From a virus: a stretch of DNA of 64,000 nt. How positions within the stretch are numbered: the stretch's first letter is position 1; every line of letters begins with the position of its first letter. The translations under genes and the position numbers were made by a program. The DNA lies in the IMG/VR virus record IMGVR_UViG_3300022921_000004, positions 1 to 64,000 of that record. One strand, given 5' to 3'. Shown piece by piece: positions 1-64,000 of this stretch. The notes beneath the pieces are model-generated. The model saw only the letters and a program-made list of their open reading frames with translations, ran no database searches and was not told the origin of the DNA.

Positions 1-74
1 TTGCAACGTCGGCCTAAATCCCAAGTAATTTGGAAAATATTTCCTGATAATAAATCTATAGTGTCAAAACTCAT
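1..74 (-). CDS. Radical SAM protein, N-terminal fragment cut by window edge
   Basis: Only the first 24 codons are visible; the gene continues beyond base 1. The peptide starts Met-Ser-Phe-Asp and ends in W-D-L-G-R-R-C (residues 18-24). That is the usual lead-in to the first cysteine of a radical SAM CxxxCxxC cluster (pattern WDxxRRCNxxCxYC). The start codon overlaps the stop of the upstream SGNH-like gene by four bases (ATGA), so it is translationally coupled and belongs to the same minus-strand operon. The assignment rests on this short motif and on the five complete radical SAM genes next to it; the remaining cysteines cannot be seen. Confidence 0.55.
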   Translation of the reverse strand, partial: MSFDTIDLLSGNIFQITWDLGRRC

Positions 75-709
75 ACTAATTCTTTCTCAGTTAATTTTTT
101 AAAAAGCCATTGTGCTTCCCATTTATTACCATCATCTCCAAAATGTCTTCCATCGTCTTTGATATATTTTTGATATTTTTCTTTTCCTAAAATTTTTCTA
201 ATGCAAGGAACCTTGGTTCCTTCATGATGTGAGTATACAAAATCAAAATTATTTTCTGCATAACCTAAGCTAACAGTATATTCAAAGTCTAATTGCTTCC
301 ATTCTAAGTTAAGAAAATAATAATTTGCTAATTGGTCAGGAGTTTCTTGGCGAAGATTATGTACCTTAAACTTTTTTCTAGGCACGTGTTGGTAATGATA
401 ATTTGATGTTATTTCTTTAGGAGATTCAAAATAATGATCTTCTAGTACTTTCCACGATGTTAATCTGCCCGGAGTAGTACACTTTAAAATATACACATCA
501 TCTAAAGTATTGTAAAATTGTTTAACTTTTGATGAAAGATATAGATGATAATTTATACTTGTACCAGATACACCCCAATTATAAATTTTTAAATTAGGTG
601 CAAGTAACGACAGATATTCAGGAAAATTAGATCTGCCAGTCAAACATTCAGTTTCTCTAATTTGTCCTTCAACAAAACTGCAACCAAAAATGTGTATACG
701 TTTAGACAT
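71..709 (-). CDS. SGNH/GDSL-like hydrolase
   Basis: The 212-residue protein carries the spaced signatures of the SGNH hydrolase fold. An N-terminal G-C-S-F (residues 9-12) sits at block I with Ser11 as candidate nucleophile. N-W-G-V-S-G (44-49) matches the block II glycine region. D-G-R-H (186-189), followed by F-G-D-D-G-N, supplies the Asp-x-x-His of block V. Family members are esterases, or acyl- or acetyl-transferases acting on lipids, sugars or cell-wall polymers. No signal peptide is visible, so it probably acts in the cytoplasm. It overlaps its neighbours on both sides (8 bp with the radical SAM gene upstream, 4 bp with the one downstream). Its place among glycosyltransferases suggests acylation or deacylation of a glycan, which is inference. 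Confidence 0.6.
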   Translation of the reverse strand: MSKRIHIFGCSFVEGQIRETECLTGRSNFPEYLSLLAPNLKIYNWGVSGTSINYHLYLSSKVKQFYNTLDDVYILKCTTPGRLTSWKVLEDHYFESPKEITSNYHYQHVPRKKFKVHNLRQETPDQLANYYFLNLEWKQLDFEYTVSLGYAENNFDFVYSHHEGTKVPCIRKILGKEKYQKYIKDDGRHFGDDGNKWEAQWLFKKLTEKELV

Positions 710-2114
710 CTTTAAATATGTCCTTCATTTCTGGAAAAGTTTCATCGAATGAAATTCCACGCTGTTTATCACACAGTCCTAAGAATTCTTTCATTTCAGG
801 TAGACGTTGACTCCAGTCTTCGCTTTCCATAAATTGTAACATACCGTCAAGACGTTTAATACCATATTCTGCTTCTCGCCACTGGTCATATGTAACTTTA
901 CCTTTATGCCAACTAGGAATACATAATTCCCAATTAGCTTCTAACCACGGATAAAATTCTTCATATTTTTTACGGCACTGTTCTTTAAACCATTTAGGCA
1001 AAGATCTAACGTTAAGATGTGCCGGCCAATATACAAAATGAAAGTTTACTGTACCCGCTCCAAATGGATACATGTTAATCTTTTTAAATCCTTCTTGTAA
1101 TTTCCATTTGATAAAATCAGGAAGATAATAAATGTTTAATGCTTGTACTGCACAAGCAATTGTAACTTCAACATTATCTGTAGTTTCTTTATCTAAAATA
1201 TGAAACACTTCTTTTGTTCTATCCCATTTACTAGGATAACGAATGTATTCATTCATTTGCTCAATGCTGTCTACGCTGTAATGGAATCTAACAAGTTTAA
1301 AATGACTCCATAATTCAAATAAATCGTCACGCCATTCAACACCATTTGAATTATAACGTAGTTCTAATTCTGGTGCAAGTCCTTGGCGTATTGCTTCCTC
1401 AAGTATTTCGTAGTGTTCTTCGATAATAAGACTTTCGCCGCCGGCAAAATAAATTTGCTTCATGTGTTTCATCTGTTCATAGAACTGTTCCCAAAATACA
1501 GGATTTTGCTTATGCCAGTTATAACTACTACCATTGGTACTACCTTTGTTATCCCATTGCATAATCTCTTTAAGTGATTCATTTTTAACTTCTGGAAAAA
1601 TTGCTTTGTAATCTTTAATCCAACCCGAACTATCATGCGGACTACACATAACACATGCTAACTGACACTTGGTTCCAAAACGCAAATCAATGTATGCCAA
1701 TTGCGGAGGAACACTACCATCCGGTTGTGTTTCTTGTAAAATTTGATCTAGATCAACACGCTGACTCCAATATGCTGTTTCCCATTGACGCTTACTTCTA
1801 TGTCCATTTTCTTCTTCTCGGAAACATTTCATACAGCTAGGAGGCTTTTCACCTGCAAGCATTTGTTTACGTACATTCTTCATATACGTACTATTCCATG
1901 CTGTATTAAGGTCAGTAACATTTAAATTATTAGGACGACCTTCTTCATCTTTAAGTATACCTACTTGTCCGCCATATTCTTTATCATTCGTTGGACCAAC
2001 GCTACTTGCATTTGCTGTACAACATACACGCATACTGCCGTCGGGTCTTGTGCTTAGATGCACCCATGGTAATAAACAAAATGTTTCTGATGGATACTTA
2101 GGTTTTTCTGTCAT
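702..2114 (-). CDS. Radical SAM protein with N-terminal SPASM-like cysteine region
   Basis: This 470-residue protein has a radical SAM core with Cys150, Cys154 and Cys157 (C-QLA-C-VM-C, CxxxCxxC) to bind the [4Fe-4S] cluster that cleaves S-adenosylmethionine. A-G-G-E (224-227) matches the GGE motif that contacts the SAM amino group. Before the core lie more cysteines, at 13, 31, 32, 94 and 97. They include G-S-M-R-V-C-C and C-M-K-C, which resemble the auxiliary-cluster ligands of SPASM/twitch domains, normally found after the core. The protein ends F-P-E-M-K, as does its paralogue at 6956-8302, which has the same unusual order. SPASM enzymes modify peptides, proteins or sugars; the substrate here is unknown. 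Start and stop overlap neighbouring genes, which indicates one operon. Confidence 0.85.
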   Translation of the reverse strand: MTEKPKYPSETFCLLPWVHLSTRPDGSMRVCCTANASSVGPTNDKEYGGQVGILKDEEGRPNNLNVTDLNTAWNSTYMKNVRKQMLAGEKPPSCMKCFREEENGHRSKRQWETAYWSQRVDLDQILQETQPDGSVPPQLAYIDLRFGTKCQLACVMCSPHDSSGWIKDYKAIFPEVKNESLKEIMQWDNKGSTNGSSYNWHKQNPVFWEQFYEQMKHMKQIYFAGGESLIIEEHYEILEEAIRQGLAPELELRYNSNGVEWRDDLFELWSHFKLVRFHYSVDSIEQMNEYIRYPSKWDRTKEVFHILDKETTDNVEVTIACAVQALNIYYLPDFIKWKLQEGFKKINMYPFGAGTVNFHFVYWPAHLNVRSLPKWFKEQCRKKYEEFYPWLEANWELCIPSWHKGKVTYDQWREAEYGIKRLDGMLQFMESEDWSQRLPEMKEFLGLCDKQRGISFDETFPEMKDIFKDV

Positions 2115-3112
2115 TTTAATGCCTCAAATCGTTGCGTTGCAACTTTGTTTTGTTTACAGTTTTCTATACACTTTGGAAAAATACCGTTTTTAATTCCTGT
2201 ATATAAATTAGTATACCATTCACTATCAAAAATATCCTGTATACTATTATGTCCATTTAGTCTATGATGTTCAGTTCCGTGATCTTTACTGTAATGTTGC
2301 CATAGACCTCTAAATCCACTCTTAGTTCCCCACCAGCAACACGGAACAACATATCCATGATGTGTAACATATAGTCCTTGATCTTCTATTTTAGAACTAA
2401 TACATCTTGGAATAACTGTTGGAACTTCTTGTTTTTTCTCAACTTTAGGGTCACTTTTATGCTGAGAGTTTTTACCTAAGTCTGCTCTTGGGCTTCCGAT
2501 AAATTTTACTCTACTAAATCCTTCTTTGGCTGCAATATCTTCTATAAGATGAGCTTGATGTTCGTTATGCGAAAAATATATGAATTGCCATACAGCGTCG
2601 CCGCCGGCAGCAATATAATTTCTAAAATTTCTTTGTACTTTTTGCCAATCAACATTTACTCTATAAATATGGTTAGTATCTTCTAATCCATCTAATCCCC
2701 AATTTACTCTAACACGACCATTTGACTCTTTTGAAATTTCTCCCAACGTTGTCCAAAACTCATCATTACGTGTTCCGCCGTTAGTAGCAATAGAAATCTT
2801 AGGTTTGCTAGTAAACAATTCATCATTAGATAAAATCCATTTAACAATTTCAATTAAATCAGGATTAGTAGTTGCTTCGTCGTAGTTACCACACATATGG
2901 ATTAGGCGCAAATCAGTCCATTTATCTTTAGATACCCAACTTTTAAATTGTTCTAAACTTACATACATACTATTCACATCAAAGTGATAATCCATATCAA
3001 TAAGTTTATCATTAATAAATGCACGAGCACAGGCAGGACATGCCGCGTTGCAATAATTTGACATTTCAATTTGCAGTTTAGTTTGTCTTTCTACTGGTAC
3101 TTGCCAACTCAT
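2111..3112 (-). CDS. Radical SAM/SPASM-type protein, tandem paralogue 1
   Basis: The protein has 333 residues, with the radical SAM cluster at Cys21, Cys25 and Cys28 (C-NAA-C-PA-C). A distinctive D-T-N-H-I-Y-R follows at about 145-151. The C-terminal part has Cys237, an adjacent pair Cys258-Cys259 in V-P-C-C-W, and Cys315/Cys319, a layout that fits an auxiliary iron-sulfur cluster (SPASM or twitch). It is clearly related to the next two genes (3109-4176 and 4188-5255), sharing cysteine positions, the N-H-I-Y-R block, an H-N-E/Q-H segment and the C-C-W/F motif. The three look like products of tandem duplication. It overlaps both neighbours by 4 bp. It probably acts in the cytoplasm on a peptide, protein or glycan precursor; the reaction cannot be deduced. 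Confidence 0.85.
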   Translation of the reverse strand: MSWQVPVERQTKLQIEMSNYCNAACPACARAFINDKLIDMDYHFDVNSMYVSLEQFKSWVSKDKWTDLRLIHMCGNYDEATTNPDLIEIVKWILSNDELFTSKPKISIATNGGTRNDEFWTTLGEISKESNGRVRVNWGLDGLEDTNHIYRVNVDWQKVQRNFRNYIAAGGDAVWQFIYFSHNEHQAHLIEDIAAKEGFSRVKFIGSPRADLGKNSQHKSDPKVEKKQEVPTVIPRCISSKIEDQGLYVTHHGYVVPCCWWGTKSGFRGLWQHYSKDHGTEHHRLNGHNSIQDIFDSEWYTNLYTGIKNGIFPKCIENCKQNKVATQRFEALK

Positions 3113-4176
3113 TCTTGTTCCACCATAACATTTTGATAGGCTTTATTAAAGCCACAACTAGCAACACACCGTTTCATATGTTTATTGTGTGACGGATTCC
3201 AGCTTTCTTCTAAAACCTTAGTATACCAAGGATGTTTCATAACTTCTTCAATGCTATGTTTTTTTAAACTATTCCATCCTGTAGAATATTCAGATAATTT
3301 TTCTAAAATGTTTTCTTTGTTCTTAAACGCACTATCCCACAAAAAACAACAAGGCCACATCTCTTGGTTTGCATTAATAAAAATTTCGCCTTCATGAACA
3401 TACTTACAAACAATAGATTTTACAACTTCTTCATCTACTTGATTAGTTTGAATTTTATTCATCAACTCTAATACTTCGTCTTTACGTGCATGTTCTTTGC
3501 TACCAGTAGTAGTAATAGTTTTTACTTCTTTAGTAACGTTTCCGCGGCCTTCTTTTTTTGCAATTTGGGCAGTCCATTGATTTAAGCTATTACGCATGCC
3601 TGTTCTAATTACAAATTTTAGTCCCAAACTTTTAGCATGTGCTTTAGCAACTTCAATTTCGTGTTCGTTATGATCAAATACAATAAAAACCCACTTAGAT
3701 CTTGTATCATCACCTTTATAAGAATTTTCTGCGAACGCTTCGATATTACGTTTTACTATATCAAACTTTGTGTTTACACGATAAATGTGATTAGTTTCTC
3801 GATGTCCGTCAATACAGAACATCATAATTAAGTCTCTTCCGTATTGTTTGCTTAGTTCACCTAGTCTATACCAACTTGCTTTAGGTGCAACGCCGCCATT
3901 AGTACTAATTGTAACATATGCGCCGCCTTCTAATAAGTATTCTACAATTTCAACAAACTGTGGGTGAATTGCAGGATCTCCTAGTACGCCGCATAGCCTA
4001 ATATCTTTATCTTTTAAATGTGCCTCGTCTGGTAATATTCTTTTTAAGTCATCAAGTGAAAAACTTGTTACTTCTAAGATGTCTCGGTTAAGTGTTCTTG
4101 CACAACCTGGGCATGCGGCATTACAATCACTTGTAATTTCCAGTTCGATTTTGTGTATGTCATTTATGTTTATCAT
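3109..4176 (-). CDS. Radical SAM/SPASM-type protein, tandem paralogue 2
   Basis: The protein has 355 residues with the cluster motif C-NAA-C-PG-C at Cys18, Cys22 and Cys25, directly after a beta strand I-E-L-E-I-T. T-N-H-I-Y-R lies at 128-133. The C-terminal half holds a cysteine in S-I-V-C-K, the pair in W-P-C-C-F, and C-V-A-S-C near the end, consistent with an auxiliary [4Fe-4S] domain. It differs from its sisters by an insert rich in Lys, Arg and Thr around residue 210-230. The start is uncertain because no strong ribosome binding site precedes the ATG; a run of TA dinucleotides lies there instead. Its stop overlaps the next start (ATGA). See 2111-3112 for the shared features. Confidence 0.85.
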   Translation of the reverse strand: MININDIHKIELEITSDCNAACPGCARTLNRDILEVTSFSLDDLKRILPDEAHLKDKDIRLCGVLGDPAIHPQFVEIVEYLLEGGAYVTISTNGGVAPKASWYRLGELSKQYGRDLIMMFCIDGHRETNHIYRVNTKFDIVKRNIEAFAENSYKGDDTRSKWVFIVFDHNEHEIEVAKAHAKSLGLKFVIRTGMRNSLNQWTAQIAKKEGRGNVTKEVKTITTTGSKEHARKDEVLELMNKIQTNQVDEEVVKSIVCKYVHEGEIFINANQEMWPCCFLWDSAFKNKENILEKLSEYSTGWNSLKKHSIEEVMKHPWYTKVLEESWNPSHNKHMKRCVASCGFNKAYQNVMVEQE

Positions 4177-4187
4177 TATATATGTAC

Positions 4188-5255
4188 TTATTTAAACTGT
4201 TCAGTGAAAGGATCAAACTCGGCGCCGCACTTTGTAGCACATACTTTTAGTTTGCCGGCATCACAACTAGGTTTATTCCAACTATCTTGTATTTCATCAA
4301 ATATACCTGTAGCAAAAACTTTATCAAGACCATTACGTGCGTCTAGTACATTTTTATCAGGAATAAAATCCCATATCTGTTCTACTTTAGGATCTTTGTG
4401 CCACCATTTATACATACGACCAGCAGTCCAGCAACAAGGCAATGCTAGTCCTTCTGCTGTAATAAAGAGGCTACCTTCTTTTTTAACTTTACATACGATA
4501 GGAGCCGCGTTAAAATAAGCATCCATACTGCCATATTTCTTGATAATGGCTTCTTGTTTTGTAAGAGCTTTGTTTTGGTATTGTGCGTCCGGCTTTTTGA
4601 GCTCTGCTGTATCTTTGCCTTTACGGTCTTTGGCCTGATGCTTTTCTTTTTTGTTTGTCTTTGCATCTACAAATCTTCCTGTTTTCTTTTTTATAAACTT
4701 CTCACATCCCCATGCATTAGCTAACTGTTCAGCTTCTTCGACTTGATGCTGATTGTGTTCAAATATAAGAAAGTCCCAACGTGCTCTACCGCCAGCATCG
4801 ATAAACGCTCGCATGTTGCGTTCTACGTTGTCCCAATTTACCCCTTGTCTGTAAATATGATTCGTATCGCGAAGACCATCGACACTAAAAATAACAGCCC
4901 CCATTCTTCCAAAGACATAGGCCAATTCATTCCACCATTCAACATTTTTTGCTCCTGCATTTGTATTCATGCTTAACCACATCGTTGGGTTATGTTCACG
5001 AAAGTATTTGAATATTTCTAATGTGTCACGAGCAACAATAGGATCACCTAAGTTACCACACATATACATAGTATTAAGCTGTGCAATAAACTCTGGAGAG
5101 AATATTTTTTTACAATCTTCTAATGTAAGTTCATCTAGATTAATATGAGGATTAATTCCTTCGCCATTCATATTACGGTCACACATAGGACAACTGGCTT
5201 GACAGTTTTGTGTAACTTCTAAATGAATTGATCGTATGTCGCTATAATTATACAT
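4188..5255 (-). CDS. Radical SAM/SPASM-type protein, tandem paralogue 3
   Basis: The protein has 355 residues with the cluster motif C-QAS-C-PM-C at Cys18, Cys22 and Cys25, and T-N-H-I-Y-R at 131-136. The C-terminal region has A-P-I-V-C-K, L-P-C-C-W and C-A-T-K-C, the same auxiliary-cluster pattern as the two paralogues downstream. A Lys-rich stretch (K-K-K, T-N-K-K-E-K, K-D-R-K-G-K) lies in the middle, between the core and the C-terminal cluster region, at the same relative place as the insert in 3109-4176. It overlaps the small gene at 5248-5499 by 8 bp. Three such enzymes in a row suggest either three substrates or three steps on one substrate. Confidence 0.85.
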   Translation of the reverse strand: MYNYSDIRSIHLEVTQNCQASCPMCDRNMNGEGINPHINLDELTLEDCKKIFSPEFIAQLNTMYMCGNLGDPIVARDTLEIFKYFREHNPTMWLSMNTNAGAKNVEWWNELAYVFGRMGAVIFSVDGLRDTNHIYRQGVNWDNVERNMRAFIDAGGRARWDFLIFEHNQHQVEEAEQLANAWGCEKFIKKKTGRFVDAKTNKKEKHQAKDRKGKDTAELKKPDAQYQNKALTKQEAIIKKYGSMDAYFNAAPIVCKVKKEGSLFITAEGLALPCCWTAGRMYKWWHKDPKVEQIWDFIPDKNVLDARNGLDKVFATGIFDEIQDSWNKPSCDAGKLKVCATKCGAEFDPFTEQFK

Positions 5256-5499
5256 CTATTACCAACTTTATATCTTTACCCGGTCCAACTTTACTAGGCA
5301 AGTCACCGTATTGATCTACATACCACTTAATAACTGCACGATACCAGTTTTGACTATCGTGGTGTGCTTGTTTATTAAACTGCCAAATATTGTTGTTAGT
5401 TGCTTGCATTGTACTTAATGCTCTAGCACTTTCAGTTTGCAGTTGTCTAAGTGATAAATTACTTGTATCCAATGCGCATATACCTCGTATATTTTTCAA
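5248..5499 (-). CDS. Small hypothetical protein in the radical SAM operon
   Basis: This is an open frame of up to 83 residues between the methyltransferase and the radical SAM gene 4188-5255, overlapping both. The longest frame starts at a TTG 40 bp inside the methyltransferase. A second TTG nine codons later, preceded by GAGG at about 10 nt, is an alternative. I do not recognise a family. The protein has no cysteines in its C-terminal half and no leader/core pattern. It ends in an acidic, hydrophobic tail (K-L-V-I-D-V). Its size and place next to radical SAM genes make it worth comparing with peptide substrates of such enzymes, but nothing in it positively supports that role. Confidence 0.5.
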   Translation of the reverse strand: MKNIRGICALDTSNLSLRQLQTESARALSTMQATNNNIWQFNKQAHHDSQNWYRAVIKWYVDQYGDLPSKVGPGKDIKLVIDV

Positions 5500-6292
5500 G
5501 ATCTAATTCTCCTTCATACAATAATGTTGTCATAGGAGCCATTCTAGCAAAATCGTGCATGCTAGTAGTACAGTTAACGTGTTCTTCAACTTCATAGAAA
5601 TCGTTACTTTGTAATACAACTAATCTTCCTGCTGGAATTAAATCATACCACTCACTAAAATTTTTAATGTGTTCACAACTTGTATTAATAATAGTATTAG
5701 GAATATCTCCTAAATCAACGGTTGTTCCATTAGCACGTAATACTGTGTATATTGCATTTTCGTAATTTATCTCTTTAATATCTTTAGTACATGATTTAAA
5801 TTTCCAGCCGTCTAGCACCCAGTTTTTATTAAATGCTTCTGCTACTTCTCTGCAAGTATCATCGATGTCAAAACTTCTAAATTTTTCAATTTTTAAATTG
5901 TTTTCAAACATCATAGTAGCAAGTGTAGCATACCAACCAGCACATAAAAATACAACACCTAGATCAAGATTTAATTTTTTTAGTTCTGATACTAGCCACT
6001 GTTTACTTTTTATCTGACCTCGACTAATACAGTCTGGATCAAAGTTTTCGTTTTTTTGTAATTTACGGATCCCTTCAATAAAAGGTGTATCTTTCATCTG
6101 TTTAATTGCACGAAATAAACTCCATACGTTATCCTGTAACAATGCTTTACGTAAATCATCTTTATTGTCATCTGTAACAATTCTAAAAATACTATTAAGA
6201 TCTTTGTCAATATATGCTCTACGTAGATCTGATAGTTTGCTACTAGTGGGATATAATAGTTCTAATCTATCTAAAATTTCATGAGTTTGCAT
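5459..6292 (-). CDS. Class I SAM-dependent methyltransferase-like protein
   Basis: The protein has 277 residues. A Rossmann-type SAM-binding segment is visible: a hydrophobic strand L-G-V-V-F-L-C-A-G-W (about 111-120) in the place of motif I, then F-R-S-F-D-I-D-D (138-145), whose acidic residue would bind the ribose of SAM. The motif I glycines are fewer than in canonical enzymes. The N-terminal 100 residues are helical and unassigned. The ATG at 6292 is preferred over a TTG one codon upstream because AAGGAG lies 7 nt before the ATG. The start overlaps the end of the glycosyltransferase-like gene upstream. A likely role is methylation of a sugar or small molecule made by this operon; a protein substrate is also possible. 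Confidence 0.6.
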   Translation of the reverse strand: MQTHEILDRLELLYPTSSKLSDLRRAYIDKDLNSIFRIVTDDNKDDLRKALLQDNVWSLFRAIKQMKDTPFIEGIRKLQKNENFDPDCISRGQIKSKQWLVSELKKLNLDLGVVFLCAGWYATLATMMFENNLKIEKFRSFDIDDTCREVAEAFNKNWVLDGWKFKSCTKDIKEINYENAIYTVLRANGTTVDLGDIPNTIINTSCEHIKNFSEWYDLIPAGRLVVLQSNDFYEVEEHVNCTTSMHDFARMAPMTTLLYEGELDLEKYTRYMRIGYK

Positions 6293-6968
6293 CAAATTGC
6301 TCCTTTAACCAATCAAAGTCGTTTATTAATTTAATATCATTGCTGTTAGAAAGGCCAAACTGCATACCAGCCCTAGCACCTCCCAACGCATACTCACCAA
6401 ACTCTCTATCGTGTCCCAAGGTTGTCCAAGTTTTGAGTCTTTCATTTGTTTCATCCTCATGTTGTCTATCAATTGTTTTACTTGCTAATTTAGCACATTC
6501 TCTAAAAGCACTTTTCCATGTGTTAAACGGATCTGTATTAAATGCTGTAATATTAGATATCTCATTAATTACTTTAAATTTATCACTAATACTAGTTGTC
6601 ATATCTGTTGTACTTGTATCCATTTGCTTAGTTAATTCAGTTGGAAATAACTTTACGCCGCCATACCCATAAATTAAATTATTAATAGGATTCATGCTTC
6701 TATAAACATGCACTGTATCAGATTCGGTTGTATAGTAATTAAAATCAAATTCATCAACAATTACTGCGTCGCCGTCTACAACAAAAAAGTAATTAGTAGT
6801 TGATAACTTAGCCGCTTCAATATGAGCATTGTGGATCCCTTTTACATTACTAACTCGCTTTACTCTGTCATCACCAAAGATTCCAACTGTATTAAATCTA
6901 CTATATAAATCGTCAAAATTTTGTTCTGCATTTGGTTCATGATAACTTATAAACACTATGTCGTACAT
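6279..6968 (-). CDS. Glycosyltransferase-like protein (SYxEPNAE type)
   Basis: The protein has 229 residues. It opens with a beta strand and S-Y-H-E-P-N-A-E (8-15). V-V-D-G-D (63-67) has the DxD arrangement by which GT-A glycosyltransferases bind the metal and nucleotide sugar. A-F-R-E-C and L-G-H-D-R-E-F-G-E-Y further on resemble acceptor-side motifs of the paralogue at 8304-9224, which shares the opening motif (S-Y-D-E-P-N-A-E), the DGD and the W-K/R-A-G/S-F-R-E segment. The start at 6968 is chosen because AAGGAG lies 8 nt upstream; a GTG three codons earlier overlaps that site. It overlaps the radical SAM gene 6956-8302 by 13 bp. The sugar and acceptor are unknown. Confidence 0.65.
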   Translation of the reverse strand: MYDIVFISYHEPNAEQNFDDLYSRFNTVGIFGDDRVKRVSNVKGIHNAHIEAAKLSTTNYFFVVDGDAVIVDEFDFNYYTTESDTVHVYRSMNPINNLIYGYGGVKLFPTELTKQMDTSTTDMTTSISDKFKVINEISNITAFNTDPFNTWKSAFRECAKLASKTIDRQHEDETNERLKTWTTLGHDREFGEYALGGARAGMQFGLSNSNDIKLINDFDWLKEQFDANS

Positions 6969-8302
6969 TGTTTGCACTCCTTGTAAAAATTCTTTAATTC
7001 AGGAAATACAGTTAAGAAATCGGTGCCTCGGCGTTTGTCAAACTGAGTAATAAATTCATAAAACATAAATCTACGTTCTTTAGCAAGACTGCCAAACTCT
7101 TCTGGATTTTTAAATCGTTTATCTAAATCTTGCACAATTCTTTTTAAATCATTTGTTTCATGCTCGTCAAAATTTTCTTCCATAAACTTTATACAAGGAA
7201 TTAAATATGTTTCAATCATGTCTTCAGTTGCAATCATTGCATCAAGAAATCCAGGATTTCTTACATATGGAATTGCAATTCTCACTCTGTTTTTAAAACT
7301 ATTACGTAGTCTTAACACAATTCCAAGAAACGGTCTAAATGTAGGAAAACTTAAAATATTAAATGCTGACATAAAACTTAGTTTTCCGTTAGTATTTTTT
7401 AGATACAATAATACATTATCATAGAATTGTTGCCAATTCATTCCTGTTCTACTATACTCTGCTTGCGCTCCTTTACTTTCAGCACTTACATGTAAGGTAA
7501 ATCCTTTAATACAATTATTATTTTCAAGATGCTGTATTTTTTTAATAAACTTATTCCATAGCTTTCCTGGGGGACATGCATTTGTATTAATAGAAAATTC
7601 TAACTGAGGTTGAGGATTATCTATTAAATGTTGCAATACTTTATCAGTATGTTTACTTAAAAGAGGTTCACCTCCTGTAATACGAAAAGTGTGCATATGT
7701 TTAACTGCTTCAGGAAACCATTTCCAAAATGCGTTAATATACGGGTTATCTTCTCTTTCAGGAATTTGCTTTTGATATTCATCTAGTTGATTGTAAAACC
7801 AATTGATCGTACTAAACTTATAATGACCGTGTTCTTTAATTTCTTCAGTCCATTTACTACTAAATGCTGGTCCACAATAACTACACTTAAAATTGCATAC
7901 ATTAGAAAAACTTACTTCAACATATCTAGGATAAAAATCATCATATGCGTTAGAATTTACAATTTTGTGATAATCTGGCCAACTCCAATAATTTCTACTT
8001 TTCCATATTCTATCACTATAATGATCCGTGTTATCTTCAATGCGCCAACAGTAATCACATTCACTAGGTCTTTCACCGCTTTTCATCTGTTGGCGTGTAT
8101 TCTTTTTAAACATTGTATTATGTAGTAATTGCGGATTTTCTTCAACTTCGTTAATTGGAATTGTATGTGCCTTTACATGATGACAACTATGATTTAATCC
8201 TGATCCTAAGTGTATAGTAACCTGTGTCCATTTAGCCAAACAGAATCCGCATCCTACTTGATTTAACTTTTCTTTAACTTTTTTAGGATCTGTTAATTCC
8301 AT
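6956..8302 (-). CDS. Radical SAM protein with N-terminal SPASM-like cysteine region
   Basis: The protein has 448 residues. The core cluster is C-NFK-C-SY-C at Cys136, Cys140 and Cys143, with T-G-G-E-P at 209-213. Before the core, Cys18, Cys21, Cys40, Cys82 and Cys85 (the last two in E-C-D-Y-C) form a cysteine-rich region like that of 702-2114. The two proteins also share M-K/L-S/A-G-E-R/K-P and a closing F-P-E-L/M-K, so they are paralogues with the auxiliary-cluster region placed first. A good ribosome binding site (AAGGA, 5 nt before the ATG) supports the start. Flanked by two related glycosyltransferase-like genes, it may act on the same glycan or on the acceptor they share; this is inference from gene order. 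Confidence 0.85.
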   Translation of the reverse strand: MELTDPKKVKEKLNQVGCGFCLAKWTQVTIHLGSGLNHSCHHVKAHTIPINEVEENPQLLHNTMFKKNTRQQMKSGERPSECDYCWRIEDNTDHYSDRIWKSRNYWSWPDYHKIVNSNAYDDFYPRYVEVSFSNVCNFKCSYCGPAFSSKWTEEIKEHGHYKFSTINWFYNQLDEYQKQIPEREDNPYINAFWKWFPEAVKHMHTFRITGGEPLLSKHTDKVLQHLIDNPQPQLEFSINTNACPPGKLWNKFIKKIQHLENNNCIKGFTLHVSAESKGAQAEYSRTGMNWQQFYDNVLLYLKNTNGKLSFMSAFNILSFPTFRPFLGIVLRLRNSFKNRVRIAIPYVRNPGFLDAMIATEDMIETYLIPCIKFMEENFDEHETNDLKRIVQDLDKRFKNPEEFGSLAKERRFMFYEFITQFDKRRGTDFLTVFPELKNFYKECKQCTT

Positions 8303-8303
8303 T

Positions 8304-9224
8304 TTATTCCTTGTCTATAATAAACTGCTGGGCACTATTTCTACTAGGATTTTGATAAACTGTTTTAAAAAAAGCACTTTGTTCTTCAGTAAATGGCTGA
8401 ATAGCAATTGGACATTCTAGTTCATTTACTAGGCGTGCGCCATGTATAAAAATTTCGTCATGTAATACTTCTAGTGGCAACGCATCTCGGCCGGCCCATA
8501 GATCGTTTAAATATTTAAAATCTCTTACATTTACATAATCCCAATCATCTAACATTGTAGCAACTAGACCTTCACGTGCTCCATAAATTGCCCAGTTTCC
8601 ATTTGGAGTATCAGAACCAACCATTAACCAAATCCACAGTCTGTGTAAATTTTTCCAATGGCCAGAAAGGAAATTTTCTTTAGTAGGTTTAACACCTCGG
8701 TCTAATGCCATCTTTACACCTTCACGAAATCCAGCTCGCCATGCTTGATGTGGCGTGGCGTTATTATACACATCACTATAGCAACTGTTCTGTTGAATGT
8801 ATTGCAAGTCCCAACAAAAATCTACTTGGGCAGACTTATTATCTGGATCGGCGTTTTCGTGTGTACGCATATTAAGCACATACTCTTTAGGCCAACATTT
8901 TAAACCGCCGTTGCCGTACATAAGTCCATTAATAGCATTTTTACCACACCAGCTAATAACACTATTTTCTAAGTCTGTATGTTCGTCAAAGTCTAATACT
9001 TGATTAATAAAATCTGGACGAATTTTATTATCGCCATCAACTGTAATAAATCGATCCGTTTCACTTAATTCAGCACATGCTTTATGTGCGGCATCACTAC
9101 CTTCTACGCCATGCACACGTTTAGCCCAAGGTGCCTTAGTAAGCAAGTCAGCATAATTTTCTTCTGCATTAGGTTCATCATAACTCAAATATATAATATC
9201 TTGTTCTGCAATCTTTAACTTCAT
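8304..9224 (-). CDS. Glycosyltransferase-like protein (SYxEPNAE type)
   Basis: The protein has 306 residues and is a paralogue of 6279-6968. Y-L-S-Y-D-E-P-N-A-E-E-N lies at 12-23. T-V-D-G-D at 61-65 is the candidate DxD metal and nucleotide-sugar site. W-R-A-G-F-R-E-G-V-K occurs in the middle, then W-A-I-Y-G-A-R-E-G. It is longer than its paralogue by a C-terminal extension of about 70 residues. Ribosome binding site GAGGA lies 7 nt before the ATG. No membrane segment is visible, so it should be cytoplasmic. The pair flanks a radical SAM gene. I do not know the sugar donor or the acceptor. Confidence 0.65.
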   Translation of the reverse strand: MKLKIAEQDIIYLSYDEPNAEENYADLLTKAPWAKRVHGVEGSDAAHKACAELSETDRFITVDGDNKIRPDFINQVLDFDEHTDLENSVISWCGKNAINGLMYGNGGLKCWPKEYVLNMRTHENADPDNKSAQVDFCWDLQYIQQNSCYSDVYNNATPHQAWRAGFREGVKMALDRGVKPTKENFLSGHWKNLHRLWIWLMVGSDTPNGNWAIYGAREGLVATMLDDWDYVNVRDFKYLNDLWAGRDALPLEVLHDEIFIHGARLVNELECPIAIQPFTEEQSAFFKTVYQNPSRNSAQQFIIDKE

Positions 9225-9742
9225 TTCTTTTCCTCATACACGCATCTAGTTATTTTGCTATTTGAATAAATGCTGTATTCATCTGGTACGTTTAAATCTA
9301 CATGTTGTGTGTCACTTAAATTGAACTTAACTGACTTATACAAAAAATGCGGATCTTCTTTTTTTGTTACACTAAACAGTATTTCTTCTTCTAACTTAGA
9401 GTCTACAAGACTCTGATTTGTACTAATATAACATAAATTATGTTGCTTGTCAACTGTAAATATTAGATCATGCAAACTATCATCAGATATATGCAATACT
9501 TTATTGAAAACAAATTTATCATTTATAGATATGTTCTTTTTTAACTTATAAGTTTTAGTTATAATGTCAAACAGAACTCTGTAATCTTCCATTTTATCTT
9601 CATAGGACTGTATTGGTGCTATTTCTCTTTCGGTAACTTCAATATATTCGTAGCCATCTTCAATGGAAGCCCCTACACTAAACAGTTCGCCTGTTTCTTT
9701 AACAAAACATGCATACTGTTTTCTATCCCAATTAGCATACAT
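9221..9742 (-). CDS. Hypothetical protein
   Basis: This is a 173-residue protein of unknown function, starting M-Y-A-N-W-D-R-K-Q-Y. The start at 9742 is chosen because GGAG lies 8 nt upstream; the open frame reaches 54 bases further up, but that stretch lies inside the preceding glycosyltransferase gene and has no binding site. The protein looks beta-rich with alternating short hydrophobic strands and many Lys, Asp and Ser. There are no transmembrane helices and no recognised catalytic motif. It overlaps both neighbouring glycosyltransferase-like genes (11 bp upstream, 4 bp downstream), so it is coupled to them, perhaps as a partner protein; that is inference. Confidence 0.7.
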   Translation of the reverse strand: MYANWDRKQYACFVKETGELFSVGASIEDGYEYIEVTEREIAPIQSYEDKMEDYRVLFDIITKTYKLKKNISINDKFVFNKVLHISDDSLHDLIFTVDKQHNLCYISTNQSLVDSKLEEEILFSVTKKEDPHFLYKSVKFNLSDTQHVDLNVPDEYSIYSNSKITRCVYEEKK

Positions 9743-10532
9743 TGTATTTCTCCATAATTTGATTACAAAATTTATCTTCTGTATAATGAAATACACCTAA
9801 CTGACTATAATTTCCTATTTTTAAGTTACATTCATCATCCATATAATACGGAATGTCATCTAACCAATTATCACTTGGATTACTCCAGTCTTGTACTTTT
9901 GATTTCATGTGAGTAAATGATAATAAGTTGCAAGAGTATTTTTCTAAATTAGTATTTAAAACTGCTATTGCATGATTGATATCCATACTACTTAACCTAG
10001 GCTTTAATTTCTTTAAGTAAATATTGTAAAATTCCTCATGATTTTTACAAACTAATTCTAGATGTTTATAATATTGTAATCCAATATCGTTCTTTTTAAA
10101 ATAATGAAATGCACAATACACGTTTGGTAAGTTATTTTTTATAAATGCTTGTCTATAATAATTATCTTTAACTATAGTACCTTTATATGTTTGAACATTT
10201 GTAGTAAAGCATACGTCATATTTTTCTAAATAGGTCCAAACATGGTCTATATTAGATAAAAATATCATGTCAGTATCTAAAACAATAGTTTCTGTATAGG
10301 GAGTTACATGAAAGATTTTCCAACGATCTTCAGTACGATAAAAGTCGGTGCCAGATTGCCAAGGTATAGCAATTACATTATCAAATACATTACGATACTC
10401 ATCTGGAAGTTTATCATTAGTAATAATAGAAACACTATTAATTTCTTGTGTTTTCTTAATACTCAATGCGCAAAGATATGCCTGTTTCACATAATCTTTG
10501 CCTGAAGCCATCATTACATATCCTTTAGACAT
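9732..10532 (-). CDS. Glycosyltransferase, GT8-like
   Basis: The protein has 266 residues. The pattern fits a GT-A fold of family 8 type: an N-terminal strand followed by Y-V-K-Q-A-Y-L-C-A-L-S-I (14-25), then T-I-V-L-D-T-D-M-I-F (82-91) with Asp86-x-Asp88 as the metal and UDP-sugar site. A late H-Y-T-E segment is in the usual place of the C-terminal histidine. Family 8 enzymes transfer glucose, galactose or similar sugars with retention. The first Met is supported by the paralogue at 10525-11355, which also begins M-S-K-G. The cluster's two GT8-like genes lie next to each other and overlap by 8 bp, so they arose by duplication and are co-translated. Confidence 0.75.
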   Translation of the reverse strand: MSKGYVMMASGKDYVKQAYLCALSIKKTQEINSVSIITNDKLPDEYRNVFDNVIAIPWQSGTDFYRTEDRWKIFHVTPYTETIVLDTDMIFLSNIDHVWTYLEKYDVCFTTNVQTYKGTIVKDNYYRQAFIKNNLPNVYCAFHYFKKNDIGLQYYKHLELVCKNHEEFYNIYLKKLKPRLSSMDINHAIAVLNTNLEKYSCNLLSFTHMKSKVQDWSNPSDNWLDDIPYYMDDECNLKIGNYSQLGVFHYTEDKFCNQIMEKYNVC

Positions 10533-11355
10533 TTATTAACTTATCCAAACTAAATTTATTCATTACGTGTACATTCATATTATTTGTTGATGCTAATGTA
10601 TACTCGCCATGAATATTCTCCTTTTCAAGAAGAAATGTTAATTGTTCATCGTGTAGCTTATGTAAAATATCTCTATCTAGAGAATAATATAACTTTCCAG
10701 GCAACGATTTAGCCCAGTCTAAATCTTTAAATCCGTTCAGTATGTGTATTGCAATACTAAACGCATGATCATTTCTAAAGTTACGAGATCCTAGATCATA
10801 AACATATTGATAATGTTCCCAATTGTTTACTACATAATTTAATATAGTAAAGAATGTTTTAATTTCTGGCGTTTTTTTAAAATAAAATATTGAAGCCCAA
10901 TAAAATGGAATACCCTTATCATTAATATAATCAAATTCTTTATGCTTGCGCCATGATGCTACATCAATACATTCTTTATAGATTTGAAATTCATGGAGGC
11001 TATCAAATGCGTGTTTCAATGTATCATTACAAATAATAATATCAGTGTCTAATACTAAGGTCTGATTATAAGGAGTTAACTCATAACTGTTAGACCTACC
11101 AAAATTTTTAAAATATAAAGTTTTATAAGTTTCTTGGCCGTTTCGATATCGTTTAAAATTATTATCTGAGTCGCTGATAGTAATAACGTTATCAAATATT
11201 TTTCTATAACTGCTATTAATTGCATCTGGAGTTGAAGTTACAACCGTAGTGGGCAAGTTTAAATGCTTGCGAATTCGATTAGCAAGCAAAACTGCTTGCT
11301 TTACATAATCAATTTCACCATTATTATTTGCAAAGCATAATACACCTTTACTCAT
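10525..11355 (-). CDS. Glycosyltransferase, GT8-like (paralogue)
   Basis: The protein has 276 residues and shares M-S-K-G, D-Y-V-K-Q-A (16-21), an N-V-I-T-I strand and T-P-Y-N-Q-T-L-V-L-D-T-D (94-105) with the gene just downstream. Asp103-x-Asp105 is the candidate DxD site. The C-terminal part has N-D-H-A-F-S-I-A (paralogue: D-I-N-H-A-I-A), typical of the acceptor side of these enzymes, and M-N-V-H-V-M-N-K near the end. It overlaps the small gene 11348-11695 by 8 bp. Substrates are unknown. Proximity to the fibre genes makes glycosylation of virion or surface structures a reasonable guess. Confidence 0.75.
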   Translation of the reverse strand: MSKGVLCFANNNGEIDYVKQAVLLANRIRKHLNLPTTVVTSTPDAINSSYRKIFDNVITISDSDNNFKRYRNGQETYKTLYFKNFGRSNSYELTPYNQTLVLDTDIIICNDTLKHAFDSLHEFQIYKECIDVASWRKHKEFDYINDKGIPFYWASIFYFKKTPEIKTFFTILNYVVNNWEHYQYVYDLGSRNFRNDHAFSIAIHILNGFKDLDWAKSLPGKLYYSLDRDILHKLHDEQLTFLLEKENIHGEYTLASTNNMNVHVMNKFSLDKLINV

Positions 11356-11695
11356 TAACTAAGCCTTCAACATTTCTTTTAGCTGTAAGGATTGTGTATT
11401 CAGAATAGTATCTATTAGATGCTGTAACATATTGCTGTTTTGCTAAATTAACAAACTGTTTTAGATCTTCGACTAATACTGGGGTGTCGTTATCATCTGT
11501 AATTACTGTTTTCTTAACATCGAGCATTAGTAGATTAGAAACAAAAGAAAATAACTCTTTTGAAACAGTGAATCTTCCGCCTAAGTGATACAGTACTAAG
11601 TCTTCTTGATATTTTTGTTGCAATAGTCGCTTTTGTGTACTAAGTGTCGCAGAAAAATTAGCAAACTCTAATGCTTTCTTTAGATCGTTATCCAT
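11348..11695 (-). CDS. Small hypothetical protein heading the accessory operon
   Basis: The protein has 115 residues and looks mostly helical. It contains D-D-N-D-T-P-V followed by a helix V-E-D-L-K-Q-F-V-N, and R-F-T-V-S-K-E-L. Similar small proteins with a D-D-N-D-T-P-V segment occur near fibre genes in other marine T4-like phages, as far as I recall; their function is unknown. AGGAG lies 8 nt before the ATG. This is the first gene of the run leading down to base 1, and the 35-bp gap to the fibre gene upstream is the only place for an operon promoter. That gap has a TATACT but no convincing partner element. Confidence 0.7.
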   Translation of the reverse strand: MDNDLKKALEFANFSATLSTQKRLLQQKYQEDLVLYHLGGRFTVSKELFSFVSNLLMLDVKKTVITDDNDTPVLVEDLKQFVNLAKQQYVTASNRYYSEYTILTAKRNVEGLVNE

Positions 11696-11730
11696 AGTTA
11701 TACTCCTAGTTAAGTATAAACTATTTAATC

Positions 11731-12645
11731 TTAGAGGTTGTCAGTTGTATTGAAAGTTGGCGCTGGAACGTTAACACTACTTGCGTTATTTGGTCTTCTT
11801 TGTTGTATTGTACTTGTTGTTGTAGCCGTTACTGCTTCGTCAAAGTTGGGATTAGGGCCTTTATCTTCATTGAATGTAACACGGAACGTTAGTACTGCAC
11901 CATTTTTCTGTGCTTCAACTAAGTAATCATTGGCTCCGTACGCACTTGCTGTCTTGTTAAACACTGCTGTATAAGAGCCAGGTAAGTTTGAATATCCATA
12001 ATTAGTGCCAGTTGAACCGTTGCTTGTTGTACTTCTGCCAAATACTACAGTTCCTACGCTAGTCATCAAATTTCTCCAGTCGTTGTTAATTGGAGTATTT
12101 CCTGAACCAATAGTACCACTTAGGTTAATAGTTCCGCCTGCGTTAAAAAATACACGCATATGTTCTGCACCACTAATTGTAGTTGTAGAACCGTCGCCGT
12201 TTGTTACAGCATAACCGGGGAACGTTACTGTAAATATGTGGTTAATATCAGTTGACCAACTTGCAGTTCTTTGACTTGATGTTCCTGCCTGCAATCCTGT
12301 TTGGTTTGCATTAACATTGAGTCTTGCGCCTTGACATGTAATACTCAAGGATTCGTACTGTACATATCCTTCTTTTGATATAGTATTGCTTTCCTCAACA
12401 GTATCGCCTACTGATGGTTGTGCAATTTCTGTAGGTACTGCACCAGTTTGGTGTAGTCTAATTCTATACATGTCATTGTAAAGTTTGACCATGTCGGCAG
12501 CTTGCACTGTTGCGCCTGAAGAAATTGTAGCACTTTCAACTGCTTGTCCGTATCCTTCGTCTCCGGAACCGAGCCCTAAGACTGCGGCAATTCTTGCTCG
12601 AATAATGTTGTACCTTGCCGCGGTAATTGTATCGCCTACTGCCAT
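11731..12645 (-). CDS. Virion structural protein (fibre-associated)
   Basis: The 304-residue protein has an alanine-rich helical N-terminus (residues 1-70) followed by a long Thr/Ser/Gly/Asn-rich part typical of phage fibre and appendage proteins, with many short beta repeats such as G-S-T-G-T-N-Y-G-Y. It has no cysteine except one near residue 104. It is the last gene of the minus-strand fibre run; GAGGA lies about 8 nt before the ATG. A weak late-promoter-like TATAAGTA (minus, 12671-12664) precedes it. Which appendage it belongs to cannot be told. Confidence 0.65.
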   Translation of the reverse strand: MAVGDTITAARYNIIRARIAAVLGLGSGDEGYGQAVESATISSGATVQAADMVKLYNDMYRIRLHQTGAVPTEIAQPSVGDTVEESNTISKEGYVQYESLSITCQGARLNVNANQTGLQAGTSSQRTASWSTDINHIFTVTFPGYAVTNGDGSTTTISGAEHMRVFFNAGGTINLSGTIGSGNTPINNDWRNLMTSVGTVVFGRSTTSNGSTGTNYGYSNLPGSYTAVFNKTASAYGANDYLVEAQKNGAVLTFRVTFNEDKGPNPNFDEAVTATTTSTIQQRRPNNASSVNVPAPTFNTTDNL

Positions 12646-12666
12646 AATATGTTTCCTCTTCTATAC

Positions 12667-14145
12667 TTATACTTTAAGTACGCACTCAACTAATTTTTCT
12701 GACTCTTCAGTGTTTGATTCCAATGCAATACCAACTAAATTTCCGCCATTGATTACTGTATTTGCTGTACCGTTGTCTCCAACATATACTGCCTGTCCTT
12801 TTTTAACTGAACCTGTTACTCTTACAGGAACACGACCTTTTAGTGCAATGTACTGTCCGTCTGCTTCTGAATTCATCATAAATGCAGGATCAGTCGATAC
12901 AACACCAATTGCTATATCACCTACTTTTGTAGGTTCTACTTCGTGATCAGGATGATCGCAAACTGCTACTACTGTACCAAATGGTAATTCTTCGTTTGTT
13001 GAATATTTTTCTGCTAAGTCAGCATATCTAGCACTAGTTGAAATACCATTAAACACATTAGCAGATAAGTTACCTGAACTATCTCTAACTGCTACAGTAT
13101 TATTTGTTGCGTTTACATCACCTGTTCTAAAGTTTGCACCAACTTGTAGGTTAGTTGCATTTGTAGCAAGACCGTTAAATGTAGTTGCGTACATGTTTCT
13201 AAACTTAAAGTTTGAAGTGCCAACGTCGTATGTTGTCGTAGATGTTGGAATTAGTCCAACAGCCGAAACATGGAATGGTTCAGTTGTTACGCCTCCAACA
13301 GATTTAACTCTAAACCTAATCTTTTGTCCAGTAGTATTCTCAATAACACCTTCGTCACCAGTTCCTGCTTGGTCAATATATACTGCTAAGTCGTTTGCCG
13401 CGCCGACTGTAAATCCAACATCGCCAAATCTAACAACACTAGTAAAATTTGCGTTACCTGAAAGTGCATATGCCGAAGCTAGTTGACCGTTTAATCGGTC
13501 TGAATCAGTTGCAGTTCCCCAAAATCTATGAGTACTTGATGTAACACCTGTTGATCCTGTGTTTCGTAAGGTAACACCTTGTCTAATTACATCAAAACCT
13601 GTAATTACATTCGAAGGATCTGTTTGGTCAATAGTAAATTCGGCATTACTAATAATAAATTGTACGCCGTCTTCGACTGTACCTTTAATAATAGTTCTAT
13701 TTGTTAGGGTAGTATCTCTTACTTGCGAAGTAACCATAGCTGTTACTGTATCACCAATAGATTGTGGACCAATTAGGACAAATCCACCGTCGCTATTTTG
13801 TGCATACAGTTGGTTATTTGATGTATCCCACCAAAAATCACCAGTAGTTAATCCAACTGGTTGTGTGCCGGATACTTCAGCTCCGCCTGTTGTTCTAAAT
13901 TTTGTGCCGTCATAAAACTTGAGCTTCTTTAAGCTACTATCAAACCAAATCTGACCGCTTAATGGGTTAGCAGGTGAATTGCCGCTAGAGAAGTTTTCAA
14001 GTAAATGTACAAAGTTTTCGTTTTGAATTTCACCATAACCGGCATAGTTTTTACCTACTAACTTAATAGTAGTACTTTGGTCAATGGTTCCGTCCTCGAC
14101 AGTGGCTAACTGTTGTCCATTTGTTAAATTAATTATATATGCCAT
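12667..14145 (-). CDS. Tail fibre-like protein with shared N-terminal module
   Basis: The protein has 492 residues. Residues about 1-110 form a module also found at the start of the next two genes: G-Y-G..N-E-N-F..L-L-E-N-F, then P-L-S-G-Q-I-W-F-D-S and a G-D-F-W-W-D segment. This is probably the part that docks to a common site on the baseplate. The middle is Thr/Asn/Gly-rich beta structure. The C-terminal region (about 380-492) has L-A-E-K-Y-S-T-N-E-E, G-T-V-V-A-V and G-R-V-P-V-R-V-T-G-S-V-K-K-G, resembling the terminal domain of many marine phage fibres, possibly a trimerisation or self-processing domain. A TATAAATA late promoter lies 29 bp upstream. Confidence 0.75.
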   Translation of the reverse strand: MAYIINLTNGQQLATVEDGTIDQSTTIKLVGKNYAGYGEIQNENFVHLLENFSSGNSPANPLSGQIWFDSSLKKLKFYDGTKFRTTGGAEVSGTQPVGLTTGDFWWDTSNNQLYAQNSDGGFVLIGPQSIGDTVTAMVTSQVRDTTLTNRTIIKGTVEDGVQFIISNAEFTIDQTDPSNVITGFDVIRQGVTLRNTGSTGVTSSTHRFWGTATDSDRLNGQLASAYALSGNANFTSVVRFGDVGFTVGAANDLAVYIDQAGTGDEGVIENTTGQKIRFRVKSVGGVTTEPFHVSAVGLIPTSTTTYDVGTSNFKFRNMYATTFNGLATNATNLQVGANFRTGDVNATNNTVAVRDSSGNLSANVFNGISTSARYADLAEKYSTNEELPFGTVVAVCDHPDHEVEPTKVGDIAIGVVSTDPAFMMNSEADGQYIALKGRVPVRVTGSVKKGQAVYVGDNGTANTVINGGNLVGIALESNTEESEKLVECVLKV

Positions 14146-14173
14146 TTACTAATACCCCTAATTGTGTTATATG

Positions 14174-14181
14174 TATTTATA
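14174..14181 (-). promoter_or_regulatory. T4-type late promoter TATAAATA
   Basis: This is an exact match to the T4 late promoter element on the minus strand, 29 bp before the start of 12667-14145. It overlaps the last codons of the preceding fibre gene. It would be read by RNA polymerase carrying gp55, encoded at 45583-46413. Confidence 0.7.
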
Positions 14182-16012
14182 CTAAAACGCCCGGAGTTAG
14201 GTCTTGCACATATGTCCATACTCCTCCTACTACTCTATACAGTTTTAACGAACGTTGTACGGTTGAACTAATCGAACCAGTAGCGTTATTAAATGTAGCA
14301 CTGTTAATTACACTTACAGATCCGTTGTCATTACCGCTGATATCTAATGCTTGTACAATAGTTGTTGATTCATTAAACGCAGTGTCTAGTGCAGAACCTG
14401 TTAGCGTAGCTGTAGCACCTGTTGTAGTTGTGCAATGTATTCTTGCTTCTGTATTATCTTGTTTATTTCCTGATGGAACAATGTCATTTAAAATAATGCC
14501 AACATTAGTATTAAGTTGTGCGCCGGTTCCTAACCCTGTAACATCAAGAGTTAAAGGAATTACTTCTAAATTAATCTGACTGTCAACATAATTTTTTGTA
14601 GCAACATCTTGAGGAGCAACTGGATCTAATACATTTCTAATTTTTCTACTAGTAACAAAATTTAAATCACCAGCAAGTGTTGCATTTAATCCGTTGCCGC
14701 TTCCGTCAACAGCATTAGTAACAACAGAAATACCGCCTGGAAAACTAATATTGCCAATAGCTGCCGATGTCAGTGTACCTAACTGTGTAATACCACTTGC
14801 ATTAGAGCCTGTAATAATATCAACCCCATTGAATTTAAGTGATCCTGATCCTGTAATATTAATGCTTGTATTTGATGTCCACGCATTAGTTACATTTCGC
14901 CATAAAAATTCTTTGTTGCCGTTTGCCGACTTAACAATAATACCAGATTCATCAACTTGTGCATCTGTTAATAATGTACTATCTCCTGCATCAGCAAGAG
15001 TAATACTTTTATCTTTAACAACAAGTTCTTCAGTTCCAATAGTAACAGTATCACCATCTACTATAAGACTTCCTGTAACTCTTAAATCGCCGCCAACATC
15101 TAATGTGTATGATGGATTATCATTATAAATTCCAACACGGCTATTCTGCGATTTAATACTTAGTGCATTTTGAATACCAGAACTATTACGCATTTGAATA
15201 GTATAATTTTGATTTGAAATTTCGTTTAGAGCAACAACGCCTTGACTAGTTACTTTTAAAACATGGTTCTCAGATAATCCTACTGTAAGTCCGCCGTTGT
15301 TTCTAACAATTAATGCACCAGTAGTTGTATCGTCACTATCACTTGCTAGGAACTGTCCGGCTCCTCGCTCTACTCCAGCATCATCAACTAGCTTTCTAGT
15401 ATTGTTTGCTGTTCCAGCAAAAATAAAATCACTGTCAACAACGTTAAATCCTTTAACTACATCTCCAGTAAAACCTGGAATTGTATCTACATTCTGTGGA
15501 GTGAATCCAATTTTACTCCATAAGCCAACTAAAGAGCCGCCAACCCAATACTTAACAATAGTTCTACTTGTACCTGTACTATCAAGCACAGTAATAACTT
15601 GTGGGCCCGAGCGTCCTTGGAACGCATTATAAATAGGTCCTGCTAATTCTAAATCAGTGCCGTCAAAAAAGTAAAGTTGATTAGAATCGTTGTTAATCCA
15701 AAGATCACCTGCAACCATTACTGGCTGTGTAGGTTGCACAATTGGGCCTCCGCCGGTTGTCCAGTTAGTTCCAGTGTAAACTTTTAATCTTGATACTGAT
15801 GAATCCCACCAAATTTGCCCTGATAAAGGATTAGCTGGTGCTGATGAACCTGAAAAGTTTTCTAGCAGTCTTATAAAGTTTTCGTTAAATGCTTCACCAA
15901 AACCCGAATATCCTTTTCCTACTAGTGTAATATCAGTAGTTGAAGCGTCAATTTGTCCATCTGCGAGATTAACTAATAATGCTCCGTTTGTTTTATTAAT
16001 TTGATATGCCAT
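14177..16012 (-). CDS. Tail fibre-like protein with shared N-terminal module
   Basis: The protein has 611 residues. The N-terminal module (about 1-110) repeats the pattern of its neighbours: G-F-G-E-A-F-N-E-N-F, L-L-E-N-F-S-G, P-L-S-G-Q-I-W-W-D-S, G-D-L-W-I-N-N. Around residues 300-350 there is D-L-R-V-T-G-S-L-I-V-D-G-D-T-V-T-I, then V-K-D-K-S-I-T-L, a block that reappears in the plus-strand gene 62750-63715. K-N-Y-V-D-S-Q-I further on is a common fibre shaft motif (a short coiled-coil lead-in). The C-terminus (about 500-611) is beta-rich and ends in T-Y-V-Q-D-L-T-P. GGGGG lies 9 nt before the ATG. Host-receptor binding is a likely but unproved role. Confidence 0.75.
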   Translation of the reverse strand: MAYQINKTNGALLVNLADGQIDASTTDITLVGKGYSGFGEAFNENFIRLLENFSGSSAPANPLSGQIWWDSSVSRLKVYTGTNWTTGGGPIVQPTQPVMVAGDLWINNDSNQLYFFDGTDLELAGPIYNAFQGRSGPQVITVLDSTGTSRTIVKYWVGGSLVGLWSKIGFTPQNVDTIPGFTGDVVKGFNVVDSDFIFAGTANNTRKLVDDAGVERGAGQFLASDSDDTTTGALIVRNNGGLTVGLSENHVLKVTSQGVVALNEISNQNYTIQMRNSSGIQNALSIKSQNSRVGIYNDNPSYTLDVGGDLRVTGSLIVDGDTVTIGTEELVVKDKSITLADAGDSTLLTDAQVDESGIIVKSANGNKEFLWRNVTNAWTSNTSINITGSGSLKFNGVDIITGSNASGITQLGTLTSAAIGNISFPGGISVVTNAVDGSGNGLNATLAGDLNFVTSRKIRNVLDPVAPQDVATKNYVDSQINLEVIPLTLDVTGLGTGAQLNTNVGIILNDIVPSGNKQDNTEARIHCTTTTGATATLTGSALDTAFNESTTIVQALDISGNDNGSVSVINSATFNNATGSISSTVQRSLKLYRVVGGVWTYVQDLTPGVLV

Positions 16013-16015
16013 TTA

Positions 16016-18097
16016 TTAGCCCCCAACTCCTGTATAGATAATATATTTGACTGTTAAGAACGGGTTCATAACATTGTATGGCGTACCTAACTCAGTAACA
16101 TCAAATGTCTCGTATTCTTCAAGTCCTGTATTTGCATTATAAGTAATATTTCTTCTATTTAGAACTCCGCCTGAACTTGTACGTGCTTGTCCTGCTCCTG
16201 AACCTGTTGGAGCATCATATGGAATAGTATCAGCATCTTGCTGTACACCACTATCGTCAAGTATTACATAGAATTGAGCACCTTTTGGTGATCTTAAATC
16301 GTGTTCGTGTTCTGGCAAGTTTTTAACGTCAATTGCTCTACTTTCAACACCCGAACCAAGACCAACTGTATCAGCGTTAACATCTGAAACTCTATTAGCA
16401 CTTGTACCGCCCATATTGTCAGCACCTAGTGGGAATCTACCTCTTAGATCAGGTACACCAAAGAAACCTGATTGTACCTGGCTTTGGTCTTTAAACTGAT
16501 ATAAAATTGTGTTATACAATGTAAGATAATCTGAAATTCTATATTCTGTACCGTCACATAACAACCATCCTGGAGGAATATTAATACCTGCATAAGGTAT
16601 AATAGTAGCAATAGGAATAACTGGAACACTACTTACAAGTGCTTGTTGACTAATTTTAAACACGCCGGTATTGTCGCCGGAGATTCTGTTAATAATAATT
16701 TCGTCATCATTATTTGGTACTGTCGTTAATTGTTTGTTAGCAATAAATGTGTTACTAATTGATGTTGTAAATGTCTTAGATGTTCCACCTACTTGTCCGT
16801 CAAAGGTAATTTGGTTTGAACTAACATCGCCGGAAATTTGGAAGGTTGTCGCACTGGTTAACTTGTTTGCGTTTGTAGCACCACCTGTTACTGTACCGGT
16901 AATGTTACCAATTAAGTTTCCTCTAAATTCAACAGCATTTACAGTTGCCCAACGTTTTTCGGAACTACCTAGTGAATATGTTTGTGTTGCATTAGGTAAA
17001 ATTGATCCTGTTGTGCTATTACCGGCAACATTTAAGTCTGTTCCAACAAATAGTTTCTTAGCAATACCAACGCCGCCGCTAATCTTAACAGCGCCTGTTC
17101 CAATACTAGCACTGTCAGTAGTACCTTGCACAATTAAGTTTGCGCTTGTTTGAATTGAGCCTAATACGTCTAATGCTTCTGCTGGACTTAGTGTGTTAAT
17201 ACCTACTTTTTCTGTAGAGTCAATTCTAATTACGTTTTTTTGCAATCCTAAGTTATTAACTTTAAAGTCAATTGGTGCTCCTGAGGTTAAGTTAGTAATA
17301 ACGCCCGAAGTTCCTTGAACGTCGAATGTTACACTTGCAGTTTGTCCAACTTGTAGTCCTTTGTTGTTACTAATAATAATCTGTTGATCGGAAGTACTTG
17401 TTTTGTCACTTCTTAAAAATTTAGTAGCACTAACTATTTCACCGCTTACAATAAGATTTTCAGCTTTTTCACTTGTACCTAAATATTTGCTAATACCGCT
17501 ACCACCAATATTTGCAGTTGAAAGATTAAGTCCTGGTTGAATAATTGTAAATCCTGCAATTGTACTCTTTGGCTGGAATGTTTTAGTACTGTAAATTGCT
17601 ACAGGTTGTCCTGCTACTTCAATTTGCAAGATGGTATATAGTACTTCGTCTTTACCCGTTACTACTACTGGCTTTGCACCTGTTAGCAAACCGTCACTAT
17701 ATTCTGGTCCAACTAGTGTCCATCCTGAACCTGTAAAAATGTAAAGCTGATTGTTATCAGTATCTGACCATAAGTCGCCAGTTAATGCATTTGCAACATC
17801 TGGAGCAGTATTTCCTTTTTTCAAACCACTTGCATTAACCCATCCAGTACCATCATAAATTTTAAGGGTATCAATACCCACTGAAGTGTCGTACCATAGC
17901 TGTCCTTGAATTGGACTTCTTGGCTCGTTTGCATTTGCAAAGTTTTCTAGTAGTTTTAAAAAGTTTTCTGAAATAACAGAACCGTAGCTAGTTGTATTAC
18001 GTCCTGGAAGATCTAAACTAGTTTGCTGATTAATTGTACTATCTTCAATTGAAATAGTACCTTTGTTGCTGTCTGAATAGTTAATTGTATATGCCAT
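16016..18097 (-). CDS. Tail collar-domain fibre protein (gp12-like)
   Basis: The protein has 693 residues and is the longest of three neighbouring fibre proteins with the same N-terminal module (S-E-N-F-L-K-L-L-E-N-F, P-I-Q-G-Q-L-W-Y-D-T). Its C-terminal third contains a phage tail collar domain (about residues 495-560): I-P-P-G-W-L-L-C-D-G-T-E-Y, followed by G-V-P-D-L-R-G-R-F-P-L-G. This domain is typical of T4 gp12 short tail fibres and related receptor-binding proteins. After it comes L-P-E-H-E-H, part of the metal-binding tip in related collar proteins. It ends N-P-F-L-T-V-K-Y-I-I, as such proteins usually do. Its position downstream of the giant virion protein matches the gp10-gp12 place in T4. 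Confidence 0.85.
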   Translation of the reverse strand: MAYTINYSDSNKGTISIEDSTINQQTSLDLPGRNTTSYGSVISENFLKLLENFANANEPRSPIQGQLWYDTSVGIDTLKIYDGTGWVNASGLKKGNTAPDVANALTGDLWSDTDNNQLYIFTGSGWTLVGPEYSDGLLTGAKPVVVTGKDEVLYTILQIEVAGQPVAIYSTKTFQPKSTIAGFTIIQPGLNLSTANIGGSGISKYLGTSEKAENLIVSGEIVSATKFLRSDKTSTSDQQIIISNNKGLQVGQTASVTFDVQGTSGVITNLTSGAPIDFKVNNLGLQKNVIRIDSTEKVGINTLSPAEALDVLGSIQTSANLIVQGTTDSASIGTGAVKISGGVGIAKKLFVGTDLNVAGNSTTGSILPNATQTYSLGSSEKRWATVNAVEFRGNLIGNITGTVTGGATNANKLTSATTFQISGDVSSNQITFDGQVGGTSKTFTTSISNTFIANKQLTTVPNNDDEIIINRISGDNTGVFKISQQALVSSVPVIPIATIIPYAGINIPPGWLLCDGTEYRISDYLTLYNTILYQFKDQSQVQSGFFGVPDLRGRFPLGADNMGGTSANRVSDVNADTVGLGSGVESRAIDVKNLPEHEHDLRSPKGAQFYVILDDSGVQQDADTIPYDAPTGSGAGQARTSSGGVLNRRNITYNANTGLEEYETFDVTELGTPYNVMNPFLTVKYIIYTGVGG

Positions 18098-18708
18098 TAT
18101 TCATTAAACCCCGATAAACTTTGTACACGCACAGTGTAATCGATTTGAATAAGTCTATTCAAACTTTTTTGTACTGGGTGGAAAATAACATGTGTTAATA
18201 GTCTACCTTGACCTGAAGGACTATAACTTACTAATCCTAATTCGTCAAATACATATAAACTATCTGCATTAGTAGCGTTGTCTACAGCATCTTGGCCACT
18301 TGGTTCACCATAGTCAAGTAAACAAGTTACAAGAATATCTGTATAATTTGTACCACTAACGTGTCTTGATTCAATTTTGTTACGAGCAGGGTCGGTGTTG
18401 TTTACACTTCTATCGTCAACTACTTTAATAAATGTTTGGTTATAAAGACTAGCATTAGTACCCGTACTGTTAGGTGTAAGGTATGTAATAATTCCAGTTG
18501 GGTCAATGCTTGTGCCTCCATTACCAAATGCCATTTGATATATAAAGCCTTGTCCTGCGTTAGCTAAACTTTCTGCAAGTGAGATACTCATGTTCTCGTA
18601 ATGTATTGCATTACGTTTATCTACAATAACTTCGCCCGTTTCTGGATTAGAAATTTTAATGTGTCCTTGGAGCATAACTCCGTTTTCTTCTTTTATGTTA
18701 TCCATCAT
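18097..18708 (-). CDS. Virion structural protein
   Basis: The 203-residue protein starts with a beta hairpin (L-Q-G-H-I-K-I-S-N-P-E-T-G-E-V) and has a helix around A-E-S-L-A-N-A, then alternating strands and Asn/Thr/Asp-rich loops. It carries no catalytic motif. Its position between the 4,987-residue virion protein and the collar fibre, together with its own late promoter, indicates a baseplate or fibre-attachment component. Two Met codons in tandem could start it; AGGA lies 7 nt before the first. It shares one base of stop/start with the next gene. Confidence 0.65.
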   Translation of the reverse strand: MMDNIKEENGVMLQGHIKISNPETGEVIVDKRNAIHYENMSISLAESLANAGQGFIYQMAFGNGGTSIDPTGIITYLTPNSTGTNASLYNQTFIKVVDDRSVNNTDPARNKIESRHVSGTNYTDILVTCLLDYGEPSGQDAVDNATNADSLYVFDELGLVSYSPSGQGRLLTHVIFHPVQKSLNRLIQIDYTVRVQSLSGFNE

Positions 18709-18725
18709 ACCTTTTTCCTATACTG

Positions 18726-18733
18726 TATTTATT
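18726..18733 (-). promoter_or_regulatory. Late promoter AATAAATA
   Basis: The NATAAATA late element lies on the minus strand 18 bp upstream of the gene 18097-18708, and covers the end of the giant gene before it. It allows the fibre genes to be transcribed separately from the 15-kb reading frame upstream. Confidence 0.55.
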
Positions 18734-21700
18734 TGGGTAGCTCCACCTTTTCTGCCTTAAAGAAACGTGCTACTAAAGTTTCCGAATCAAATAGTGTAAT
18801 TCCTGGTGTTTCTGTCCAAAGAGTACCTTGACGTCTTACAATTTGAATTTTAATTCCTTCTGCTGGTGTATTTAACAGACTTACGAATGGTGTTGTACCG
18901 TCTACACTAAATTCTGCCGCTAATGTAACATCTGCTTCTGGACTATCTTGATTAAGTGTATAATCAAAACTCTGTATTGCATTCTTACGTAGTCTGCGGC
19001 CGCCTACAAATACTTCAAACTCGTTAATGCTTATTGGCGTAAATCCAAGTTCAAACACACTAGATGTACCGTCTGCTACAATTTCATCAACAATAGTTTT
19101 ATCAGCATACGGTGCTGTTTGCATCTGATTTGCATTGTATACATCACTACCTATTAAGTGTTCTGTTGGAACTCCTGTACCTAATGTACCTCTTTGAATT
19201 TGTTTTAATGTATTGCCATCCTTGATTAGATATTCAATTCGTTCTCCGTTAACAAAAATAATTCCTGGAGTCTTGCTATTCTTATCCGGTGAACTTAATC
19301 CATTTGCATTATCTAATACAATTTGTTTATCAAATGTATATAACGGCTCTGCAAGTTTATAAGGTTGAACATCGCCTAGACGCTTATAGATGTTTCTATT
19401 AAGAATATCTTTAAACTGACTAAATCCAAACTTAGGTGTAATCTGTCCAACAGCACTAAACTGTATTATCTCAACAACATCGTTGTCTACAAAACTTTGT
19501 TTATATCTTAGATACTGTTTATCTGTAGTTAATGTATAATCAACACTAGGTGTTTGTAAAACTCCGTTTACTGTTAACCAAACATACTGCACTTCTACAG
19601 CAGGATATCTAAGTTTAATTAATCCATTTTTAATATGGTTAAATTGAATATAGTCTTCAGTACCAACAACCAATGTTTCTCTTGCAACAATATCGTAATT
19701 AATTCTTTCAAATCCCATACTATCGTGCTTGTTAAATGTATAAACTGTTAGTGTTTCTCCTATCTCAGGAGCAACTTTAAGCTGTAATGTTTTACCACTG
19801 TCAACCCAAGTATTTTGATTGTTGATTTGTTGGATGCTTCCGAACGCATAATCACCGTCAGTGACAATATATGCTTCTAAAATATCGCCGTCTTTGCCAA
19901 TACCTGGTTCTAGGATAACGCTACTATTTGAAGGTCTAATATTATATTCAACTGCAATTGTTAATTCTTTGCCGTTTAAAACAAATAATACATCTGACGC
20001 ATCAAAGCTACCAACTGGAGTTTGCCATATTTCTAAGAAATATTCTCTTTGTGCAGTAGTTACATCAAATTGCTGGTTATAACCAGGATTTAACAAACGG
20101 TTTCCTTGTTTGACAATAACATTATGACTATTCGGAATAGCACTGTAAGGAGTTTTTGTTAAATCAAACAACTTAGTACTTCCATCACCTACAAATTCTT
20201 CAACTTCAATCTTACTAAACGCATCTGTTTTACTATAAACAAAATAACTAACAAGACTTTGATCTTTTGGTGGAGAGCCAAAAAGTATTTGCGCCTTTTC
20301 GTTATCATCAACAAGTACAGCTTCTACTTCTCCGCCGTCAACTGTTACATAAAAATCTAATTCTTTAGAATATTTTGCTTTAGTAGTAAATGCACTAGTA
20401 CTTCCGTCTGCAACATACTGACCTTCTTCTAGTAAATCTTGTCCGTTTCCGCTAATACTTACAATGTTTATTAGTGTTCCACTCGCAGGTACAGTTTTAA
20501 ATGTAACTGTTTTATTTTTGTAATTTACATCGTAAACAGTTGAAGGTTGTATTACAGAATCAAGTTTTACAATTAAACCTTTATCATTTTGAGGTTGAAT
20601 TCCAAATTCAAATACAATTTCAGTTCCGTTAGCTCTGTAAGAATTACTAGTTAGAATACTGCCGCCGGCTTCTGGTCTATGGAATACTCTAATATCAACT
20701 GCATCTAAAATTTGTCCTGGAACTTGCTCTTCCGGTCCTTTAGATGTAGTCGGTGTTACAAATCCGTCGCCGTCTACTATAATTTCTTCTGGATTAAATC
20801 CTCTTGCAGTATTAAACTGTAAGTCACCACCGCTTAAAATAGTATCATAAGATCTAGGATCTGGTAAGAAACTTCCGTCGGAAGTTGTTTTTCTAAATAC
20901 TAAAATGTCGCCCGAACTTAACGGTATAATATCTTCGTCAAACACAATAATAGTATCTTCTACTATATCTCCGTCATCTGTTATAGCAATTCCTGTTTGT
21001 CCTGCTCCAGTAACACTAGCAATTAATGCATTTGGATTAGTTGGATTATCTGGATAATTAGGATCATCAATTCTTACACCATTTCTATAGATGTTATAAA
21101 TTGCTCCTACTTCTAGAGGAGATCCAAAAGTTAATATTCTTGTACTGTCGTCTCCAAATTGGAAAATTTCATCTTCGAATGTTGTATCAAATGTATCGTA
21201 TGTTGAAGTAAACCACCCGTCACTATCCCAGCCAGAGCCGCCGCCAAAGTCAAAGCTAGTTACTTCGACTCCGCCGTAATCAATTCCATCTAAAAGTTGT
21301 CCTAGATCATTTCCATACATTCCTGTGTTTGGATTGTAATATAAATTAATTCTATCTTGTGCTTGCAATAAGTCAGGTGCTTTATTATATGTTACAATTA
21401 CTTCTTTATTAGCATCTAGTGCATTTGTAAATGAAATTCTACCAAAGTATCTTGTATATCCTTTTGTAGTATCCTTAACATTAGAGAAAGTATATTCACT
21501 ACGCAACGATTCAAGACCATCAATAGTAACTGTAACTTGTGTAGTTTTTAATTGCATTGGCCATTTTAAATCAATTTCTAATTGATCTAATGTTGTCGCA
21601 AATGTTTCTATTTCGCTCAGTGTTTGGAATAGATATGTTTTTGTTACTCTGTCAAATTTGCATCTAATATGTGTAGATCTTGCTTTACCGTTTCCTAGTA

Positions 21701-24700
21701 CCGGACTTAGTCTTGCTTCTGTGCCGCCGTCCTCTAATGATCCAATTATATCAATTGTCGGTTGAGACAAGTATCCACTGCCTGAATTAGTTACTAGCAC
21801 ACTTGTAATTTGTCCGTTACCAACAAATGCTTGAGCAGTTGCACCTGTGCCGCCGCCGCCACTAATTACTAGTTTAGGAGCACTTGTATAACCACTGCCA
21901 GCATCAGCAATGTTAATTTGTGTTAATTCAAATCCAACATTATCTAACCAATGTTTGCTAGGATATGTTGTAGTATTAGCAACACCTGCAATAATTTCAT
22001 TATTAACAACTTGAACACTCTGCGGAATAATTCTTCCTTCTTGTTCATTATACACTGGTGCTAGATCAAAATCAGTAACTACATTATTAGCCGGATCAAT
22101 TTTTTCATATGATGAAATGTATTCTCTAATTTTAGTTTTATAAGGTTTCATTTCTTCTACATAATCTTCATAACTAGATAAGTTATCATTTTGGAAAGTA
22201 ACTTTTTGTTCTAGTTCACCGATGTTATGTTTAGCCTTAACAAAACTTGTTTTAAATGCCCAATCGACATTTGGTTGTTCTGAGAATACATATCTTAATC
22301 CTGCAAAGAACATCTCATTCCAGTGAAGCTGTAATTGATCAATAAAAATGTTATCTCTAAGGATAGTAATTATTTTTCTAAATTCAGCAACGGGTTCTGT
22401 ATCATAAAATATTTTATCAAAACTTGCGCCATCATATGCAACATTGTCACTTGTTACATCGTATAGAGAATCAAGTAATTCAATTGTACCGCTTTCTCTA
22501 CCAATAGTTTTATAGTTAACACTATAATCAACAGTATCTTCGTTAGCTATTTTTTCTAATAGTAACCAACCGCCAGATCCAACGTTACTAATTTTAATTA
22601 CATCACCTATATTATCTGCAAGACCATAAATTTGGTAACTGCCTTCAAGTGTATAATTGATTAATGTAAATTGATTATAACCTGTATCATACCAGTCTTT
22701 GTATTTCCAGTAAAGATTTACATCATAGCTTTGAGTAAGAACTCTTTGCCATTCACCTAATACATATTGATATACACTCCACTTACCGTTAATGGACTCA
22801 TCGCTCTTAACCAATACTGCAAATTTTCTAATAGAAATTTTAACATTATTTGTATAGTTTTTACCAGAATTAATAATCCTAACACTGTTAATTCCTCCGT
22901 TGGCGTTTAGGGTAAACTCTAACTCGCCTTCAGATCCTAGTGTATCTGTAATAATGTATGTTGGTGGGTTGATATATCCTTGTCCCGGGTCTGTAATTAA
23001 AACATTAATGATAACACCGTTTTCAATTTCAAGTTGTAAGGTAGCAGGTCTAACTTTTGCAATACTTACAAATCTTAGTTCTGCATATGAATCTGAAGTT
23101 GTATCAAATATACCTGTTGCGATAGTTGGTAAAGGATCGCTATCTGTTAATTTTGTTAAATCAAACTCGTCAACAATTAGATTGTTTGCTAATATTTTAT
23201 TTGCACGTTCAACAAATTGTTTTCTTGCTTCAGTTTTATTAATAAACCAACTCTGTCTAGGTTCGTTAAGAGATCCGTATTTTTGTTTAATTGGAAGATT
23301 AATATCAGGCACCGGTCTATCATTAGTGTCAAATCCTACTAAACTATCAATCCATTTTTGTTCAATTGTACTATTTGGACGACTAGTTTCCAATCCGTCA
23401 CTGATTAACTGATACTGAATATGTGTATTTTGCTGTTGGTTATCTATTGTCCACCAGTTAAAACTGATCGCTATATCTTTATCTTTAATTAAAGATTCGC
23501 AGTTATAAATTGCGAATCTATTATTACTTAAGATTGCAACAAACTTAATATTTGAATTTTCTGGATTACTAATTATCCTTGAAACAGACAATGCTGATAA
23601 CTTTCTAGTTTCAATTGCCGGGATTGTTGCTTTATTCTTAACCCAGTAATAGTAATAAGTTGTAAATGTTTGTGATGCACTATTATACTTGCGTCTAACA
23701 GAATATGCACTATCACCGTATTTTGATGTACCACTAATACCTTTAGCAAGTCCTGCTTCTGTTTCTGATTGTGTATCCCATTCACTAGGTCTTAATTTGC
23801 TCTCAACCCACTCATATACATCGACTGTAGTACCAGGGTACAACTTATTAAAGGTTGCAGTTGATTCTGTAATATCTCCCTGATGATGATTGATAAATCT
23901 AGCACTATCAATATCCCACCATAATTTACCAACCCATTTTGTACTTGTGTAATCTAATGGTTGCGGTGTTACACCTGTAGCAGTTGATATTGTATATCTT
24001 GCAGGATCGTAACTAGTTTTAAAAGATATTTCTTGTTCAGCTACACCTGCAATTTTTCCTTGGATAGGATCAATATAGTCGAGATATGCAACTTGTGCAT
24101 TATTTGTTTTGTTATAAAGATACACACCTTTAAACTTGCTAAGATCTGCAGGTAGTACAGGCGATGTTACAATTGACCAACTCGTTGAGTTCAGTGGCTT
24201 TCTAAATTCTGCAACTACACCTTTATCAACAGTATTGTTTGTTGTAACTGTTTGATCTGGTAATCCTAAATATATGTGATTATTTTTAACTTTGATAATA
24301 TTTCCAAAGTTTTCAGTATCTCTATCATATGAAAAGTCTTGTCCGTAAAGTAGTGTGTCATTTATTGTTTCGTATATTGACACTAGTCCACTATCATTGT
24401 CAACAGTATTAAGTTTAGTTGCATCGCCGTCGAATGTTGTTAACTCAACATCAAATGTAGTATACTTAATAATATCGCCACCTTTAGAAGTAATAGCAAG
24501 AGTATTGCCATCGAAGTCTAATTTAAATCCAAATTGTGTATTATCTGTTAAATCTTTAGGACGAAGTGTTTGAGTAAATGTATATACTCCGTCTTTTAAA
24601 ATATAAACGTATACTGCTCCGCCATTAAGTGAAATATCACTATTATAAGGGGCGCCGACTGCAATTTTTTTACCATCGTTAGAAACTGCAATTGAACTTC

Positions 24701-27700
24701 CGTAATTTTCGCTTAAATTAAATGGTTCTAGTAATTGACTATAAACATATTGATCATTTACTAACTTATAAACTACAACTTTTCTGTTAGGAACACTACT
24801 ATCATCAGGATTTGTATATCTAGCAGTTAATACTAAGACTTCTCCTAGTGAGCTAGTATCAAACTCTTCGCCAATCTCTTCTAAGAATTGCTGTTCTAAT
24901 GTACTTTCTGTAATAGAATAGTTTGTATCATTAGGAACATACCCTAGTAAGTCTACTCCTGAATTAATTTCTGCCCATTCTGCTAAATTAAATGCGCCAG
25001 GTGTTATATTAGTTTTTGCTTCGTAGATAGAATCTCCGAATCTTACATACTCGCCGTCAAAGTAAGTAGCGTTTACACTATGCATACCTCTATACAACGG
25101 TTCAATACCTAAATTCCAATCTTCTGTTTCGTTTTTATCAAAGAAGTAAATTCTACCTTGATTTTCTTCGGTATTATTTCCTTTAGCAAGAACAAACAAG
25201 CGGTAAGATGTTGAAGATTTCTGTACAAACTTACAACTTGCTCCTAATTTTCTAAAATTATCAGAGTTGGGAACAGTATAATAGTTAACAAGTTGATATA
25301 TAGATCCTGTCTTTTTATAAATTGCAAATGTACCTTCAGAATCGTTTCCACTTTCATAACCTGATGTTGTTACAGGAATATTGTAAACTCTTGTCCAGTC
25401 TAAGTTTAATGAAGACGGTGTTTCTGCTGTTTCTAAAATACCGTCAATTGTGTTTGAACTGTAGTGCCAGTACTCTAAATCTCTTAGATATGTTTGATTA
25501 GGTGGAACTGGAATGTTAGTATTAGTGTCAATAACAATTAATCCACCACTAATATCATTTTCAAGATGACATGAATTAATAGGACCAATTGTTCTTAGTG
25601 TTGAATCGTTTTCTACAAACTGTGCTGTAGAGTTTTGTCCGTAGTCGCTACCAAACGCCCACTGTCCTGATTTATTTTTTAAATAAATTTTTGCTACGCC
25701 AAACGCTCGTTCAATCCATGCAACTTCTGCGGTTTCACCAGTTGCACTATCAATAAGTTGTGTTCCAATAGAAGGAATAAATGGGTTACCTGATAAGTCA
25801 AAGTTTGTTAATCTAACTTCAAGCCAACCGTTCCACTTATCAGCTACGGTATGGATTGAGTTATTAAGATAATCAAAACTTAATCCTAATACAGGTTGCG
25901 GATCTTGTACGTTACCGTTTACTCTAATTTGATTTAACCAAAAACTAACTTCGTCATTAACTGATGTATCAGTATAATGTTGTGTAGATGTTCTAAACCA
26001 CCAACGGCCATCAATTATAACCGTTCCTGTTTGTCCTTGTCTATGAGACAGTATGCCAAATTCTGAAGGAAATGTAGGAGTAGTAGTGTTTGCTAATCTC
26101 TTAATATCTAAAATATTCGTAAAGAGTGAGTTAGATCTTATTTCATTTTCTAATTTAATATCAGTTACTACTAAGTTAGCATTTGTTTCTACAAGTTCAG
26201 TTGTACTAAATTCTGAACCTACATTAATGTGCCACCATCCTGCATGATAATTGTCTGTAATTTTTAATTGTCTTTCATAATCACCAACTAACACACCGTT
26301 TTGGTAAATTGACCCTGTATCTAAAAATGCTCCGTTTAGATTGTTTAGATAGATAGTCATTTGATTTTCATCGTTTACATAACGATAAGCAATAGTTGCT
26401 TTTGCAGTATCAGTAGTAATATCACTTCCAGACTCAGGTATTGATAATGCACTTTGAATATGTACAATAGCTTCTACTTTATGAACAATTTCATGACTAC
26501 CGTTAATAAATGTTTCATTTAAAACTGAGTCTCCGTTAAACGGTGCAATTCCTGCTGATGTTGTAGTTGTATATCTATTCCATTTTAGCTCAAGTACATC
26601 TCCGGGCTTAGTTCCTTCAAATTGTTCAGTTTGCGCTCTAATTAAAATATGATCAGCAGGCGCATCATTAATAGTATAATTTCCTCTAACCATATATTCA
26701 ACATCAGGATAAGATTGATCATCGCTATCATATTCGTCAATCTTACTTTGTTGGTTTGATGCATGACTTAAGAATTGTTGTATTGAGTCAGCATCTTGAA
26801 CTTTTCTAGATTTCCACAACTGTGATCTGTACAATACAATATCATTAATGTTATAAGCTACTGTGTTTTTATAATCGCCTCTAAATTTACTCTTAACATT
26901 AGATGCATTAGGAGAACCTATAGCAAGATATTCTCCGTCTGGTGAAATTGAAACACTTGATCCAAATCCGCCACCGGATTCAAATATTCCTGTAAATTCA
27001 TCAATTTGTTGTCTAAGGCCAAATTCAGTATTGTCGCTAGGTCTAGCAAACACATAAACACTACCATTTAAGTCTTTAGGTGCCGAAACTGCTATTGTAT
27101 TGTTATTTTCTGTAACACTGATATCAGAACCAAAATCTTTGTCTGTACTATCTAACAAACCTGCTGTAACATTTTTAATGTCTGGTTTTAATTCGTATAC
27201 TTGTTTATTTTTTAATACAATCCATTTTCCTGTATCGTCGTCATCTACCCAAATAGTGTCAGTGATAGATGTATCACCGCTTAATGAGAACGTAGTAGGT
27301 GCATCGATAATAGCATTTGCGTCTGATAATCTCGACAATCTAACTGGCTTAAAGTAAGTAACATATCCTTTAATATCATCTAACTCGGTTGATTCACCGG
27401 TTGTTGATAATGTAATCTTATTAAGATTAATCTCTGCAATTTTATAAAATCCGTCTGTGGTTTCATTAGTATCAACAACTCCAATAATGTCACCAACAAT
27501 AAAGTTTGTTTTGCGATTTAGAGTAATAGTAAAAGTGCCATTTGATGTTGCTGTTACACTTTTAATTACATAATCGGTTGTAGCGTGTTTGTATACACTC
27601 CATGTTTGTTGACTTTTATTATTAGCTGTCCAAACAAACTCACCTGTGTTTATTGCTGAAATAGATTGATCTAATATATCATCATAGTTTAGTAATGATA

Positions 27701-30700
27701 ATTTTACATCATTTGTGTTTACATATCCTGCTGTTTTTGTATAACTGTTATCATCATTAAAGTATTTTACAGGGAACGGCTTATGGTCATAATTTTGAGA
27801 TTTTACATAGACATTATTTCTAGTTAATCTATAAACAAGACTTGTATCCTGCGGATCGATTTCATTGACAAGCTCTACAGTTTGTGGTTCCATTCTGTAT
27901 CTAGCTTCATCAAAAACTATATCAAACTGATCGTCACCTGTTGTTGCTCCGTATCGTCCAATTCTTACTGCCCATTCTTCAAAAAATTCTAAGCTATCTT
28001 TATTTGCACTACCTAGTTTATCAAACAACTTAGTAAGTACATTTTTTGTTCCTTTATCTTGAATTGCGCCTTGGAAGAATTTATACTGACTTACATCATC
28101 ATTAATAATATTTTCTAAATATCTACGTTTCTGATATCCAATTAAATGCTGTGCTAAACGCTGTTGCTCTGTGTCAAAGTTATCTGAATCAAGATCATAA
28201 AAATCAGTAAACTGTTTTGCTTTATAGTCCCAGTTAGGTAATAGTTTCTGTTCTGGTTTTTCATTTAATCTAACAAAACTTCTTTCGTTGAATGTTTCTG
28301 TACCAACAACATTAACTTTTGCAACATAATAGTATTGCTTGTACTTTACCAATGCACCAATAGAATAGTCTTGCCAAGATGCCCAGTCTTCAATTTTAGC
28401 ATCATCGAATATAAATCCAGGAATATTATAAGATCCGTTCCATTCGTCTGAACGATAACCTTTAACTTTAATTCTTTCTTGTCTATATCCTTGTGCTCTA
28501 TTATAGATAACATCATTAAAGACTGTTTTGTTATCTATAATAACTGCATGTTCGTGTTGTACAACAGGAACTTTTAGATGGAATATTCCATCTTCAGTAT
28601 TTTTAACATAGATACCAAAAGAGTTAGTAGTATCTCTTTCTGTAGTTGCAAAGTCAGCAAGTAATCTTTTGCCGTCAGCTTTTAATAAACTATAATCATA
28701 AAAATTATTATAAATGTCGTCAACAACAGTATATGCCTCTGCGAACATAACCTGTCTTGCACTTGGACTTAGTGTAATAACAGTACCGGTATCCCAGTTT
28801 TGTGTAGTCCAAAACATAAATTCTTTTGCAGATAATGTCCAGTTTTCAATTTCTTCAATATTTTGGTTGAAAAGTTCAAACTTAAATCCGTTACTATCTA
28901 AGAATTTTTGATATCCAAGAATAATATCAACTACTCCTTGAATATCGCTTACTAGTGTTCCGTAAGGAATTTCAACAACTTCTCTAGTGTCAAAATTCTT
29001 AGAGAAAAATGCCTGTGCGCCGCCTTCTTCCGGAAGTTCGGCTAATTTTTGGAAGTTGTCTAAATTAAATGAGGTTCCAGAAGTATGACCAATTTTTACT
29101 CGATAATATACATTATTATTTTCTACAATTTGTCCAACTTCATAAAACTTACCGGTGTCCCAATTTAAGAAAGATTCACTCACTCCGCCGACACGAACTA
29201 ATCTATCGTTATTTTTTCTTATGACAGAATATGTTTTAAAGATTGGTAAATCTCTATCATATCCTCTAATTATATAACCTTGCGGAACAATTTCTATGAT
29301 CATTCCACTATATGAATATACATTAATTGGTATACTTTTTGTTAACTGAATTTTATAGTTTTCGTCCGGTACAAAAACATTACCTTCATTAGTAGGAGTT
29401 CTTGCATCAAGAATTAATCTAAATTTAGACTTCTGAGTAAAGCCACCAATTTTAGATGCCAATTTATTTTGTAAAGAAGTTAGTTCTTGTTGATATGTTG
29501 AAAATTTTAATGTTTCATTTTGTGCCAAGTAACCTTGAATATAATTTATTATACCTGCTGTAAATACTCTTGAACTATCAGAAGCACTATTTGGAAATTT
29601 TAATTTATCTAATCTAATTCTTTTACTAGTTTCAGTATAAACTAATTCTCCGGCTCCGTTACGCTTAATTCTACTTACATCAAATGCAATACCAAAAAAC
29701 TGTGCTGGATTATTAATTGCCCAAGATGCCATTAATGCAAATGGATAATGTGAACTACGGCGCCATGCTGTTTCAACAGGTCCTTCATCACCGAATACAT
29801 ATCCGTCGCTATAACTTGAATCAAGTCCAGACAATGCTATTCCTGATAAATTAGGAGGTAACAAGTTTCCTTGATCATCTGTTGGAATGTATTTAGAAAT
29901 TAGAGTATTTTTAAATTTGTTTCTATAAACAATTTTTTCATTTGGTGCTCTAACAATACCACTAGCCATGTCTTTCCATAACAACAGATTATTTCTTGTA
30001 TATGGTGCTGTTCCGTACTCTGTATCAAACCAATCAGGTTTTTCAGTTAGTCCTAAAATTTCCCAAGGATGGCTGTGCGGTCTATCTGTATTATAAAAGT
30101 CCTTATAAATTGCTCTCCAAAAACCTGGAAGAGAATTATTTTCAACATCGGCCCATTTGTTGTAACTAAATGTAAAACCGTTAGTTCTATCAAATCGGGT
30201 GTTTGCAGAATAGTCAGGAGTTCCAACTGTTTCTAACCATCTATTAAATTCAGAAATTAATGTTCTAGCAGTGCCATAACGTGTGAAGCCTGTTTTACGT
30301 GTTCTTGTTTCGACAAAATCAGCAATATCAAACACATTTTCGTTGTACTGCTGTTTTAGGTTATCATAAATTCTTCTTTCAAAGTCTAATAGCAGTCTAT
30401 CTCTGTAATCACCATAACATTTCCATAATGACCCATCATGTCCTTGTAGCATTGGTTGTGCGCCTGGCCATGATTCAAACGAATTAATATCGATTGTTGC
30501 ATGATTTGCAGAGCTCGAAGGCATAAAAAATAGCTGATTACAACCTGCAAATACATGATCGTGTGCAACTCCGGCGCCGCCGTTGGCAGTATCGTAATCA
30601 ATTGCATCTGCTTCAGATGTAAACAGTGGATAGAACCAACCAACTTTACCTTTAAAACTTTGTGTAGTAGTTTCGTCTCGTCCGTATACTTTATAAGGAC

Positions 30701-33692
30701 CAGTAACTTCGGTTACAACATTAATGTAAGTGTCGTCTAAAAATATTTCAGGTGTATATTTAGGATACAATCCTAACTTAGTAGGAGTTGGAGGTACCCA
30801 GCAACCATCTGTTGATTCAAATTCATATACATCTAAAATGTCGTTATTAGTAACTGTTATATTAAGTGTTAAGAAGCCGTCAACAGTTATAGTATAATCT
30901 CTATCTTTAACTAGCAAACTTCCGTTAAAATACGGAAGAACTGCATACTGATTTAATTTTGTAAAATCAATACCACGCTTTAAAGAAAATACAGTTTGTG
31001 ATTGATCTTCAATTACATGTCTAGTTAACGTGTCACTACCAAACGGAACCATATCACTAAAATAAAATGGATCTTTATTAGTTTGTACTTCAGTAATAGA
31101 TTGCAAAATCTTATCAACGTGTACTTTAGTTTCTCCTTCGAAACCTAACTCATTTGCTACACGCAAAAATTCTCTTTTAAACTTAATGTACTCTAATCCA
31201 GAATAACGAATAGCTCTAATTGCATCAAAATCTTTATTTGTAATATTATACAGTGCAAGGTTAATTGGGCCACTATGTTGTACAAATCTTAATCCTAACG
31301 GAGTAACATCTCCTAGATCTTTTAAATTACTCGATCCTGGAAATATTCCATTAAAATCTTTTGCATTATCAACAATACTACCTACATGATCTAAAACTTC
31401 ACCTAATGTAAATGATTCAACATTTTCGTTTAGTGGATTCTTTTCTAAGTTAGTCGGAAACTCGTAATATCCTCTAGTATTCTTTGGAGTCTTAGTATAA
31501 GTTTTAATAACTAACTTGTCGCCTACAGTAAGATCATTATTGAAATTAATATAACAGTATCCATTAAACCTATCAATTAGATAATCAGTATTTTCTTTTT
31601 TGCGATTATTATTGACGTAAACTTTAATTTCTAAATCAGCAATAGTAGCACTATTATCATAAACATCGATAATAAAGTTATTTGTTCTAGTATCAACTGT
31701 TGGTTGTTGAATAACTGGCTGTACTGATTTTGTAGCCGCTTTGGTCCAACCTGACAAACTGCTATAAGTTGTTCTGTCAGTATATTTTCTTAATAGTCCT
31801 GTATCAGTGCTTACGTTAAATACGTCAGTTAAAACATCATACTGGTAAGTGTCTGATAATAAATTAAAATCAAATACAATATCGCCACTATTTTCAATAG
31901 TTCTATATGACAGTGGGAATCCTAATTCAGTATCATTAGTTCCTGTTCCTACCTTATAACTAAAAATTTTGTTACCAGCAAAAGAACTTCCGTCTAATGT
32001 AGATAGCGCAATTCCTTGATCATTATATAAATCAAACAAAGGTTGCTGATTTACAGATGTTTTATCTTGTGCTTGTTTCCAAACTGTTCCTGTATAGTAG
32101 AAAACTTTACCTTTAAATTTTTCACCAGATTTAACTAGTACTGTTTCATTTTCTAATGGTGTAGTATCAGTAGTTTCTATTAATGTAATTTGTCTGCTAC
32201 CATTATGAGAAATAAATTTAACTTCATAAATCTTGCCGCTAACTAATGAATCTGGATCTGCGGTAAACAATACTCTCATACCGTTTACAAGTTCAATGCC
32301 GTCGACAAAATAACCTACTTGTCCTTCAATATCTGAAAATACGTCTGTTGTTACAGTATCAACTAGGTCAACAGCACCTTTTGCTTCAGTACCATAATTA
32401 AAAAGTTTTAAACCTGGTTCAAACTCAATAATAGGTCTTGTAGCTCTGTAGGTTTGATCAAGTTCTGCCGGTACATTATTAATTAATGCAGTAGTTTCAA
32501 TAACAGTTTTATGTGTCCATTTATTATAACGAGACCATTGATTTCTATCTTTGGCTGCTCTGTTAATAACAATATAATCTTTGAGAGTAGCATACGAAAT
32601 TGCTTCATCAAATGGTAGATCAGCAAAACCTTGCATATCATATTCAACGCCTTGATCTAATAGATAGTCAGCTGTAATAACAAGATCTGATTCTGAAATT
32701 AATTTAATACTATTTCCAACTCCTTCAACATACCATGTTCCAGTTGCATAAATTTCAGGAGTTACTTTTCCGTAAAAGTTAACTCTCATGCCGTTAGATA
32801 GTTCATATCCATTCTGCATGGTGTATGTTTTTTTGCCTAAAATTTCAGCAGTAATATTAATTTCAGTAGCATCAATAATATTTTTAATAATAATTAAACC
32901 CGATGCTTCGATATCATTGTCGTTTGTATAATACAGATAATCAGGAGATTCAAGATCTACAACAAATGTAAATTGTCCGGTTTCTACGCTTTGCTGACTT
33001 ACTCCAACATTATAGAGATTAGAATCGTCTTTAACTGATCTGCTTGTTCTAATTGACAACGGCATATCAACTGTGTTAATATCAAATGTATATGTTTGTC
33101 CTCTATACAATGTTAGTGTAGGATTACTAGTCGGAACATCTGGATTAAATGTATATGCAAAATTATCAGTATTGTCTTGCTTTCCTACTGTAAAGGTACT
33201 AACAATTTCTGTTGAACTTCCGTATACAGGAATAGAACTAGGACCTGCTGGTAGCCAATAATATTCACGAAAGTTTACAAATTTATCCCAATCAATATGA
33301 GGACTCCAAGCATAGTATTCTTGACTGTTTAGTAAGCTATGATTATCTACTTCGCCGTTTCTAATTTTACTAGCATTTACATAGTCTCTATAATCTCTAT
33401 AAAAAGTAGTATTTCCAAGTGTATCTTCAACCAATGCAACTGGTTCTAATTGATAGTTACGTCTATCACCTGCTAGTTCTGCAATATAATTGTCGCCTGT
33501 CTTAAAGGCTTTTGCATTTTTTCTTCCGATAAATCCGTCAGTCTTTTGTACAACACCTGGTTGCATTAACTGATCTAAAGTACTACTTAAAAACTTTTTA
33601 TTTGCTGTTGTTCTAAAATAGCGAGGCAACATATCAGCGGTGCGTCTTTTAGAATCATCATCAATTGGAATACCATTTTCATCTTGCGCCAT
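18729..33692 (-). CDS. Giant virion structural protein (4,987 residues), gp7/gp8 position
   Basis: This single intact reading frame of almost 15 kb follows gp6 directly, the place of the baseplate wedge genes gp7/gp8 in T4. The N-terminus (about 1-180) begins M-A-Q-D-E-N-G and includes L-P-R-Y-F-R-T, F-Y-R-D-Y-R-D-Y and N-F-R-E-Y-Y-W-L-P, and is probably the baseplate-binding part. Two stretches near residues 2190-2270 and 2985-3120 carry FG-GAP/beta-propeller-like blades (F-G-S-S-V-S-I-S-P-D-G-E-Y-L-A-I-G-S; Y-G-S-S-I-A-V-S-N-D-G-K-K-I-A-V-G-A). Regions near 3570 and 3940 repeat G-Y-x-x-P-P/A-P motifs with Gly-rich loops. No frame break is visible. A wedge or long-fibre role is inferred from position; no enzymatic motif was recognised. 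Confidence 0.85.
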   Translation of the reverse strand: MAQDENGIPIDDDSKRRTADMLPRYFRTTANKKFLSSTLDQLMQPGVVQKTDGFIGRKNAKAFKTGDNYIAELAGDRRNYQLEPVALVEDTLGNTTFYRDYRDYVNASKIRNGEVDNHSLLNSQEYYAWSPHIDWDKFVNFREYYWLPAGPSSIPVYGSSTEIVSTFTVGKQDNTDNFAYTFNPDVPTSNPTLTLYRGQTYTFDINTVDMPLSIRTSRSVKDDSNLYNVGVSQQSVETGQFTFVVDLESPDYLYYTNDNDIEASGLIIIKNIIDATEINITAEILGKKTYTMQNGYELSNGMRVNFYGKVTPEIYATGTWYVEGVGNSIKLISESDLVITADYLLDQGVEYDMQGFADLPFDEAISYATLKDYIVINRAAKDRNQWSRYNKWTHKTVIETTALINNVPAELDQTYRATRPIIEFEPGLKLFNYGTEAKGAVDLVDTVTTDVFSDIEGQVGYFVDGIELVNGMRVLFTADPDSLVSGKIYEVKFISHNGSRQITLIETTDTTPLENETVLVKSGEKFKGKVFYYTGTVWKQAQDKTSVNQQPLFDLYNDQGIALSTLDGSSFAGNKIFSYKVGTGTNDTELGFPLSYRTIENSGDIVFDFNLLSDTYQYDVLTDVFNVSTDTGLLRKYTDRTTYSSLSGWTKAATKSVQPVIQQPTVDTRTNNFIIDVYDNSATIADLEIKVYVNNNRKKENTDYLIDRFNGYCYINFNNDLTVGDKLVIKTYTKTPKNTRGYYEFPTNLEKNPLNENVESFTLGEVLDHVGSIVDNAKDFNGIFPGSSNLKDLGDVTPLGLRFVQHSGPINLALYNITNKDFDAIRAIRYSGLEYIKFKREFLRVANELGFEGETKVHVDKILQSITEVQTNKDPFYFSDMVPFGSDTLTRHVIEDQSQTVFSLKRGIDFTKLNQYAVLPYFNGSLLVKDRDYTITVDGFLTLNITVTNNDILDVYEFESTDGCWVPPTPTKLGLYPKYTPEIFLDDTYINVVTEVTGPYKVYGRDETTTQSFKGKVGWFYPLFTSEADAIDYDTANGGAGVAHDHVFAGCNQLFFMPSSSANHATIDINSFESWPGAQPMLQGHDGSLWKCYGDYRDRLLLDFERRIYDNLKQQYNENVFDIADFVETRTRKTGFTRYGTARTLISEFNRWLETVGTPDYSANTRFDRTNGFTFSYNKWADVENNSLPGFWRAIYKDFYNTDRPHSHPWEILGLTEKPDWFDTEYGTAPYTRNNLLLWKDMASGIVRAPNEKIVYRNKFKNTLISKYIPTDDQGNLLPPNLSGIALSGLDSSYSDGYVFGDEGPVETAWRRSSHYPFALMASWAINNPAQFFGIAFDVSRIKRNGAGELVYTETSKRIRLDKLKFPNSASDSSRVFTAGIINYIQGYLAQNETLKFSTYQQELTSLQNKLASKIGGFTQKSKFRLILDARTPTNEGNVFVPDENYKIQLTKSIPINVYSYSGMIIEIVPQGYIIRGYDRDLPIFKTYSVIRKNNDRLVRVGGVSESFLNWDTGKFYEVGQIVENNNVYYRVKIGHTSGTSFNLDNFQKLAELPEEGGAQAFFSKNFDTREVVEIPYGTLVSDIQGVVDIILGYQKFLDSNGFKFELFNQNIEEIENWTLSAKEFMFWTTQNWDTGTVITLSPSARQVMFAEAYTVVDDIYNNFYDYSLLKADGKRLLADFATTERDTTNSFGIYVKNTEDGIFHLKVPVVQHEHAVIIDNKTVFNDVIYNRAQGYRQERIKVKGYRSDEWNGSYNIPGFIFDDAKIEDWASWQDYSIGALVKYKQYYYVAKVNVVGTETFNERSFVRLNEKPEQKLLPNWDYKAKQFTDFYDLDSDNFDTEQQRLAQHLIGYQKRRYLENIINDDVSQYKFFQGAIQDKGTKNVLTKLFDKLGSANKDSLEFFEEWAVRIGRYGATTGDDQFDIVFDEARYRMEPQTVELVNEIDPQDTSLVYRLTRNNVYVKSQNYDHKPFPVKYFNDDNSYTKTAGYVNTNDVKLSLLNYDDILDQSISAINTGEFVWTANNKSQQTWSVYKHATTDYVIKSVTATSNGTFTITLNRKTNFIVGDIIGVVDTNETTDGFYKIAEINLNKITLSTTGESTELDDIKGYVTYFKPVRLSRLSDANAIIDAPTTFSLSGDTSITDTIWVDDDDTGKWIVLKNKQVYELKPDIKNVTAGLLDSTDKDFGSDISVTENNNTIAVSAPKDLNGSVYVFARPSDNTEFGLRQQIDEFTGIFESGGGFGSSVSISPDGEYLAIGSPNASNVKSKFRGDYKNTVAYNINDIVLYRSQLWKSRKVQDADSIQQFLSHASNQQSKIDEYDSDDQSYPDVEYMVRGNYTINDAPADHILIRAQTEQFEGTKPGDVLELKWNRYTTTTSAGIAPFNGDSVLNETFINGSHEIVHKVEAIVHIQSALSIPESGSDITTDTAKATIAYRYVNDENQMTIYLNNLNGAFLDTGSIYQNGVLVGDYERQLKITDNYHAGWWHINVGSEFSTTELVETNANLVVTDIKLENEIRSNSLFTNILDIKRLANTTTPTFPSEFGILSHRQGQTGTVIIDGRWWFRTSTQHYTDTSVNDEVSFWLNQIRVNGNVQDPQPVLGLSFDYLNNSIHTVADKWNGWLEVRLTNFDLSGNPFIPSIGTQLIDSATGETAEVAWIERAFGVAKIYLKNKSGQWAFGSDYGQNSTAQFVENDSTLRTIGPINSCHLENDISGGLIVIDTNTNIPVPPNQTYLRDLEYWHYSSNTIDGILETAETPSSLNLDWTRVYNIPVTTSGYESGNDSEGTFAIYKKTGSIYQLVNYYTVPNSDNFRKLGASCKFVQKSSTSYRLFVLAKGNNTEENQGRIYFFDKNETEDWNLGIEPLYRGMHSVNATYFDGEYVRFGDSIYEAKTNITPGAFNLAEWAEINSGVDLLGYVPNDTNYSITESTLEQQFLEEIGEEFDTSSLGEVLVLTARYTNPDDSSVPNRKVVVYKLVNDQYVYSQLLEPFNLSENYGSSIAVSNDGKKIAVGAPYNSDISLNGGAVYVYILKDGVYTFTQTLRPKDLTDNTQFGFKLDFDGNTLAITSKGGDIIKYTTFDVELTTFDGDATKLNTVDNDSGLVSIYETINDTLLYGQDFSYDRDTENFGNIIKVKNNHIYLGLPDQTVTTNNTVDKGVVAEFRKPLNSTSWSIVTSPVLPADLSKFKGVYLYNKTNNAQVAYLDYIDPIQGKIAGVAEQEISFKTSYDPARYTISTATGVTPQPLDYTSTKWVGKLWWDIDSARFINHHQGDITESTATFNKLYPGTTVDVYEWVESKLRPSEWDTQSETEAGLAKGISGTSKYGDSAYSVRRKYNSASQTFTTYYYYWVKNKATIPAIETRKLSALSVSRIISNPENSNIKFVAILSNNRFAIYNCESLIKDKDIAISFNWWTIDNQQQNTHIQYQLISDGLETSRPNSTIEQKWIDSLVGFDTNDRPVPDINLPIKQKYGSLNEPRQSWFINKTEARKQFVERANKILANNLIVDEFDLTKLTDSDPLPTIATGIFDTTSDSYAELRFVSIAKVRPATLQLEIENGVIINVLITDPGQGYINPPTYIITDTLGSEGELEFTLNANGGINSVRIINSGKNYTNNVKISIRKFAVLVKSDESINGKWSVYQYVLGEWQRVLTQSYDVNLYWKYKDWYDTGYNQFTLINYTLEGSYQIYGLADNIGDVIKISNVGSGGWLLLEKIANEDTVDYSVNYKTIGRESGTIELLDSLYDVTSDNVAYDGASFDKIFYDTEPVAEFRKIITILRDNIFIDQLQLHWNEMFFAGLRYVFSEQPNVDWAFKTSFVKAKHNIGELEQKVTFQNDNLSSYEDYVEEMKPYKTKIREYISSYEKIDPANNVVTDFDLAPVYNEQEGRIIPQSVQVVNNEIIAGVANTTTYPSKHWLDNVGFELTQINIADAGSGYTSAPKLVISGGGGTGATAQAFVGNGQITSVLVTNSGSGYLSQPTIDIIGSLEDGGTEARLSPVLGNGKARSTHIRCKFDRVTKTYLFQTLSEIETFATTLDQLEIDLKWPMQLKTTQVTVTIDGLESLRSEYTFSNVKDTTKGYTRYFGRISFTNALDANKEVIVTYNKAPDLLQAQDRINLYYNPNTGMYGNDLGQLLDGIDYGGVEVTSFDFGGGSGWDSDGWFTSTYDTFDTTFEDEIFQFGDDSTRILTFGSPLEVGAIYNIYRNGVRIDDPNYPDNPTNPNALIASVTGAGQTGIAITDDGDIVEDTIIVFDEDIIPLSSGDILVFRKTTSDGSFLPDPRSYDTILSGGDLQFNTARGFNPEEIIVDGDGFVTPTTSKGPEEQVPGQILDAVDIRVFHRPEAGGSILTSNSYRANGTEIVFEFGIQPQNDKGLIVKLDSVIQPSTVYDVNYKNKTVTFKTVPASGTLINIVSISGNGQDLLEEGQYVADGSTSAFTTKAKYSKELDFYVTVDGGEVEAVLVDDNEKAQILFGSPPKDQSLVSYFVYSKTDAFSKIEVEEFVGDGSTKLFDLTKTPYSAIPNSHNVIVKQGNRLLNPGYNQQFDVTTAQREYFLEIWQTPVGSFDASDVLFVLNGKELTIAVEYNIRPSNSSVILEPGIGKDGDILEAYIVTDGDYAFGSIQQINNQNTWVDSGKTLQLKVAPEIGETLTVYTFNKHDSMGFERINYDIVARETLVVGTEDYIQFNHIKNGLIKLRYPAVEVQYVWLTVNGVLQTPSVDYTLTTDKQYLRYKQSFVDNDVVEIIQFSAVGQITPKFGFSQFKDILNRNIYKRLGDVQPYKLAEPLYTFDKQIVLDNANGLSSPDKNSKTPGIIFVNGERIEYLIKDGNTLKQIQRGTLGTGVPTEHLIGSDVYNANQMQTAPYADKTIVDEIVADGTSSVFELGFTPISINEFEVFVGGRRLRKNAIQSFDYTLNQDSPEADVTLAAEFSVDGTTPFVSLLNTPAEGIKIQIVRRQGTLWTETPGITLFDSETLVARFFKAEKVELPK

Positions 33693-36600
33693 TAGTAACT
33701 ACTGCCTCCACTGCTGTTAGTATCGCTTGAGCTAGTTGAGCTCGAATTGTTTGTTGCTGTGCTTGTTAACGGTTGACTTTGTATTCCAACATTGTTTGTA
33801 CCGGTACTAGTAACAACTGCACCACTTGCTTGAATTTTAGATGCTGTAACTGAATCAATTATTTCTATATCATCTACGGTTGCATCACTTACAAATAATT
33901 CATCATTTTCGCATTTAATTTCGTATAGACTACCAAACGCTTGGGATCCTTGTTTAGGAACAATTAGCATGTTTGAAATATCTGGCGCATTTTGATTCAT
34001 TACATAAGTTACTAACTCGGAAAAATGAAATGTTTCTCCAAAGTCCCAATTAGACAATGCAAAAAATTTATTAATTGATGCAATAATTCTTGATTTTAAA
34101 TCGTTATCGTTTACCACTTCACTTGTGTTTTTTACAATTTTAAATGTTGCTTGCAAGGATGGTTGAGCATGAGAGCCAAATAACGGCTTGTATCTAACTG
34201 GATGATAAATTACTTCATCGCTAATTGATTTGTACTGATTAATCAATACTCCATAATTTTGATATAGTTCATCTGAGCTAGGTGGCAAAGGTTGTTCCTC
34301 AAGTGTTCCTGCAAGATATTGTCTATAAAGATTATCATATGATCTAGTTAACATATGTACATCAATAATATTTGAAACACTAGGATCAATTCTATTACTT
34401 TCATCTGCACTATGAACATATTGGAATTTTAGATCATCTCTACCTGTATATGCTTGATAGTCTGACGTTAATGTTAATATACCATTTGTTAAAACTTTAA
34501 AGTTTTTTGTGTTTACGATATAAAACACTTTTCCTTCGGGATAATCTACAAAAGAACCAATTTCAATTTCTGTGTTAACTACATCAATATTGCCGCCGTC
34601 GGCATAGTAATTGTATTTGTAAAAACCTTGATCTGTTTCAACACGTTTTAAGAAAATATATTTTGTAAGAGGTAATACTTGTGGTGCAACAACATTATCA
34701 AAAATGTCTGGATCGTCTACACTTCCGTCTTCGTTTACATCAAAGAAACTTACTTCAACTTTTTTACTGTTAACGTACCCGTCTTGATTTCTATATTCGC
34801 TTACAATTTCCCAAGGAATGTCACTATTAAAAGCATTTAATGAATCAGGTTTTGTATTATAGTTAAGAATTGAAACTTTGTCTTTAACTAGCTGGCCTGT
34901 TGCAGAATCATAAATTTTGTTTTGTCCGTCAAAATAGAAAGATAATTCTTTGTCGCTTTCAAATATGTATTTTAATCCTCTATTAGTAATTGTATATTTT
35001 TCGCCGTTGGTTTGAAAAAGGATAATCCAACTAGCATCTAATTGGTTATTAGTAACGTCACCGGTCTTACCGTTGCTAAATGTAGATGCAACATTTAAGT
35101 TTTCATTAATAATAACACGCCAAATTCTATTAACTTGATCGTATCTTAAACCGAACGTTTTATAAGCAAATACTTGATCAATAATTTGTGACCTAACATC
35201 GCTTGTAATATCTTTTACTAGTTTTGGTTTTACTTCTTCAAGAACACTGTTAGCTGGAAGTATTTCATTAAACACAATTGGTCCAACTCCTGTAACACTG
35301 TCAACCGATGTTCCTGCGCCATTAACACTAATAACTTTTACCCACTTGTAAGTGCTTGCACCTTTTGCATTGGCATTACTGGTTAGTCCATCTCCTAAAA
35401 AGTAAAAGCCTGCAGGTGGCTTAAATTTAAGTAATGCCCCTGCTTCTAAATACTTTAATGAACCGCCGGTAAATGTACCTGTTTGATAAGGAATATCAGA
35501 AGTATTAACAAGATATCCTGTACTAATATTTGTACCTTTAGTTGATTGAACCCATGTAGCATTCAAATCACTAACAATAATTTTTGCATAGTTTGAAAAA
35601 TAGAAATTACTAATCGATCTGCTTTTAATAATAGGTAAAATTAAATTTTCAATAGTACCTTCAATATCTGTTTGATTACTAAATGTAAAGGATTGCTTGT
35701 CTTCAAATTCTTCTCTATAAATAATACCGTCTGATGCAAATAAATTTGTACTAGAATATTTTCCGGTTACATCTTTTAAATCAAAGTAGCGACTAATACC
35801 GCTACTAATTCTGTTAGTTGATTTAACTTTAACAATTTCTTGATTAATAGTTAGTGGAATGATATTATAGTCTTCACCGGTGACCATTCTATTTTGTGTA
35901 TAATATGTCTGTGGTGCGTTTTGTCTAATAGATGGTGTACTTTCACTAGTAGTAGCGTTAGTAACATTTTCTTTAAGTTCAAGTCCGATAGTTAATGTTT
36001 CAATAGTTCCTGCTTTTGAAATATAATCTAAACTAATATTAATACTTGTAAGCTCTTCGGGCTTAATTTTCATTGATCTATTTGCACTAGTTCTGTAGAA
36101 TATTCTAAAGTTTCCACCTGGAAGACTTCCAAAAGTACCGTCAGCAAATATTAAACTAATTTCATCATTAGCACGAGTTTGTACAACATAAAAGTTTCTA
36201 GTGCCTTTAGAAACGCTGTTATAAATTGCATTGTTTCCTTCAATAGAGCTAACCTTTGTCCAAAGTGATGTTGGAACTCCGCTTGAGTTAACTTGATACA
36301 ACCAAATATCACTGTTATTAATATTTTCAGCTTCAATTGCTATTTTTTGATTAGCACTTGGATTGTCAACTGTAAATTGTGACGAGCTTAATGATCCTTG
36401 TCTAAAATGTAGGAAATAGCCAGTGTTTGAACTTGCTGTTCCTCTACCATCTTCTCTATAGAGAAATGCCAAACTATTTCCAGGAATAGGAGGCTCTTCA
36501 ACTAATTTACTATTAATTAAATCGATATCAGTAGAAACCACTTCAAATTGTGTAGTTAATCCATTAACTGCTTTACTAAACCCATATACAGGTACATCTA

Positions 36601-37180
36601 CATTGTTAGATTTAAATCTATATTGCTGAGTTAATACACTATTAATGCTTGCAGTTTTAGTAGGTTTTCCGATTGTATTGTTTTGCGGTAAGGCCGCATT
36701 AAGAACTCTTCTAAATTGTTCTGGCCAGTTTGAGTTACTCGGATCATTCCATATAACAGTTTGATCTGCTAAATTAAATCCATTACTATCAAAAATTTCT
36801 TCAGTAGTTGATACTGTATCAAATTTAATTAATCCATTTGCCGCCTGGTTTCTTTTAGGATTATAAGATAACATACGTGCAAGACGTAATACACTATCGC
36901 GACGCTCTGCTAGTTCTAAGAAATTTTCACGTGCATTTAAATCAACGCGATAACTAATATTTTGACCTAAAAATGCAATAGTATCAATTAGTGCAAGATA
37001 TTCTGAAGTATCAATATAATCATTAAAATCTTCTGGATAATTTGTTCTTAGATAGTTAATCATAGAACGTCTTAAAGTATCAAAGTCGTAGCTACGGAAC
37101 TCCGCATTGCGATAACTTTGATATACTTTTTTCCAATCTTCTGAAAGAAGTAGTCTATTTTGGCGGTCGGTTGATGACAT
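33692..37180 (-). CDS. gp6: Baseplate wedge protein gp6 (baseplate J-like)
   Basis: The protein has 1,162 residues against 660 in T4. It builds the ring that holds the baseplate wedges together. The N-terminal part has R-S-M-I-N-Y-L-R-T-N-Y-P-E-D-F-N-D-Y, and A-L-I-D-T-I-A-F-L-G-Q-N-I-S-Y-R-V-D-L-N-A-R-E-N, hallmarks of gp6. The C-terminal part has F-H-F-S-E-L-V-T-Y-V-M, as in gp6-type proteins, and a Ser/Thr-rich tail. Residues 814-825 read D-V-N-E-D-G-S-V-D-D-P-D, the spacing of a calcium-binding EF-hand/dockerin loop. GAGGAA lies 6 nt before the ATG. A late promoter lies 27 bp upstream. Its neighbour gp25 contacts gp6 in T4. Confidence 0.9.
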   Translation of the reverse strand: MSSTDRQNRLLLSEDWKKVYQSYRNAEFRSYDFDTLRRSMINYLRTNYPEDFNDYIDTSEYLALIDTIAFLGQNISYRVDLNARENFLELAERRDSVLRLARMLSYNPKRNQAANGLIKFDTVSTTEEIFDSNGFNLADQTVIWNDPSNSNWPEQFRRVLNAALPQNNTIGKPTKTASINSVLTQQYRFKSNNVDVPVYGFSKAVNGLTTQFEVVSTDIDLINSKLVEEPPIPGNSLAFLYREDGRGTASSNTGYFLHFRQGSLSSSQFTVDNPSANQKIAIEAENINNSDIWLYQVNSSGVPTSLWTKVSSIEGNNAIYNSVSKGTRNFYVVQTRANDEISLIFADGTFGSLPGGNFRIFYRTSANRSMKIKPEELTSINISLDYISKAGTIETLTIGLELKENVTNATTSESTPSIRQNAPQTYYTQNRMVTGEDYNIIPLTINQEIVKVKSTNRISSGISRYFDLKDVTGKYSSTNLFASDGIIYREEFEDKQSFTFSNQTDIEGTIENLILPIIKSRSISNFYFSNYAKIIVSDLNATWVQSTKGTNISTGYLVNTSDIPYQTGTFTGGSLKYLEAGALLKFKPPAGFYFLGDGLTSNANAKGASTYKWVKVISVNGAGTSVDSVTGVGPIVFNEILPANSVLEEVKPKLVKDITSDVRSQIIDQVFAYKTFGLRYDQVNRIWRVIINENLNVASTFSNGKTGDVTNNQLDASWIILFQTNGEKYTITNRGLKYIFESDKELSFYFDGQNKIYDSATGQLVKDKVSILNYNTKPDSLNAFNSDIPWEIVSEYRNQDGYVNSKKVEVSFFDVNEDGSVDDPDIFDNVVAPQVLPLTKYIFLKRVETDQGFYKYNYYADGGNIDVVNTEIEIGSFVDYPEGKVFYIVNTKNFKVLTNGILTLTSDYQAYTGRDDLKFQYVHSADESNRIDPSVSNIIDVHMLTRSYDNLYRQYLAGTLEEQPLPPSSDELYQNYGVLINQYKSISDEVIYHPVRYKPLFGSHAQPSLQATFKIVKNTSEVVNDNDLKSRIIASINKFFALSNWDFGETFHFSELVTYVMNQNAPDISNMLIVPKQGSQAFGSLYEIKCENDELFVSDATVDDIEIIDSVTASKIQASGAVVTSTGTNNVGIQSQPLTSTATNNSSSTSSSDTNSSGGSSY

Positions 37181-37206
37181 CGGCGTTCCTCAATTCTTTG
37201 TTACAG

Positions 37207-37214
37207 TATTTATT
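37207..37214 (-). promoter_or_regulatory. Late promoter AATAAATA
   Basis: The NATAAATA element lies on the minus strand in the 63-bp gap between gp25 and gp6, 27 bp before the gp6 start. It probably drives gp6 and the giant virion gene. Confidence 0.6.
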
Positions 37215-37243
37215 ATATTGGGTTATAGCGGTACTTAATTGTG

Positions 37244-37675
37244 TCACAGAAGTCCAATATTTTTATCAAACTGTAATCTTAAATTTTCGCTAATATTATA
37301 TTGTAAGTAAGATATTGTACATTCGATTTGCAATCCTTGTTCGTACTCTGAAACTTGTACAGCTTCTGCTGAAGTTCTTGGATCATAGTTTACAATATTA
37401 GTAACATTTGCGGTAATGGCTTCTTTTAATTCTTCTGTTAGAGGCTCATATAATGCATCCCATATAATACAACCAAACGTAGGATTAGAAATTTTTTCAC
37501 CTTGTCTAATATTAAAATGATTAATTAAGTCTTGCTTAATCAACTCAAAATCGTAAAGCTGAAACGTATTTGCTTCAGGATTTACTGTACTAAATCCCCT
37601 ATATGCCTTTTGTTTTACAGGCGATTTTGGGGCTTTTTGCGATTTAATTTTAATTTGTTTGTATAAGTCTGCCAT
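37244..37675 (-). CDS. gp25: Baseplate wedge protein gp25
   Basis: The protein has 143 residues (T4: 132). Like its relatives in contractile injection systems, gp25 joins gp6 to the sheath and helps trigger contraction. Visible signatures are R-G-F-S near the start, L-I-N-H-F-N-I-R-Q-G-E, N-P-T-F-G-C (the conserved N-P-x-F-G), I-W-D-A-L-Y-E-P-L, and the C-terminal beta strands. The start at 37675 (M-A-D-L-Y-K-Q) is preferred: AAAGG lies just upstream and the gene then begins 14 bp after the preceding stop, whereas the longer frame runs 43 bases into the peptidase gene. Confidence 0.9.
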   Translation of the reverse strand: MADLYKQIKIKSQKAPKSPVKQKAYRGFSTVNPEANTFQLYDFELIKQDLINHFNIRQGEKISNPTFGCIIWDALYEPLTEELKEAITANVTNIVNYDPRTSAEAVQVSEYEQGLQIECTISYLQYNISENLRLQFDKNIGLL

Positions 37676-37689
37676 GCTAGTATTTACCT

Positions 37690-38661
37690 TTAATAAGGAT
37701 ACCCGTTTGCGCGAAGTGTTTCTAACGCCCACGGATAATTTGGCAATGTAGTTCTACTACCATTGCTTCCCCAAGCAACTTTTGCTCCGCGGATATCTAT
37801 GTGTGTAAAAGTATTATAAACGCCAATTGCAGTAAATCCATTGTCAATTGCCGCTTGTATAAATTCTTGTCGTTGTGCGTTCGATAAACCAGTTTGTACA
37901 ACATCTACTGCATTACCTTGCATATGTTGACTACTTTTTGCTCCGCCGACACTTTCATTATATGCTGGCGAACGATATCCGCTAGTAATTTGTAATTGGT
38001 ATCCTACTTGTTGAGATACTCCTTCTAAATTTGCAACTACTTGTGGCTTTACTCTAGTGTCAACATGCGACAACCATTGAATGTATTGACCGTTTTCATT
38101 GCTAGGTTGCGGACTTGGTGTTTGTTCGTTTACTACTTGTGCATCTTGTGGACCTGAAACATTATTGACAGGACTTGTATTACTGTAGCGGTTAGCATCG
38201 CCTCCGGATTGCGTAGCAATTCCGCCATCACCATATTCTGTTGCTTCATTTTGATCAGGATCAACACCATTAGCTTCTTCAACAGCTCTGCCTTCTAATA
38301 TGTCAAGTGCTTCTTCTTCTGGTCTACTAAAATTAGTTGCTCCAATTGCTATAGCAACTGCGTCAGCGGCGTCACCTACGATAACTGTAGATTCCCCTTG
38401 TGCAGTTTCAGGTGCACAATGAGCACCTCCTAATGGAATACATAATGCGTCAGCGGCAGCACCGTCTGGAGAATGATTTACTACTGCTCTACCATTTATA
38501 AACACTCCGTTGCTACCTGCTGAAAGTGCGCCATCGCCATGGCTGTTAGGATCACCGTCAACTGAAACTAATTCGCCTACAACATATACATCGCTCTGTC
38601 CGGAAACAACTGTAGTTGCTCCACAACTTCTAGTATGTCCGTTTATGTGTATAGCTGGCAT
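37690..38661 (-). CDS. PAAR tip protein fused to M15-type peptidoglycan peptidase
   Basis: The protein has 323 residues in two domains. Residues 1-100 are PAAR-like, with a Gly/Asp-rich beta pattern, G-H-T-R-S-C-G, G-D-P-N-S-H-G and V-F-I-N-G-R-A-V. In T4 the PAAR protein gp5.4 sharpens the spike. Residues about 195-323 match zinc D,D/L-carboxypeptidases of family M15: S-G-Y-R-S-P-A-Y-N, S-S-Q-H-M-Q-G-N-A-V-D-V with His246 and Asp253, and T-H-I-D-I-R-G with His287, the three expected zinc ligands. A Pro/Gln/Asn-rich linker joins them. The gene lies between gp5 and gp25, so the product should sit at the spike tip and cut peptide cross-links during entry. AAGGA lies 8 nt before the start. Confidence 0.85.
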   Translation of the reverse strand: MPAIHINGHTRSCGATTVVSGQSDVYVVGELVSVDGDPNSHGDGALSAGSNGVFINGRAVVNHSPDGAAADALCIPLGGAHCAPETAQGESTVIVGDAADAVAIAIGATNFSRPEEEALDILEGRAVEEANGVDPDQNEATEYGDGGIATQSGGDANRYSNTSPVNNVSGPQDAQVVNEQTPSPQPSNENGQYIQWLSHVDTRVKPQVVANLEGVSQQVGYQLQITSGYRSPAYNESVGGAKSSQHMQGNAVDVVQTGLSNAQRQEFIQAAIDNGFTAIGVYNTFTHIDIRGAKVAWGSNGSRTTLPNYPWALETLRANGYPY

Positions 38662-38663
38662 GT

Positions 38664-41204
38664 TTACGTCCTTGTATCAACTACTGTTGATTGGCCCGAT
38701 TCTATAGGTACAGTCGGTGTTAATGATGCTAATGGAACTATATCTCCGTTTCTCAATCTAGAGAAAAAGCCTCTTGCACTTGCAATACGTTGAGGTGTTT
38801 CTGCACTTTCATTACCGTATCCAACTGCATCTTCAAATGCCTGGCCTAATTGATTAAAATTATACATGTTCCAATTGCCGCCGCCTCTTTGAGGGAAGGT
38901 TTCTTTTAAGTACGCAACTGCAACTGCTGTAGCAATTTCTGGATCGTTTAAAAGATCAGGATTTTCGACAATTTCAGGATGTCTTGCCGCGCCGCCAAAA
39001 TGTCTGTAATTATCTTTAAATGTAAGCTGAATAAGTCCTCTACCGCGATATTTGTAACCTTCGTCTTCTGCGTTACCGTTACGGCCGCCATATAATGTGT
39101 TACCAATAGCTGCCGGTCCTGCGGCAGCAAGTTGTTGTGCAAATTCATCGCTTCGAACACGACTTGGAAATACTTGTCTTAAACGTCCAGCACTATAATT
39201 TAAATTTTCGCTATGTGGTTCAAAGGTGCATTCTCTTTGAATCTGTGCCATTGCTGATGCAATTGCTTCGGCATTTCCTGGTGTTTGGCCAACAGCAAGT
39301 AATTCTGGATTTGCAGGATTAAGGCAAGTAGCCGGATCTAATCCAATTTCTTGTATTAATACATGTAAGAAATAACGTTGCATATCGTTAACATCTACAG
39401 GTTCTGCAGGTTGTTGTCCTATTGGTCCTGCTTGACCTGGAATTACTGTTTGTGGTGCAGGTACTCGTTGTCCTGTTTCAGGATCAATAACTGTTGACTG
39501 GTTAGCAACATTAGGTCCCGAAGTTGAAGTATACTGTGGTTGGTTTGCAGGACTATCAATTAGTGATTGAGCATCTCTACCTTGTCTCGATGGCGGAAGT
39601 CTAGCTTGACTTAGCCCAGGAGTGTGTCCTTCCGGATTTAAATTCTCATGTCCGTCCCAAGGTTCTCTCTGCGGAACGCGAACTGGTTGGGCGGCAGATG
39701 CGGCAGTACTTGCAGTACTTGCACTGGTCGCTTCGTCAGCCTGCGTAGCAGGATTCGCGGCAGTGTTCATGTGAATTGCTGGAGCCGATTCTCTATGTTC
39801 GCTACCACTTAAAATACTTGTATTAAAGCCTGCGGTAAAGTTTGAATTACCCACTGATGCCATGTGTAAACTAGATTGTTTAAATTTCGCTGACGATCCA
39901 GTTAATACATCAAGTGTGGTTTGACTTGTAATGCTGTGTGCCCCTGCCACATTAATGTGTCCGTCTGCACCAACAAATATTTTAGATGTTGCACCAACAT
40001 AGAGGTCAAAGTTTGCACCAATATCTATTTTTCCATTTGTTCCTGCTTTAAGATCAAAATGATTGCCTGCGGTTGTTTTCCAGTCTCTACCAGCAGTAAT
40101 GTTTACATCTCGCATTGCTTTCATGTTGATATCTCTATCTGCATGTATGTTTACATCATTGGCAGTACGTAAGCTAATACTATCATCTGCATAAACATCA
40201 ATTTTTCCGTTTGCAGTTAGTTCTATCCATGCACTGCCTTGAGCATTAGCAATATAAATTAGATCTTCTGTATTATGTAATAATATCTGATGACCGGTTC
40301 TAGTTCTTAATCTAATATGTTCATTGTACGGTAAAGTTTGGTTTGCTTGAGAAACATTTTCTGGAACAGCATTAATATCATAATACGTTGCTCCAACTGA
40401 TTTTGCAAATCCAGCACGTAAAACTGTAGGATCACCATCATCCATTACAATACTACTTCCGCCTAATCTACTGCGGAAATACTCAATCTGTTCCCCTGAT
40501 GGTCCGTATCGGCCTTTAGGTGCGCCATCTCTTTTGTCTAAAGGTCCTGGGGTGTTAATTCCAAATACCATACTAGGAACTTCTCGACGTGCTGTAGAGG
40601 ACGTTAATCCTCTAGCTATATCATCAACAAGACCTTGCCTTGACAACACTTCTAACATCATTGGATTGTGTGGTTTTAAAAATTGTTCAGGATCATTTCC
40701 TTGATTGCCGTGAATTGCTTTATTATACTCACCTGTCGGTAACGGTCTGTTTTTAAATTCGTCTGTTAAATTAGCTTGAACAACTTTGTCTGACTTAGTT
40801 GTAGGAGTTCCACTTGGAACCATATAATTCATATATGGGTCTTGTACACATCCAATCCAATATCCTTGATTAGATTGTCCTTCTGCAAAGATAACTAAGA
40901 CTTTAGTACCTGGATCAGGTGGAACTGCCCAGAATCCGTAACTTTGTTGAGTACTGTAATAAGTGTCATTGCGCCTGTTACTAGTAACATCATTTACTCC
41001 ATAAAACGGCATACAATAATCTACGGTATAAAGTTGCCCTGATTCGTTATCGGCATCTTGCCCCGAAGTTGTATTTGTAAGTAGTTGTACTTGTAATGCT
41101 CCACTTCTTTTAGGATCAAGATGACTAATTACTTTGGCTAAAAATGGGCCTGGCGGCATTGCTCTAGGTGGTGCGCCGCTCGTTCGTCTATGTTTATTAG
41201 TCAT
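38664..41204 (-). CDS. gp5: Baseplate spike gp5 with C-terminal GH19-type lysin domain
   Basis: The protein has 846 residues. The N-terminal OB-fold (about 18-130) is recognised from P-G-P-F-L-A-K-V, G-Q-L-Y-T-V-D-Y-C-M-P-F-Y-G and W-A-V-P-P-D-P-G-T-K-V-L-V-I-F. A triple-helix spike follows (about 325-470) with repeated short strands such as D-V-N-I-H-A-D-R-D-I-N-M-K-A. A Pro/Gln/Ala-rich linker (about 480-600) leads to a domain at about 620-830 with E-P-H-S-E-N-L-N-Y-S-A, Y-K-Y-R-G-R-G-L-I-Q-L-T and N-Y, characteristic of GH19 chitinase/lysozyme-like endolysins. T4 gp5 instead has a GH24 lysozyme between OB and helix. It should puncture the outer membrane and cut glycan strands. GAGG precedes the start, which shares bases with the previous stop (TAATG). 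Confidence 0.85.
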   Translation of the reverse strand: MTNKHRRTSGAPPRAMPPGPFLAKVISHLDPKRSGALQVQLLTNTTSGQDADNESGQLYTVDYCMPFYGVNDVTSNRRNDTYYSTQQSYGFWAVPPDPGTKVLVIFAEGQSNQGYWIGCVQDPYMNYMVPSGTPTTKSDKVVQANLTDEFKNRPLPTGEYNKAIHGNQGNDPEQFLKPHNPMMLEVLSRQGLVDDIARGLTSSTARREVPSMVFGINTPGPLDKRDGAPKGRYGPSGEQIEYFRSRLGGSSIVMDDGDPTVLRAGFAKSVGATYYDINAVPENVSQANQTLPYNEHIRLRTRTGHQILLHNTEDLIYIANAQGSAWIELTANGKIDVYADDSISLRTANDVNIHADRDINMKAMRDVNITAGRDWKTTAGNHFDLKAGTNGKIDIGANFDLYVGATSKIFVGADGHINVAGAHSITSQTTLDVLTGSSAKFKQSSLHMASVGNSNFTAGFNTSILSGSEHRESAPAIHMNTAANPATQADEATSASTASTAASAAQPVRVPQREPWDGHENLNPEGHTPGLSQARLPPSRQGRDAQSLIDSPANQPQYTSTSGPNVANQSTVIDPETGQRVPAPQTVIPGQAGPIGQQPAEPVDVNDMQRYFLHVLIQEIGLDPATCLNPANPELLAVGQTPGNAEAIASAMAQIQRECTFEPHSENLNYSAGRLRQVFPSRVRSDEFAQQLAAAGPAAIGNTLYGGRNGNAEDEGYKYRGRGLIQLTFKDNYRHFGGAARHPEIVENPDLLNDPEIATAVAVAYLKETFPQRGGGNWNMYNFNQLGQAFEDAVGYGNESAETPQRIASARGFFSRLRNGDIVPLASLTPTVPIESGQSTVVDTRT

Positions 41205-44200
41205 TATAAACCGCCTCTAATTCTTCCTGATTGATCAACATCATTTACATTTATATTACGTTCTGGAACTGTTGTTTCGCTACTCTGTGTTGGCGAAGCA
41301 TCTACTCCTTGACTATTGGCAGGCGAATTTGAAGTTCTAGAATTAGAAGAATAATCAAAATAAACATCAAGTGGACTAAAGACTCCAGGTTGTACTGTAA
41401 CTGGAGGAGGAGGCGATGCTGGTTGATCTGTAGTGCTAGTAGTACCGTCGCCGGTTGTGGTCGTTGTTGTAGGTGTAGTACCTGCTGTGCTACCTGCTGT
41501 TGGATTATTAGATCCTGACGGTGTAGTACCTGCTGTTGGATTATTAGCAGGTCGTCTATTTTCATTTCTAGCAGTAGTAATCCTAGTAGCTTCGTCTAAG
41601 TTAGGAACTTCCCAATATTGGAGTACTCCGTCGCCGTTAACGTCTGCTCTAGCAAATGCAACTTCTTCCGGAGTTCCGTTGAGTTCTGCCTCTGCAATTC
41701 TTAATTCATGACGCTTTTCTTCTTCTAACATTGGATCAGTTACTTGTGCTCCAGATTTTGAATTTTGTTGATTTCTTCTTCGAACTGCTTGAATAGTTTG
41801 TGTAAACACATTACCGCTAAATCTATTTGTTACTTCAATAATTTTATATAATCCACTATAATCTTGTAATCCAATTGATGCACCGTCCATTAAATATCCG
41901 CCATTGTCAGGATCTAAATCAATTGGTGTTCTAAAGTTAATTATGATATCTACTTCACCGTTTTGGTAATTCATGGTTCCATCACTGTTAACATTAAAAT
42001 TTGGTGATGCTGTCGAATTATAGTTACCGGTTCCGCTATCTGCAATATAGAAAGGATCTCCTAAAACCTCTAATTCAATAGATATCAAATCGCCGCCACT
42101 GTTTACTATTGCTTCGTTAAATGATCGTGCTAATCTTAATTGCGGGTCTTCAACTGTTGCGCCGCCAGTAGTAGTGTTCATGTTTTGAGGTTCTTCAACT
42201 ACTGTAGTACCATCACCTTGTGGTGTTCTTGAATTTCCTTGCAATGCAAGATTTGGTGGTGTAGATGTATTAGATTGTTCGCTTGGTTGATTTGATCCAC
42301 TTCTATTACCTCTATCAAGTGAAATTGACTCATAAAATGCATTATCAAATTTGATATCAAAATTTAGTACGTCAGTATTTTGACCTGTAAACATATAATT
42401 ATATACTTTAGGTGCTTGAGCATAAAGTTTATCGTATCCAGGAGGTACATCATTTGGCATTTGAAATGCACTTCGGTGAACCTGATATGGAACAACTCTA
42501 TACAAATAAATTCTAGGCATTCTTCCCATTACTCGTTCGGCAGCAGAATCATTAACTAGATATACTTGAGCTTCTATTTTAAACCAATCAATCATTCCGT
42601 CAGGACGATTAAGTTGCCGTGACACTGATTTTCCAAATTCGCTTAAAAGGACAAGTTCCTCTAGTATTTTTTGTAATTTTGTACCTGCTCTAAATGTAAT
42701 AGTTCTAAGTTTAGGATCAATAGTTACACTGCCTCGTTTTAATAATCCGGACTCTGGGTCCCATGCAAAGTTTGCAATACCAAACGGTGCTCTTCCCGAA
42801 CCTAGTGGACCTGTTGTCAAAATAGGTGCAAATCCAATTCTATTAGGTGAGACATCACGACCAGCAACTGTTGCTTTAATACTTTCACTTAATCTGCCTC
42901 GTCTTACTGAAAATCCTAATCTATCGTCAACAAACGCTCGTTGTTGTTCAATGATCCTAGCACCAAAATCTGAATTATCTTGCTGGTAACCTGCGGCAGA
43001 TGCTTCTGAGTCAATAGTTGCAATTGCTTCATTAATTGCATCATCGTCAAATTCTATCCTCTCTAATTCGCCGGTGGTTGCGGCACCAGCAATTAGTCTT
43101 CCGCTTGAAATTAAAGAGTCTAGTCTTGCGCTACTGCCGTCGCCTGGAAAGGCAATAATATATTCGTCAACTTCAGTTTTTTCTCTAGTTTCATTTCTTC
43201 TATTAAGAAGATGTGTATTCCAATGGGTAGCAATACTGTTTAATCCTGTTTGACATATTTCTTGCAAGGTTGATCCTGATACTGTCATATTAACAGGAAT
43301 ACTTTGATTGGCATCTAAAAATGCATCATCGTTAAAAACTGAACATGTAATGTCATATTTGCTGCCTTCGCCGTTAACAGTAAAATTACAAGTTACAAGT
43401 TTTAAAGGGAACATTCTTCTTATCGGTTTACTGGGACTAACTTGATTTCCATCGTTGTCCCATCCTACAAAATCAAGTGTTAGCAAATAAGGAGCTTCTA
43501 GATAATTAGCGTATCCTGCATTTTTTGCGGCTAATTGCAATGTTTGTAAAAACTGTCCCATACTGTATGGTTCATATACTTGGAATGATAACCCATAAAA
43601 ATTAGTCGATCTACTTCTTGGATTTGGAGCGACTGTAGTGTCGATATTAACTTCGTCAATATAATAGGCGCCGTTTACTTTATGATATTTTTCAGCATAT
43701 GTTTGTGGTTTTCCTAAAGGTGTTTTTCCAGACTTTAATACTACCTGTCCATTGTTTACGATTCCAGATCGTCTATATGTTTTGTCAGGAAAATTTAATT
43801 CTTGTGGACTGATGCAACCTAAACCAAAAATACAATTCATAGATGCAAACTGCTCTAATTCATTTGTCATAGGTAAACTATGCGAACTGTAAAGTCCGCT
43901 ACCAAATATGGCACCGAGTGCTTTACTCTTTGCAATATTTTTTACTGTTCCTATTACTGCTGAAGGATCAGTTGGTAATCCGTCGCCTAAATCATCTAGT
44001 GCATGCATATTAACTGCATCTCCTATAGAGGCAGCAATTTGCCGAGGTTGTGAAATTCCTTCAGGAAGTGCAGTTACGTTAGAACTAGTTTGTCCTACAC
44101 TTTGATATTGATCAATTAGATTAGCTAAGCCAGGCATACCTAACATGTTAGCAATTTCTTTAGCTTGTTCTGGATCGCCTTCTACTTGTGGAGCAAGTGA

Positions 44201-44290
44201 TTCTTGTCCTGGTGGTGTATATACTCCACCTAGTAACTCTCCGTTTGGTCCTGTTTTTATTGGCTGTCCTGACGGAAAAGTATATGGCAT
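41204..44290 (-). CDS. Large baseplate hub-like structural protein
   Basis: The protein has 1,028 residues and lies between gp53 and gp5, where a protein carrying the spike is expected; a gp27-type hub role is inferred. Y-L-L-T-L-D-F-V-G-W-D and F-P-L-K-L-V-T-C-N-F-T-V, followed by Y-D-I-T-C-S-V-F-N-D, look like hub tube-domain strands. I-D-W-F-K-I-E-A-Q-V-Y-L and M-P-R-I-Y-L-Y-R-V-V-P-Y-Q-V occur later. D883 to E894 reads D-V-N-G-D-G-V-L-Q-Y-W-E, a perfect EF-hand loop spacing. The C-terminal 150 residues are Pro/Thr/Gly/Ser repeats (T-T-P-T-T-T-T-T-T) and probably disordered. AGGAG lies 8 nt before the ATG. No enzyme motif seen. Confidence 0.7.
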   Translation of the reverse strand: MPYTFPSGQPIKTGPNGELLGGVYTPPGQESLAPQVEGDPEQAKEIANMLGMPGLANLIDQYQSVGQTSSNVTALPEGISQPRQIAASIGDAVNMHALDDLGDGLPTDPSAVIGTVKNIAKSKALGAIFGSGLYSSHSLPMTNELEQFASMNCIFGLGCISPQELNFPDKTYRRSGIVNNGQVVLKSGKTPLGKPQTYAEKYHKVNGAYYIDEVNIDTTVAPNPRSRSTNFYGLSFQVYEPYSMGQFLQTLQLAAKNAGYANYLEAPYLLTLDFVGWDNDGNQVSPSKPIRRMFPLKLVTCNFTVNGEGSKYDITCSVFNDDAFLDANQSIPVNMTVSGSTLQEICQTGLNSIATHWNTHLLNRRNETREKTEVDEYIIAFPGDGSSARLDSLISSGRLIAGAATTGELERIEFDDDAINEAIATIDSEASAAGYQQDNSDFGARIIEQQRAFVDDRLGFSVRRGRLSESIKATVAGRDVSPNRIGFAPILTTGPLGSGRAPFGIANFAWDPESGLLKRGSVTIDPKLRTITFRAGTKLQKILEELVLLSEFGKSVSRQLNRPDGMIDWFKIEAQVYLVNDSAAERVMGRMPRIYLYRVVPYQVHRSAFQMPNDVPPGYDKLYAQAPKVYNYMFTGQNTDVLNFDIKFDNAFYESISLDRGNRSGSNQPSEQSNTSTPPNLALQGNSRTPQGDGTTVVEEPQNMNTTTGGATVEDPQLRLARSFNEAIVNSGGDLISIELEVLGDPFYIADSGTGNYNSTASPNFNVNSDGTMNYQNGEVDIIINFRTPIDLDPDNGGYLMDGASIGLQDYSGLYKIIEVTNRFSGNVFTQTIQAVRRRNQQNSKSGAQVTDPMLEEEKRHELRIAEAELNGTPEEVAFARADVNGDGVLQYWEVPNLDEATRITTARNENRRPANNPTAGTTPSGSNNPTAGSTAGTTPTTTTTTGDGTTSTTDQPASPPPPVTVQPGVFSPLDVYFDYSSNSRTSNSPANSQGVDASPTQSSETTVPERNINVNDVDQSGRIRGGL

Positions 44291-44293
44291 TGT

Positions 44294-44584
44294 TTATGCT
44301 CCTAATGTTTCTTTAACGTGTTGCGGTGATGGTAGATATATTTGTACACCGGCTTTTAAATCATAAATTGGATCTTCGAGGACATTTAGATTACGTTGTG
44401 TAAAAATCCACCATAACGAATAATCTCCGTATAGATCATGTGCTAATAAATCTGGGCGGTTGTTATATTGAGGTTCAACTGTATACAATACATCGTCTGT
44501 GTATGCAGGAACAGGTCTGATATTCCAAATTCCAAGTGTTCCGTCAGGACCAATTGGAGTATCTTGATATGGATGGTTTGCCAT
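44294..44584 (-). CDS. gp53: Baseplate wedge protein gp53
   Basis: The 96-residue protein contains the gp53 core: N-R-P-D-L-L-A-H-D-L-Y-G-D-Y-S-L-W-W-I-F, then R-N-L-N-V-L-E-D-P-I-Y-D and L-K-A-G-V-Q-I-Y-L-P. T4 gp53 (196 residues) ties wedges together in the baseplate; this is a compact version with only the LysM-like part. GAGGA lies 8 nt upstream and its stop lies 3 bp before the next start. Confidence 0.85.
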   Translation of the reverse strand: MANHPYQDTPIGPDGTLGIWNIRPVPAYTDDVLYTVEPQYNNRPDLLAHDLYGDYSLWWIFTQRNLNVLEDPIYDLKAGVQIYLPSPQHVKETLGA

Positions 44585-45501
44585 TAAATATATCCTCTTC
44601 CGATATCGTGGCCGCCAACGAACATATTATAATTAAATTGTGTTTGTTTTTGTCTGCTGTAAATTGGTTGGCATGACACACTAAACTGTGATTCTGCTGG
44701 CGCCCAGCTTATTTCTTGGGCGGCGCTTAATGATTGGCCTTTTAATCCTGTTGCAATGTAATCTACTTCAGGAGGCATATCAACAGAAAATGTTGTAATA
44801 ACTACTGGAACATTATTAAAGACATAGTCTCCGTATCCGTTTAGTTTTACAATTGGAGGTGGGCCGCCGGTTTCTGCAAATGTACCGTAATCCATTTTTG
44901 TTACTGATCTTAAATAATGCAAACACGCCATCCAGTACTGTGCTTCTAATTCATTTTGTACATAAAATTGTCCGGTTACAACAATCTCGTTCACACTTGA
45001 ATTTCTATATGCATAAGCGGGATAATTAGTATGTACAGGTTCAACATTACTATAGTTTGCACTATGTTGCAAAAGTATTGTTGGCGTAAACGGAAAGACC
45101 ATACTATTTTTAGTAGATCTTAATAATTGAAACATTGGAGACTTAGAAAAAGCACTTGGAGTATTTGGTAACGATAACGAAACTCTCCAGTCTTTTTCTT
45201 CAACATTTCCACCTGTAGTAAACGATGCTTGGCCGCCTAAATTGCCGGCAGCATTACCAAGGGTAGAAGTTGGAATATTTTTAGAACGTAAAGCACTCAT
45301 GAAATTTAAAGAACTTCCTAGGCTGCCGCTGAATAATTGTTGTCCAATATCACGGACTTGGCCTACGAATCCATTGATTGATGTAGGAATACTACCAGTA
45401 AATGGATTTTGTCCTGGAGCATTTGTTCCTGTTGGAGGTACATTGACACCCATGTTTTTACCGTCTTTAGATATGATGCCGTCTTTGAAAAATGTTGCCA
45501 T
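44584..45501 (-). CDS. Probable baseplate tube cap/initiator (gp48/gp54-like)
   Basis: The protein has 305 residues (T4 gp54: 320, gp48: 364). The N-terminus is Gly/Asn/Pro-rich. The C-terminal two thirds have tube-protein-like strands: W-R-V-S-L-S-L-P, P-F-T-P-T-I-L-L-Q-H, I-V-V-T-G-Q-F-Y-V-Q-N-E and F-N-N-V-P-V-V-I-T-T-F-S-V-D-M-P. The tail tube fold shared by gp19, gp48 and gp54 fits this pattern, and the gene opens the minus-strand baseplate run next to gp53. Choice between gp48 and gp54 is not possible by eye. AGGAGA lies 9 nt before the ATG. Confidence 0.55.
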   Translation of the reverse strand: MATFFKDGIISKDGKNMGVNVPPTGTNAPGQNPFTGSIPTSINGFVGQVRDIGQQLFSGSLGSSLNFMSALRSKNIPTSTLGNAAGNLGGQASFTTGGNVEEKDWRVSLSLPNTPSAFSKSPMFQLLRSTKNSMVFPFTPTILLQHSANYSNVEPVHTNYPAYAYRNSSVNEIVVTGQFYVQNELEAQYWMACLHYLRSVTKMDYGTFAETGGPPPIVKLNGYGDYVFNNVPVVITTFSVDMPPEVDYIATGLKGQSLSAAQEISWAPAESQFSVSCQPIYSRQKQTQFNYNMFVGGHDIGRGYI

Positions 45502-45523
45502 ATTAATTGTCTCCTATATGCAT

Positions 45524-45531
45524 TATTTAGT
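45524..45531 (-). promoter_or_regulatory. Possible late promoter variant ACTAAATA
   Basis: This minus-strand element has one mismatch to NATAAATA, 23 bp before the start of 44584-45501. The same variant with the following TAATG (GCTAAATAATG) occurs on the plus strand at 53251, ahead of the tape measure gene. The site touches the first base of the -35 box of the divergent gp55 promoter. Confidence 0.35.
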
Positions 45532-45559
45532 TGACAAAGTTATGTACATAGTTTATAAT
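45531..45559 (+). promoter_or_regulatory. Consensus sigma-70 promoter for gp55
   Basis: TTGACA (45531-45536) and TATAAT (45554-45559) are both perfect and separated by exactly 17 bp. Transcription would start near 45566, about 17 bp before the gp55 ATG. This is the promoter class used by unmodified host polymerase, so gp55 can be made early. Confidence 0.85.
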
Positions 45560-45582
45560 ATGACTAACAATCAGGAGAGTTC

Positions 45583-46413
45583 ATGAATAAAAGAGTAAAT
45601 TACCTCAACAATAAAGATATTTTAAAAGAAATACACAAATCAAAGAGTACATTCTGTAGTTTTACTGCACCCGAATACTCTCAATATGATGTTATTTTAC
45701 CTAGTGTAGATAAGATTAATATTCGTACTATTGCCGAAGCTAAAAGAGCACAAGCAAAAAGACTACAACAAGAAAATTTTGAAAAAGCTAAAGAAGCTGG
45801 ACAAAAAAGAAAACTAGCTGAATTTGAAATCGATTATAAAAAGATAAAGAAAGAAGATTTAGTGTTTCGAATTATGACATTTGATCATATTCCGGAAGAA
45901 CCAGGTCGTAAAAAGAATCCTAAAACTGTAGCAGACACTAAAGTTAAACTTAACTTTCCTCCGTTCCAACATTACAAATTTAACGAAAATGACGAACTAG
46001 TTTGTGTAGGAAAAAGTCACTGGGTTGGCGGAATGGAAAATGGTTACTTTGATAAAGATAGCGGTAAAGCAACAAATAAACTAGCATTAATGTGGATGAA
46101 ATTATGTGATCGTTATGCTACTCGTGGTAATGTGCGCGGATATACCTATAACGACGAAATGCGTGGACAAGCTATCTTGCAATTAGCACAGATTGGCTTA
46201 CAGTTTGATGAGTCAAAATCAAACAATCCATTTGCCTACTATACAGCCGCAGTAACTAACTCATTTGTACGTGTTATCAACATTGAAAAGCGCAATCAAA
46301 ACATTCGAGACGATATTCTTGAAATGAATGATATGAGTCCATCGTATACTAGACAATCACAAGGCGAATGGGAGAGAAACTTAGAAAGATCAAAAAATGA
46401 TGCATCAAAGTAA
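45583..46413 (+). CDS. gp55: Late-transcription sigma factor gp55
   Basis: The protein has 276 residues against 185 in T4. It directs host RNA polymerase to late promoters. The sigma region 2-like core lies at about 164-245: N-K-L-A-L-M-W-M-K-L-C-D-R-Y-A, R-G-Y-T-Y-N-D-E-M-R-G-Q-A-I-L-Q, then N-P-F-A-Y-Y-T-A-A-V-T-N-S-F, which matches the polymerase-binding and promoter-melting helices of phage sigma factors. The N-terminal half is Lys/Gln-rich and specific to this type of phage. AGGAGA lies 5 nt before the ATG. It has a perfect sigma-70 promoter, and its presence agrees with the many NATAAATA sites in the window. Confidence 0.92.
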   Translation: MNKRVNYLNNKDILKEIHKSKSTFCSFTAPEYSQYDVILPSVDKINIRTIAEAKRAQAKRLQQENFEKAKEAGQKRKLAEFEIDYKKIKKEDLVFRIMTFDHIPEEPGRKKNPKTVADTKVKLNFPPFQHYKFNENDELVCVGKSHWVGGMENGYFDKDSGKATNKLALMWMKLCDRYATRGNVRGYTYNDEMRGQAILQLAQIGLQFDESKSNNPFAYYTAAVTNSFVRVINIEKRNQNIRDDILEMNDMSPSYTRQSQGEWERNLERSKNDASK

Positions 46414-46422
46414 AAATATCGG

Positions 46423-46451
46423 TTGACCTTGTTACAAAACTCAGTTATAAT
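46423..46451 (+). promoter_or_regulatory. Sigma-70-type promoter for gp47-gp46
   Basis: TTGACC (46423-46428, one mismatch) and a perfect TATAAT (46446-46451) stand 17 bp apart in the gap after gp55. Transcription would start near 46458, close to the gp47 ribosome binding site. Confidence 0.8.
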
Positions 46452-46471
46452 AACGAGAAGAGGATTAAAAT

Positions 46472-47482
46472 TTGTTTAAAAAAGCGGCAGTCTTTACTGA
46501 CATACATTTCGGCTTGAAAGGTAACAGCAAGGTTCACAACGACGATTGTGAAGAATTTGTAGATTGGTTTATCGAACAAGCAAAAGCTAACGGTTGTGAA
46601 ACTGGCATTTTCTGCGGAGATTGGCATCATAATCGAAATAGCCTTAATCTAACAACTATGGATGCTACTATTCGCAGTTTAGAAAAACTAGGGGCGGCAT
46701 TTGATAAATTTTATATGTTTGTAGGCAATCACGATTTGTATTACAAAGATAAACGAGATGTAAGTTCTACAATCTTTGGTAGACACATTCCAGGCGTTAC
46801 ATTAGTTGATGAGATTACTGAGTTTGATGATGTTGCACTTGTTCCTTGGCTAGTTGGCGAAGAATGGAAGAAGATTGAAAATATTAAATCTAAGTATATG
46901 TTTGGTCACTTTGAACTTCCTAGTTTTTATATGAATGCTATGGTGCAGATGCCTGATCATGGCGACTTGCGGCCAAGTCACTTTCAACATCAAGAATATG
47001 TGTTCAGTGGACATTTTCACAAACGTCAAGTACAAGGCAAAATTCATTACATAGGTAATGCATTTCCGCACAATTATGCTGATGCTGGCGATGACGAGCG
47101 AGGCATGATGATTCTTGATCGTGAAAACAACAAAGAACCCGAATATATCAATTGGTGGAATTGTCCTAAGTATCGCACAACTACACTAAGCAAACTATTA
47201 GATCCTAATTCAAATATTATTAAACCTAAAATGTATTTGAGAGTTACTATTGATTTACCTATTAGTTACGAAGAAGCACAGTTTATTAAAGAAACGTATA
47301 TTTCACAACATGGTTGTAGAGAAATTACTCTTATTCCGCAAAAACAAATTGAAGAAATTACTACAGACTTAGATATTTCAACGTTTGAAACTGTTGACGA
47401 AATTGTATCTAAAGAAATTGCAGAATTAGACACTGAAAATTTTAACAAAAAGATGTTGTTAGACATCTATAACGAGCTATAA
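46472..47482 (+). CDS. gp47: Recombination endonuclease subunit gp47 (SbcD/Mre11-like)
   Basis: The protein has 336 residues (T4: 339). It is the nuclease half of the gp46/gp47 complex that resects DNA ends for recombination-dependent replication. Metallophosphoesterase motifs are in order: D-I-H-F-G (10-14), G-D-W-H-H (49-53), G-N-H-D (85-88), G-H-F-E and S-G-H-F-H. Translation starts at TTG: AGAGG lies about 9 nt upstream and there is no in-frame ATG before the first catalytic Asp. It is followed one base later by gp46. Confidence 0.93.
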   Translation: MFKKAAVFTDIHFGLKGNSKVHNDDCEEFVDWFIEQAKANGCETGIFCGDWHHNRNSLNLTTMDATIRSLEKLGAAFDKFYMFVGNHDLYYKDKRDVSSTIFGRHIPGVTLVDEITEFDDVALVPWLVGEEWKKIENIKSKYMFGHFELPSFYMNAMVQMPDHGDLRPSHFQHQEYVFSGHFHKRQVQGKIHYIGNAFPHNYADAGDDERGMMILDRENNKEPEYINWWNCPKYRTTTLSKLLDPNSNIIKPKMYLRVTIDLPISYEEAQFIKETYISQHGCREITLIPQKQIEEITTDLDISTFETVDEIVSKEIAELDTENFNKKMLLDIYNEL

Positions 47483-47483
47483 A

Positions 47484-49256
47484 ATGATCCGTATTAAAGA
47501 CCTTACAGTTAAAAACTTTATGAGTGTGGGGAATCAGACTCAAGCAATTGATTTCAGCAAAGAAAAGTTAACATTAGTTCTTGGAGAGAACCTAGATCAA
47601 GGCGGAGACGACGCTGGTAGTAGAAACGGAACTGGTAAAACTACTATTATTAACGCCCTCTCTTATGCTTTGTATGGAACTGCATTAACTAACATCAAAC
47701 GCAATAACCTTATCAATAAAACAAACTCTAAAGGTATGGTTGTTTCTCTTGACTTTGAAAAGGACGGGGTTAATTATAAAATTGAAAGAGGTCGTAGTCC
47801 TACATTCTTAAAGTTTTATATTAACAGTCAAGAGCAAGAAGTAGAAGATGAATCGCAAGGCGACAGTCGTAAAACACAAGAATTTATTAATGACATGCTT
47901 GGCATGTCGCACGACATGTTTAAGCATATTGTAGCACTTAATACATATTCAGAACCATTCCTTGCAATGCGTCAAAACGATCAACGTGCTATCATTGAAC
48001 AATTATTAGGTATTACTATTCTGTCTGAAAAGGCAGACGCTCTTAAGGAGCAAGTTAGACAGACTAAAGAAGAAATTACAACTGAAACTCTTAAAATTGA
48101 TGCTGTTCAATCTGCAAACGAAAAGATTAGTTCAACAATTGAAAGTTTACAAAAAACGCAACGTGCTTGGCTTGCTAAAAAAGAACAAGACTGTACAAGA
48201 CTACAACAAGGTATTACAGAATTAGAACATTTAGATGTGGAAGCAGAATTAGAAGCACACGAAAATCTATCTAATTGGAACGAACATAACAACGCCATTT
48301 TGGCTCTTAAAAAAGAATTAAGCACGTTAGAGCCAGCACTGTTACGTGCTGACAAAAGTGTAGAAAAAGCAGAAAAAGACATCGAAAATCTTGAAGATGC
48401 AACTTGTTATACTTGTGGACAAGCATTACACGAAGATAAAAAAGAAGAAATTGCACAGCGCAAGAACAAAGAACTTGCGGATGCAATTGCTTATCAATCA
48501 GAGATTAATGTTAAGGTTAAAGACGTAATGCTTGCACTTAAAGAAATAGGTAACATTAACGGTAAACCTACTACATTTTACGAAACAGTCAAAGAAGCAT
48601 ACGAGCATAGACAAAACGTTGATAGTTTAAAACAAACACTTGATAATAAGAGACAAGAAGTTGATCCGTATCAAACACAAATCGATGAATTGAACAATAG
48701 TGCTATTCAACAAATTGACTGGACTCCTATTAATGAGCTTACTGGTTATAAGGAACACCAAGAATTCTTGTTAAAATTGCTTACTAACAAAGACAGTTTT
48801 ATTCGTAAGAAAATTATTGAACAAAACTTAGCATATCTAAACAACAGACTAACATATTATCTTGACCGTTTAGGGTTGCCGCATCAAGTTGTATTCCAAA
48901 ACGATTTGAATGTTGAGATTACACAACTAGGACAGGACTTAGACTTTGATAACTTGTCACGAGGCGAGCGCAATAGACTTATCTTAGGTATGAGTTTTGC
49001 ATTCCGTGATGTTTGGGAAAGTCTGTATCAAAATATTAACTTGTTGTTTATTGACGAGTTAATTGATAGCGGTATGGATACCGCTGGCGTAGAAGGATCA
49101 CTAGCAGTTCTTAAGAAAATTGCACGTGAAAGAGAAAAAAATATTTTCTTAATTTCACACAAAGACGAATTAGTAGGAAGAGTAAACACTATTCTTAAAG
49201 TTGTAAAAGAAAATGGCTTTACAAGTTACGAGAATGATGTTGAAGTTGTAGAATGA
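47484..49256 (+). CDS. gp46: Recombination endonuclease subunit gp46 (SbcC/Rad50-like)
   Basis: The protein has 590 residues (T4: 560). It is the SMC-type ATPase partner of gp47. Walker A is G-S-R-N-G-T-G-K-T (45-53). Coiled coils flank the zinc hook C-Y-T-C (308-311). Near the C-terminus come the ABC signature L-S-R-G-E-R and Walker B L-L-F-I-D-E-L. All key residues are present. It is co-transcribed with gp47 and its stop overlaps the next start (ATGA). Confidence 0.94.
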   Translation: MIRIKDLTVKNFMSVGNQTQAIDFSKEKLTLVLGENLDQGGDDAGSRNGTGKTTIINALSYALYGTALTNIKRNNLINKTNSKGMVVSLDFEKDGVNYKIERGRSPTFLKFYINSQEQEVEDESQGDSRKTQEFINDMLGMSHDMFKHIVALNTYSEPFLAMRQNDQRAIIEQLLGITILSEKADALKEQVRQTKEEITTETLKIDAVQSANEKISSTIESLQKTQRAWLAKKEQDCTRLQQGITELEHLDVEAELEAHENLSNWNEHNNAILALKKELSTLEPALLRADKSVEKAEKDIENLEDATCYTCGQALHEDKKEEIAQRKNKELADAIAYQSEINVKVKDVMLALKEIGNINGKPTTFYETVKEAYEHRQNVDSLKQTLDNKRQEVDPYQTQIDELNNSAIQQIDWTPINELTGYKEHQEFLLKLLTNKDSFIRKKIIEQNLAYLNNRLTYYLDRLGLPHQVVFQNDLNVEITQLGQDLDFDNLSRGERNRLILGMSFAFRDVWESLYQNINLLFIDELIDSGMDTAGVEGSLAVLKKIAREREKNIFLISHKDELVGRVNTILKVVKENGFTSYENDVEVVE

Positions 49257-49450
49257 ATGACGACACACACGATTTATTAACTAAAGCATATATGGCTTAC
49301 TTTAAGGCTAACGAAAAATTTGAGGCTAGAAATTCTGTGCGAACACATAGAGAAGCAAGAAGATGGTTAAGAGAGATACGTCTTTTAGCTAAAACTCGTA
49401 TGGACGAAATACACAATAAGCATAATTCCAAAAAAGAGGCAGACGAATAG
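49253..49450 (+). CDS. Small conserved-type protein downstream of gp46
   Basis: The protein has 65 residues, is helical and strongly charged (A-Y-M-A-Y-F-K-A-N-E-K-F, R-T-H-R-E-A-R-R-W-L-R-E-I-R). It overlaps gp46 by four bases, so its translation depends on gp46. Short proteins of this kind follow gp46 in other marine T4-like phages, as far as I recall. The basic helix could bind nucleic acid, but no domain is recognised. Confidence 0.75.
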   Translation: MNDDTHDLLTKAYMAYFKANEKFEARNSVRTHREARRWLREIRLLAKTRMDEIHNKHNSKKEADE

Positions 49451-49471
49451 GCACACAATGTAAGTATACTC

Positions 49472-49921
49472 ATGCAGTGGACTTACAAAGGACAAACAAT
49501 TGACACGATACCAGACGAGTATGAAGGCTTTGTTTATCTTATCACAAATACCACTACAGGCCAGAAATACATAGGCAAAAAACTAGCAAGATTTAAAACT
49601 ACTAAGCCACCCTTAAAAGGCAAGAAAAATAAACGCAGAGGCAGTAAAGAATCAGACTGGCGAGACTATTGGGGATCATCAGACAGATTAAATGCAGACG
49701 TACAGGCACTAGGCCCAGAAAACTTCACAAGAGAAATATTATACCTATGTAAAGGTAGGGGCGAAATGTCCTACATAGAGGCAAGAGAACAGTTTGATCG
49801 TAGAGTACTCGAAACAGATGAATACTATAATGGTATTATTAATGTTAGAGTCGGCGGATCAGACAAACTCAAACAGGCATTGCTAGAACATCACATCCAG
49901 GCAAAACAATCCAACACTTAA
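49472..49921 (+). CDS. GIY-YIG family endonuclease
   Basis: The protein has 149 residues. The GIY-YIG nuclease core is visible as G-F-V-Y-L-I-T-N (19-26) and Q-K-Y-I-G-K-K (31-37), followed by a Lys/Arg-rich stretch and S-D-W-R-D-Y-W-G-S-S, then R-G-E-M-S-Y-I-E-A, whose acidic residue is a candidate metal ligand. T4 relatives are the Seg homing endonucleases. There is no separate DNA-binding domain, so it is shorter than a typical homing enzyme; a repair or recombination nuclease is also possible. The start (M-Q-W-T-Y) lacks a strong ribosome binding site. It lies directly before the structured non-coding block. Confidence 0.8.
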   Translation: MQWTYKGQTIDTIPDEYEGFVYLITNTTTGQKYIGKKLARFKTTKPPLKGKKNKRRGSKESDWRDYWGSSDRLNADVQALGPENFTREILYLCKGRGEMSYIEAREQFDRRVLETDEYYNGIINVRVGGSDKLKQALLEHHIQAKQSNT

Positions 49922-50270
49922 GGTTGGCGGGCCAGTTTGAAAATACCGCTGAGAAAAAGGTCCCCTGAGAAGGACACTCGTACACGTTGATCGACCACCA
50001 CTGTGAGGAAGCCATCAAAAGAATTGGGCTCACTGGTTGACGTAGATAGATTGTTGGCTGTCAAAAAACACAAACACAGTACATAAAAACTCTTTAGCAA
50101 TAGGAACGAAGCGAGAGGTAGTTGGAAACAACGATGTCGACGTAGGTTGGGAAAGGTCAGAGCCCATTGTACTTTGTGTATAAACAATTACCTACTTCCA
50201 AGTCTCGGCTGTGACGAACTCACATGAAGTTTTGAGATTAGATGGAACCGTAACAGGTTCCGTCTGACTG
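49922..50270 (+). ncRNA. Candidate structured non-coding RNA
   Basis: There is no credible gene here. By hand count 136 of the 300 bases 49921-50220 are G or C (45%), well above the roughly one third in flanking genes. Possible helices: a 12-bp hairpin 50238-50249 with 50256-50267 (loop GTAACA) that includes two G-U pairs valid only on the plus strand; GTTG-GAAA-CAAC at 50121-50132, a GNRA-type tetraloop; TGTGA/TCACA at 50210-50224; GTAGGT (50142-50147) with ACCTAC (50190-50195), enclosing ATTGT/ACAAT; and a long-range 7-bp pair, TGGGCTC (50025-50031) with GAGCCCA (50160-50166). The 5' and 3' ends are guesses. It does not match tRNA, tmRNA or RNase P RNA by eye. Confidence 0.5.
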
Positions 50271-50293
50271 AAACAATCTACATGAAGCAATTA

Positions 50294-50319
50294 CATTATT
50301 GCTATCGCAATAATGCTTT
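50294..50319 (+). terminator. Hairpin, possible terminator of GIY-YIG/ncRNA unit
   Basis: CATTATTGC-TATC-GCAATAATG forms a perfect 9-bp stem with a 4-nt loop, followed by CTTTAATT. The T tract is short and the stem AT-rich, so termination may be partial. It stands at the 3' end of the structured non-coding block. Confidence 0.45.
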
Positions 50320-50372
50320 AATTCATATCTATTACTTCTATCAACAAACGAAGTGTTATAGTTTGAGCGTTA

Positions 50373-50401
50373 GCGAAAACAAAATGAGCGTTAGCTCATT
50401 T
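50373..50401 (-). terminator. Rho-independent terminator after the small gene 50414-50599
   Basis: Read on the minus strand, AAATGAGC-TAAC-GCTCATTT is an 8-bp stem with a 4-nt loop, followed by TGTTTTCGCT; it begins 13 bp past the stop codon. A second copy of GAGCGTTAGC lies beside it at 50365-50374. It also separates the minus genes from the plus-strand block. Confidence 0.6.
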
Positions 50402-50413
50402 CAATCATATAGA

Positions 50414-50599
50414 TTAATGTAAATCAGGATCTCTTCCAAAACCTGGCTTTACTAAACTAATCTTGACTTCCTGATATGACAAAACTACTTCGGGTATTAC
50501 AGATAGCATATGACAAATATATTCATTTGCTTCATCTAATGAGTTGACAGTTTCGTATATGTGATCATTTTGATCAACAATATTATATCTTGTAATCAT
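50414..50599 (-). CDS. Small hypothetical protein
   Basis: The protein has 61 residues, beginning M-I-T-R-Y-N-I-V-D-Q-N-D-H-I-Y. The pattern suggests a beta hairpin, a helix (L-D-E-A-N-E-Y-I-C-H-M-L), another hairpin and a charged tail. It has no recognised family. It is supported as a gene by the terminator hairpin right after its stop and by the absence of competing frames. The ribosome binding site is weak. Confidence 0.55.
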   Translation of the reverse strand: MITRYNIVDQNDHIYETVNSLDEANEYICHMLSVIPEVVLSYQEVKISLVKPGFGRDPDLH

Positions 50600-50642
50600 A
50601 GTTGATTATTTAATATCATATAAAGTTTGAAAAAATACAAAC

Positions 50643-51260
50643 TTAATGATTAATGAAATCTCCAGTTTTTATTCTTTGTACACATTGATCATAATCGTCA
50701 TAGATACTAAACTGTAATTGTACTCTTATATCATCTGTGTCATTTCTAACACCATGGGGAACTTCTGTGTTTGTAATTGTAGGATGCTTTAAAGAATAAA
50801 AATGTGATCCTAAATAAAGATTTTCATTATGATCAGCATCATTGCCGTGGATATCTAGACCTTCTAAAATTTTATTTTCGTAAAAATCAATAGGAGCATC
50901 TTTACCTGCTGGGTGAATAGGAAACATAATACAAGCCTTACGAGAAAAGTCGATATGCGGCCTAAAAACAAATCCTGGTTTGTATACAACTATTGCAATA
51001 TTTCCGCTTCCAATTTTTTTAGTAATTGGGTTAAACATTTTTACTAATTTTTTAATAACAGGATAGGTTAGATAGTTATCTGACTTAATTGAACTAAACA
51101 GTCCGTGCGTGGCACGATCACGTATTGTACTATAATCAACTTCTTGATCCTTAATTTCGCTATAGAGTTGTTGTAATTCTTGTAAAGGATATTCGATATC
51201 TGTAATAGTATATGCGTATTTTTCTACGTTAGATGTTAGTTCTCTTCTATCAGTGAACAT
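50643..51260 (-). CDS. 2-oxoglutarate/Fe(II)-dependent oxygenase
   Basis: The protein has 205 residues. The double-stranded beta-helix iron site is visible: F-R-P-H-I-D (His102, Asp104) and P-H-G-V-R (His169), with Arg180 in R-V-Q-L-Q-F as the likely 2-oxoglutarate anchor. Many T4-like marine phages carry several such enzymes, generally of unknown substrate. The ATG at 51260 is chosen because GGAGA lies 4 nt upstream; the longer open frame runs over the promoter region and into the divergent gene. A late promoter (AATAAATA) lies 27 bp upstream, so it is probably a late gene acting on a virion or host component. Confidence 0.8.
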   Translation of the reverse strand: MFTDRRELTSNVEKYAYTITDIEYPLQELQQLYSEIKDQEVDYSTIRDRATHGLFSSIKSDNYLTYPVIKKLVKMFNPITKKIGSGNIAIVVYKPGFVFRPHIDFSRKACIMFPIHPAGKDAPIDFYENKILEGLDIHGNDADHNENLYLGSHFYSLKHPTITNTEVPHGVRNDTDDIRVQLQFSIYDDYDQCVQRIKTGDFINH

Positions 51261-51286
51261 CTTCTCTCCAATCATCATTATATAGG

Positions 51287-51294
51287 TATTTATT
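51287..51294 (-). promoter_or_regulatory. Late promoter AATAAATA (minus)
   Basis: The NATAAATA element lies on the minus strand 27 bp before the oxygenase start. It pairs with the divergent TATAAATA at 51326-51333 in the same 94-bp gap. Confidence 0.6.
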
Positions 51295-51325
51295 AAGAGG
51301 TAAATAAGTAAAATTGTTTTAAGAG

Positions 51326-51333
51326 TATAAATA
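51326..51333 (+). promoter_or_regulatory. T4-type late promoter TATAAATA (plus)
   Basis: This is an exact T4 late promoter element 22 bp before the start of 51355-52122, with the ribosome binding site AGGAG between them. It points to late expression of the internal-protein candidate. Confidence 0.75.
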
Positions 51334-51354
51334 TTACTGACAGGAGTATACAAT

Positions 51355-52122
51355 ATGAAAGTATTTGACATTTTAACAGAATCTAAGCAAGTTGATGAAG
51401 GTCCTATTAGATTTTTAAAGAGAACATTAGGAAAAAACACAGCTATGGGCAAAGCGGCTCAGCTTGATGTAGAAATTGAACAAGAAGCTAAAAATATCTT
51501 TAAAGATTTTTACGCTGTTGCTAAAAATTCTCCTAATGGTACAATGACAGCTAAAGGTTTAGCTGATTATCTAGTTGCTAAAGGATTTGTAAGCAAGCCT
51601 AGTGCAGTAATGTCTTATATTAATGCTGATCCTAGTATGGGTCGCAAAGTTGCTAAAGGTGCTAAAGCAGTTAATAAAGCAGTTAAAACCGGAGCAGACA
51701 AAGTAGGACAAGCGGCTAGAAGCATTAAGAAAAAACTTTCTCCTGAACCAACAAAACTTACTCCAGATCCTCGTCAGGCTGAATTAGATCTACAAAGTAT
51801 GTACAATGAAATGACCGAATCTCAACTAATGGAAGTTGATGCACAAATTAATAAAGCAACTGCAATGAAAGCTATCAAAAAATTCGTGCAACAAGGTATG
51901 GCCGCTGGTGTTAAGTCTGGCAGAACACCAACTCAAAAGAGTAGATTTGGTGATGCACCTACAACTTCTCCTGATCCAAAAGATAAAAAAACTAAAACTA
52001 AATCTTCAGGCGGTAATAAACTAGCAGATATGGGTGTTACCGTAGAAATTCAACAAGCTGTTGATGTTTTACGTAAAGCAGGATATGAAGTTATTGCACC
52101 AAAAGAAAAAGTAAACAGATAA
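51355..52122 (+). CDS. Candidate internal head protein with capsid targeting sequence
   Basis: The protein has 255 residues, Lys/Ala-rich and basic. It begins M-K-V-F-D-I-L-T-E-S. T4 internal proteins start with a targeting peptide of the form M-K-T-Y-Q-E-F-I-x-E, which the gp21 protease cuts after the glutamate; here L-T-E (7-9) followed by Ser fits the (L/I)-x-E cleavage rule. Such proteins are packed in the prohead and injected with the DNA. The middle has a basic helix-rich stretch (G-A-K-A-V-N-K-A-V-K-T-G-A-D-K) and a Pro/Lys/Thr linker; the C-terminus has a small folded segment. No enzyme motif is recognised. AGGAG lies 9 nt before the ATG; an exact late promoter precedes it. Confidence 0.6.
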   Translation: MKVFDILTESKQVDEGPIRFLKRTLGKNTAMGKAAQLDVEIEQEAKNIFKDFYAVAKNSPNGTMTAKGLADYLVAKGFVSKPSAVMSYINADPSMGRKVAKGAKAVNKAVKTGADKVGQAARSIKKKLSPEPTKLTPDPRQAELDLQSMYNEMTESQLMEVDAQINKATAMKAIKKFVQQGMAAGVKSGRTPTQKSRFGDAPTTSPDPKDKKTKTKSSGGNKLADMGVTVEIQQAVDVLRKAGYEVIAPKEKVNR

Positions 52123-52128
52123 ACGCTT

Positions 52129-52344
52129 TTACCAAAAATCTTTTCCAGTTTTTTTAGATTGTTCTAAGTTGTCTTTGATAACGTTGTTAATAATCTGACG
52201 ATCTTCAACAGTTAATTCGTATGCTTCGATAAGAGAAACTGCTCCTCGCATCCACCAGCAAGTTTTTACTAGCTCAGTTTTAATTTCCGTTACCTGTTTT
52301 TCTAGGATTTTAACCTCGGTTTGGATTTTATCGAGGTCCCACGT
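52129..52344 (-). CDS. Small protein after gp26-like gene, non-standard start
   Basis: An open frame without ATG, GTG or TTG start fills the gap between the gp26-like gene and the convergent plus gene. From ACG at 52344 it gives 71 residues: T-W-D-L-D-K-I-Q-T-E-V, a coiled-coil-like heptad segment, C-W-W-M-R-G-A-V-S-L-I-E-A-Y, E-D-R-Q-I-I-N-N-V-I, and the end K-D-F-W. AAGGA stands 5 nt before that ACG; ATT at 52350 is another candidate. The first in-frame ATG would leave about 41 residues and lose the helical half. The composition looks coding. It would be coupled to the gp26-like gene. The function may be a baseplate assembly factor, which is a guess from position. Confidence 0.6.
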   Translation of the reverse strand, partial: TWDLDKIQTEVKILEKQVTEIKTELVKTCWWMRGAVSLIEAYELTVEDRQIINNVIKDNLEQSKKTGKDFW

Positions 52345-52352
52345 TAAAATCC

Positions 52353-53237
52353 TTAGCCGAAAAAATTGCTTTGGTCAAACGTAACCGGAATTGAATATAC
52401 TTTAGGTGCACCGGCAGCAATTTCTTCTTCGGTCGCTTCAACATCAACAGGTGCTTGTGTAAACTTTGCTCTTTGATCTTTAATATGTTCTTGAATTTGA
52501 TTAAAAGTTTTTGCTTCACAGTTTGATAAGAATTCAGTTAAATGTATTCTGTTAGTTACTGCAACGTCATCCCCGTCGGGCTGTATTGCTGTAACACTTT
52601 CAATCATAACATTAAGATTAATATCTGTTAGTTTTCTAAAACTATCTTGAAATTGTTTAAGTTTTTGCCCGTCATCAAGTGAATTATCATTAACAATATT
52701 AAAAATTCTTTGTTGTTCAAATGCTTTAATACTTTGTTCAGTAGATGTTTTATATGATACTGGTTTAATTTCTACAGCAAACCCTTCAATTTGAAATGTA
52801 TCTTCAAAAGTAGTATTTGTATATTTGTCATAAAGATTTTGCAGATTAAATTGAAAATCTTTAGTAATTTCAGTATTAGGAATCTGCGTAGTCATATCAA
52901 TAGTTTCGCCAAAGCTAGCCATTCTGATTGCAATTAATATTGTATCTAAATCAATTGACGGTGTTTGCCATGCATCTTTAATAGCAGGAACACAACTCTG
53001 AATAACATCAACAGTTGCTTGACCGTTTAACAACGCATCAGGCGTTTTAAATGCAATTTCATCTCTTGCGGTCATTGCGTATACAGCAAACTCTCCTGAT
53101 TCAGGAATTTCAATAGAGCCAACTGGCCAATATTTTCCTTTACTTGGAAGTCTGATGTAAATTTTTGGTTGTCTTAAGTGTTTTGCTAGTGGATTTCCAC
53201 CAACGATCCCCGGTTTAGGGATATTATTATCTACCAT
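52353..53237 (-). CDS. gp26: Baseplate hub protein, gp26-type (T4_baseplate family)
   Basis: The protein has 294 residues (T4 gp26: 208). Family signatures: I-Y-I-R-L-P-S-K-G-K-Y-W, G-S-I-E-I-P-E-S-G-E, Y-A-M-T-A-R-D-E-I-A-F-K-T-P-D-A-L-L-N-G, V-I-Q-S-C-V-P and D-T-I-L-I-A-I-R-M-A-S-F-G. In T4 gp26 takes part in hub assembly. The last 90 residues are an extra, charged C-terminal part. AGGAG lies about 8 nt before the ATG, and a CATAAATA late promoter lies 42 bp upstream. It is separated from the rest of the baseplate genes and sits next to the tape measure gene on the opposite strand. Confidence 0.8.
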   Translation of the reverse strand: MVDNNIPKPGIVGGNPLAKHLRQPKIYIRLPSKGKYWPVGSIEIPESGEFAVYAMTARDEIAFKTPDALLNGQATVDVIQSCVPAIKDAWQTPSIDLDTILIAIRMASFGETIDMTTQIPNTEITKDFQFNLQNLYDKYTNTTFEDTFQIEGFAVEIKPVSYKTSTEQSIKAFEQQRIFNIVNDNSLDDGQKLKQFQDSFRKLTDINLNVMIESVTAIQPDGDDVAVTNRIHLTEFLSNCEAKTFNQIQEHIKDQRAKFTQAPVDVEATEEEIAAGAPKVYSIPVTFDQSNFFG

Positions 53238-53278
53238 GTTTATTACTCCTGCTAAATAATGTTATAGCCATGTTAAAC

Positions 53279-53286
53279 TATTTATG
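53279..53286 (-). promoter_or_regulatory. Late promoter CATAAATA (minus)
   Basis: The NATAAATA element lies on the minus strand 42 bp before the gp26-like start, inside the 76-bp divergent gap with the tape measure gene. Confidence 0.6.
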
Positions 53287-53313
53287 GCTTCTTATTATGT
53301 GAGTACTTAATAT

Positions 53314-55617
53314 ATGGCAGTAAAAATTGATATCCCCGGAGTAGGCGAAGTTACAGCAGAAAATGCGGCTTCAGAAGCTACTTTACGTGAAATACTTAAA
53401 ACATTAGGTGGGAAATCTTACGGCATGGACGGTGGTGGCGGCATGTCTGGTACTGGCACTAATGCAGAAGAAGCTGCCAAACAAGTTAAAAAACACGGTG
53501 ACGCTAGTGAAGAAGCTGGTGTTCAAGTAGAAGGCTTTGGAGCAAAATTAGACGGATTTGTAGGAGGTATATGGAATACTTTTACAGCCGCAATTGGCGC
53601 CGTTGTTGGTTCTACTGTAGGATTAGGCTTTGAATTATTAAAAGGCGGAAATCAACTTAGTGATTTTGCTCAACATTTACCTATTCCAGGATTAACAGCA
53701 TTTTCTGGATTAATCGACGGACAAATAAATTTATTTAGAGAGTTATCTCAGTCAGGTGCAAGTTTTGGCAACAATATGTTTGAAATTACACGCATCGCAG
53801 GTAATGCGGCAATACCACAAGAAGAATTTGCTGAATTATTGCGAACACAATCATCAAGTTTAAGACTTTTTGGAAATAGTGTTAATGATGGTGCTCGAAA
53901 TTTTGCTTCTATGTCAAAAGAAATGCGTCAAGGCGGAATTGGTCCTCGCTTAATGGCAATGGGATTTACCTCGCAAGAATTAAATGAAAACTTTATTGCA
54001 TACAATGAAATGATGACAGTTTCTGGGCGTCGCCAGTTTATGACTAATGCCCAGCTTATTGAAGGATCACAGAACTATTCATTAGAACTAGATAAAATAT
54101 CCAAACTTACTGGTAAATCTAGAGAGCAACTTCAAGAAGAAATGCGTCAAAAGAATATGGACATTAGACGCCAAATGGCAATTGCAAAATATGGAGAAGA
54201 ATATGCTCTTAGATTACAACAAGCGGCTGAAGTAGGCGGCCCAGCGTTTGAAGCAGCCATTCTTGATATGGCTGACGGTGTTGAAAACGATCCTTTGACA
54301 CGACAGTTGATGGCAAACAACGAAGCATTTCGAAATGGCATTAATGACGTTCAGAATATGACTGCTGAAGAGTTTACTAACTTTGCCGCTAGTGTTAGAC
54401 AATCAGGTATGGACTATGCCAATAGTATGGGCGAGAACGCAGTCCAAGCTTCTATTGCAAACGGAACTGCGGTTGGAGAACTATTTCAGTTAACAGGTGC
54501 ACTTGGTAGAGCAACTGGAACAGTTGAAGGAGGAGTATCAGCTGAACAGCAAGCACGAGACGATGCTACTGCGGCTGTTGCAACTTTTGCTGAAACTATT
54601 AACGATGTAAGAGGAAGACTTCAAGTTGATCTATTAGACAGTAATATCTTCCAAGATCTTAAAAACGGCCTAGCAAGTATAATTCCTTCTATCGGCGAAG
54701 CTAACAGTATGTATGATGATATGAAGGGCTTTTTTATGTCTAATATTTTTCCTGCACTAGACGATATGTGGACTTGGCTTAAAACTGACGGCCTAAATAT
54801 GTTACAAGAGAGTATGGAATCAGCATGGAACTGGTTAAAGACTGACGGCGTTGAACTAATGGACAGTGCATTTACTAAAATGACAGAAGCATGGAATTGG
54901 TTAAGTTCAGGCGAAGGTTATACTATGATGCAAAATGCCATAACTGGATTAACAGAGCTATGGGATTCGTGGAAGCCATCGATTATGGGATTCTTTGAAA
55001 ACTTAACAAGTGCTGAAGGTAGAGCAGAAATATGGCAAAGTATTGTTGATGGTGCAAAAAGTGCCCTTTCGGCAATATTTACAGGCGTTGTATCTATGTT
55101 AGGATGGGATCAAATTGGACCTACTTATGAAGATTTAAAACAATCAGTTATTGATACTTTAGTTGATTGGAAAAACAAGTTTGTAGAAATGTTTACTTGG
55201 GAAAATATACGAAGTACATTTACTATTGAAAACATTGGTACAGCATTAGGAAATGCTGTTAGAGGTGTTTATAACTGGATTACAGGGTTGTTTGATTTTG
55301 ATTTTGGTGGAATGATAAGTTCTGTAATACCAGACTGGGCAAAACGTTGGTTACCAGACAGCTGGTTTGGTGGGCCTTCTTCTAATCCTAGTGGATCACC
55401 CTCACCTAGTCCTAGTAGTGCAATACCAGAAGCTGACACATCGTCAAGTTCTGCTCCTTCACCAACTAATGATCCAGCAATGCGAACTGCTACCAATGCC
55501 ACATCTCCATCTAATAATCCTGTAAGTGACTTAAATACTAATACTGCAAGGATGGTAGCATTATTAGAACAGCAAAATAGACTATTGCAGAGAATGGACG
55601 GTAACTTATATGGTTAA
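53314..55617 (+). CDS. Tail tape measure-like protein
   Basis: The protein has 767 residues. A Gly/Ala-rich N-terminus is followed by a hydrophobic helix region (about 85-120: W-N-T-F-T-A-A-I-G-A-V-V-G-S-T-V-G-L-G), long amphipathic helices with many Gln, Met and Glu, and then a tandem Trp motif: W-T-W-L-K-T-D-G, W-N-W-L-K-T-D-G and W-N-W-L-S-S-G (about 486-540). A Pro/Ser-rich segment (S-P-S-P-S-P) precedes a short C-terminal coiled coil L-L-E-Q-Q-N-R-L-L-Q-R-M. Tape measures set tail length and leave the tail with the DNA. Position next to the portal and gp26-like genes agrees. The start has no clear ribosome binding site; a weak late element GCTAAATA lies at 53251-53258. Confidence 0.65.
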   Translation: MAVKIDIPGVGEVTAENAASEATLREILKTLGGKSYGMDGGGGMSGTGTNAEEAAKQVKKHGDASEEAGVQVEGFGAKLDGFVGGIWNTFTAAIGAVVGSTVGLGFELLKGGNQLSDFAQHLPIPGLTAFSGLIDGQINLFRELSQSGASFGNNMFEITRIAGNAAIPQEEFAELLRTQSSSLRLFGNSVNDGARNFASMSKEMRQGGIGPRLMAMGFTSQELNENFIAYNEMMTVSGRRQFMTNAQLIEGSQNYSLELDKISKLTGKSREQLQEEMRQKNMDIRRQMAIAKYGEEYALRLQQAAEVGGPAFEAAILDMADGVENDPLTRQLMANNEAFRNGINDVQNMTAEEFTNFAASVRQSGMDYANSMGENAVQASIANGTAVGELFQLTGALGRATGTVEGGVSAEQQARDDATAAVATFAETINDVRGRLQVDLLDSNIFQDLKNGLASIIPSIGEANSMYDDMKGFFMSNIFPALDDMWTWLKTDGLNMLQESMESAWNWLKTDGVELMDSAFTKMTEAWNWLSSGEGYTMMQNAITGLTELWDSWKPSIMGFFENLTSAEGRAEIWQSIVDGAKSALSAIFTGVVSMLGWDQIGPTYEDLKQSVIDTLVDWKNKFVEMFTWENIRSTFTIENIGTALGNAVRGVYNWITGLFDFDFGGMISSVIPDWAKRWLPDSWFGGPSSNPSGSPSPSPSSAIPEADTSSSSAPSPTNDPAMRTATNATSPSNNPVSDLNTNTARMVALLEQQNRLLQRMDGNLYG

Positions 55618-55629
55618 GGAAACAAATAA

Positions 55630-57345
55630 ATGAGTTGGAAAAGATATTTTACACCGGTAGAAACTGGTAATGTAAGCCCATTCTCGTCAGCAAGTAGTGG
55701 ACAGCCTGGACCGGCAAAATCAAATTATAGTAGTTTCCTTCCTGATGTCTATAGCGGAGCTCCAAATAGAGCAGAACGTTATGGACAATATAATGTTATG
55801 GATATGGATAGTGAAGTTAATGCGGCACTAGATATTCTTGCTGAATTTTGTACACAGCAAAATCCACAAAATAAAACCAGTTTTAGTTTAGACTTTAAAC
55901 AAAAAGCTACTAATAGCGAAATTAAAGTACTCGAAAACTACTTGCAACAATGGACTAGACTTAATAGTTTTAATACGAGAATGTTTCGTATTATTAGAAA
56001 TGTGTTTAAATTTGGTGATGCATTTTTTATTAGAGATCCAGAAACTAAAAAATGGCATCACGTTGATCCTGCAAAAGTTTCAAGTATCATTGTTAACGAA
56101 AGCACAGGAAAAACTCCTGAGCAATATATTGTAAAAGACATTAACTTAAATTTTGTTGATAAAGTAGCAACTACACCTTATACAACTAACGGCAACGTAA
56201 CTGGAGGCGGTGACGGCTATTTAACTGGCGGTGTTAGAGGAATGGTTGGTAACACATCAACACAGAGTTCAAGTTCAAGATTTGGTCACGATAAACAAAA
56301 AGAATTTGCTGTTGATGCTGAACATATGGTACATTTAAGTCTAAGTGAAGGCTTAGATAATAACGCTCCATTTGGTAACAGTCTATTAGAAACTATTTTT
56401 AAAGTTTATAAACAAAAAGAATTGCTTGAAGATGCGATTATTATCTATCGCGTACAAAGAGCTCCAGAAAGAAGAGTATTTTATGTTGATGTGGGTAACA
56501 TGCCTTCACACCTTGCTATGCAATTTGTGGAGCGTGTAAAAACGGAAATCCATCAAAGAAGGATCCCATCGAAGACAGGAGGCGGAACTAATGTCATAGA
56601 CTCAGCTTATAATCCTCTGTCAACCAACGAAGATTACTTCTTCCCACAAACTGCTGAAGGTAGAGGATCTAAAGTTGATACACTACCAGGCGGTACAAAC
56701 CTTGGTGAGATTGACGACTTAAAATACTTTACTAATAAACTTATTAGAGGTTTACGTATTCCAAGTTCATATTTGCCAAGTGCGGCACAAGATGAAGGAC
56801 AAGGCCAATTTAACGATGGTAGAGTTGGAACAGCATATATTCAAGAATTGCGTTTTAACAAATATTGCGAGCGTTTACAAAATTTAGTTACAGAAGTTTT
56901 TAATTTAGAATTTAAACGTTATCTAGTAGAAAAAGGAATTAACATTGATGTTGCGATGTTTGACCTTGTGTTTCAACCACCACAAAACTTTGCAAGTTAT
57001 AGACAATCAGAACTTGATAATCAAAGGATTGGTACGTTTGCACAAATACAAGCTATTCCGTTTATTAGTAATAGATATGCATTAAAGCGTTTCTTAGGAA
57101 TGAGCGATGCAGAAGTTGCAGAAAACGAACGTTTATGGAAAGAAGAAAACGACGAATTAGTAGTTAGTCCAACAGATGCAAGTGCAGAAATGCGAGGAGC
57201 AGGAATTAGTGGAGCAGGTATTGAAGGTGATTTAGGAAGCGCAGTTGATACAGCAGACGATGCAGAAGAACCTACAGTAACAGGTACCGACGAAGGTCCT
57301 GAAAGTGCTACTACACCAGCACCAGAACCTACGCCAGAGGCATAA
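55630..57345 (+). CDS. gp20: Portal protein gp20
   Basis: The protein has 571 residues (T4: 524). It forms the dodecameric portal ring through which DNA enters and leaves the head and on which the prohead is built. Signatures of T4-type portals are seen: M-D-M-D-S-E-V-N-A-A-L-D-I-L-A-E-F, R-A-P-E-R-R-V-F-Y-V-D-V-G-N-M-P, and L-P-G-G-T-N-L-G-E-I-D-D-L-K-Y-F, R-I-P-S-S-Y-L. The last 60 residues are acidic and Pro/Thr/Ala-rich. AAGGAA precedes the ATG. A late promoter overlaps the stop codon. Confidence 0.93.
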   Translation: MSWKRYFTPVETGNVSPFSSASSGQPGPAKSNYSSFLPDVYSGAPNRAERYGQYNVMDMDSEVNAALDILAEFCTQQNPQNKTSFSLDFKQKATNSEIKVLENYLQQWTRLNSFNTRMFRIIRNVFKFGDAFFIRDPETKKWHHVDPAKVSSIIVNESTGKTPEQYIVKDINLNFVDKVATTPYTTNGNVTGGGDGYLTGGVRGMVGNTSTQSSSSRFGHDKQKEFAVDAEHMVHLSLSEGLDNNAPFGNSLLETIFKVYKQKELLEDAIIIYRVQRAPERRVFYVDVGNMPSHLAMQFVERVKTEIHQRRIPSKTGGGTNVIDSAYNPLSTNEDYFFPQTAEGRGSKVDTLPGGTNLGEIDDLKYFTNKLIRGLRIPSSYLPSAAQDEGQGQFNDGRVGTAYIQELRFNKYCERLQNLVTEVFNLEFKRYLVEKGINIDVAMFDLVFQPPQNFASYRQSELDNQRIGTFAQIQAIPFISNRYALKRFLGMSDAEVAENERLWKEENDELVVSPTDASAEMRGAGISGAGIEGDLGSAVDTADDAEEPTVTGTDEGPESATTPAPEPTPEA

Positions 57346-57348
57346 ATA
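57341..57348 (+). promoter_or_regulatory. Late promoter CATAAATA
   Basis: The NATAAATA element overlaps the gp20 stop codon (TAA is part of it). The next start, at 57354, lies only 5 bp past the element, so a transcript from here would be leaderless for that gene and probably serves the following genes. It could be a chance result of the stop codon context. Confidence 0.4.
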
Positions 57349-57353
57349 CTATT

Positions 57354-57593
57354 ATGATATTACGTGAATTATTTTATTTTGACAAAGAAACTATTGAACC
57401 TGTTGAAGATAAAGGTTATGATGCTACGGATGACGATAGCATTGTAAAGCGCGACGACACACGTAAAACTCGACTTACGCTAAGACAAATTAACAAAGCC
57501 CGTAAAGCATCCGAACTTCATGTAGAAGAAACAGAAAAAGAATTAGGTTTCGTACGTCAAATGTACGGAATACAAGCACAACCTGAAATATAG
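57354..57593 (+). CDS. Small hypothetical protein between gp20 and prohead core genes
   Basis: The protein has 79 residues and is highly charged: an acidic N-terminal part with D-A-T-D-D-D-S, a basic middle (K-T-R-L-T-L-R-Q-I-N-K-A-R-K-A) and the end V-R-Q-M-Y-G. It is helical. In T4 this position holds gp67 and gp68; the sequence does not obviously match either. R-Q-M-Y-G is reminiscent of small proteins between gp20 and gp21 in cyanophages. The function is unknown, perhaps in the prohead core. Confidence 0.65.
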   Translation: MILRELFYFDKETIEPVEDKGYDATDDDSIVKRDDTRKTRLTLRQINKARKASELHVEETEKELGFVRQMYGIQAQPEI

Positions 57594-57605
57594 GACTTTT
57601 TGTTA

Positions 57606-58205
57606 ATGACGGTAGCATTCGTACTTGGCAACGGCGAAAGTCGTAGAGACATTGATATAAATTCATTAAAACAATACGGTAAAGTGTACGCATGTAATGC
57701 AGTCTTTAGAAAGCACGAACCTGACTATCTAGTTGCAGTTGATGTTAAAATGATCTTAGAGATTAATCAACAAAAATGGCAAATGAGTCACGAAGTTTGG
57801 ACCAATCCTAATAAACAATTTCACGGAATGCAAGGATTTAATTTCTTTCAACCTAGTAAAGGATGGAGTAGTGGTCCAACAGCATTATGGCTTGCAAGTA
57901 CACACGGACATGATACAATATACATATTAGGGTTTGATTTTCACGGAGCACCTGATAAGTATGGACAGCGTACAAAGGTAAATAATTTATACGCAGGAAC
58001 ACAGAATTATAAACGTGAAGGTGATCCTGCTACGTATTTTGGCAATTGGGAGAGACAAACATCATCGACATGTGACGCACATCAAGGTACACAATATATT
58101 AGAGTTAGAGAAGACAATGACGACTTTGTACCTAAACAATTAAAAAAATGTAAGAATTTGTCACACATAAATTTAAGCGAATTTAAAAGATATTACGATT
58201 TTTAA
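57606..58205 (+). CDS. GNGxSR-type protein, possible nucleotide-sugar or pterin-binding fold
   Basis: The protein has 199 residues. It starts with V-A-F-V-L-G-N-G-E-S-R, then Y-G-K-V-Y-A-C-N-A-V-F and D-Y-L-V-A-V-D. This resembles the N-terminal nucleotide-binding part of DUF115-like proteins and of GT42-type sialyltransferases (G-N-G-P-S-x). The following W-S-S-G-P-T-A-L-W-L-A and I-Y-I-L-G-F-D-F motifs form a second strand-helix unit. A modifying enzyme acting on a sugar or related compound is a reasonable guess. The start is unclear: TTG at 57600 or ATG at 57606, the latter 10 nt after AGGA. It interrupts the otherwise conserved head gene order. Confidence 0.6.
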   Translation: MTVAFVLGNGESRRDIDINSLKQYGKVYACNAVFRKHEPDYLVAVDVKMILEINQQKWQMSHEVWTNPNKQFHGMQGFNFFQPSKGWSSGPTALWLASTHGHDTIYILGFDFHGAPDKYGQRTKVNNLYAGTQNYKREGDPATYFGNWERQTSSTCDAHQGTQYIRVREDNDDFVPKQLKKCKNLSHINLSEFKRYYDF

Positions 58206-58315
58206 ACACTTTTTTTCAAAACGAGTCGTTTTGACACCATTTACCACCGCTTTTTTAAGGTATGTGTAAATAATAGTAGACAGCCTTACCAATAAACTTA
58301 TTATAGGAGAAAACA
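58206..58315 (+). promoter_or_regulatory. Intergenic leader with hairpin and weak late promoter
   Basis: This 110-bp gap before the prohead core gene holds a hairpin CAAAACG-AGT-CGTTTTG (58217-58233) preceded by seven T residues, and a late-promoter-like TGTAAATA at 58265-58272 (one mismatch to TATAAATA), 43 bp before the next start. TTGACA at 58231-58236 lacks a fitting -10 box. AGGAG stands 6 nt before the ATG. Confidence 0.4.
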
Positions 58316-59227
58316 ATGGCAGACACAACAAAGCTAGAGCAAATGCTCGAAAAATTAGTTAACAACGATCGCGATGGAGCTGATCAGTTGTTTCATGAAT
58401 TTGTGATTGAAAAATCACGTAGCATCTACGAAAAAATGATCGAATCTGATCTAGAAGATCTAGAAGTAGATGAAGCTACAGATGAAGAAGTAGATGAAGC
58501 TACAGATGAAGAAGTAGATGAAGCTACAGACGACGAAGATTTAGAAGAATCAGACGACGAAGAAGTCGATGAAAACTTTGACGAATTTACACCAGAAGCT
58601 GACCCAATGGGCGGCGAGCCAGGCCCAGACATGTTAAAAGACATTGAAGCCGATGGCGACGACGAAGACGGTGTAATGGATATGGGCGACGAAGGTGAAG
58701 AAGGCGAAGAAGAGCTAGAAGACCGTGTAGTTGACCTAGAAGATGCACTTGATGACCTAAAGGCAGAATTTGAAAAAATGATGTCTGGAGAAGAAGGCGA
58801 CATGGACGATGAAGGCGACGAAGATGGCGACGAAATGGACATGGACGACGAAGGTGATGAAGAAGCAGAAGAAGAGTCATATGACCCTTCAACACTTGGC
58901 ATGCCAGCTTATGAAGGTAAAAAATCACAAGCAGAGCAAATGAGAGAGTATGTTGAAAAAGTTGCCGCACCAAAAGGTGAAGACAACAAAGCAAAATCTC
59001 CAGTTGCTGGCAAAAACGACATGGGCGGAACTACTGCAAATATTGCTAAAGGTTCAGCTGAAGAAAAAGGTGGAAGCGTAAGTACTCCAAATGTAGAAGA
59101 CTTTAATCAAGTTAATGTATCTGGTAACAAAAAAGCACCTGCAATGTCAAATGCCAAAGGCCACGGCGCAGAGAAAAAAGGCGCAGGCGAAACTGGAACA
59201 AATAGTAAAAGTACTATTGGTTCTTAA
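58316..59227 (+). CDS. Acidic prohead core protein, gp67-like N-terminus
   Basis: The protein has 303 residues. Residues 8-45 (L-E-K-L-V-N-N-D-R-D-G-A-D-Q-L-F, then a charged helix) resemble T4 gp67, an 80-residue core protein with an acidic tail. Here the acidic part is much longer (about 48-195), dominated by Asp and Glu with E-V-D-E-A-T-D-E repeated three times. The C-terminal 100 residues are Lys/Gly/Ala/Asn-rich and look disordered. Core proteins help shape the prohead and are mostly degraded by gp21. It lies directly ahead of gp21, gp22 and gp23, matching T4 order. Confidence 0.75.
   Translation: MADTTKLEQMLEKLVNNDRDGADQLFHEFVIEKSRSIYEKMIESDLEDLEVDEATDEEVDEATDEEVDEATDDEDLEESDDEEVDENFDEFTPEADPMGGEPGPDMLKDIEADGDDEDGVMDMGDEGEEGEEELEDRVVDLEDALDDLKAEFEKMMSGEEGDMDDEGDEDGDEMDMDDEGDEEAEEESYDPSTLGMPAYEGKKSQAEQMREYVEKVAAPKGEDNKAKSPVAGKNDMGGTTANIAKGSAEEKGGSVSTPNVEDFNQVNVSGNKKAPAMSNAKGHGAEKKGAGETGTNSKSTIGS
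58463..58534 (+). repeat. Tandem 24-bp repeat in the acidic core gene
   Basis: There are three consecutive 24-bp units, GAAGTAGATGAAGCTACAG plus ATGAA; the third ends ACGAC. Each encodes E-V-D-E-A-T-D-E/D. The first two copies are identical at DNA level, so the expansion is recent or kept homogeneous; copy number may vary between relatives. Confidence 0.85.
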
Positions 59228-59242
59228 TTGAGGATTATGGGG

Positions 59243-59875
59243 ATGCATAACTTAACCGAAACACTATCATTCGACCAAGCTAAAATGGTCGTTGAGACTA
59301 CTGAAAATAGTGCAGGTGGTAAGGACTTGTACTTAAAAGGTATCTGCATTCAAGGTGGTGTTCGTAACGCAAACCAGCGTGTATATCCTGTAAGTGAGAT
59401 CAGTAGGGCTGTCAACACGCTCAACGATCAAATTCAAGGCGGGTATAGTGTATTAGGCGAAGTTGATCATCCTGAAGGACTCAATATTAACTTAGATCGT
59501 GTAAGCCATATGATCACAGAAATGTGGATGGATGGTCCAAACGGTTATGGAAAACTAAAAATTATTCCAACCCCGATGGGACAACTAGTTCAAACCATGA
59601 TTCAAAATGGTGTAAAACTAGGTGTTTCATCAAGGGGATCGGGTAATGTAAAAGATGATGGTAGCGGGGAAGTCAGCGAATTTGAAATAATCACTGTCGA
59701 TGCCGTTGCCCAACCAAGTGCTCCTGGGGCTTATCCAACGCCTATTTACGAGCACCTAATGAATACTCGTGGTGGGTATAAGGCATACAATTTGGCTCGC
59801 GAACTTAATGGCGATGAAAAGGCACAGAAGTATTTAAAGGAGTCGTTGATAAACATTATCAGCGGACTCAAATAG
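59243..59875 (+). CDS. gp21: Prohead maturation protease gp21
   Basis: The protein has 210 residues (T4: 212). It cuts the scaffold, core proteins and the N-terminus of gp23 during head maturation. The catalytic His is in G-E-V-D-H-P-E-G (His76) and the Ser in L-G-V-S-S-R-G-S-G (Ser129 or Ser130), with N-R-V-Y-P preserved as N-Q-R-V-Y-P. The ATG at 59243 is chosen because GAGGA lies 8 nt upstream; earlier in-frame TTG and ATG codons fall at or too near that site. Confidence 0.92.
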   Translation: MHNLTETLSFDQAKMVVETTENSAGGKDLYLKGICIQGGVRNANQRVYPVSEISRAVNTLNDQIQGGYSVLGEVDHPEGLNINLDRVSHMITEMWMDGPNGYGKLKIIPTPMGQLVQTMIQNGVKLGVSSRGSGNVKDDGSGEVSEFEIITVDAVAQPSAPGAYPTPIYEHLMNTRGGYKAYNLARELNGDEKAQKYLKESLINIISGLK

Positions 59876-59889
59876 ACTAGGAGAAACAA

Positions 59890-60990
59890 ATGTTAGATGC
59901 ACTGAAAGCACTCTTTGAAAACAATGTAGTTTCAGAAGACATCAAACTAGAGATCGAAGAAGCATGGAATGCAAAAATTCGCGAGAATAAGATGCAAGCT
60001 ACAGCTGAACTTCGCGAAGAGTTTGCTCAAAAGTATGAGCACGACAAGCAAACAATGGTAGAAGCTATTGACGCAATGCTTGCCGATAAACTAAGCGAAG
60101 AAATTACTGAGTTCCAAGATGATCGCCAAAAATTAGCTGAAGCAAGAGCAAAATATGCCGTAGCAATGCGTGAAAACGCAAACCTAATGCAAAAATTTGT
60201 TGTACAGCAGTTAGGTAAAGAAATTGGCGAATTACACGAAGATCAGAAATTAATGGCTGACAAGTTCCATACATTGGAGAACTTTATTGTTGATGCACTT
60301 TCTAAAGAAATTGCAGAATTTTATGAAGATAAAAAAGATTTAGCTGAAACAAAGGTACGTTTAGTACGTGAAGCTAAAGATCATCTAGCCAAGGTTAAAT
60401 CCAAGTTTATCCAAGACGCAACACATGTTGTCGCAGAAACCGTTGACAAAGGTCTAAAGTCAGAAATTAGTCAATTAAAAGAAGACATTGATGCGGCTCG
60501 CAGAAATGACTTTGGTCGTAAGTTGTTTGAATCATTCGCTAGCGAATATCAATCAAGTTACTTAAATGAAAAGTCTGAGACTGCAAAACTATTAAAAGTA
60601 GTTGAGTTAAAAGATAAGCAATTAGCCGAAGCTAAAGCGCAGGCAGCAGAAAAAGCAAAACTAGTAGAAAGCAAAGACGCTGAAATTAAAGTTGCTAAAA
60701 ATACTGCACAGCGTAAAGAAATTATGAATGAATTACTCGGTCCTTTAAACAAAGGTCAAAGAGAAATCATGTCAGACTTACTGGAATCTGTACAAACCGA
60801 AAAACTGCACAAGTCTTTCGATAAGTACATGCCAAGCGTTATCGCAGGGAACACACCAGTGAAGGAAACCAAGGCAACACTTACAGAAGGCACACATATT
60901 ACAGGCAATAAGACAAATAATGACACTAATGCAAGCGTAGATTCAGCAAATAACGTTGTTGAACTCAAAAGACTTGCAGGATTGAAATAA
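59890..60990 (+). CDS. gp22: Scaffold (prohead core) protein gp22
   Basis: The protein has 366 residues (T4: 269). It is almost entirely helical and charged, with repeated coiled-coil segments L-G-K-E-I-G-E-L-H-E-D and L-S-K-E-I-A-E-F-Y-E-D-K-K-D-L-A. It ends with N-V-V-E-L-K-R-L-A-G-L-K, as T4-type scaffolds do. Scaffolding forms the inner core and is removed by gp21. AGGAGA lies 7 nt before the ATG; the gene is 14 bp after gp21 and 10 bp before gp23. Confidence 0.9.
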   Translation: MLDALKALFENNVVSEDIKLEIEEAWNAKIRENKMQATAELREEFAQKYEHDKQTMVEAIDAMLADKLSEEITEFQDDRQKLAEARAKYAVAMRENANLMQKFVVQQLGKEIGELHEDQKLMADKFHTLENFIVDALSKEIAEFYEDKKDLAETKVRLVREAKDHLAKVKSKFIQDATHVVAETVDKGLKSEISQLKEDIDAARRNDFGRKLFESFASEYQSSYLNEKSETAKLLKVVELKDKQLAEAKAQAAEKAKLVESKDAEIKVAKNTAQRKEIMNELLGPLNKGQREIMSDLLESVQTEKLHKSFDKYMPSVIAGNTPVKETKATLTEGTHITGNKTNNDTNASVDSANNVVELKRLAGLK

Positions 60991-61000
60991 GGAGAAAATA

Positions 61001-62164
61001 ATGTCAGAACTATTTGAGAGTCGCTGGCAGGATACCAAAAATGCACTTCTTGAAGGCCTTGAAGGCAACAAGAAAGCTGTAATGGGTGTTACTCTAGAAA
61101 ATACTAAAAGGTATTTGGCAGAGAATGCGACAGCAGGTGCAACTTCTGCAGGTAATGTTGCTACACTAAACAGAGTTATCCTTCCGGTAATTAGACGAGT
61201 TATGCCAACTGTTATCGCCAACGAATTAGTTGGTGTACAGCCCATGACAGGTCCAGTGGGTCAAATCCACACACTAAGAGTACGCTACGCAGATTCATTT
61301 GATGATGTAACTGCTGGTGAAGAAGCTCTATCACCATTCAAAATTGGTGTTGGCTACAGTGGCGGCGGTTCTACCGACAAAGCTGATGCAACAGCAACAC
61401 TTGAAGGTGCCGCTGGTAAGAGAATGTCTATCCAGATCTTAAAGCAAACAGTAGAAGCAAAAACCAGAAAGCTATCAGCTCGCTGGACTTTTGAATCTGC
61501 TCAAGATGCACAAGCCCAACAAGGCATTGACATCGAAGCTGAGATCATGGCAGCTCTTGCACAGGAGATTACAGCTGAAATCGATCAAGAAGTACTTGCT
61601 TCTTTACGTTCACTAGCTGGAACTGCTGAATCAGACGTACAATACGATCAGTCATCTGTAAGTGGTACTGCCACTTTCGTTGGCGATGAGCATGCGGCAC
61701 TAGCTGTTATGATCAACCGTGTTGCAAACAAGATTGCCGCTCGTACACGTCGTGGCGCAGGTAACTATGCAGTGGTTTCACCATATGCATTGACTATCCT
61801 ACAGTCCGCAACAACTTCTGCGTTCGCAAGAACAACTGAAGGTACATTCGAAGCACCAACTAACACTAAGATGGTTGGTACATTGAACGGCGCGATGAAA
61901 GTCTACGTTGATGCATACGCATCAGACGCAACTGACGTACTAGTTGGATACAAAGGATCAAGCGAATCAGACGCACCAGCGTTCTACGCTCCTTACATTC
62001 CTCTAATGTCAAGTGGTGTTGTGTTAGACCCAGCATCATTCGAGCCTGTCGTATCATTTATGACACGTTACGGATATGTTGAGCTATCAAACGTTGCTTC
62101 TTCACTTGGTAATGCCGCTGACTACTTAGGTAGAATCAGTATTGCCAATGTAAGCTTCAGCTAA
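61001..62164 (+). CDS. gp23: Major capsid protein gp23
   Basis: The protein has 387 residues, clearly shorter than T4 gp23 (521). The conserved region starts after R-Y-L-A-E (37-41) followed by N-A-T-A-G. This matches the gp21 cleavage rule with the cut after Glu41, as in T4, where the mature protein begins just before N-A-T. Further signatures: L-P-V-I-R-R-V-M-P, E-L-V-G-V-Q-P-M-T-G-P, R-K-L-S-A-R-W-T-F-E and S-F-M-T-R-Y-G. Shortening must affect insertion loops, since both ends are typical. AAGGAG lies 7 nt upstream and a strong terminator follows. Confidence 0.95.
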   Translation: MSELFESRWQDTKNALLEGLEGNKKAVMGVTLENTKRYLAENATAGATSAGNVATLNRVILPVIRRVMPTVIANELVGVQPMTGPVGQIHTLRVRYADSFDDVTAGEEALSPFKIGVGYSGGGSTDKADATATLEGAAGKRMSIQILKQTVEAKTRKLSARWTFESAQDAQAQQGIDIEAEIMAALAQEITAEIDQEVLASLRSLAGTAESDVQYDQSSVSGTATFVGDEHAALAVMINRVANKIAARTRRGAGNYAVVSPYALTILQSATTSAFARTTEGTFEAPTNTKMVGTLNGAMKVYVDAYASDATDVLVGYKGSSESDAPAFYAPYIPLMSSGVVLDPASFEPVVSFMTRYGYVELSNVASSLGNAADYLGRISIANVSFS

Positions 62165-62183
62165 GTTTAAAACTTACTAAAAC

Positions 62184-62211
62184 GAAAAAAGGCCCTTCGG
62201 GGCCTTTTTTT
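62184..62211 (+). terminator. Strong UUCG terminator after gp23
   Basis: AAAGGCCC-TTCG-GGGCCTTT forms an 8-bp stem capped by a UUCG tetraloop, followed by a run of T. It is 20 bp past the gp23 stop and is the clearest rho-independent terminator in the window. It isolates the head operon from the next late unit. Confidence 0.9.
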
Positions 62212-62229
62212 ATGACTTGAGTAAACTTT

Positions 62230-62237
62230 GATAAATA
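62230..62237 (+). promoter_or_regulatory. Late promoter GATAAATA
   Basis: The NATAAATA element lies in the 162-bp gap after the gp23 terminator, 89 bp before the next start. It probably begins a new late transcript for 62327 onwards. The rest of the gap has no gene; AAGGAG stands 7 nt before the next ATG. Confidence 0.65.
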
Positions 62238-62326
62238 CTTGTGTCGTAAATCGTGCTATCAAATAGATAGACTTATGCAGAATTGACCCACTGCGTAGAC
62301 CTAGAACGTTTTATAAGGAGAAACAA

Positions 62327-62701
62327 ATGGGACGTCCATTAAATAAAAGAAACTTTGGTGTATTAGCAGACGGTACTAACTTAACAATTAACTGTAAAGT
62401 TGGAGCAAACTCAGCTACAGAACAAGGTATGATCATTTCACAAAGATCACAAAATAAATTTAAAGTTGATGATTCAAAACTTGGATCAGGTAACGAAGGT
62501 GTATGTACACTAGTTGCTAAAGCAAGCGGTTCATTAGCCGACAATGAAATGTCAATTAACGGCATCATTACAGCAGATGGTTCAAGTGTATGGGTTACTA
62601 AAATTTACAACAGAACTTGTAGAGATGAAAACAATAATCGTTACAAGTGGACTGTTGAAGATGATTCAACAGTGTCATACATGGCACTAGTTGCCATCTA
62701 A
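62327..62701 (+). CDS. Probable virion protein
   Basis: The protein has 124 residues and is beta-rich with Asn, Ser and Gly (G-T-N-L-T-I-N-C-K-V-G, Q-G-M-I-I-S-Q-R-S-Q-N-K-F). Its own late promoter and place after gp23 suggest an abundant structural or head-decorating protein; no family is recognised with confidence. It starts M-G-R-P-L-N-K-R-N-F. A hairpin follows its stop. Confidence 0.6.
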   Translation: MGRPLNKRNFGVLADGTNLTINCKVGANSATEQGMIISQRSQNKFKVDDSKLGSGNEGVCTLVAKASGSLADNEMSINGIITADGSSVWVTKIYNRTCRDENNNRYKWTVEDDSTVSYMALVAI

Positions 62702-62707
62702 GGATTA

Positions 62708-62731
62708 GTGTGGGGGAGAAATTCCCCACAC
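62708..62731 (+). other. GC-rich intergenic hairpin
   Basis: GTGTGGGG and CCCCACAC form a perfect 8-bp stem with the loop GAGAAATT, between two late genes. There is no T tract after it, so it is not a typical terminator; it may protect or process the mRNA. The next ribosome binding site (AAGGA) begins 7 nt past the stem. Confidence 0.6.
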
Positions 62732-62749
62732 ACATACAAGGAATTTTAG

Positions 62750-63715
62750 ATGTCAAAGACTTTAAATGTAAACAGCGGAAATTACACAGTACGAGTACCA
62801 CAGGGTAATCGAATTACTCTTGATACTGGCGCAGAATTAGGAGAAGTTAGAATAACAGGAGACCTAGTTGTTGACGGTAATACTGTAACTGTTAATTCTG
62901 AAGATTTAAGTCTTAAAGATAATATTATTATACTTAATGCTGGAGAAGAAGGTTCTACAGGTATTACACTTGATCAGTCTGGTATACGAATTGAAAGAGG
63001 TACTAGTTCAAGTTATCCAGATGTATTTTTTGTATTTGATGAAAATACAACACATAATGATCCAATTTCACAAACTGTTAAAGGCGGAACTTTTACTTTT
63101 AAAGACGAAAACAACGCACTGATTGGTATTAGAACTAATAGCATTTCAACCGGTGGCGGCGATTTATACTTAATTAATTCAGGTACAGGAGTTCTTAGTG
63201 TTAGCGGAACAAACAATTATGAAGCACAAGTTACCGATGATGACGATGTACCTAATAAAAAATATGTAGACGATGCTATTACAACAGGTATTCAAACAAT
63301 TACAATTCAGAGTATTCAAAGAGGTGACTCTGCGCTTAATCTTTTTGATCAAAGTTTAGATCCAGGTGTTAGCGGATTTAAAGTTACAATTGACGGATAC
63401 GAAGTAGCATTATTTAGACAAGACAGCACAGAGATTGAACAACTTATTTTTAATGATGCAACAATTTCTACTACAGCAAGCGGCGACGATTTGACACTTA
63501 GTAGTAACGGATCACCTTTTGTAAAAATTGACAGTGTTTTAAGAATGCCTATACAGAGCGATGCAACTGTAATTGCTAGTAGTGCTAATGACATTGGAAT
63601 TTATGCAAAGAATCCCGGCTTTGGTAATTCAGGAGTATGGTATAAAAACAAAAACAACTATGAAGATGAATTGATAAGTACTAATAAATCATTGTTATAT
63701 AGTATGTTATTTTAA
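62750..63715 (+). CDS. Fibre-like virion protein
   Basis: The protein has 321 residues and is beta-rich. Residues about 33-65 (I-T-G-D-L-V-V-D-G-N-T-V-T-V, then L-S-L-K-D-N-I-I-I-L-N) match a block in the minus-strand fibre 14177-16012 (G-S-L-I-V-D-G-D-T-V-T-I, V-K-D-K-S-I-T-L). D-V-P-N-K-K-Y-V-D-D-A-I (about 163-174) is a fibre motif that leads into a coil. So this is a fibre or appendage protein encoded far from the main fibre cluster, next to the head genes. AAGGA lies 8 nt before the ATG. Confidence 0.7.
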   Translation: MSKTLNVNSGNYTVRVPQGNRITLDTGAELGEVRITGDLVVDGNTVTVNSEDLSLKDNIIILNAGEEGSTGITLDQSGIRIERGTSSSYPDVFFVFDENTTHNDPISQTVKGGTFTFKDENNALIGIRTNSISTGGGDLYLINSGTGVLSVSGTNNYEAQVTDDDDVPNKKYVDDAITTGIQTITIQSIQRGDSALNLFDQSLDPGVSGFKVTIDGYEVALFRQDSTEIEQLIFNDATISTTASGDDLTLSSNGSPFVKIDSVLRMPIQSDATVIASSANDIGIYAKNPGFGNSGVWYKNKNNYEDELISTNKSLLYSMLF

Positions 63716-63726
63716 AGGAAAAACAA

Positions 63727-64000
63727 ATGGCAATTACAAATAAAAAAATTACTTCTTCAGATACAACGTTGTTAACAGTTCCAGCAGGTAAAAGATATGC
63801 TATTACTACTATTATGGTTTGCAATTCACAACCTGCAGATACAGGCGGCGGCAATGATGCAACTTTTGATCTACATTTTATTCCAAGCGGCCAAACAAAA
63901 GGATATGCAGATCCAAACTCTAATCAAATATTAAATGATTTAAAAGTAGCAGGTGCTGATACATTTTCTTTTGATACAGAAAAGATTGTATTGGAAGAAG
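63727..64000 (+). CDS. Probable virion protein, cut by window end
   Basis: The first 91 codons of a gene with no stop before the window ends. It begins M-A-I-T-N-K-K-I-T-S-S-D-T-T, then V-P-A-G-K-R-Y-A-I-T-T-I-M-V-C-N, a pattern common to small phage appendage proteins with a beta-sandwich. AAAGGA lies 8 nt upstream and the gap to the fibre-like gene is 11 bp, so they share a transcript. Function unknown. Confidence 0.65.
   Translation, partial: MAITNKKITSSDTTLLTVPAGKRYAITTIMVCNSQPADTGGGNDATFDLHFIPSGQTKGYADPNSNQILNDLKVAGADTFSFDTEKIVLEE

Follow-up and report, generated by a model that had tools for sequence, protein, structure and literature searches.

Why would a virus encode radical SAM (rSAM) enzymes by the half-dozen, side by side with glycosyltransferases and a methyltransferase, and what would such enzymes act on? 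We addressed this with a 64,000-nucleotide stretch of viral DNA, here called the window (positions 1 to 64,000 of IMG/VR virus record IMGVR_UViG_3300022921_000004), whose first base is one terminus of a linear virus record 124,053 bases long.

A run of radical SAM genes at a contig end

Five complete rSAM genes lie on the minus strand at 702–2114, 2111–3112, 3109–4176, 4188–5255 and 6956–8302, and a sixth begins at complement 74 and is truncated at position 1, where the 124-kb contig stops. A relative contig (L010), identical at 12,628 of 12,645 compared bases (99.9% over 12.6 kb), carries this sixth gene intact at 14103–15281, encoding 392 amino acids with the motif CNYDCSYC. Coordinates, motifs and the intact homologue agree with the first-pass annotation of positions 1–8302, which had counted five complete genes and the start of a sixth. 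The same annotation described one overlapping minus-strand run; all genes are indeed on that strand, but a gap of 11 bases (4177–4187) interrupts the run. PF04055 has five matches in the whole 124-kb record, all within these 8.3 kb, and our own rSAM profile found no further rSAM in the other stretches. The run comes after tail genes, a pair of GT8-like transferases, a pair of transferases assigned to the GT-A fold and one class I methyltransferase; the folds of the methyltransferase and of one of the GT-A pair are predicted. The four glycosyltransferase-like genes reported at first pass exist, but only that at 6279–6977 falls inside 1–8302; the others are at 8304–9224, 9732–10532 and 10525–11355. 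The idea of a "complete modification pathway" is supported as regards linkage but not completeness, because the contig end cuts the unit and the record of the near-identical relative has 12 PF04055 matches.

Open reading frames (ORFs) were called by a simple longest-first caller, and names such as CTw1–3, NTwiA/B, GTx, sm83 and tf304 were coined in this analysis. The features, all on the minus strand, are:

1–74, minus: 5′ end of the sixth rSAM, reading MSFDTIDLLSGNIFQITWDLGRRCN (by eye); intact homologue in L010
71–709, minus: weakly matched GDSL/SGNH-like hydrolase, an accessory gene (PF00657 14.7 bits vs cut-off 23.6)
702–2114, minus: NTwiA, N-terminal-twitch rSAM, conserved core (NF033640 426 bits; PF04055 36.1 bits)
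2111–3112, minus: CTw1, rSAM with C-terminal twitch-like cysteines (PF04055 35.8 bits)
3109–4176, minus: CTw2, rSAM with C-terminal twitch-like cysteines (PF04055 35.7 bits)
4188–5255, minus: CTw3, rSAM with C-terminal twitch-like cysteines, conserved core (PF04055 31.2 bits)
5248–5472, minus: sm83, a protein of 74 aa, conserved (start taken to be TTG; the frame stays open to 5499)
5459–6295, minus: class I SAM methyltransferase (MTase) by predicted fold, with N-terminal helical repeats of ~30 aa
6279–6977, minus: GTx1, GT-A-fold transferase by predicted fold, with VDGDA (DxD-like)
6956–8302, minus: NTwiB, N-terminal-twitch rSAM (NF033640 298.5 bits)
8304–9224, minus: GTx2, GTx1 paralogue (33% identity)
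9221–9796, minus: u191, member of a gene order conserved in L010–L015 (no Pfam match)
9732–10532, minus: GT8a, GT8-like glycosyltransferase (profile match to glycogenin)
10525–11355, minus: GT8b, GT8-like glycosyltransferase (same A6 alignment and profile as GT8a)
11348–11695, minus: u115, immediately before GT8b (58/64 loci with GT8b)
11731–12645, minus: tf304, presumed tail-fibre part, from position only
12667–14145, minus: tf492, tail-fibre-like protein (phrog_19602 tail fiber protein, E 4.2e-12)
16016–18097, minus: tail protein with collar domain (PF07484 46.6 bits; phrog_8763 tail protein)
33692–37180, minus: baseplate wedge subunit, upstream anchor (phrog_10646, E 6.9e-293)

Two kinds of twitch-like radical SAM protein

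Judged by family models and motifs, the five complete genes encode rSAM enzymes. As first noted, each carries the CX3CX2C motif (once) and extra cysteines; the latter are arranged like those of twitch clusters, and all five genes match rSAM family models. PF04055 scores above its gathering threshold in four; the fifth, at 6956–8302, reaches 25.8 against 29.5, or 29.7 when scored with its neighbours in frame. NF033640 (cut-off 170 bits), whose name, "twitch domain-containing radical SAM protein", carries no function, fits NTwiA (426) and NTwiB (298.5), whereas the three CTw genes stay below its cut-off (48.5, none listed, 39.9). They also fall short of the SPASM model PF13186 (16.5, 17.6 and none, against 21.5), which in the window is passed by 702–2114 only, with 24 bits in an N-terminal stretch. 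CTw1 has CNAACPAC with C237, C258, C259, C315 and C319, and CTw2 has CNAACPGC with C257, C276, C277, C337 and C341; in CTw3, C18, C22, C25, C255, C274, C275, C339 and C343 are invariant in 25 sequences. NTwiA has a mean column identity of 84% (22 sequences), and among cultured phages it matches only two, both of Vibrio (22% identity over 69%). Our literature search, judged by titles and the starts of abstracts, returned no paper on phage twitch-domain rSAM proteins.

Six rSAMs were compared with NCBIfam, and none passed a sugar-acting model; at equivalog level their best matches, which all fall well short of the cut-offs, are to models of peptide and cofactor maturases, of MoaA and of viperin. 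Such matches could indicate viperin-like anti-defence or antiviral nucleotide chemistry, or auxiliary cofactor metabolism of the molybdopterin, haem d1 or PQQ types. Weak MoaA, NirJ and AhbD matches would fit this, as would the 261 viral instances labelled ahbD in a Baltic survey, in the available part of which the inference is itself called speculative (PMC9301287). Viperin matches reach 44.3 bits in the sixth rSAM of L010 and 43.6 in its L012 relative, but the cut-off of the viperin model NF038283 is 180 and the best score in the window is 26.8; PADLOC likewise gave only weak viperin matches, and every NCBIfam match of this kind lies under its curated cut-off. To our knowledge, viperin and cofactor enzymes act singly, not as many divergent paralogues beside glycosyltransferases and tail genes, and we consider this explanation highly improbable.

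Glycosyltransferase-like genes, methyltransferase and a putative hydrolase

A profile of GT8a and GT8b (A6) matches glycogenin (E 4.4e-7) with invariant D86 and D88 (DxD); we call them GT8-like because no GT8 Pfam model was listed for either at E up to 0.1. For GTx1, an AF2 model (pLDDT 87.6) predicts a GT-A fold, with the WrtF fucosyltransferase as top Foldseek match (E 9.4e-6, TM-score 0.41). Foldseek TM-scores are only ~0.4, and IspD nucleotidyltransferases tie with glycosyltransferases in fold comparison (Z 9–11). GTx1 and GTx2 align with 33% identity and invariant DxD aspartates (A1). Seventeen members of the GTx1 family matched no Pfam family at cut-off-like significance, the GTx sequence profile had no matches in the PDB, and GTx2 had none in the cultured-phage collection. 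The fold matches of GTx1 include the glycosyltransferases SunS and ThuS, which act on ribosomally synthesized peptides (RiPPs), and PDB entries titled PBCV-1 capsid glycosyltransferase (2p6w, 2p72 and 2p73), which we take to be domain 1 of the protein A064R; fold alignments to the latter have 10–12% identity.

The methyltransferase named in the first-pass annotation has no Pfam match, and its sequence profile has three PDB matches, the best at E 0.81; yet the predicted structure (pLDDT 92.4; Foldseek E 1.4e-6) upholds the call. Residues 87–278 superpose on NodS with Z 16.3 over 162 residues at 2.5 Å, so that 5459–6295 is, by its modelled Rossmann methyltransferase fold, a class I SAM methyltransferase. 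The two glycosyltransferase genes and the MTase gene are separate in the window. Relatives have 23 fused ORFs, amounting to 19 distinct proteins; 22 of these ORFs join the domains in the order GT-GT-MTase, and the remaining one is cut by a locus edge.

The hydrolase had been called SGNH with more assurance than its PF00657 score, below cut-off, allows. In L012 and L013, which share 95% (CTw2) and 99% (NTwiA) identity with the window, no such gene separates NTwiA from the rSAM that follows; since the hydrolase is missing from such close relatives, it stands outside the conserved core.

A conserved core within a variable set of genes

In IMG/VR relatives, the conserved core comprises two glycosyltransferases, MTase, sm83, CTw3 and NTwiA, around which rSAM and ligase genes have been gained and lost. 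The profile used to detect rSAMs in relatives was seeded with the five genes of the window and extended across an initial locus set, in which 9 of 724 matches lacked CX3CX2C; it was then reused on an enlarged set. Among 27 non-redundant full-length loci of ~21 kb we count 6–13 rSAMs each, 245 of 256 on the strand of NTwiA. Genes scattered and unlinked in relatives had been named as grounds for refuting the cluster; they are clustered and mostly on one strand, and scatter therefore does not refute the linkage. In 14 hand-picked records of 117–342 kb, which are not a sample and which also served for the anchor searches, PF04055 finds up to 22 rSAMs per record.

Two sets of 80 loci, the best of 92 and of 477 confirmed stretches, include near-duplicates; loci with the marker gene form 38 and 37 clusters. 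Fetching with sm83 (the best 80 of its 477 confirmed IMG/VR stretches) returned at least one rSAM in 79/80 loci, GTx in 77/80, CTw3 in 71/80 and MTase in 69/80, and all 29 loci longer than 20 kb carry 5–12 rSAMs. The single locus without an rSAM (L179) has a UDP-glucose/GDP-mannose dehydrogenase as the second gene after sm83. An exception to the linkage comes from CTw2, the only rSAM found in 3 of 12 CTw2-fetched loci (L019–L021, 28–35% identity). Variable genes of relatives include PP-loop and AMP-binding ligases, and three ORFs of 830–832 aa fuse a PP-loop ATPase to an rSAM. In the window's own contig, a PfkB-cytidylyltransferase protein adjoins an NAD-dependent epimerase. A search of genome_contigs for a bacterial home of CTw3 gave three loci, all on metagenome-assembled-genome contigs with the same core, which we tentatively read as binned phage.

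The first-pass annotation saw no RiPP precursor; it had overlooked sm83, for which such a role is a candidate one only. The protein has a mean column identity of 75% (24 sequences) and no match in Pfam, PHROG, NCBIfam or the cultured-phage collection. A profile search of the PDB returned designed repeat proteins (to E 7.4e-10, over 16–19 query residues) and antibodies, which we discarded as composition noise. The ORF caller missed sm83 in 15 of the best 80 loci; in the other 65, it directly precedes CTw3 in 43.

These observations bear on a RiPP-like maturation, in which sm83 or a tail protein would be the ribosomal substrate or carrier, the rSAMs would install cross-links, epimers or side-chain changes, and the GT and MTase enzymes would add sugar and methyl groups. 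The conservation of sm83 and its tie to the rSAMs suit this, as do the PP-loop ATPase–rSAM fusions, the SunS/ThuS fold matches and weak rSAM matches to the peptide maturases SkfB, PapB, YhhB and RumMC (SkfB structure, E 0.026). However, the maturase matches are all far below cut-off, and sm83, small and linked as it is, is conserved along its whole length and shows no division into leader and core, belongs to no family model searched, lacks cysteine in the window and has one in only 22 of 135 copies. We judge peptide maturation unlikely. In a bolder version, to which we give slightly less credence still, sm83 would serve a viral glycopeptide factory as its ribosomally synthesized carrier or acceptor. 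Exchangeable modules (rSAM, PP-loop ligase, GT and MTase) would build a different non-canonical structure per phage on this constant scaffold, and the product, displayed on the tail fibre, would diversify host recognition through chemistry instead of mutation.

Linkage to tail genes

Thirteen records contain both CTw3 and the baseplate-wedge gene. In all 13 the two genes share a strand and CTw3 follows the wedge gene at a distance of 27–59 kb, in one of them only if the record ends are joined. Directly before GT8b stands u115 in 58/64 loci (40/44 distinct GT8b proteins), and a relative of tf304, tf492 or tf611 occurs at most three genes upstream in 44/64 (33/44 distinct). tf492 also has weaker matches to head- and scaffold-named families, and tf304 matches nothing in PHROG or the phage collection.

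In phages, glycosyltransferases, methyltransferases and radical enzymes can occur together in hypermodification clusters. The cassette might likewise act on DNA or nucleotides, with a TET or thymidylate-synthase-like route coming first and GT and rSAM enzymes tailoring its product. A thymidylate-synthase family occurs in 5/14 records and one variable family is QueC-like (24.7 bits, cut-off 22). Tet_JBP, however, is found in 0/14 records, though controls gave no match either, C5 DNA methylase in 1/14, and the cassette sits in the tail region; we rate this the least probable of the explanations considered.

The tail linkage could instead mark a shared hypervariable host-recognition region, with the enzymes remodelling a surface polysaccharide of the infected cell, such as its O-chain, and so excluding other phages or altering progeny adsorption. 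That role was proposed for the GT8 genes of pelagimyophages in the available part of PMC7029224, and the UDP-sugar dehydrogenase of relatives and the PfkB-cytidylyltransferase and epimerase of the window's contig are in keeping with it. Against it stand the rigid order with tail genes, the lack of an obvious place for the conserved 74-aa protein, and a search of 39 proteins, by Pfam only and with many matchless, that found no flippase, polymerase or membrane glycosyltransferase family. We think this somewhat unlikely.

Comparison with known systems

Multi-rSAM clusters of T4-like phages are already in print. The Campylobacter phages CP220 and CPt10 have 11 and 12 rSAMs per genome, and a marine T4-like genome, TARA_ERS488813_N000010, has 12, going by the parts of the reports available (PMC2853527, PMC5332604), figures that do not support the earlier statement that phages occasionally carry one. 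Like the window, CP220/CPt10 are T4-like with five clustered rSAMs in an interchangeable module (PMC2853527, in part; FN667788), and in CP220 five rSAMs and two nucleotide-sugar transferase domains follow possible baseplate lysozyme/PAAR genes. Unlike the window, they have a possible amidinotransferase, align with only 47% of CTw2 at ~34% identity, and, when the phage collection was searched, showed no counterpart of sm83 or GTx2. Host-recognition clusters of pelagimyophages also contain rSAM cassettes, according to the available part of PMC7029224. Pelagibacter phage Mosig (MT647606) resembles the window in the kind of place, between tail fibre and VrlC, where it has MoaA-like genes and genes for a methyltransferase and a carbamoyltransferase, along with an aminotransferase. 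It differs in that three genes are annotated MoaA-like, its MTase match is 27% identical over 68%, and it has no sm83 match. The TARA genome, which we liken to the window by description and not sequence, is also rSAM-rich; its authors read the genes as Fe-S-related metabolism, and the available description contains no core, tail linkage or glycan role (PMC5332604).

The fused GT-GT-MTase ORFs share their domain order with A064R of chlorovirus PBCV-1, a GT-GT-methyltransferase polypeptide that builds the virus's own methylated capsid glycan (PMC9614988, in part). A064R differs in belonging to a virus of eukaryotic algae and acting on a capsid N-glycan, with no rSAM mentioned in the part of the source available, and the likeness is likely convergent assembly. 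The core, the scale and the small protein look new within the literature searched.

Discussion

Relatives of the window share defined gene families, a conserved core (GTx, MTase, sm83, CTw3 and NTwiA), gain and loss of rSAM genes, and a fixed place behind baseplate and tail genes. This swappable glycosyltransferase and rSAM set is probably used to decorate the virus's tail or the host surface. Our leading, still tentative explanation, to which we assign a probability of about 0.4, is a modular island for glycan building and radical tailoring that large marine T4-like phages carry in their tail/host-recognition region, with the adjoining tail-fibre protein as likeliest acceptor. Gene order suggests that the cassette would be switched on late, along with the tail genes. 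A short oligosaccharide might be assembled by the GT8-like and GT-A enzymes and methylated by the MTase, and the rSAMs might remodel sugars or acceptor side chains by radical reactions, for example epimerisation, deoxygenation or oxidation, assisted in some relatives by PP-loop ligases, a carbamoyltransferase or a UDP-sugar dehydrogenase. The candidate acceptor would most likely be the tail-fibre protein encoded alongside, or otherwise a host glycan. With the fibre as acceptor, each phage would therefore bear a different non-standard decoration, which may tune receptor binding or hide the fibre.

Strand linkage, linkage to baseplate, u115 and tail-fibre genes, the glycogenin and GT-A matches, the GT-GT-MTase fusion, the sugar-nucleotide genes and the CP220 and Mosig analogues suggest such a glycan island. 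The tie of GTx1 with IspD, its TM-scores of ~0.4, the want of a sugar-acting rSAM model, tf304 without a family and the unlinked CTw2 loci argue against it. PP-loop and AMP-binding ligases would suit a peptide or amide product no less than a sugar, and nearness to tail genes may be only a marker of a permissive hypervariable region.

The analysis names specific core genes, one of them for a conserved protein that matched no family searched, and points to a large unexplored pool of rSAM and glycosyltransferase chemistry. A further suggestion is that the viral rSAM genes which surveys label as auxiliary haem or molybdopterin functions may be something else. If the tail/glycan reading is true, common marine phages would chemically diversify their receptor-binding apparatus, or the host coat, with radical enzymes, a change in host range or evasion that would be invisible to sequence comparison of the fibres alone.

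Radical SAM genes of the window

The window covers positions 1-64,000 of a linear virus record 124,053 bases long. As the first-pass annotation proposed, its minus strand carries five complete radical SAM (rSAM) genes and the start of a sixth, which is borne out by family models, by a motif scan finding one CX3CX2C per protein in all five, and by an intact sixth gene in the near-identical relative L010.

Features of the window
702-2114, minus: NTwiA, rSAM with N-terminal twitch; passes the twitch rSAM model NF033640
2111-3112, minus: CTw1, rSAM with cysteines C-terminal to the core
3109-4176, minus: CTw2, rSAM with cysteines C-terminal to the core
4188-5255, minus: CTw3, rSAM with cysteines C-terminal to the core
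5248-5472, minus: sm83, 74 residues; absent from the first-pass annotation
6956-8302, minus: NTwiB, rSAM with N-terminal twitch; passes NF033640
from complement 74, minus: sixth rSAM, start only, cut by the contig end
33692-37180, minus: baseplate wedge subunit (E 6.9e-293)

Four of the five proteins exceed the Pfam Radical_SAM cut-off, and the fifth was assigned via NF033640. Aligned across 25 sequences, CTw3 residues C255, C274, C275, C339 and C343 are invariant. L010 matches the window at 12,628 of 12,645 compared bases; its sixth rSAM (392 aa) is followed by further rSAM genes, and its source record (145,946 bases) has 12 PF04055 matches, while those in the window's whole record are solely these five. 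One L010 member looks split, its rSAM core and C-terminal twitch-like stretch lying in two overlapping frames (19594-20217 and 20198-20521).

A conserved core with exchangeable neighbours

Searching IMG/VR with NTwiA gave 92 confirmed stretches, the best 80 of them at 74-100% identity, and mean column identity is 84% (22 sequences); the neighbouring rSAMs vary widely between relatives. In the 27 full-length loci left after near-duplicates were taken out, rSAMs number 6-13 per locus (median 9), and 245 of 256 share NTwiA's strand. CTw3 occurs in 26 of these loci, the class I methyltransferase (MTase) in 23, and sm83 and the GT-A-type transferase GTx1 in 19 each; CTw1 occurs in four. The hydrolase of the first-pass annotation (71-709, minus) is retained only as a weak call and an accessory gene, present in three. 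Single-gene gain or loss is shown by L012 and L013 (CTw2 95%, NTwiA 99% identical), which lack both the hydrolase and one rSAM found in L010. PF04055 matches range from 5 to 22 per record in 14 chosen records.

Strict rSAM linkage is spoken against by the three most distant of 12 CTw2-fetched loci (28-35% identity), which have no second rSAM within 13-15 kb; these CTw2 relatives are solitary among other phage genes (L019 5424-6581, L020 4429-5586, L021 7754-8887). Three bacterial-MAG contigs with the same core (L180, L181, L182) probably represent binned phage.

The sm83 family (mean column identity 75%, 24 sequences) had no match in family-model searches and none among 50,697 phage records, and IMG/VR yielded 477 confirmed stretches. 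Among the best 80 of these, near-duplicates included, an rSAM accompanies sm83 in 79 loci, a GTx in 77, CTw3 in 71, MTase in 69 and NTwiA in 55. In the 65 loci where sm83 was called, the preceding gene is MTase 55 times and a GTx2-labelled gene nine times, those looked at being GT-MTase fusions; the following gene is CTw3 in 43. The sole locus without an rSAM, L179, stops 2.6 kb past sm83, after an unknown gene and then a UDP-glucose/GDP-mannose dehydrogenase.

Transferases and position behind tail genes

GTx1, MTase and sm83 lie between NTwiB and CTw3; upstream of NTwiB come GTx2 (a GTx1 paralogue), u191 (unknown), GT8a, GT8b (both GT8-like), u115 (unknown) and tail genes. The GT8a/GT8b profile matches glycogenin structures (E 4.4e-7). 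GTx1 has no significant Pfam match; its predicted structure (pLDDT 87.6) matches GT-A glycosyltransferases (best E 9.4e-6, TM-scores near 0.4), including PDB entries titled PBCV-1 capsid glycosyltransferase. The model supports a GT-A fold, and glycosyltransferase activity is putative only, because GT-A enzymes tie with IspD nucleotidyltransferases (Z 9-11) in a second comparison. MTase is class I by predicted fold (pLDDT 92.4; NodS, Z 16.3). Alignment A2 of this protein (5459-6295) with its relatives shows N-terminal repeats of ~30 residues, whose copy number differs among the relatives.

A baseplate-wedge relative and CTw3 co-occur in 13 of the 14 records, CTw3 always lying 27-59 kb behind on the same strand (in G010 only with record ends joined). 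u115 immediately precedes GT8b in 58 of 64 GT8b loci, and in 44 a relative of tf304, tf492 or tf611 (tf304 a presumed tail-fibre part, tf492 tail-fibre-like) lies within three genes; 17 of the other 20 reach the locus edge there and three have other genes. tf492 matches tail-fibre families; tf304 has no family match. Capsid proteins of the 12 best-listed records, which are phages of 349-469 kb, share 67-71% identity with the one encoded here. A 4,987-residue ORF (18729-33692) separates the baseplate genes from the tail-fibre genes and perhaps holds the place of VrlC in pelagimyophages.

Proposed product and target

The likeliest product is a glycan: the unit has two GT8-like enzymes, some relatives carry sugar-nucleotide dehydrogenases, and elsewhere in the same contig a PfkB-cytidylyltransferase-like protein lies beside an NAD-dependent epimerase (L008 3158-5240; own contig 107158-109240), resembling an ADP-heptose pair. 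All but one of 23 relatives' ORFs fusing GT with MTase have the order GT-GT-MTase, the other being cut at the locus edge. PBCV-1 A064R has its three domains in this order, and they build and methylate the end of that virus's capsid glycan (PMC9614988).

Relatives' cassettes hold carbamoyltransferase, AMP-binding and hydroxylase genes, and three single ORFs of 830-832 aa fuse an rSAM to an SGGxDS PP-loop ATPase (L029 and L030 12568-15060; L036 12574-15072). These enzymes and the rSAMs would tailor the glycan, although rSAM family matches lean weakly towards peptide and cofactor maturases. Genomic position suggests the tail fibre as target; the main rival target is host polysaccharide, as proposed for pelagimyophages (PMC7029224).

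Elsewhere in the contig, the tryptophan-halogenase family (PF04820, E 3.9e-84 to 2.8e-91) is represented by three genes (L007 11276-12754, own contig 95276-96754; L008 5240-6715 and 6712-8223, own contig 109240-112223), two of which adjoin sugar genes. There is also a carbamoyltransferase (PF02543/PF16861; L007 7550-9379, own contig 91550-93379), and a relative's cassette holds a gene from these families (L088 2524-4032). Three tandem ~278-aa paralogues sharing a conserved cysteine-rich stretch (L007 1094-3631, own contig 85094-87631), with distant matches in eight cyanophage records, are possible substrates for thiol or radical chemistry.

Relation to known systems

Published rSAM clusters are described for the T4-like phages CP220 and CPt10 (11 and 12; PMC2853527) and a T4-like TARA genome (12; PMC5332604), counts that compare with 5-22 PF04055 matches here; rSAM cassettes are in print for pelagimyophages (PMC7029224), and a study of a Campylobacter coli phage remarks that rSAM is not usual in T4-like phages (PMC3322345). 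The annotated CP220 and Mosig records place rSAMs and transferases adjoining tail genes, which suggests a recurrent pattern. rSAM clusters of T4-like phages are already known; the GT-MTase-sm83-CTw3-NTwiA core, of which our searches of open-licence papers gave no description, appears new and is testable.
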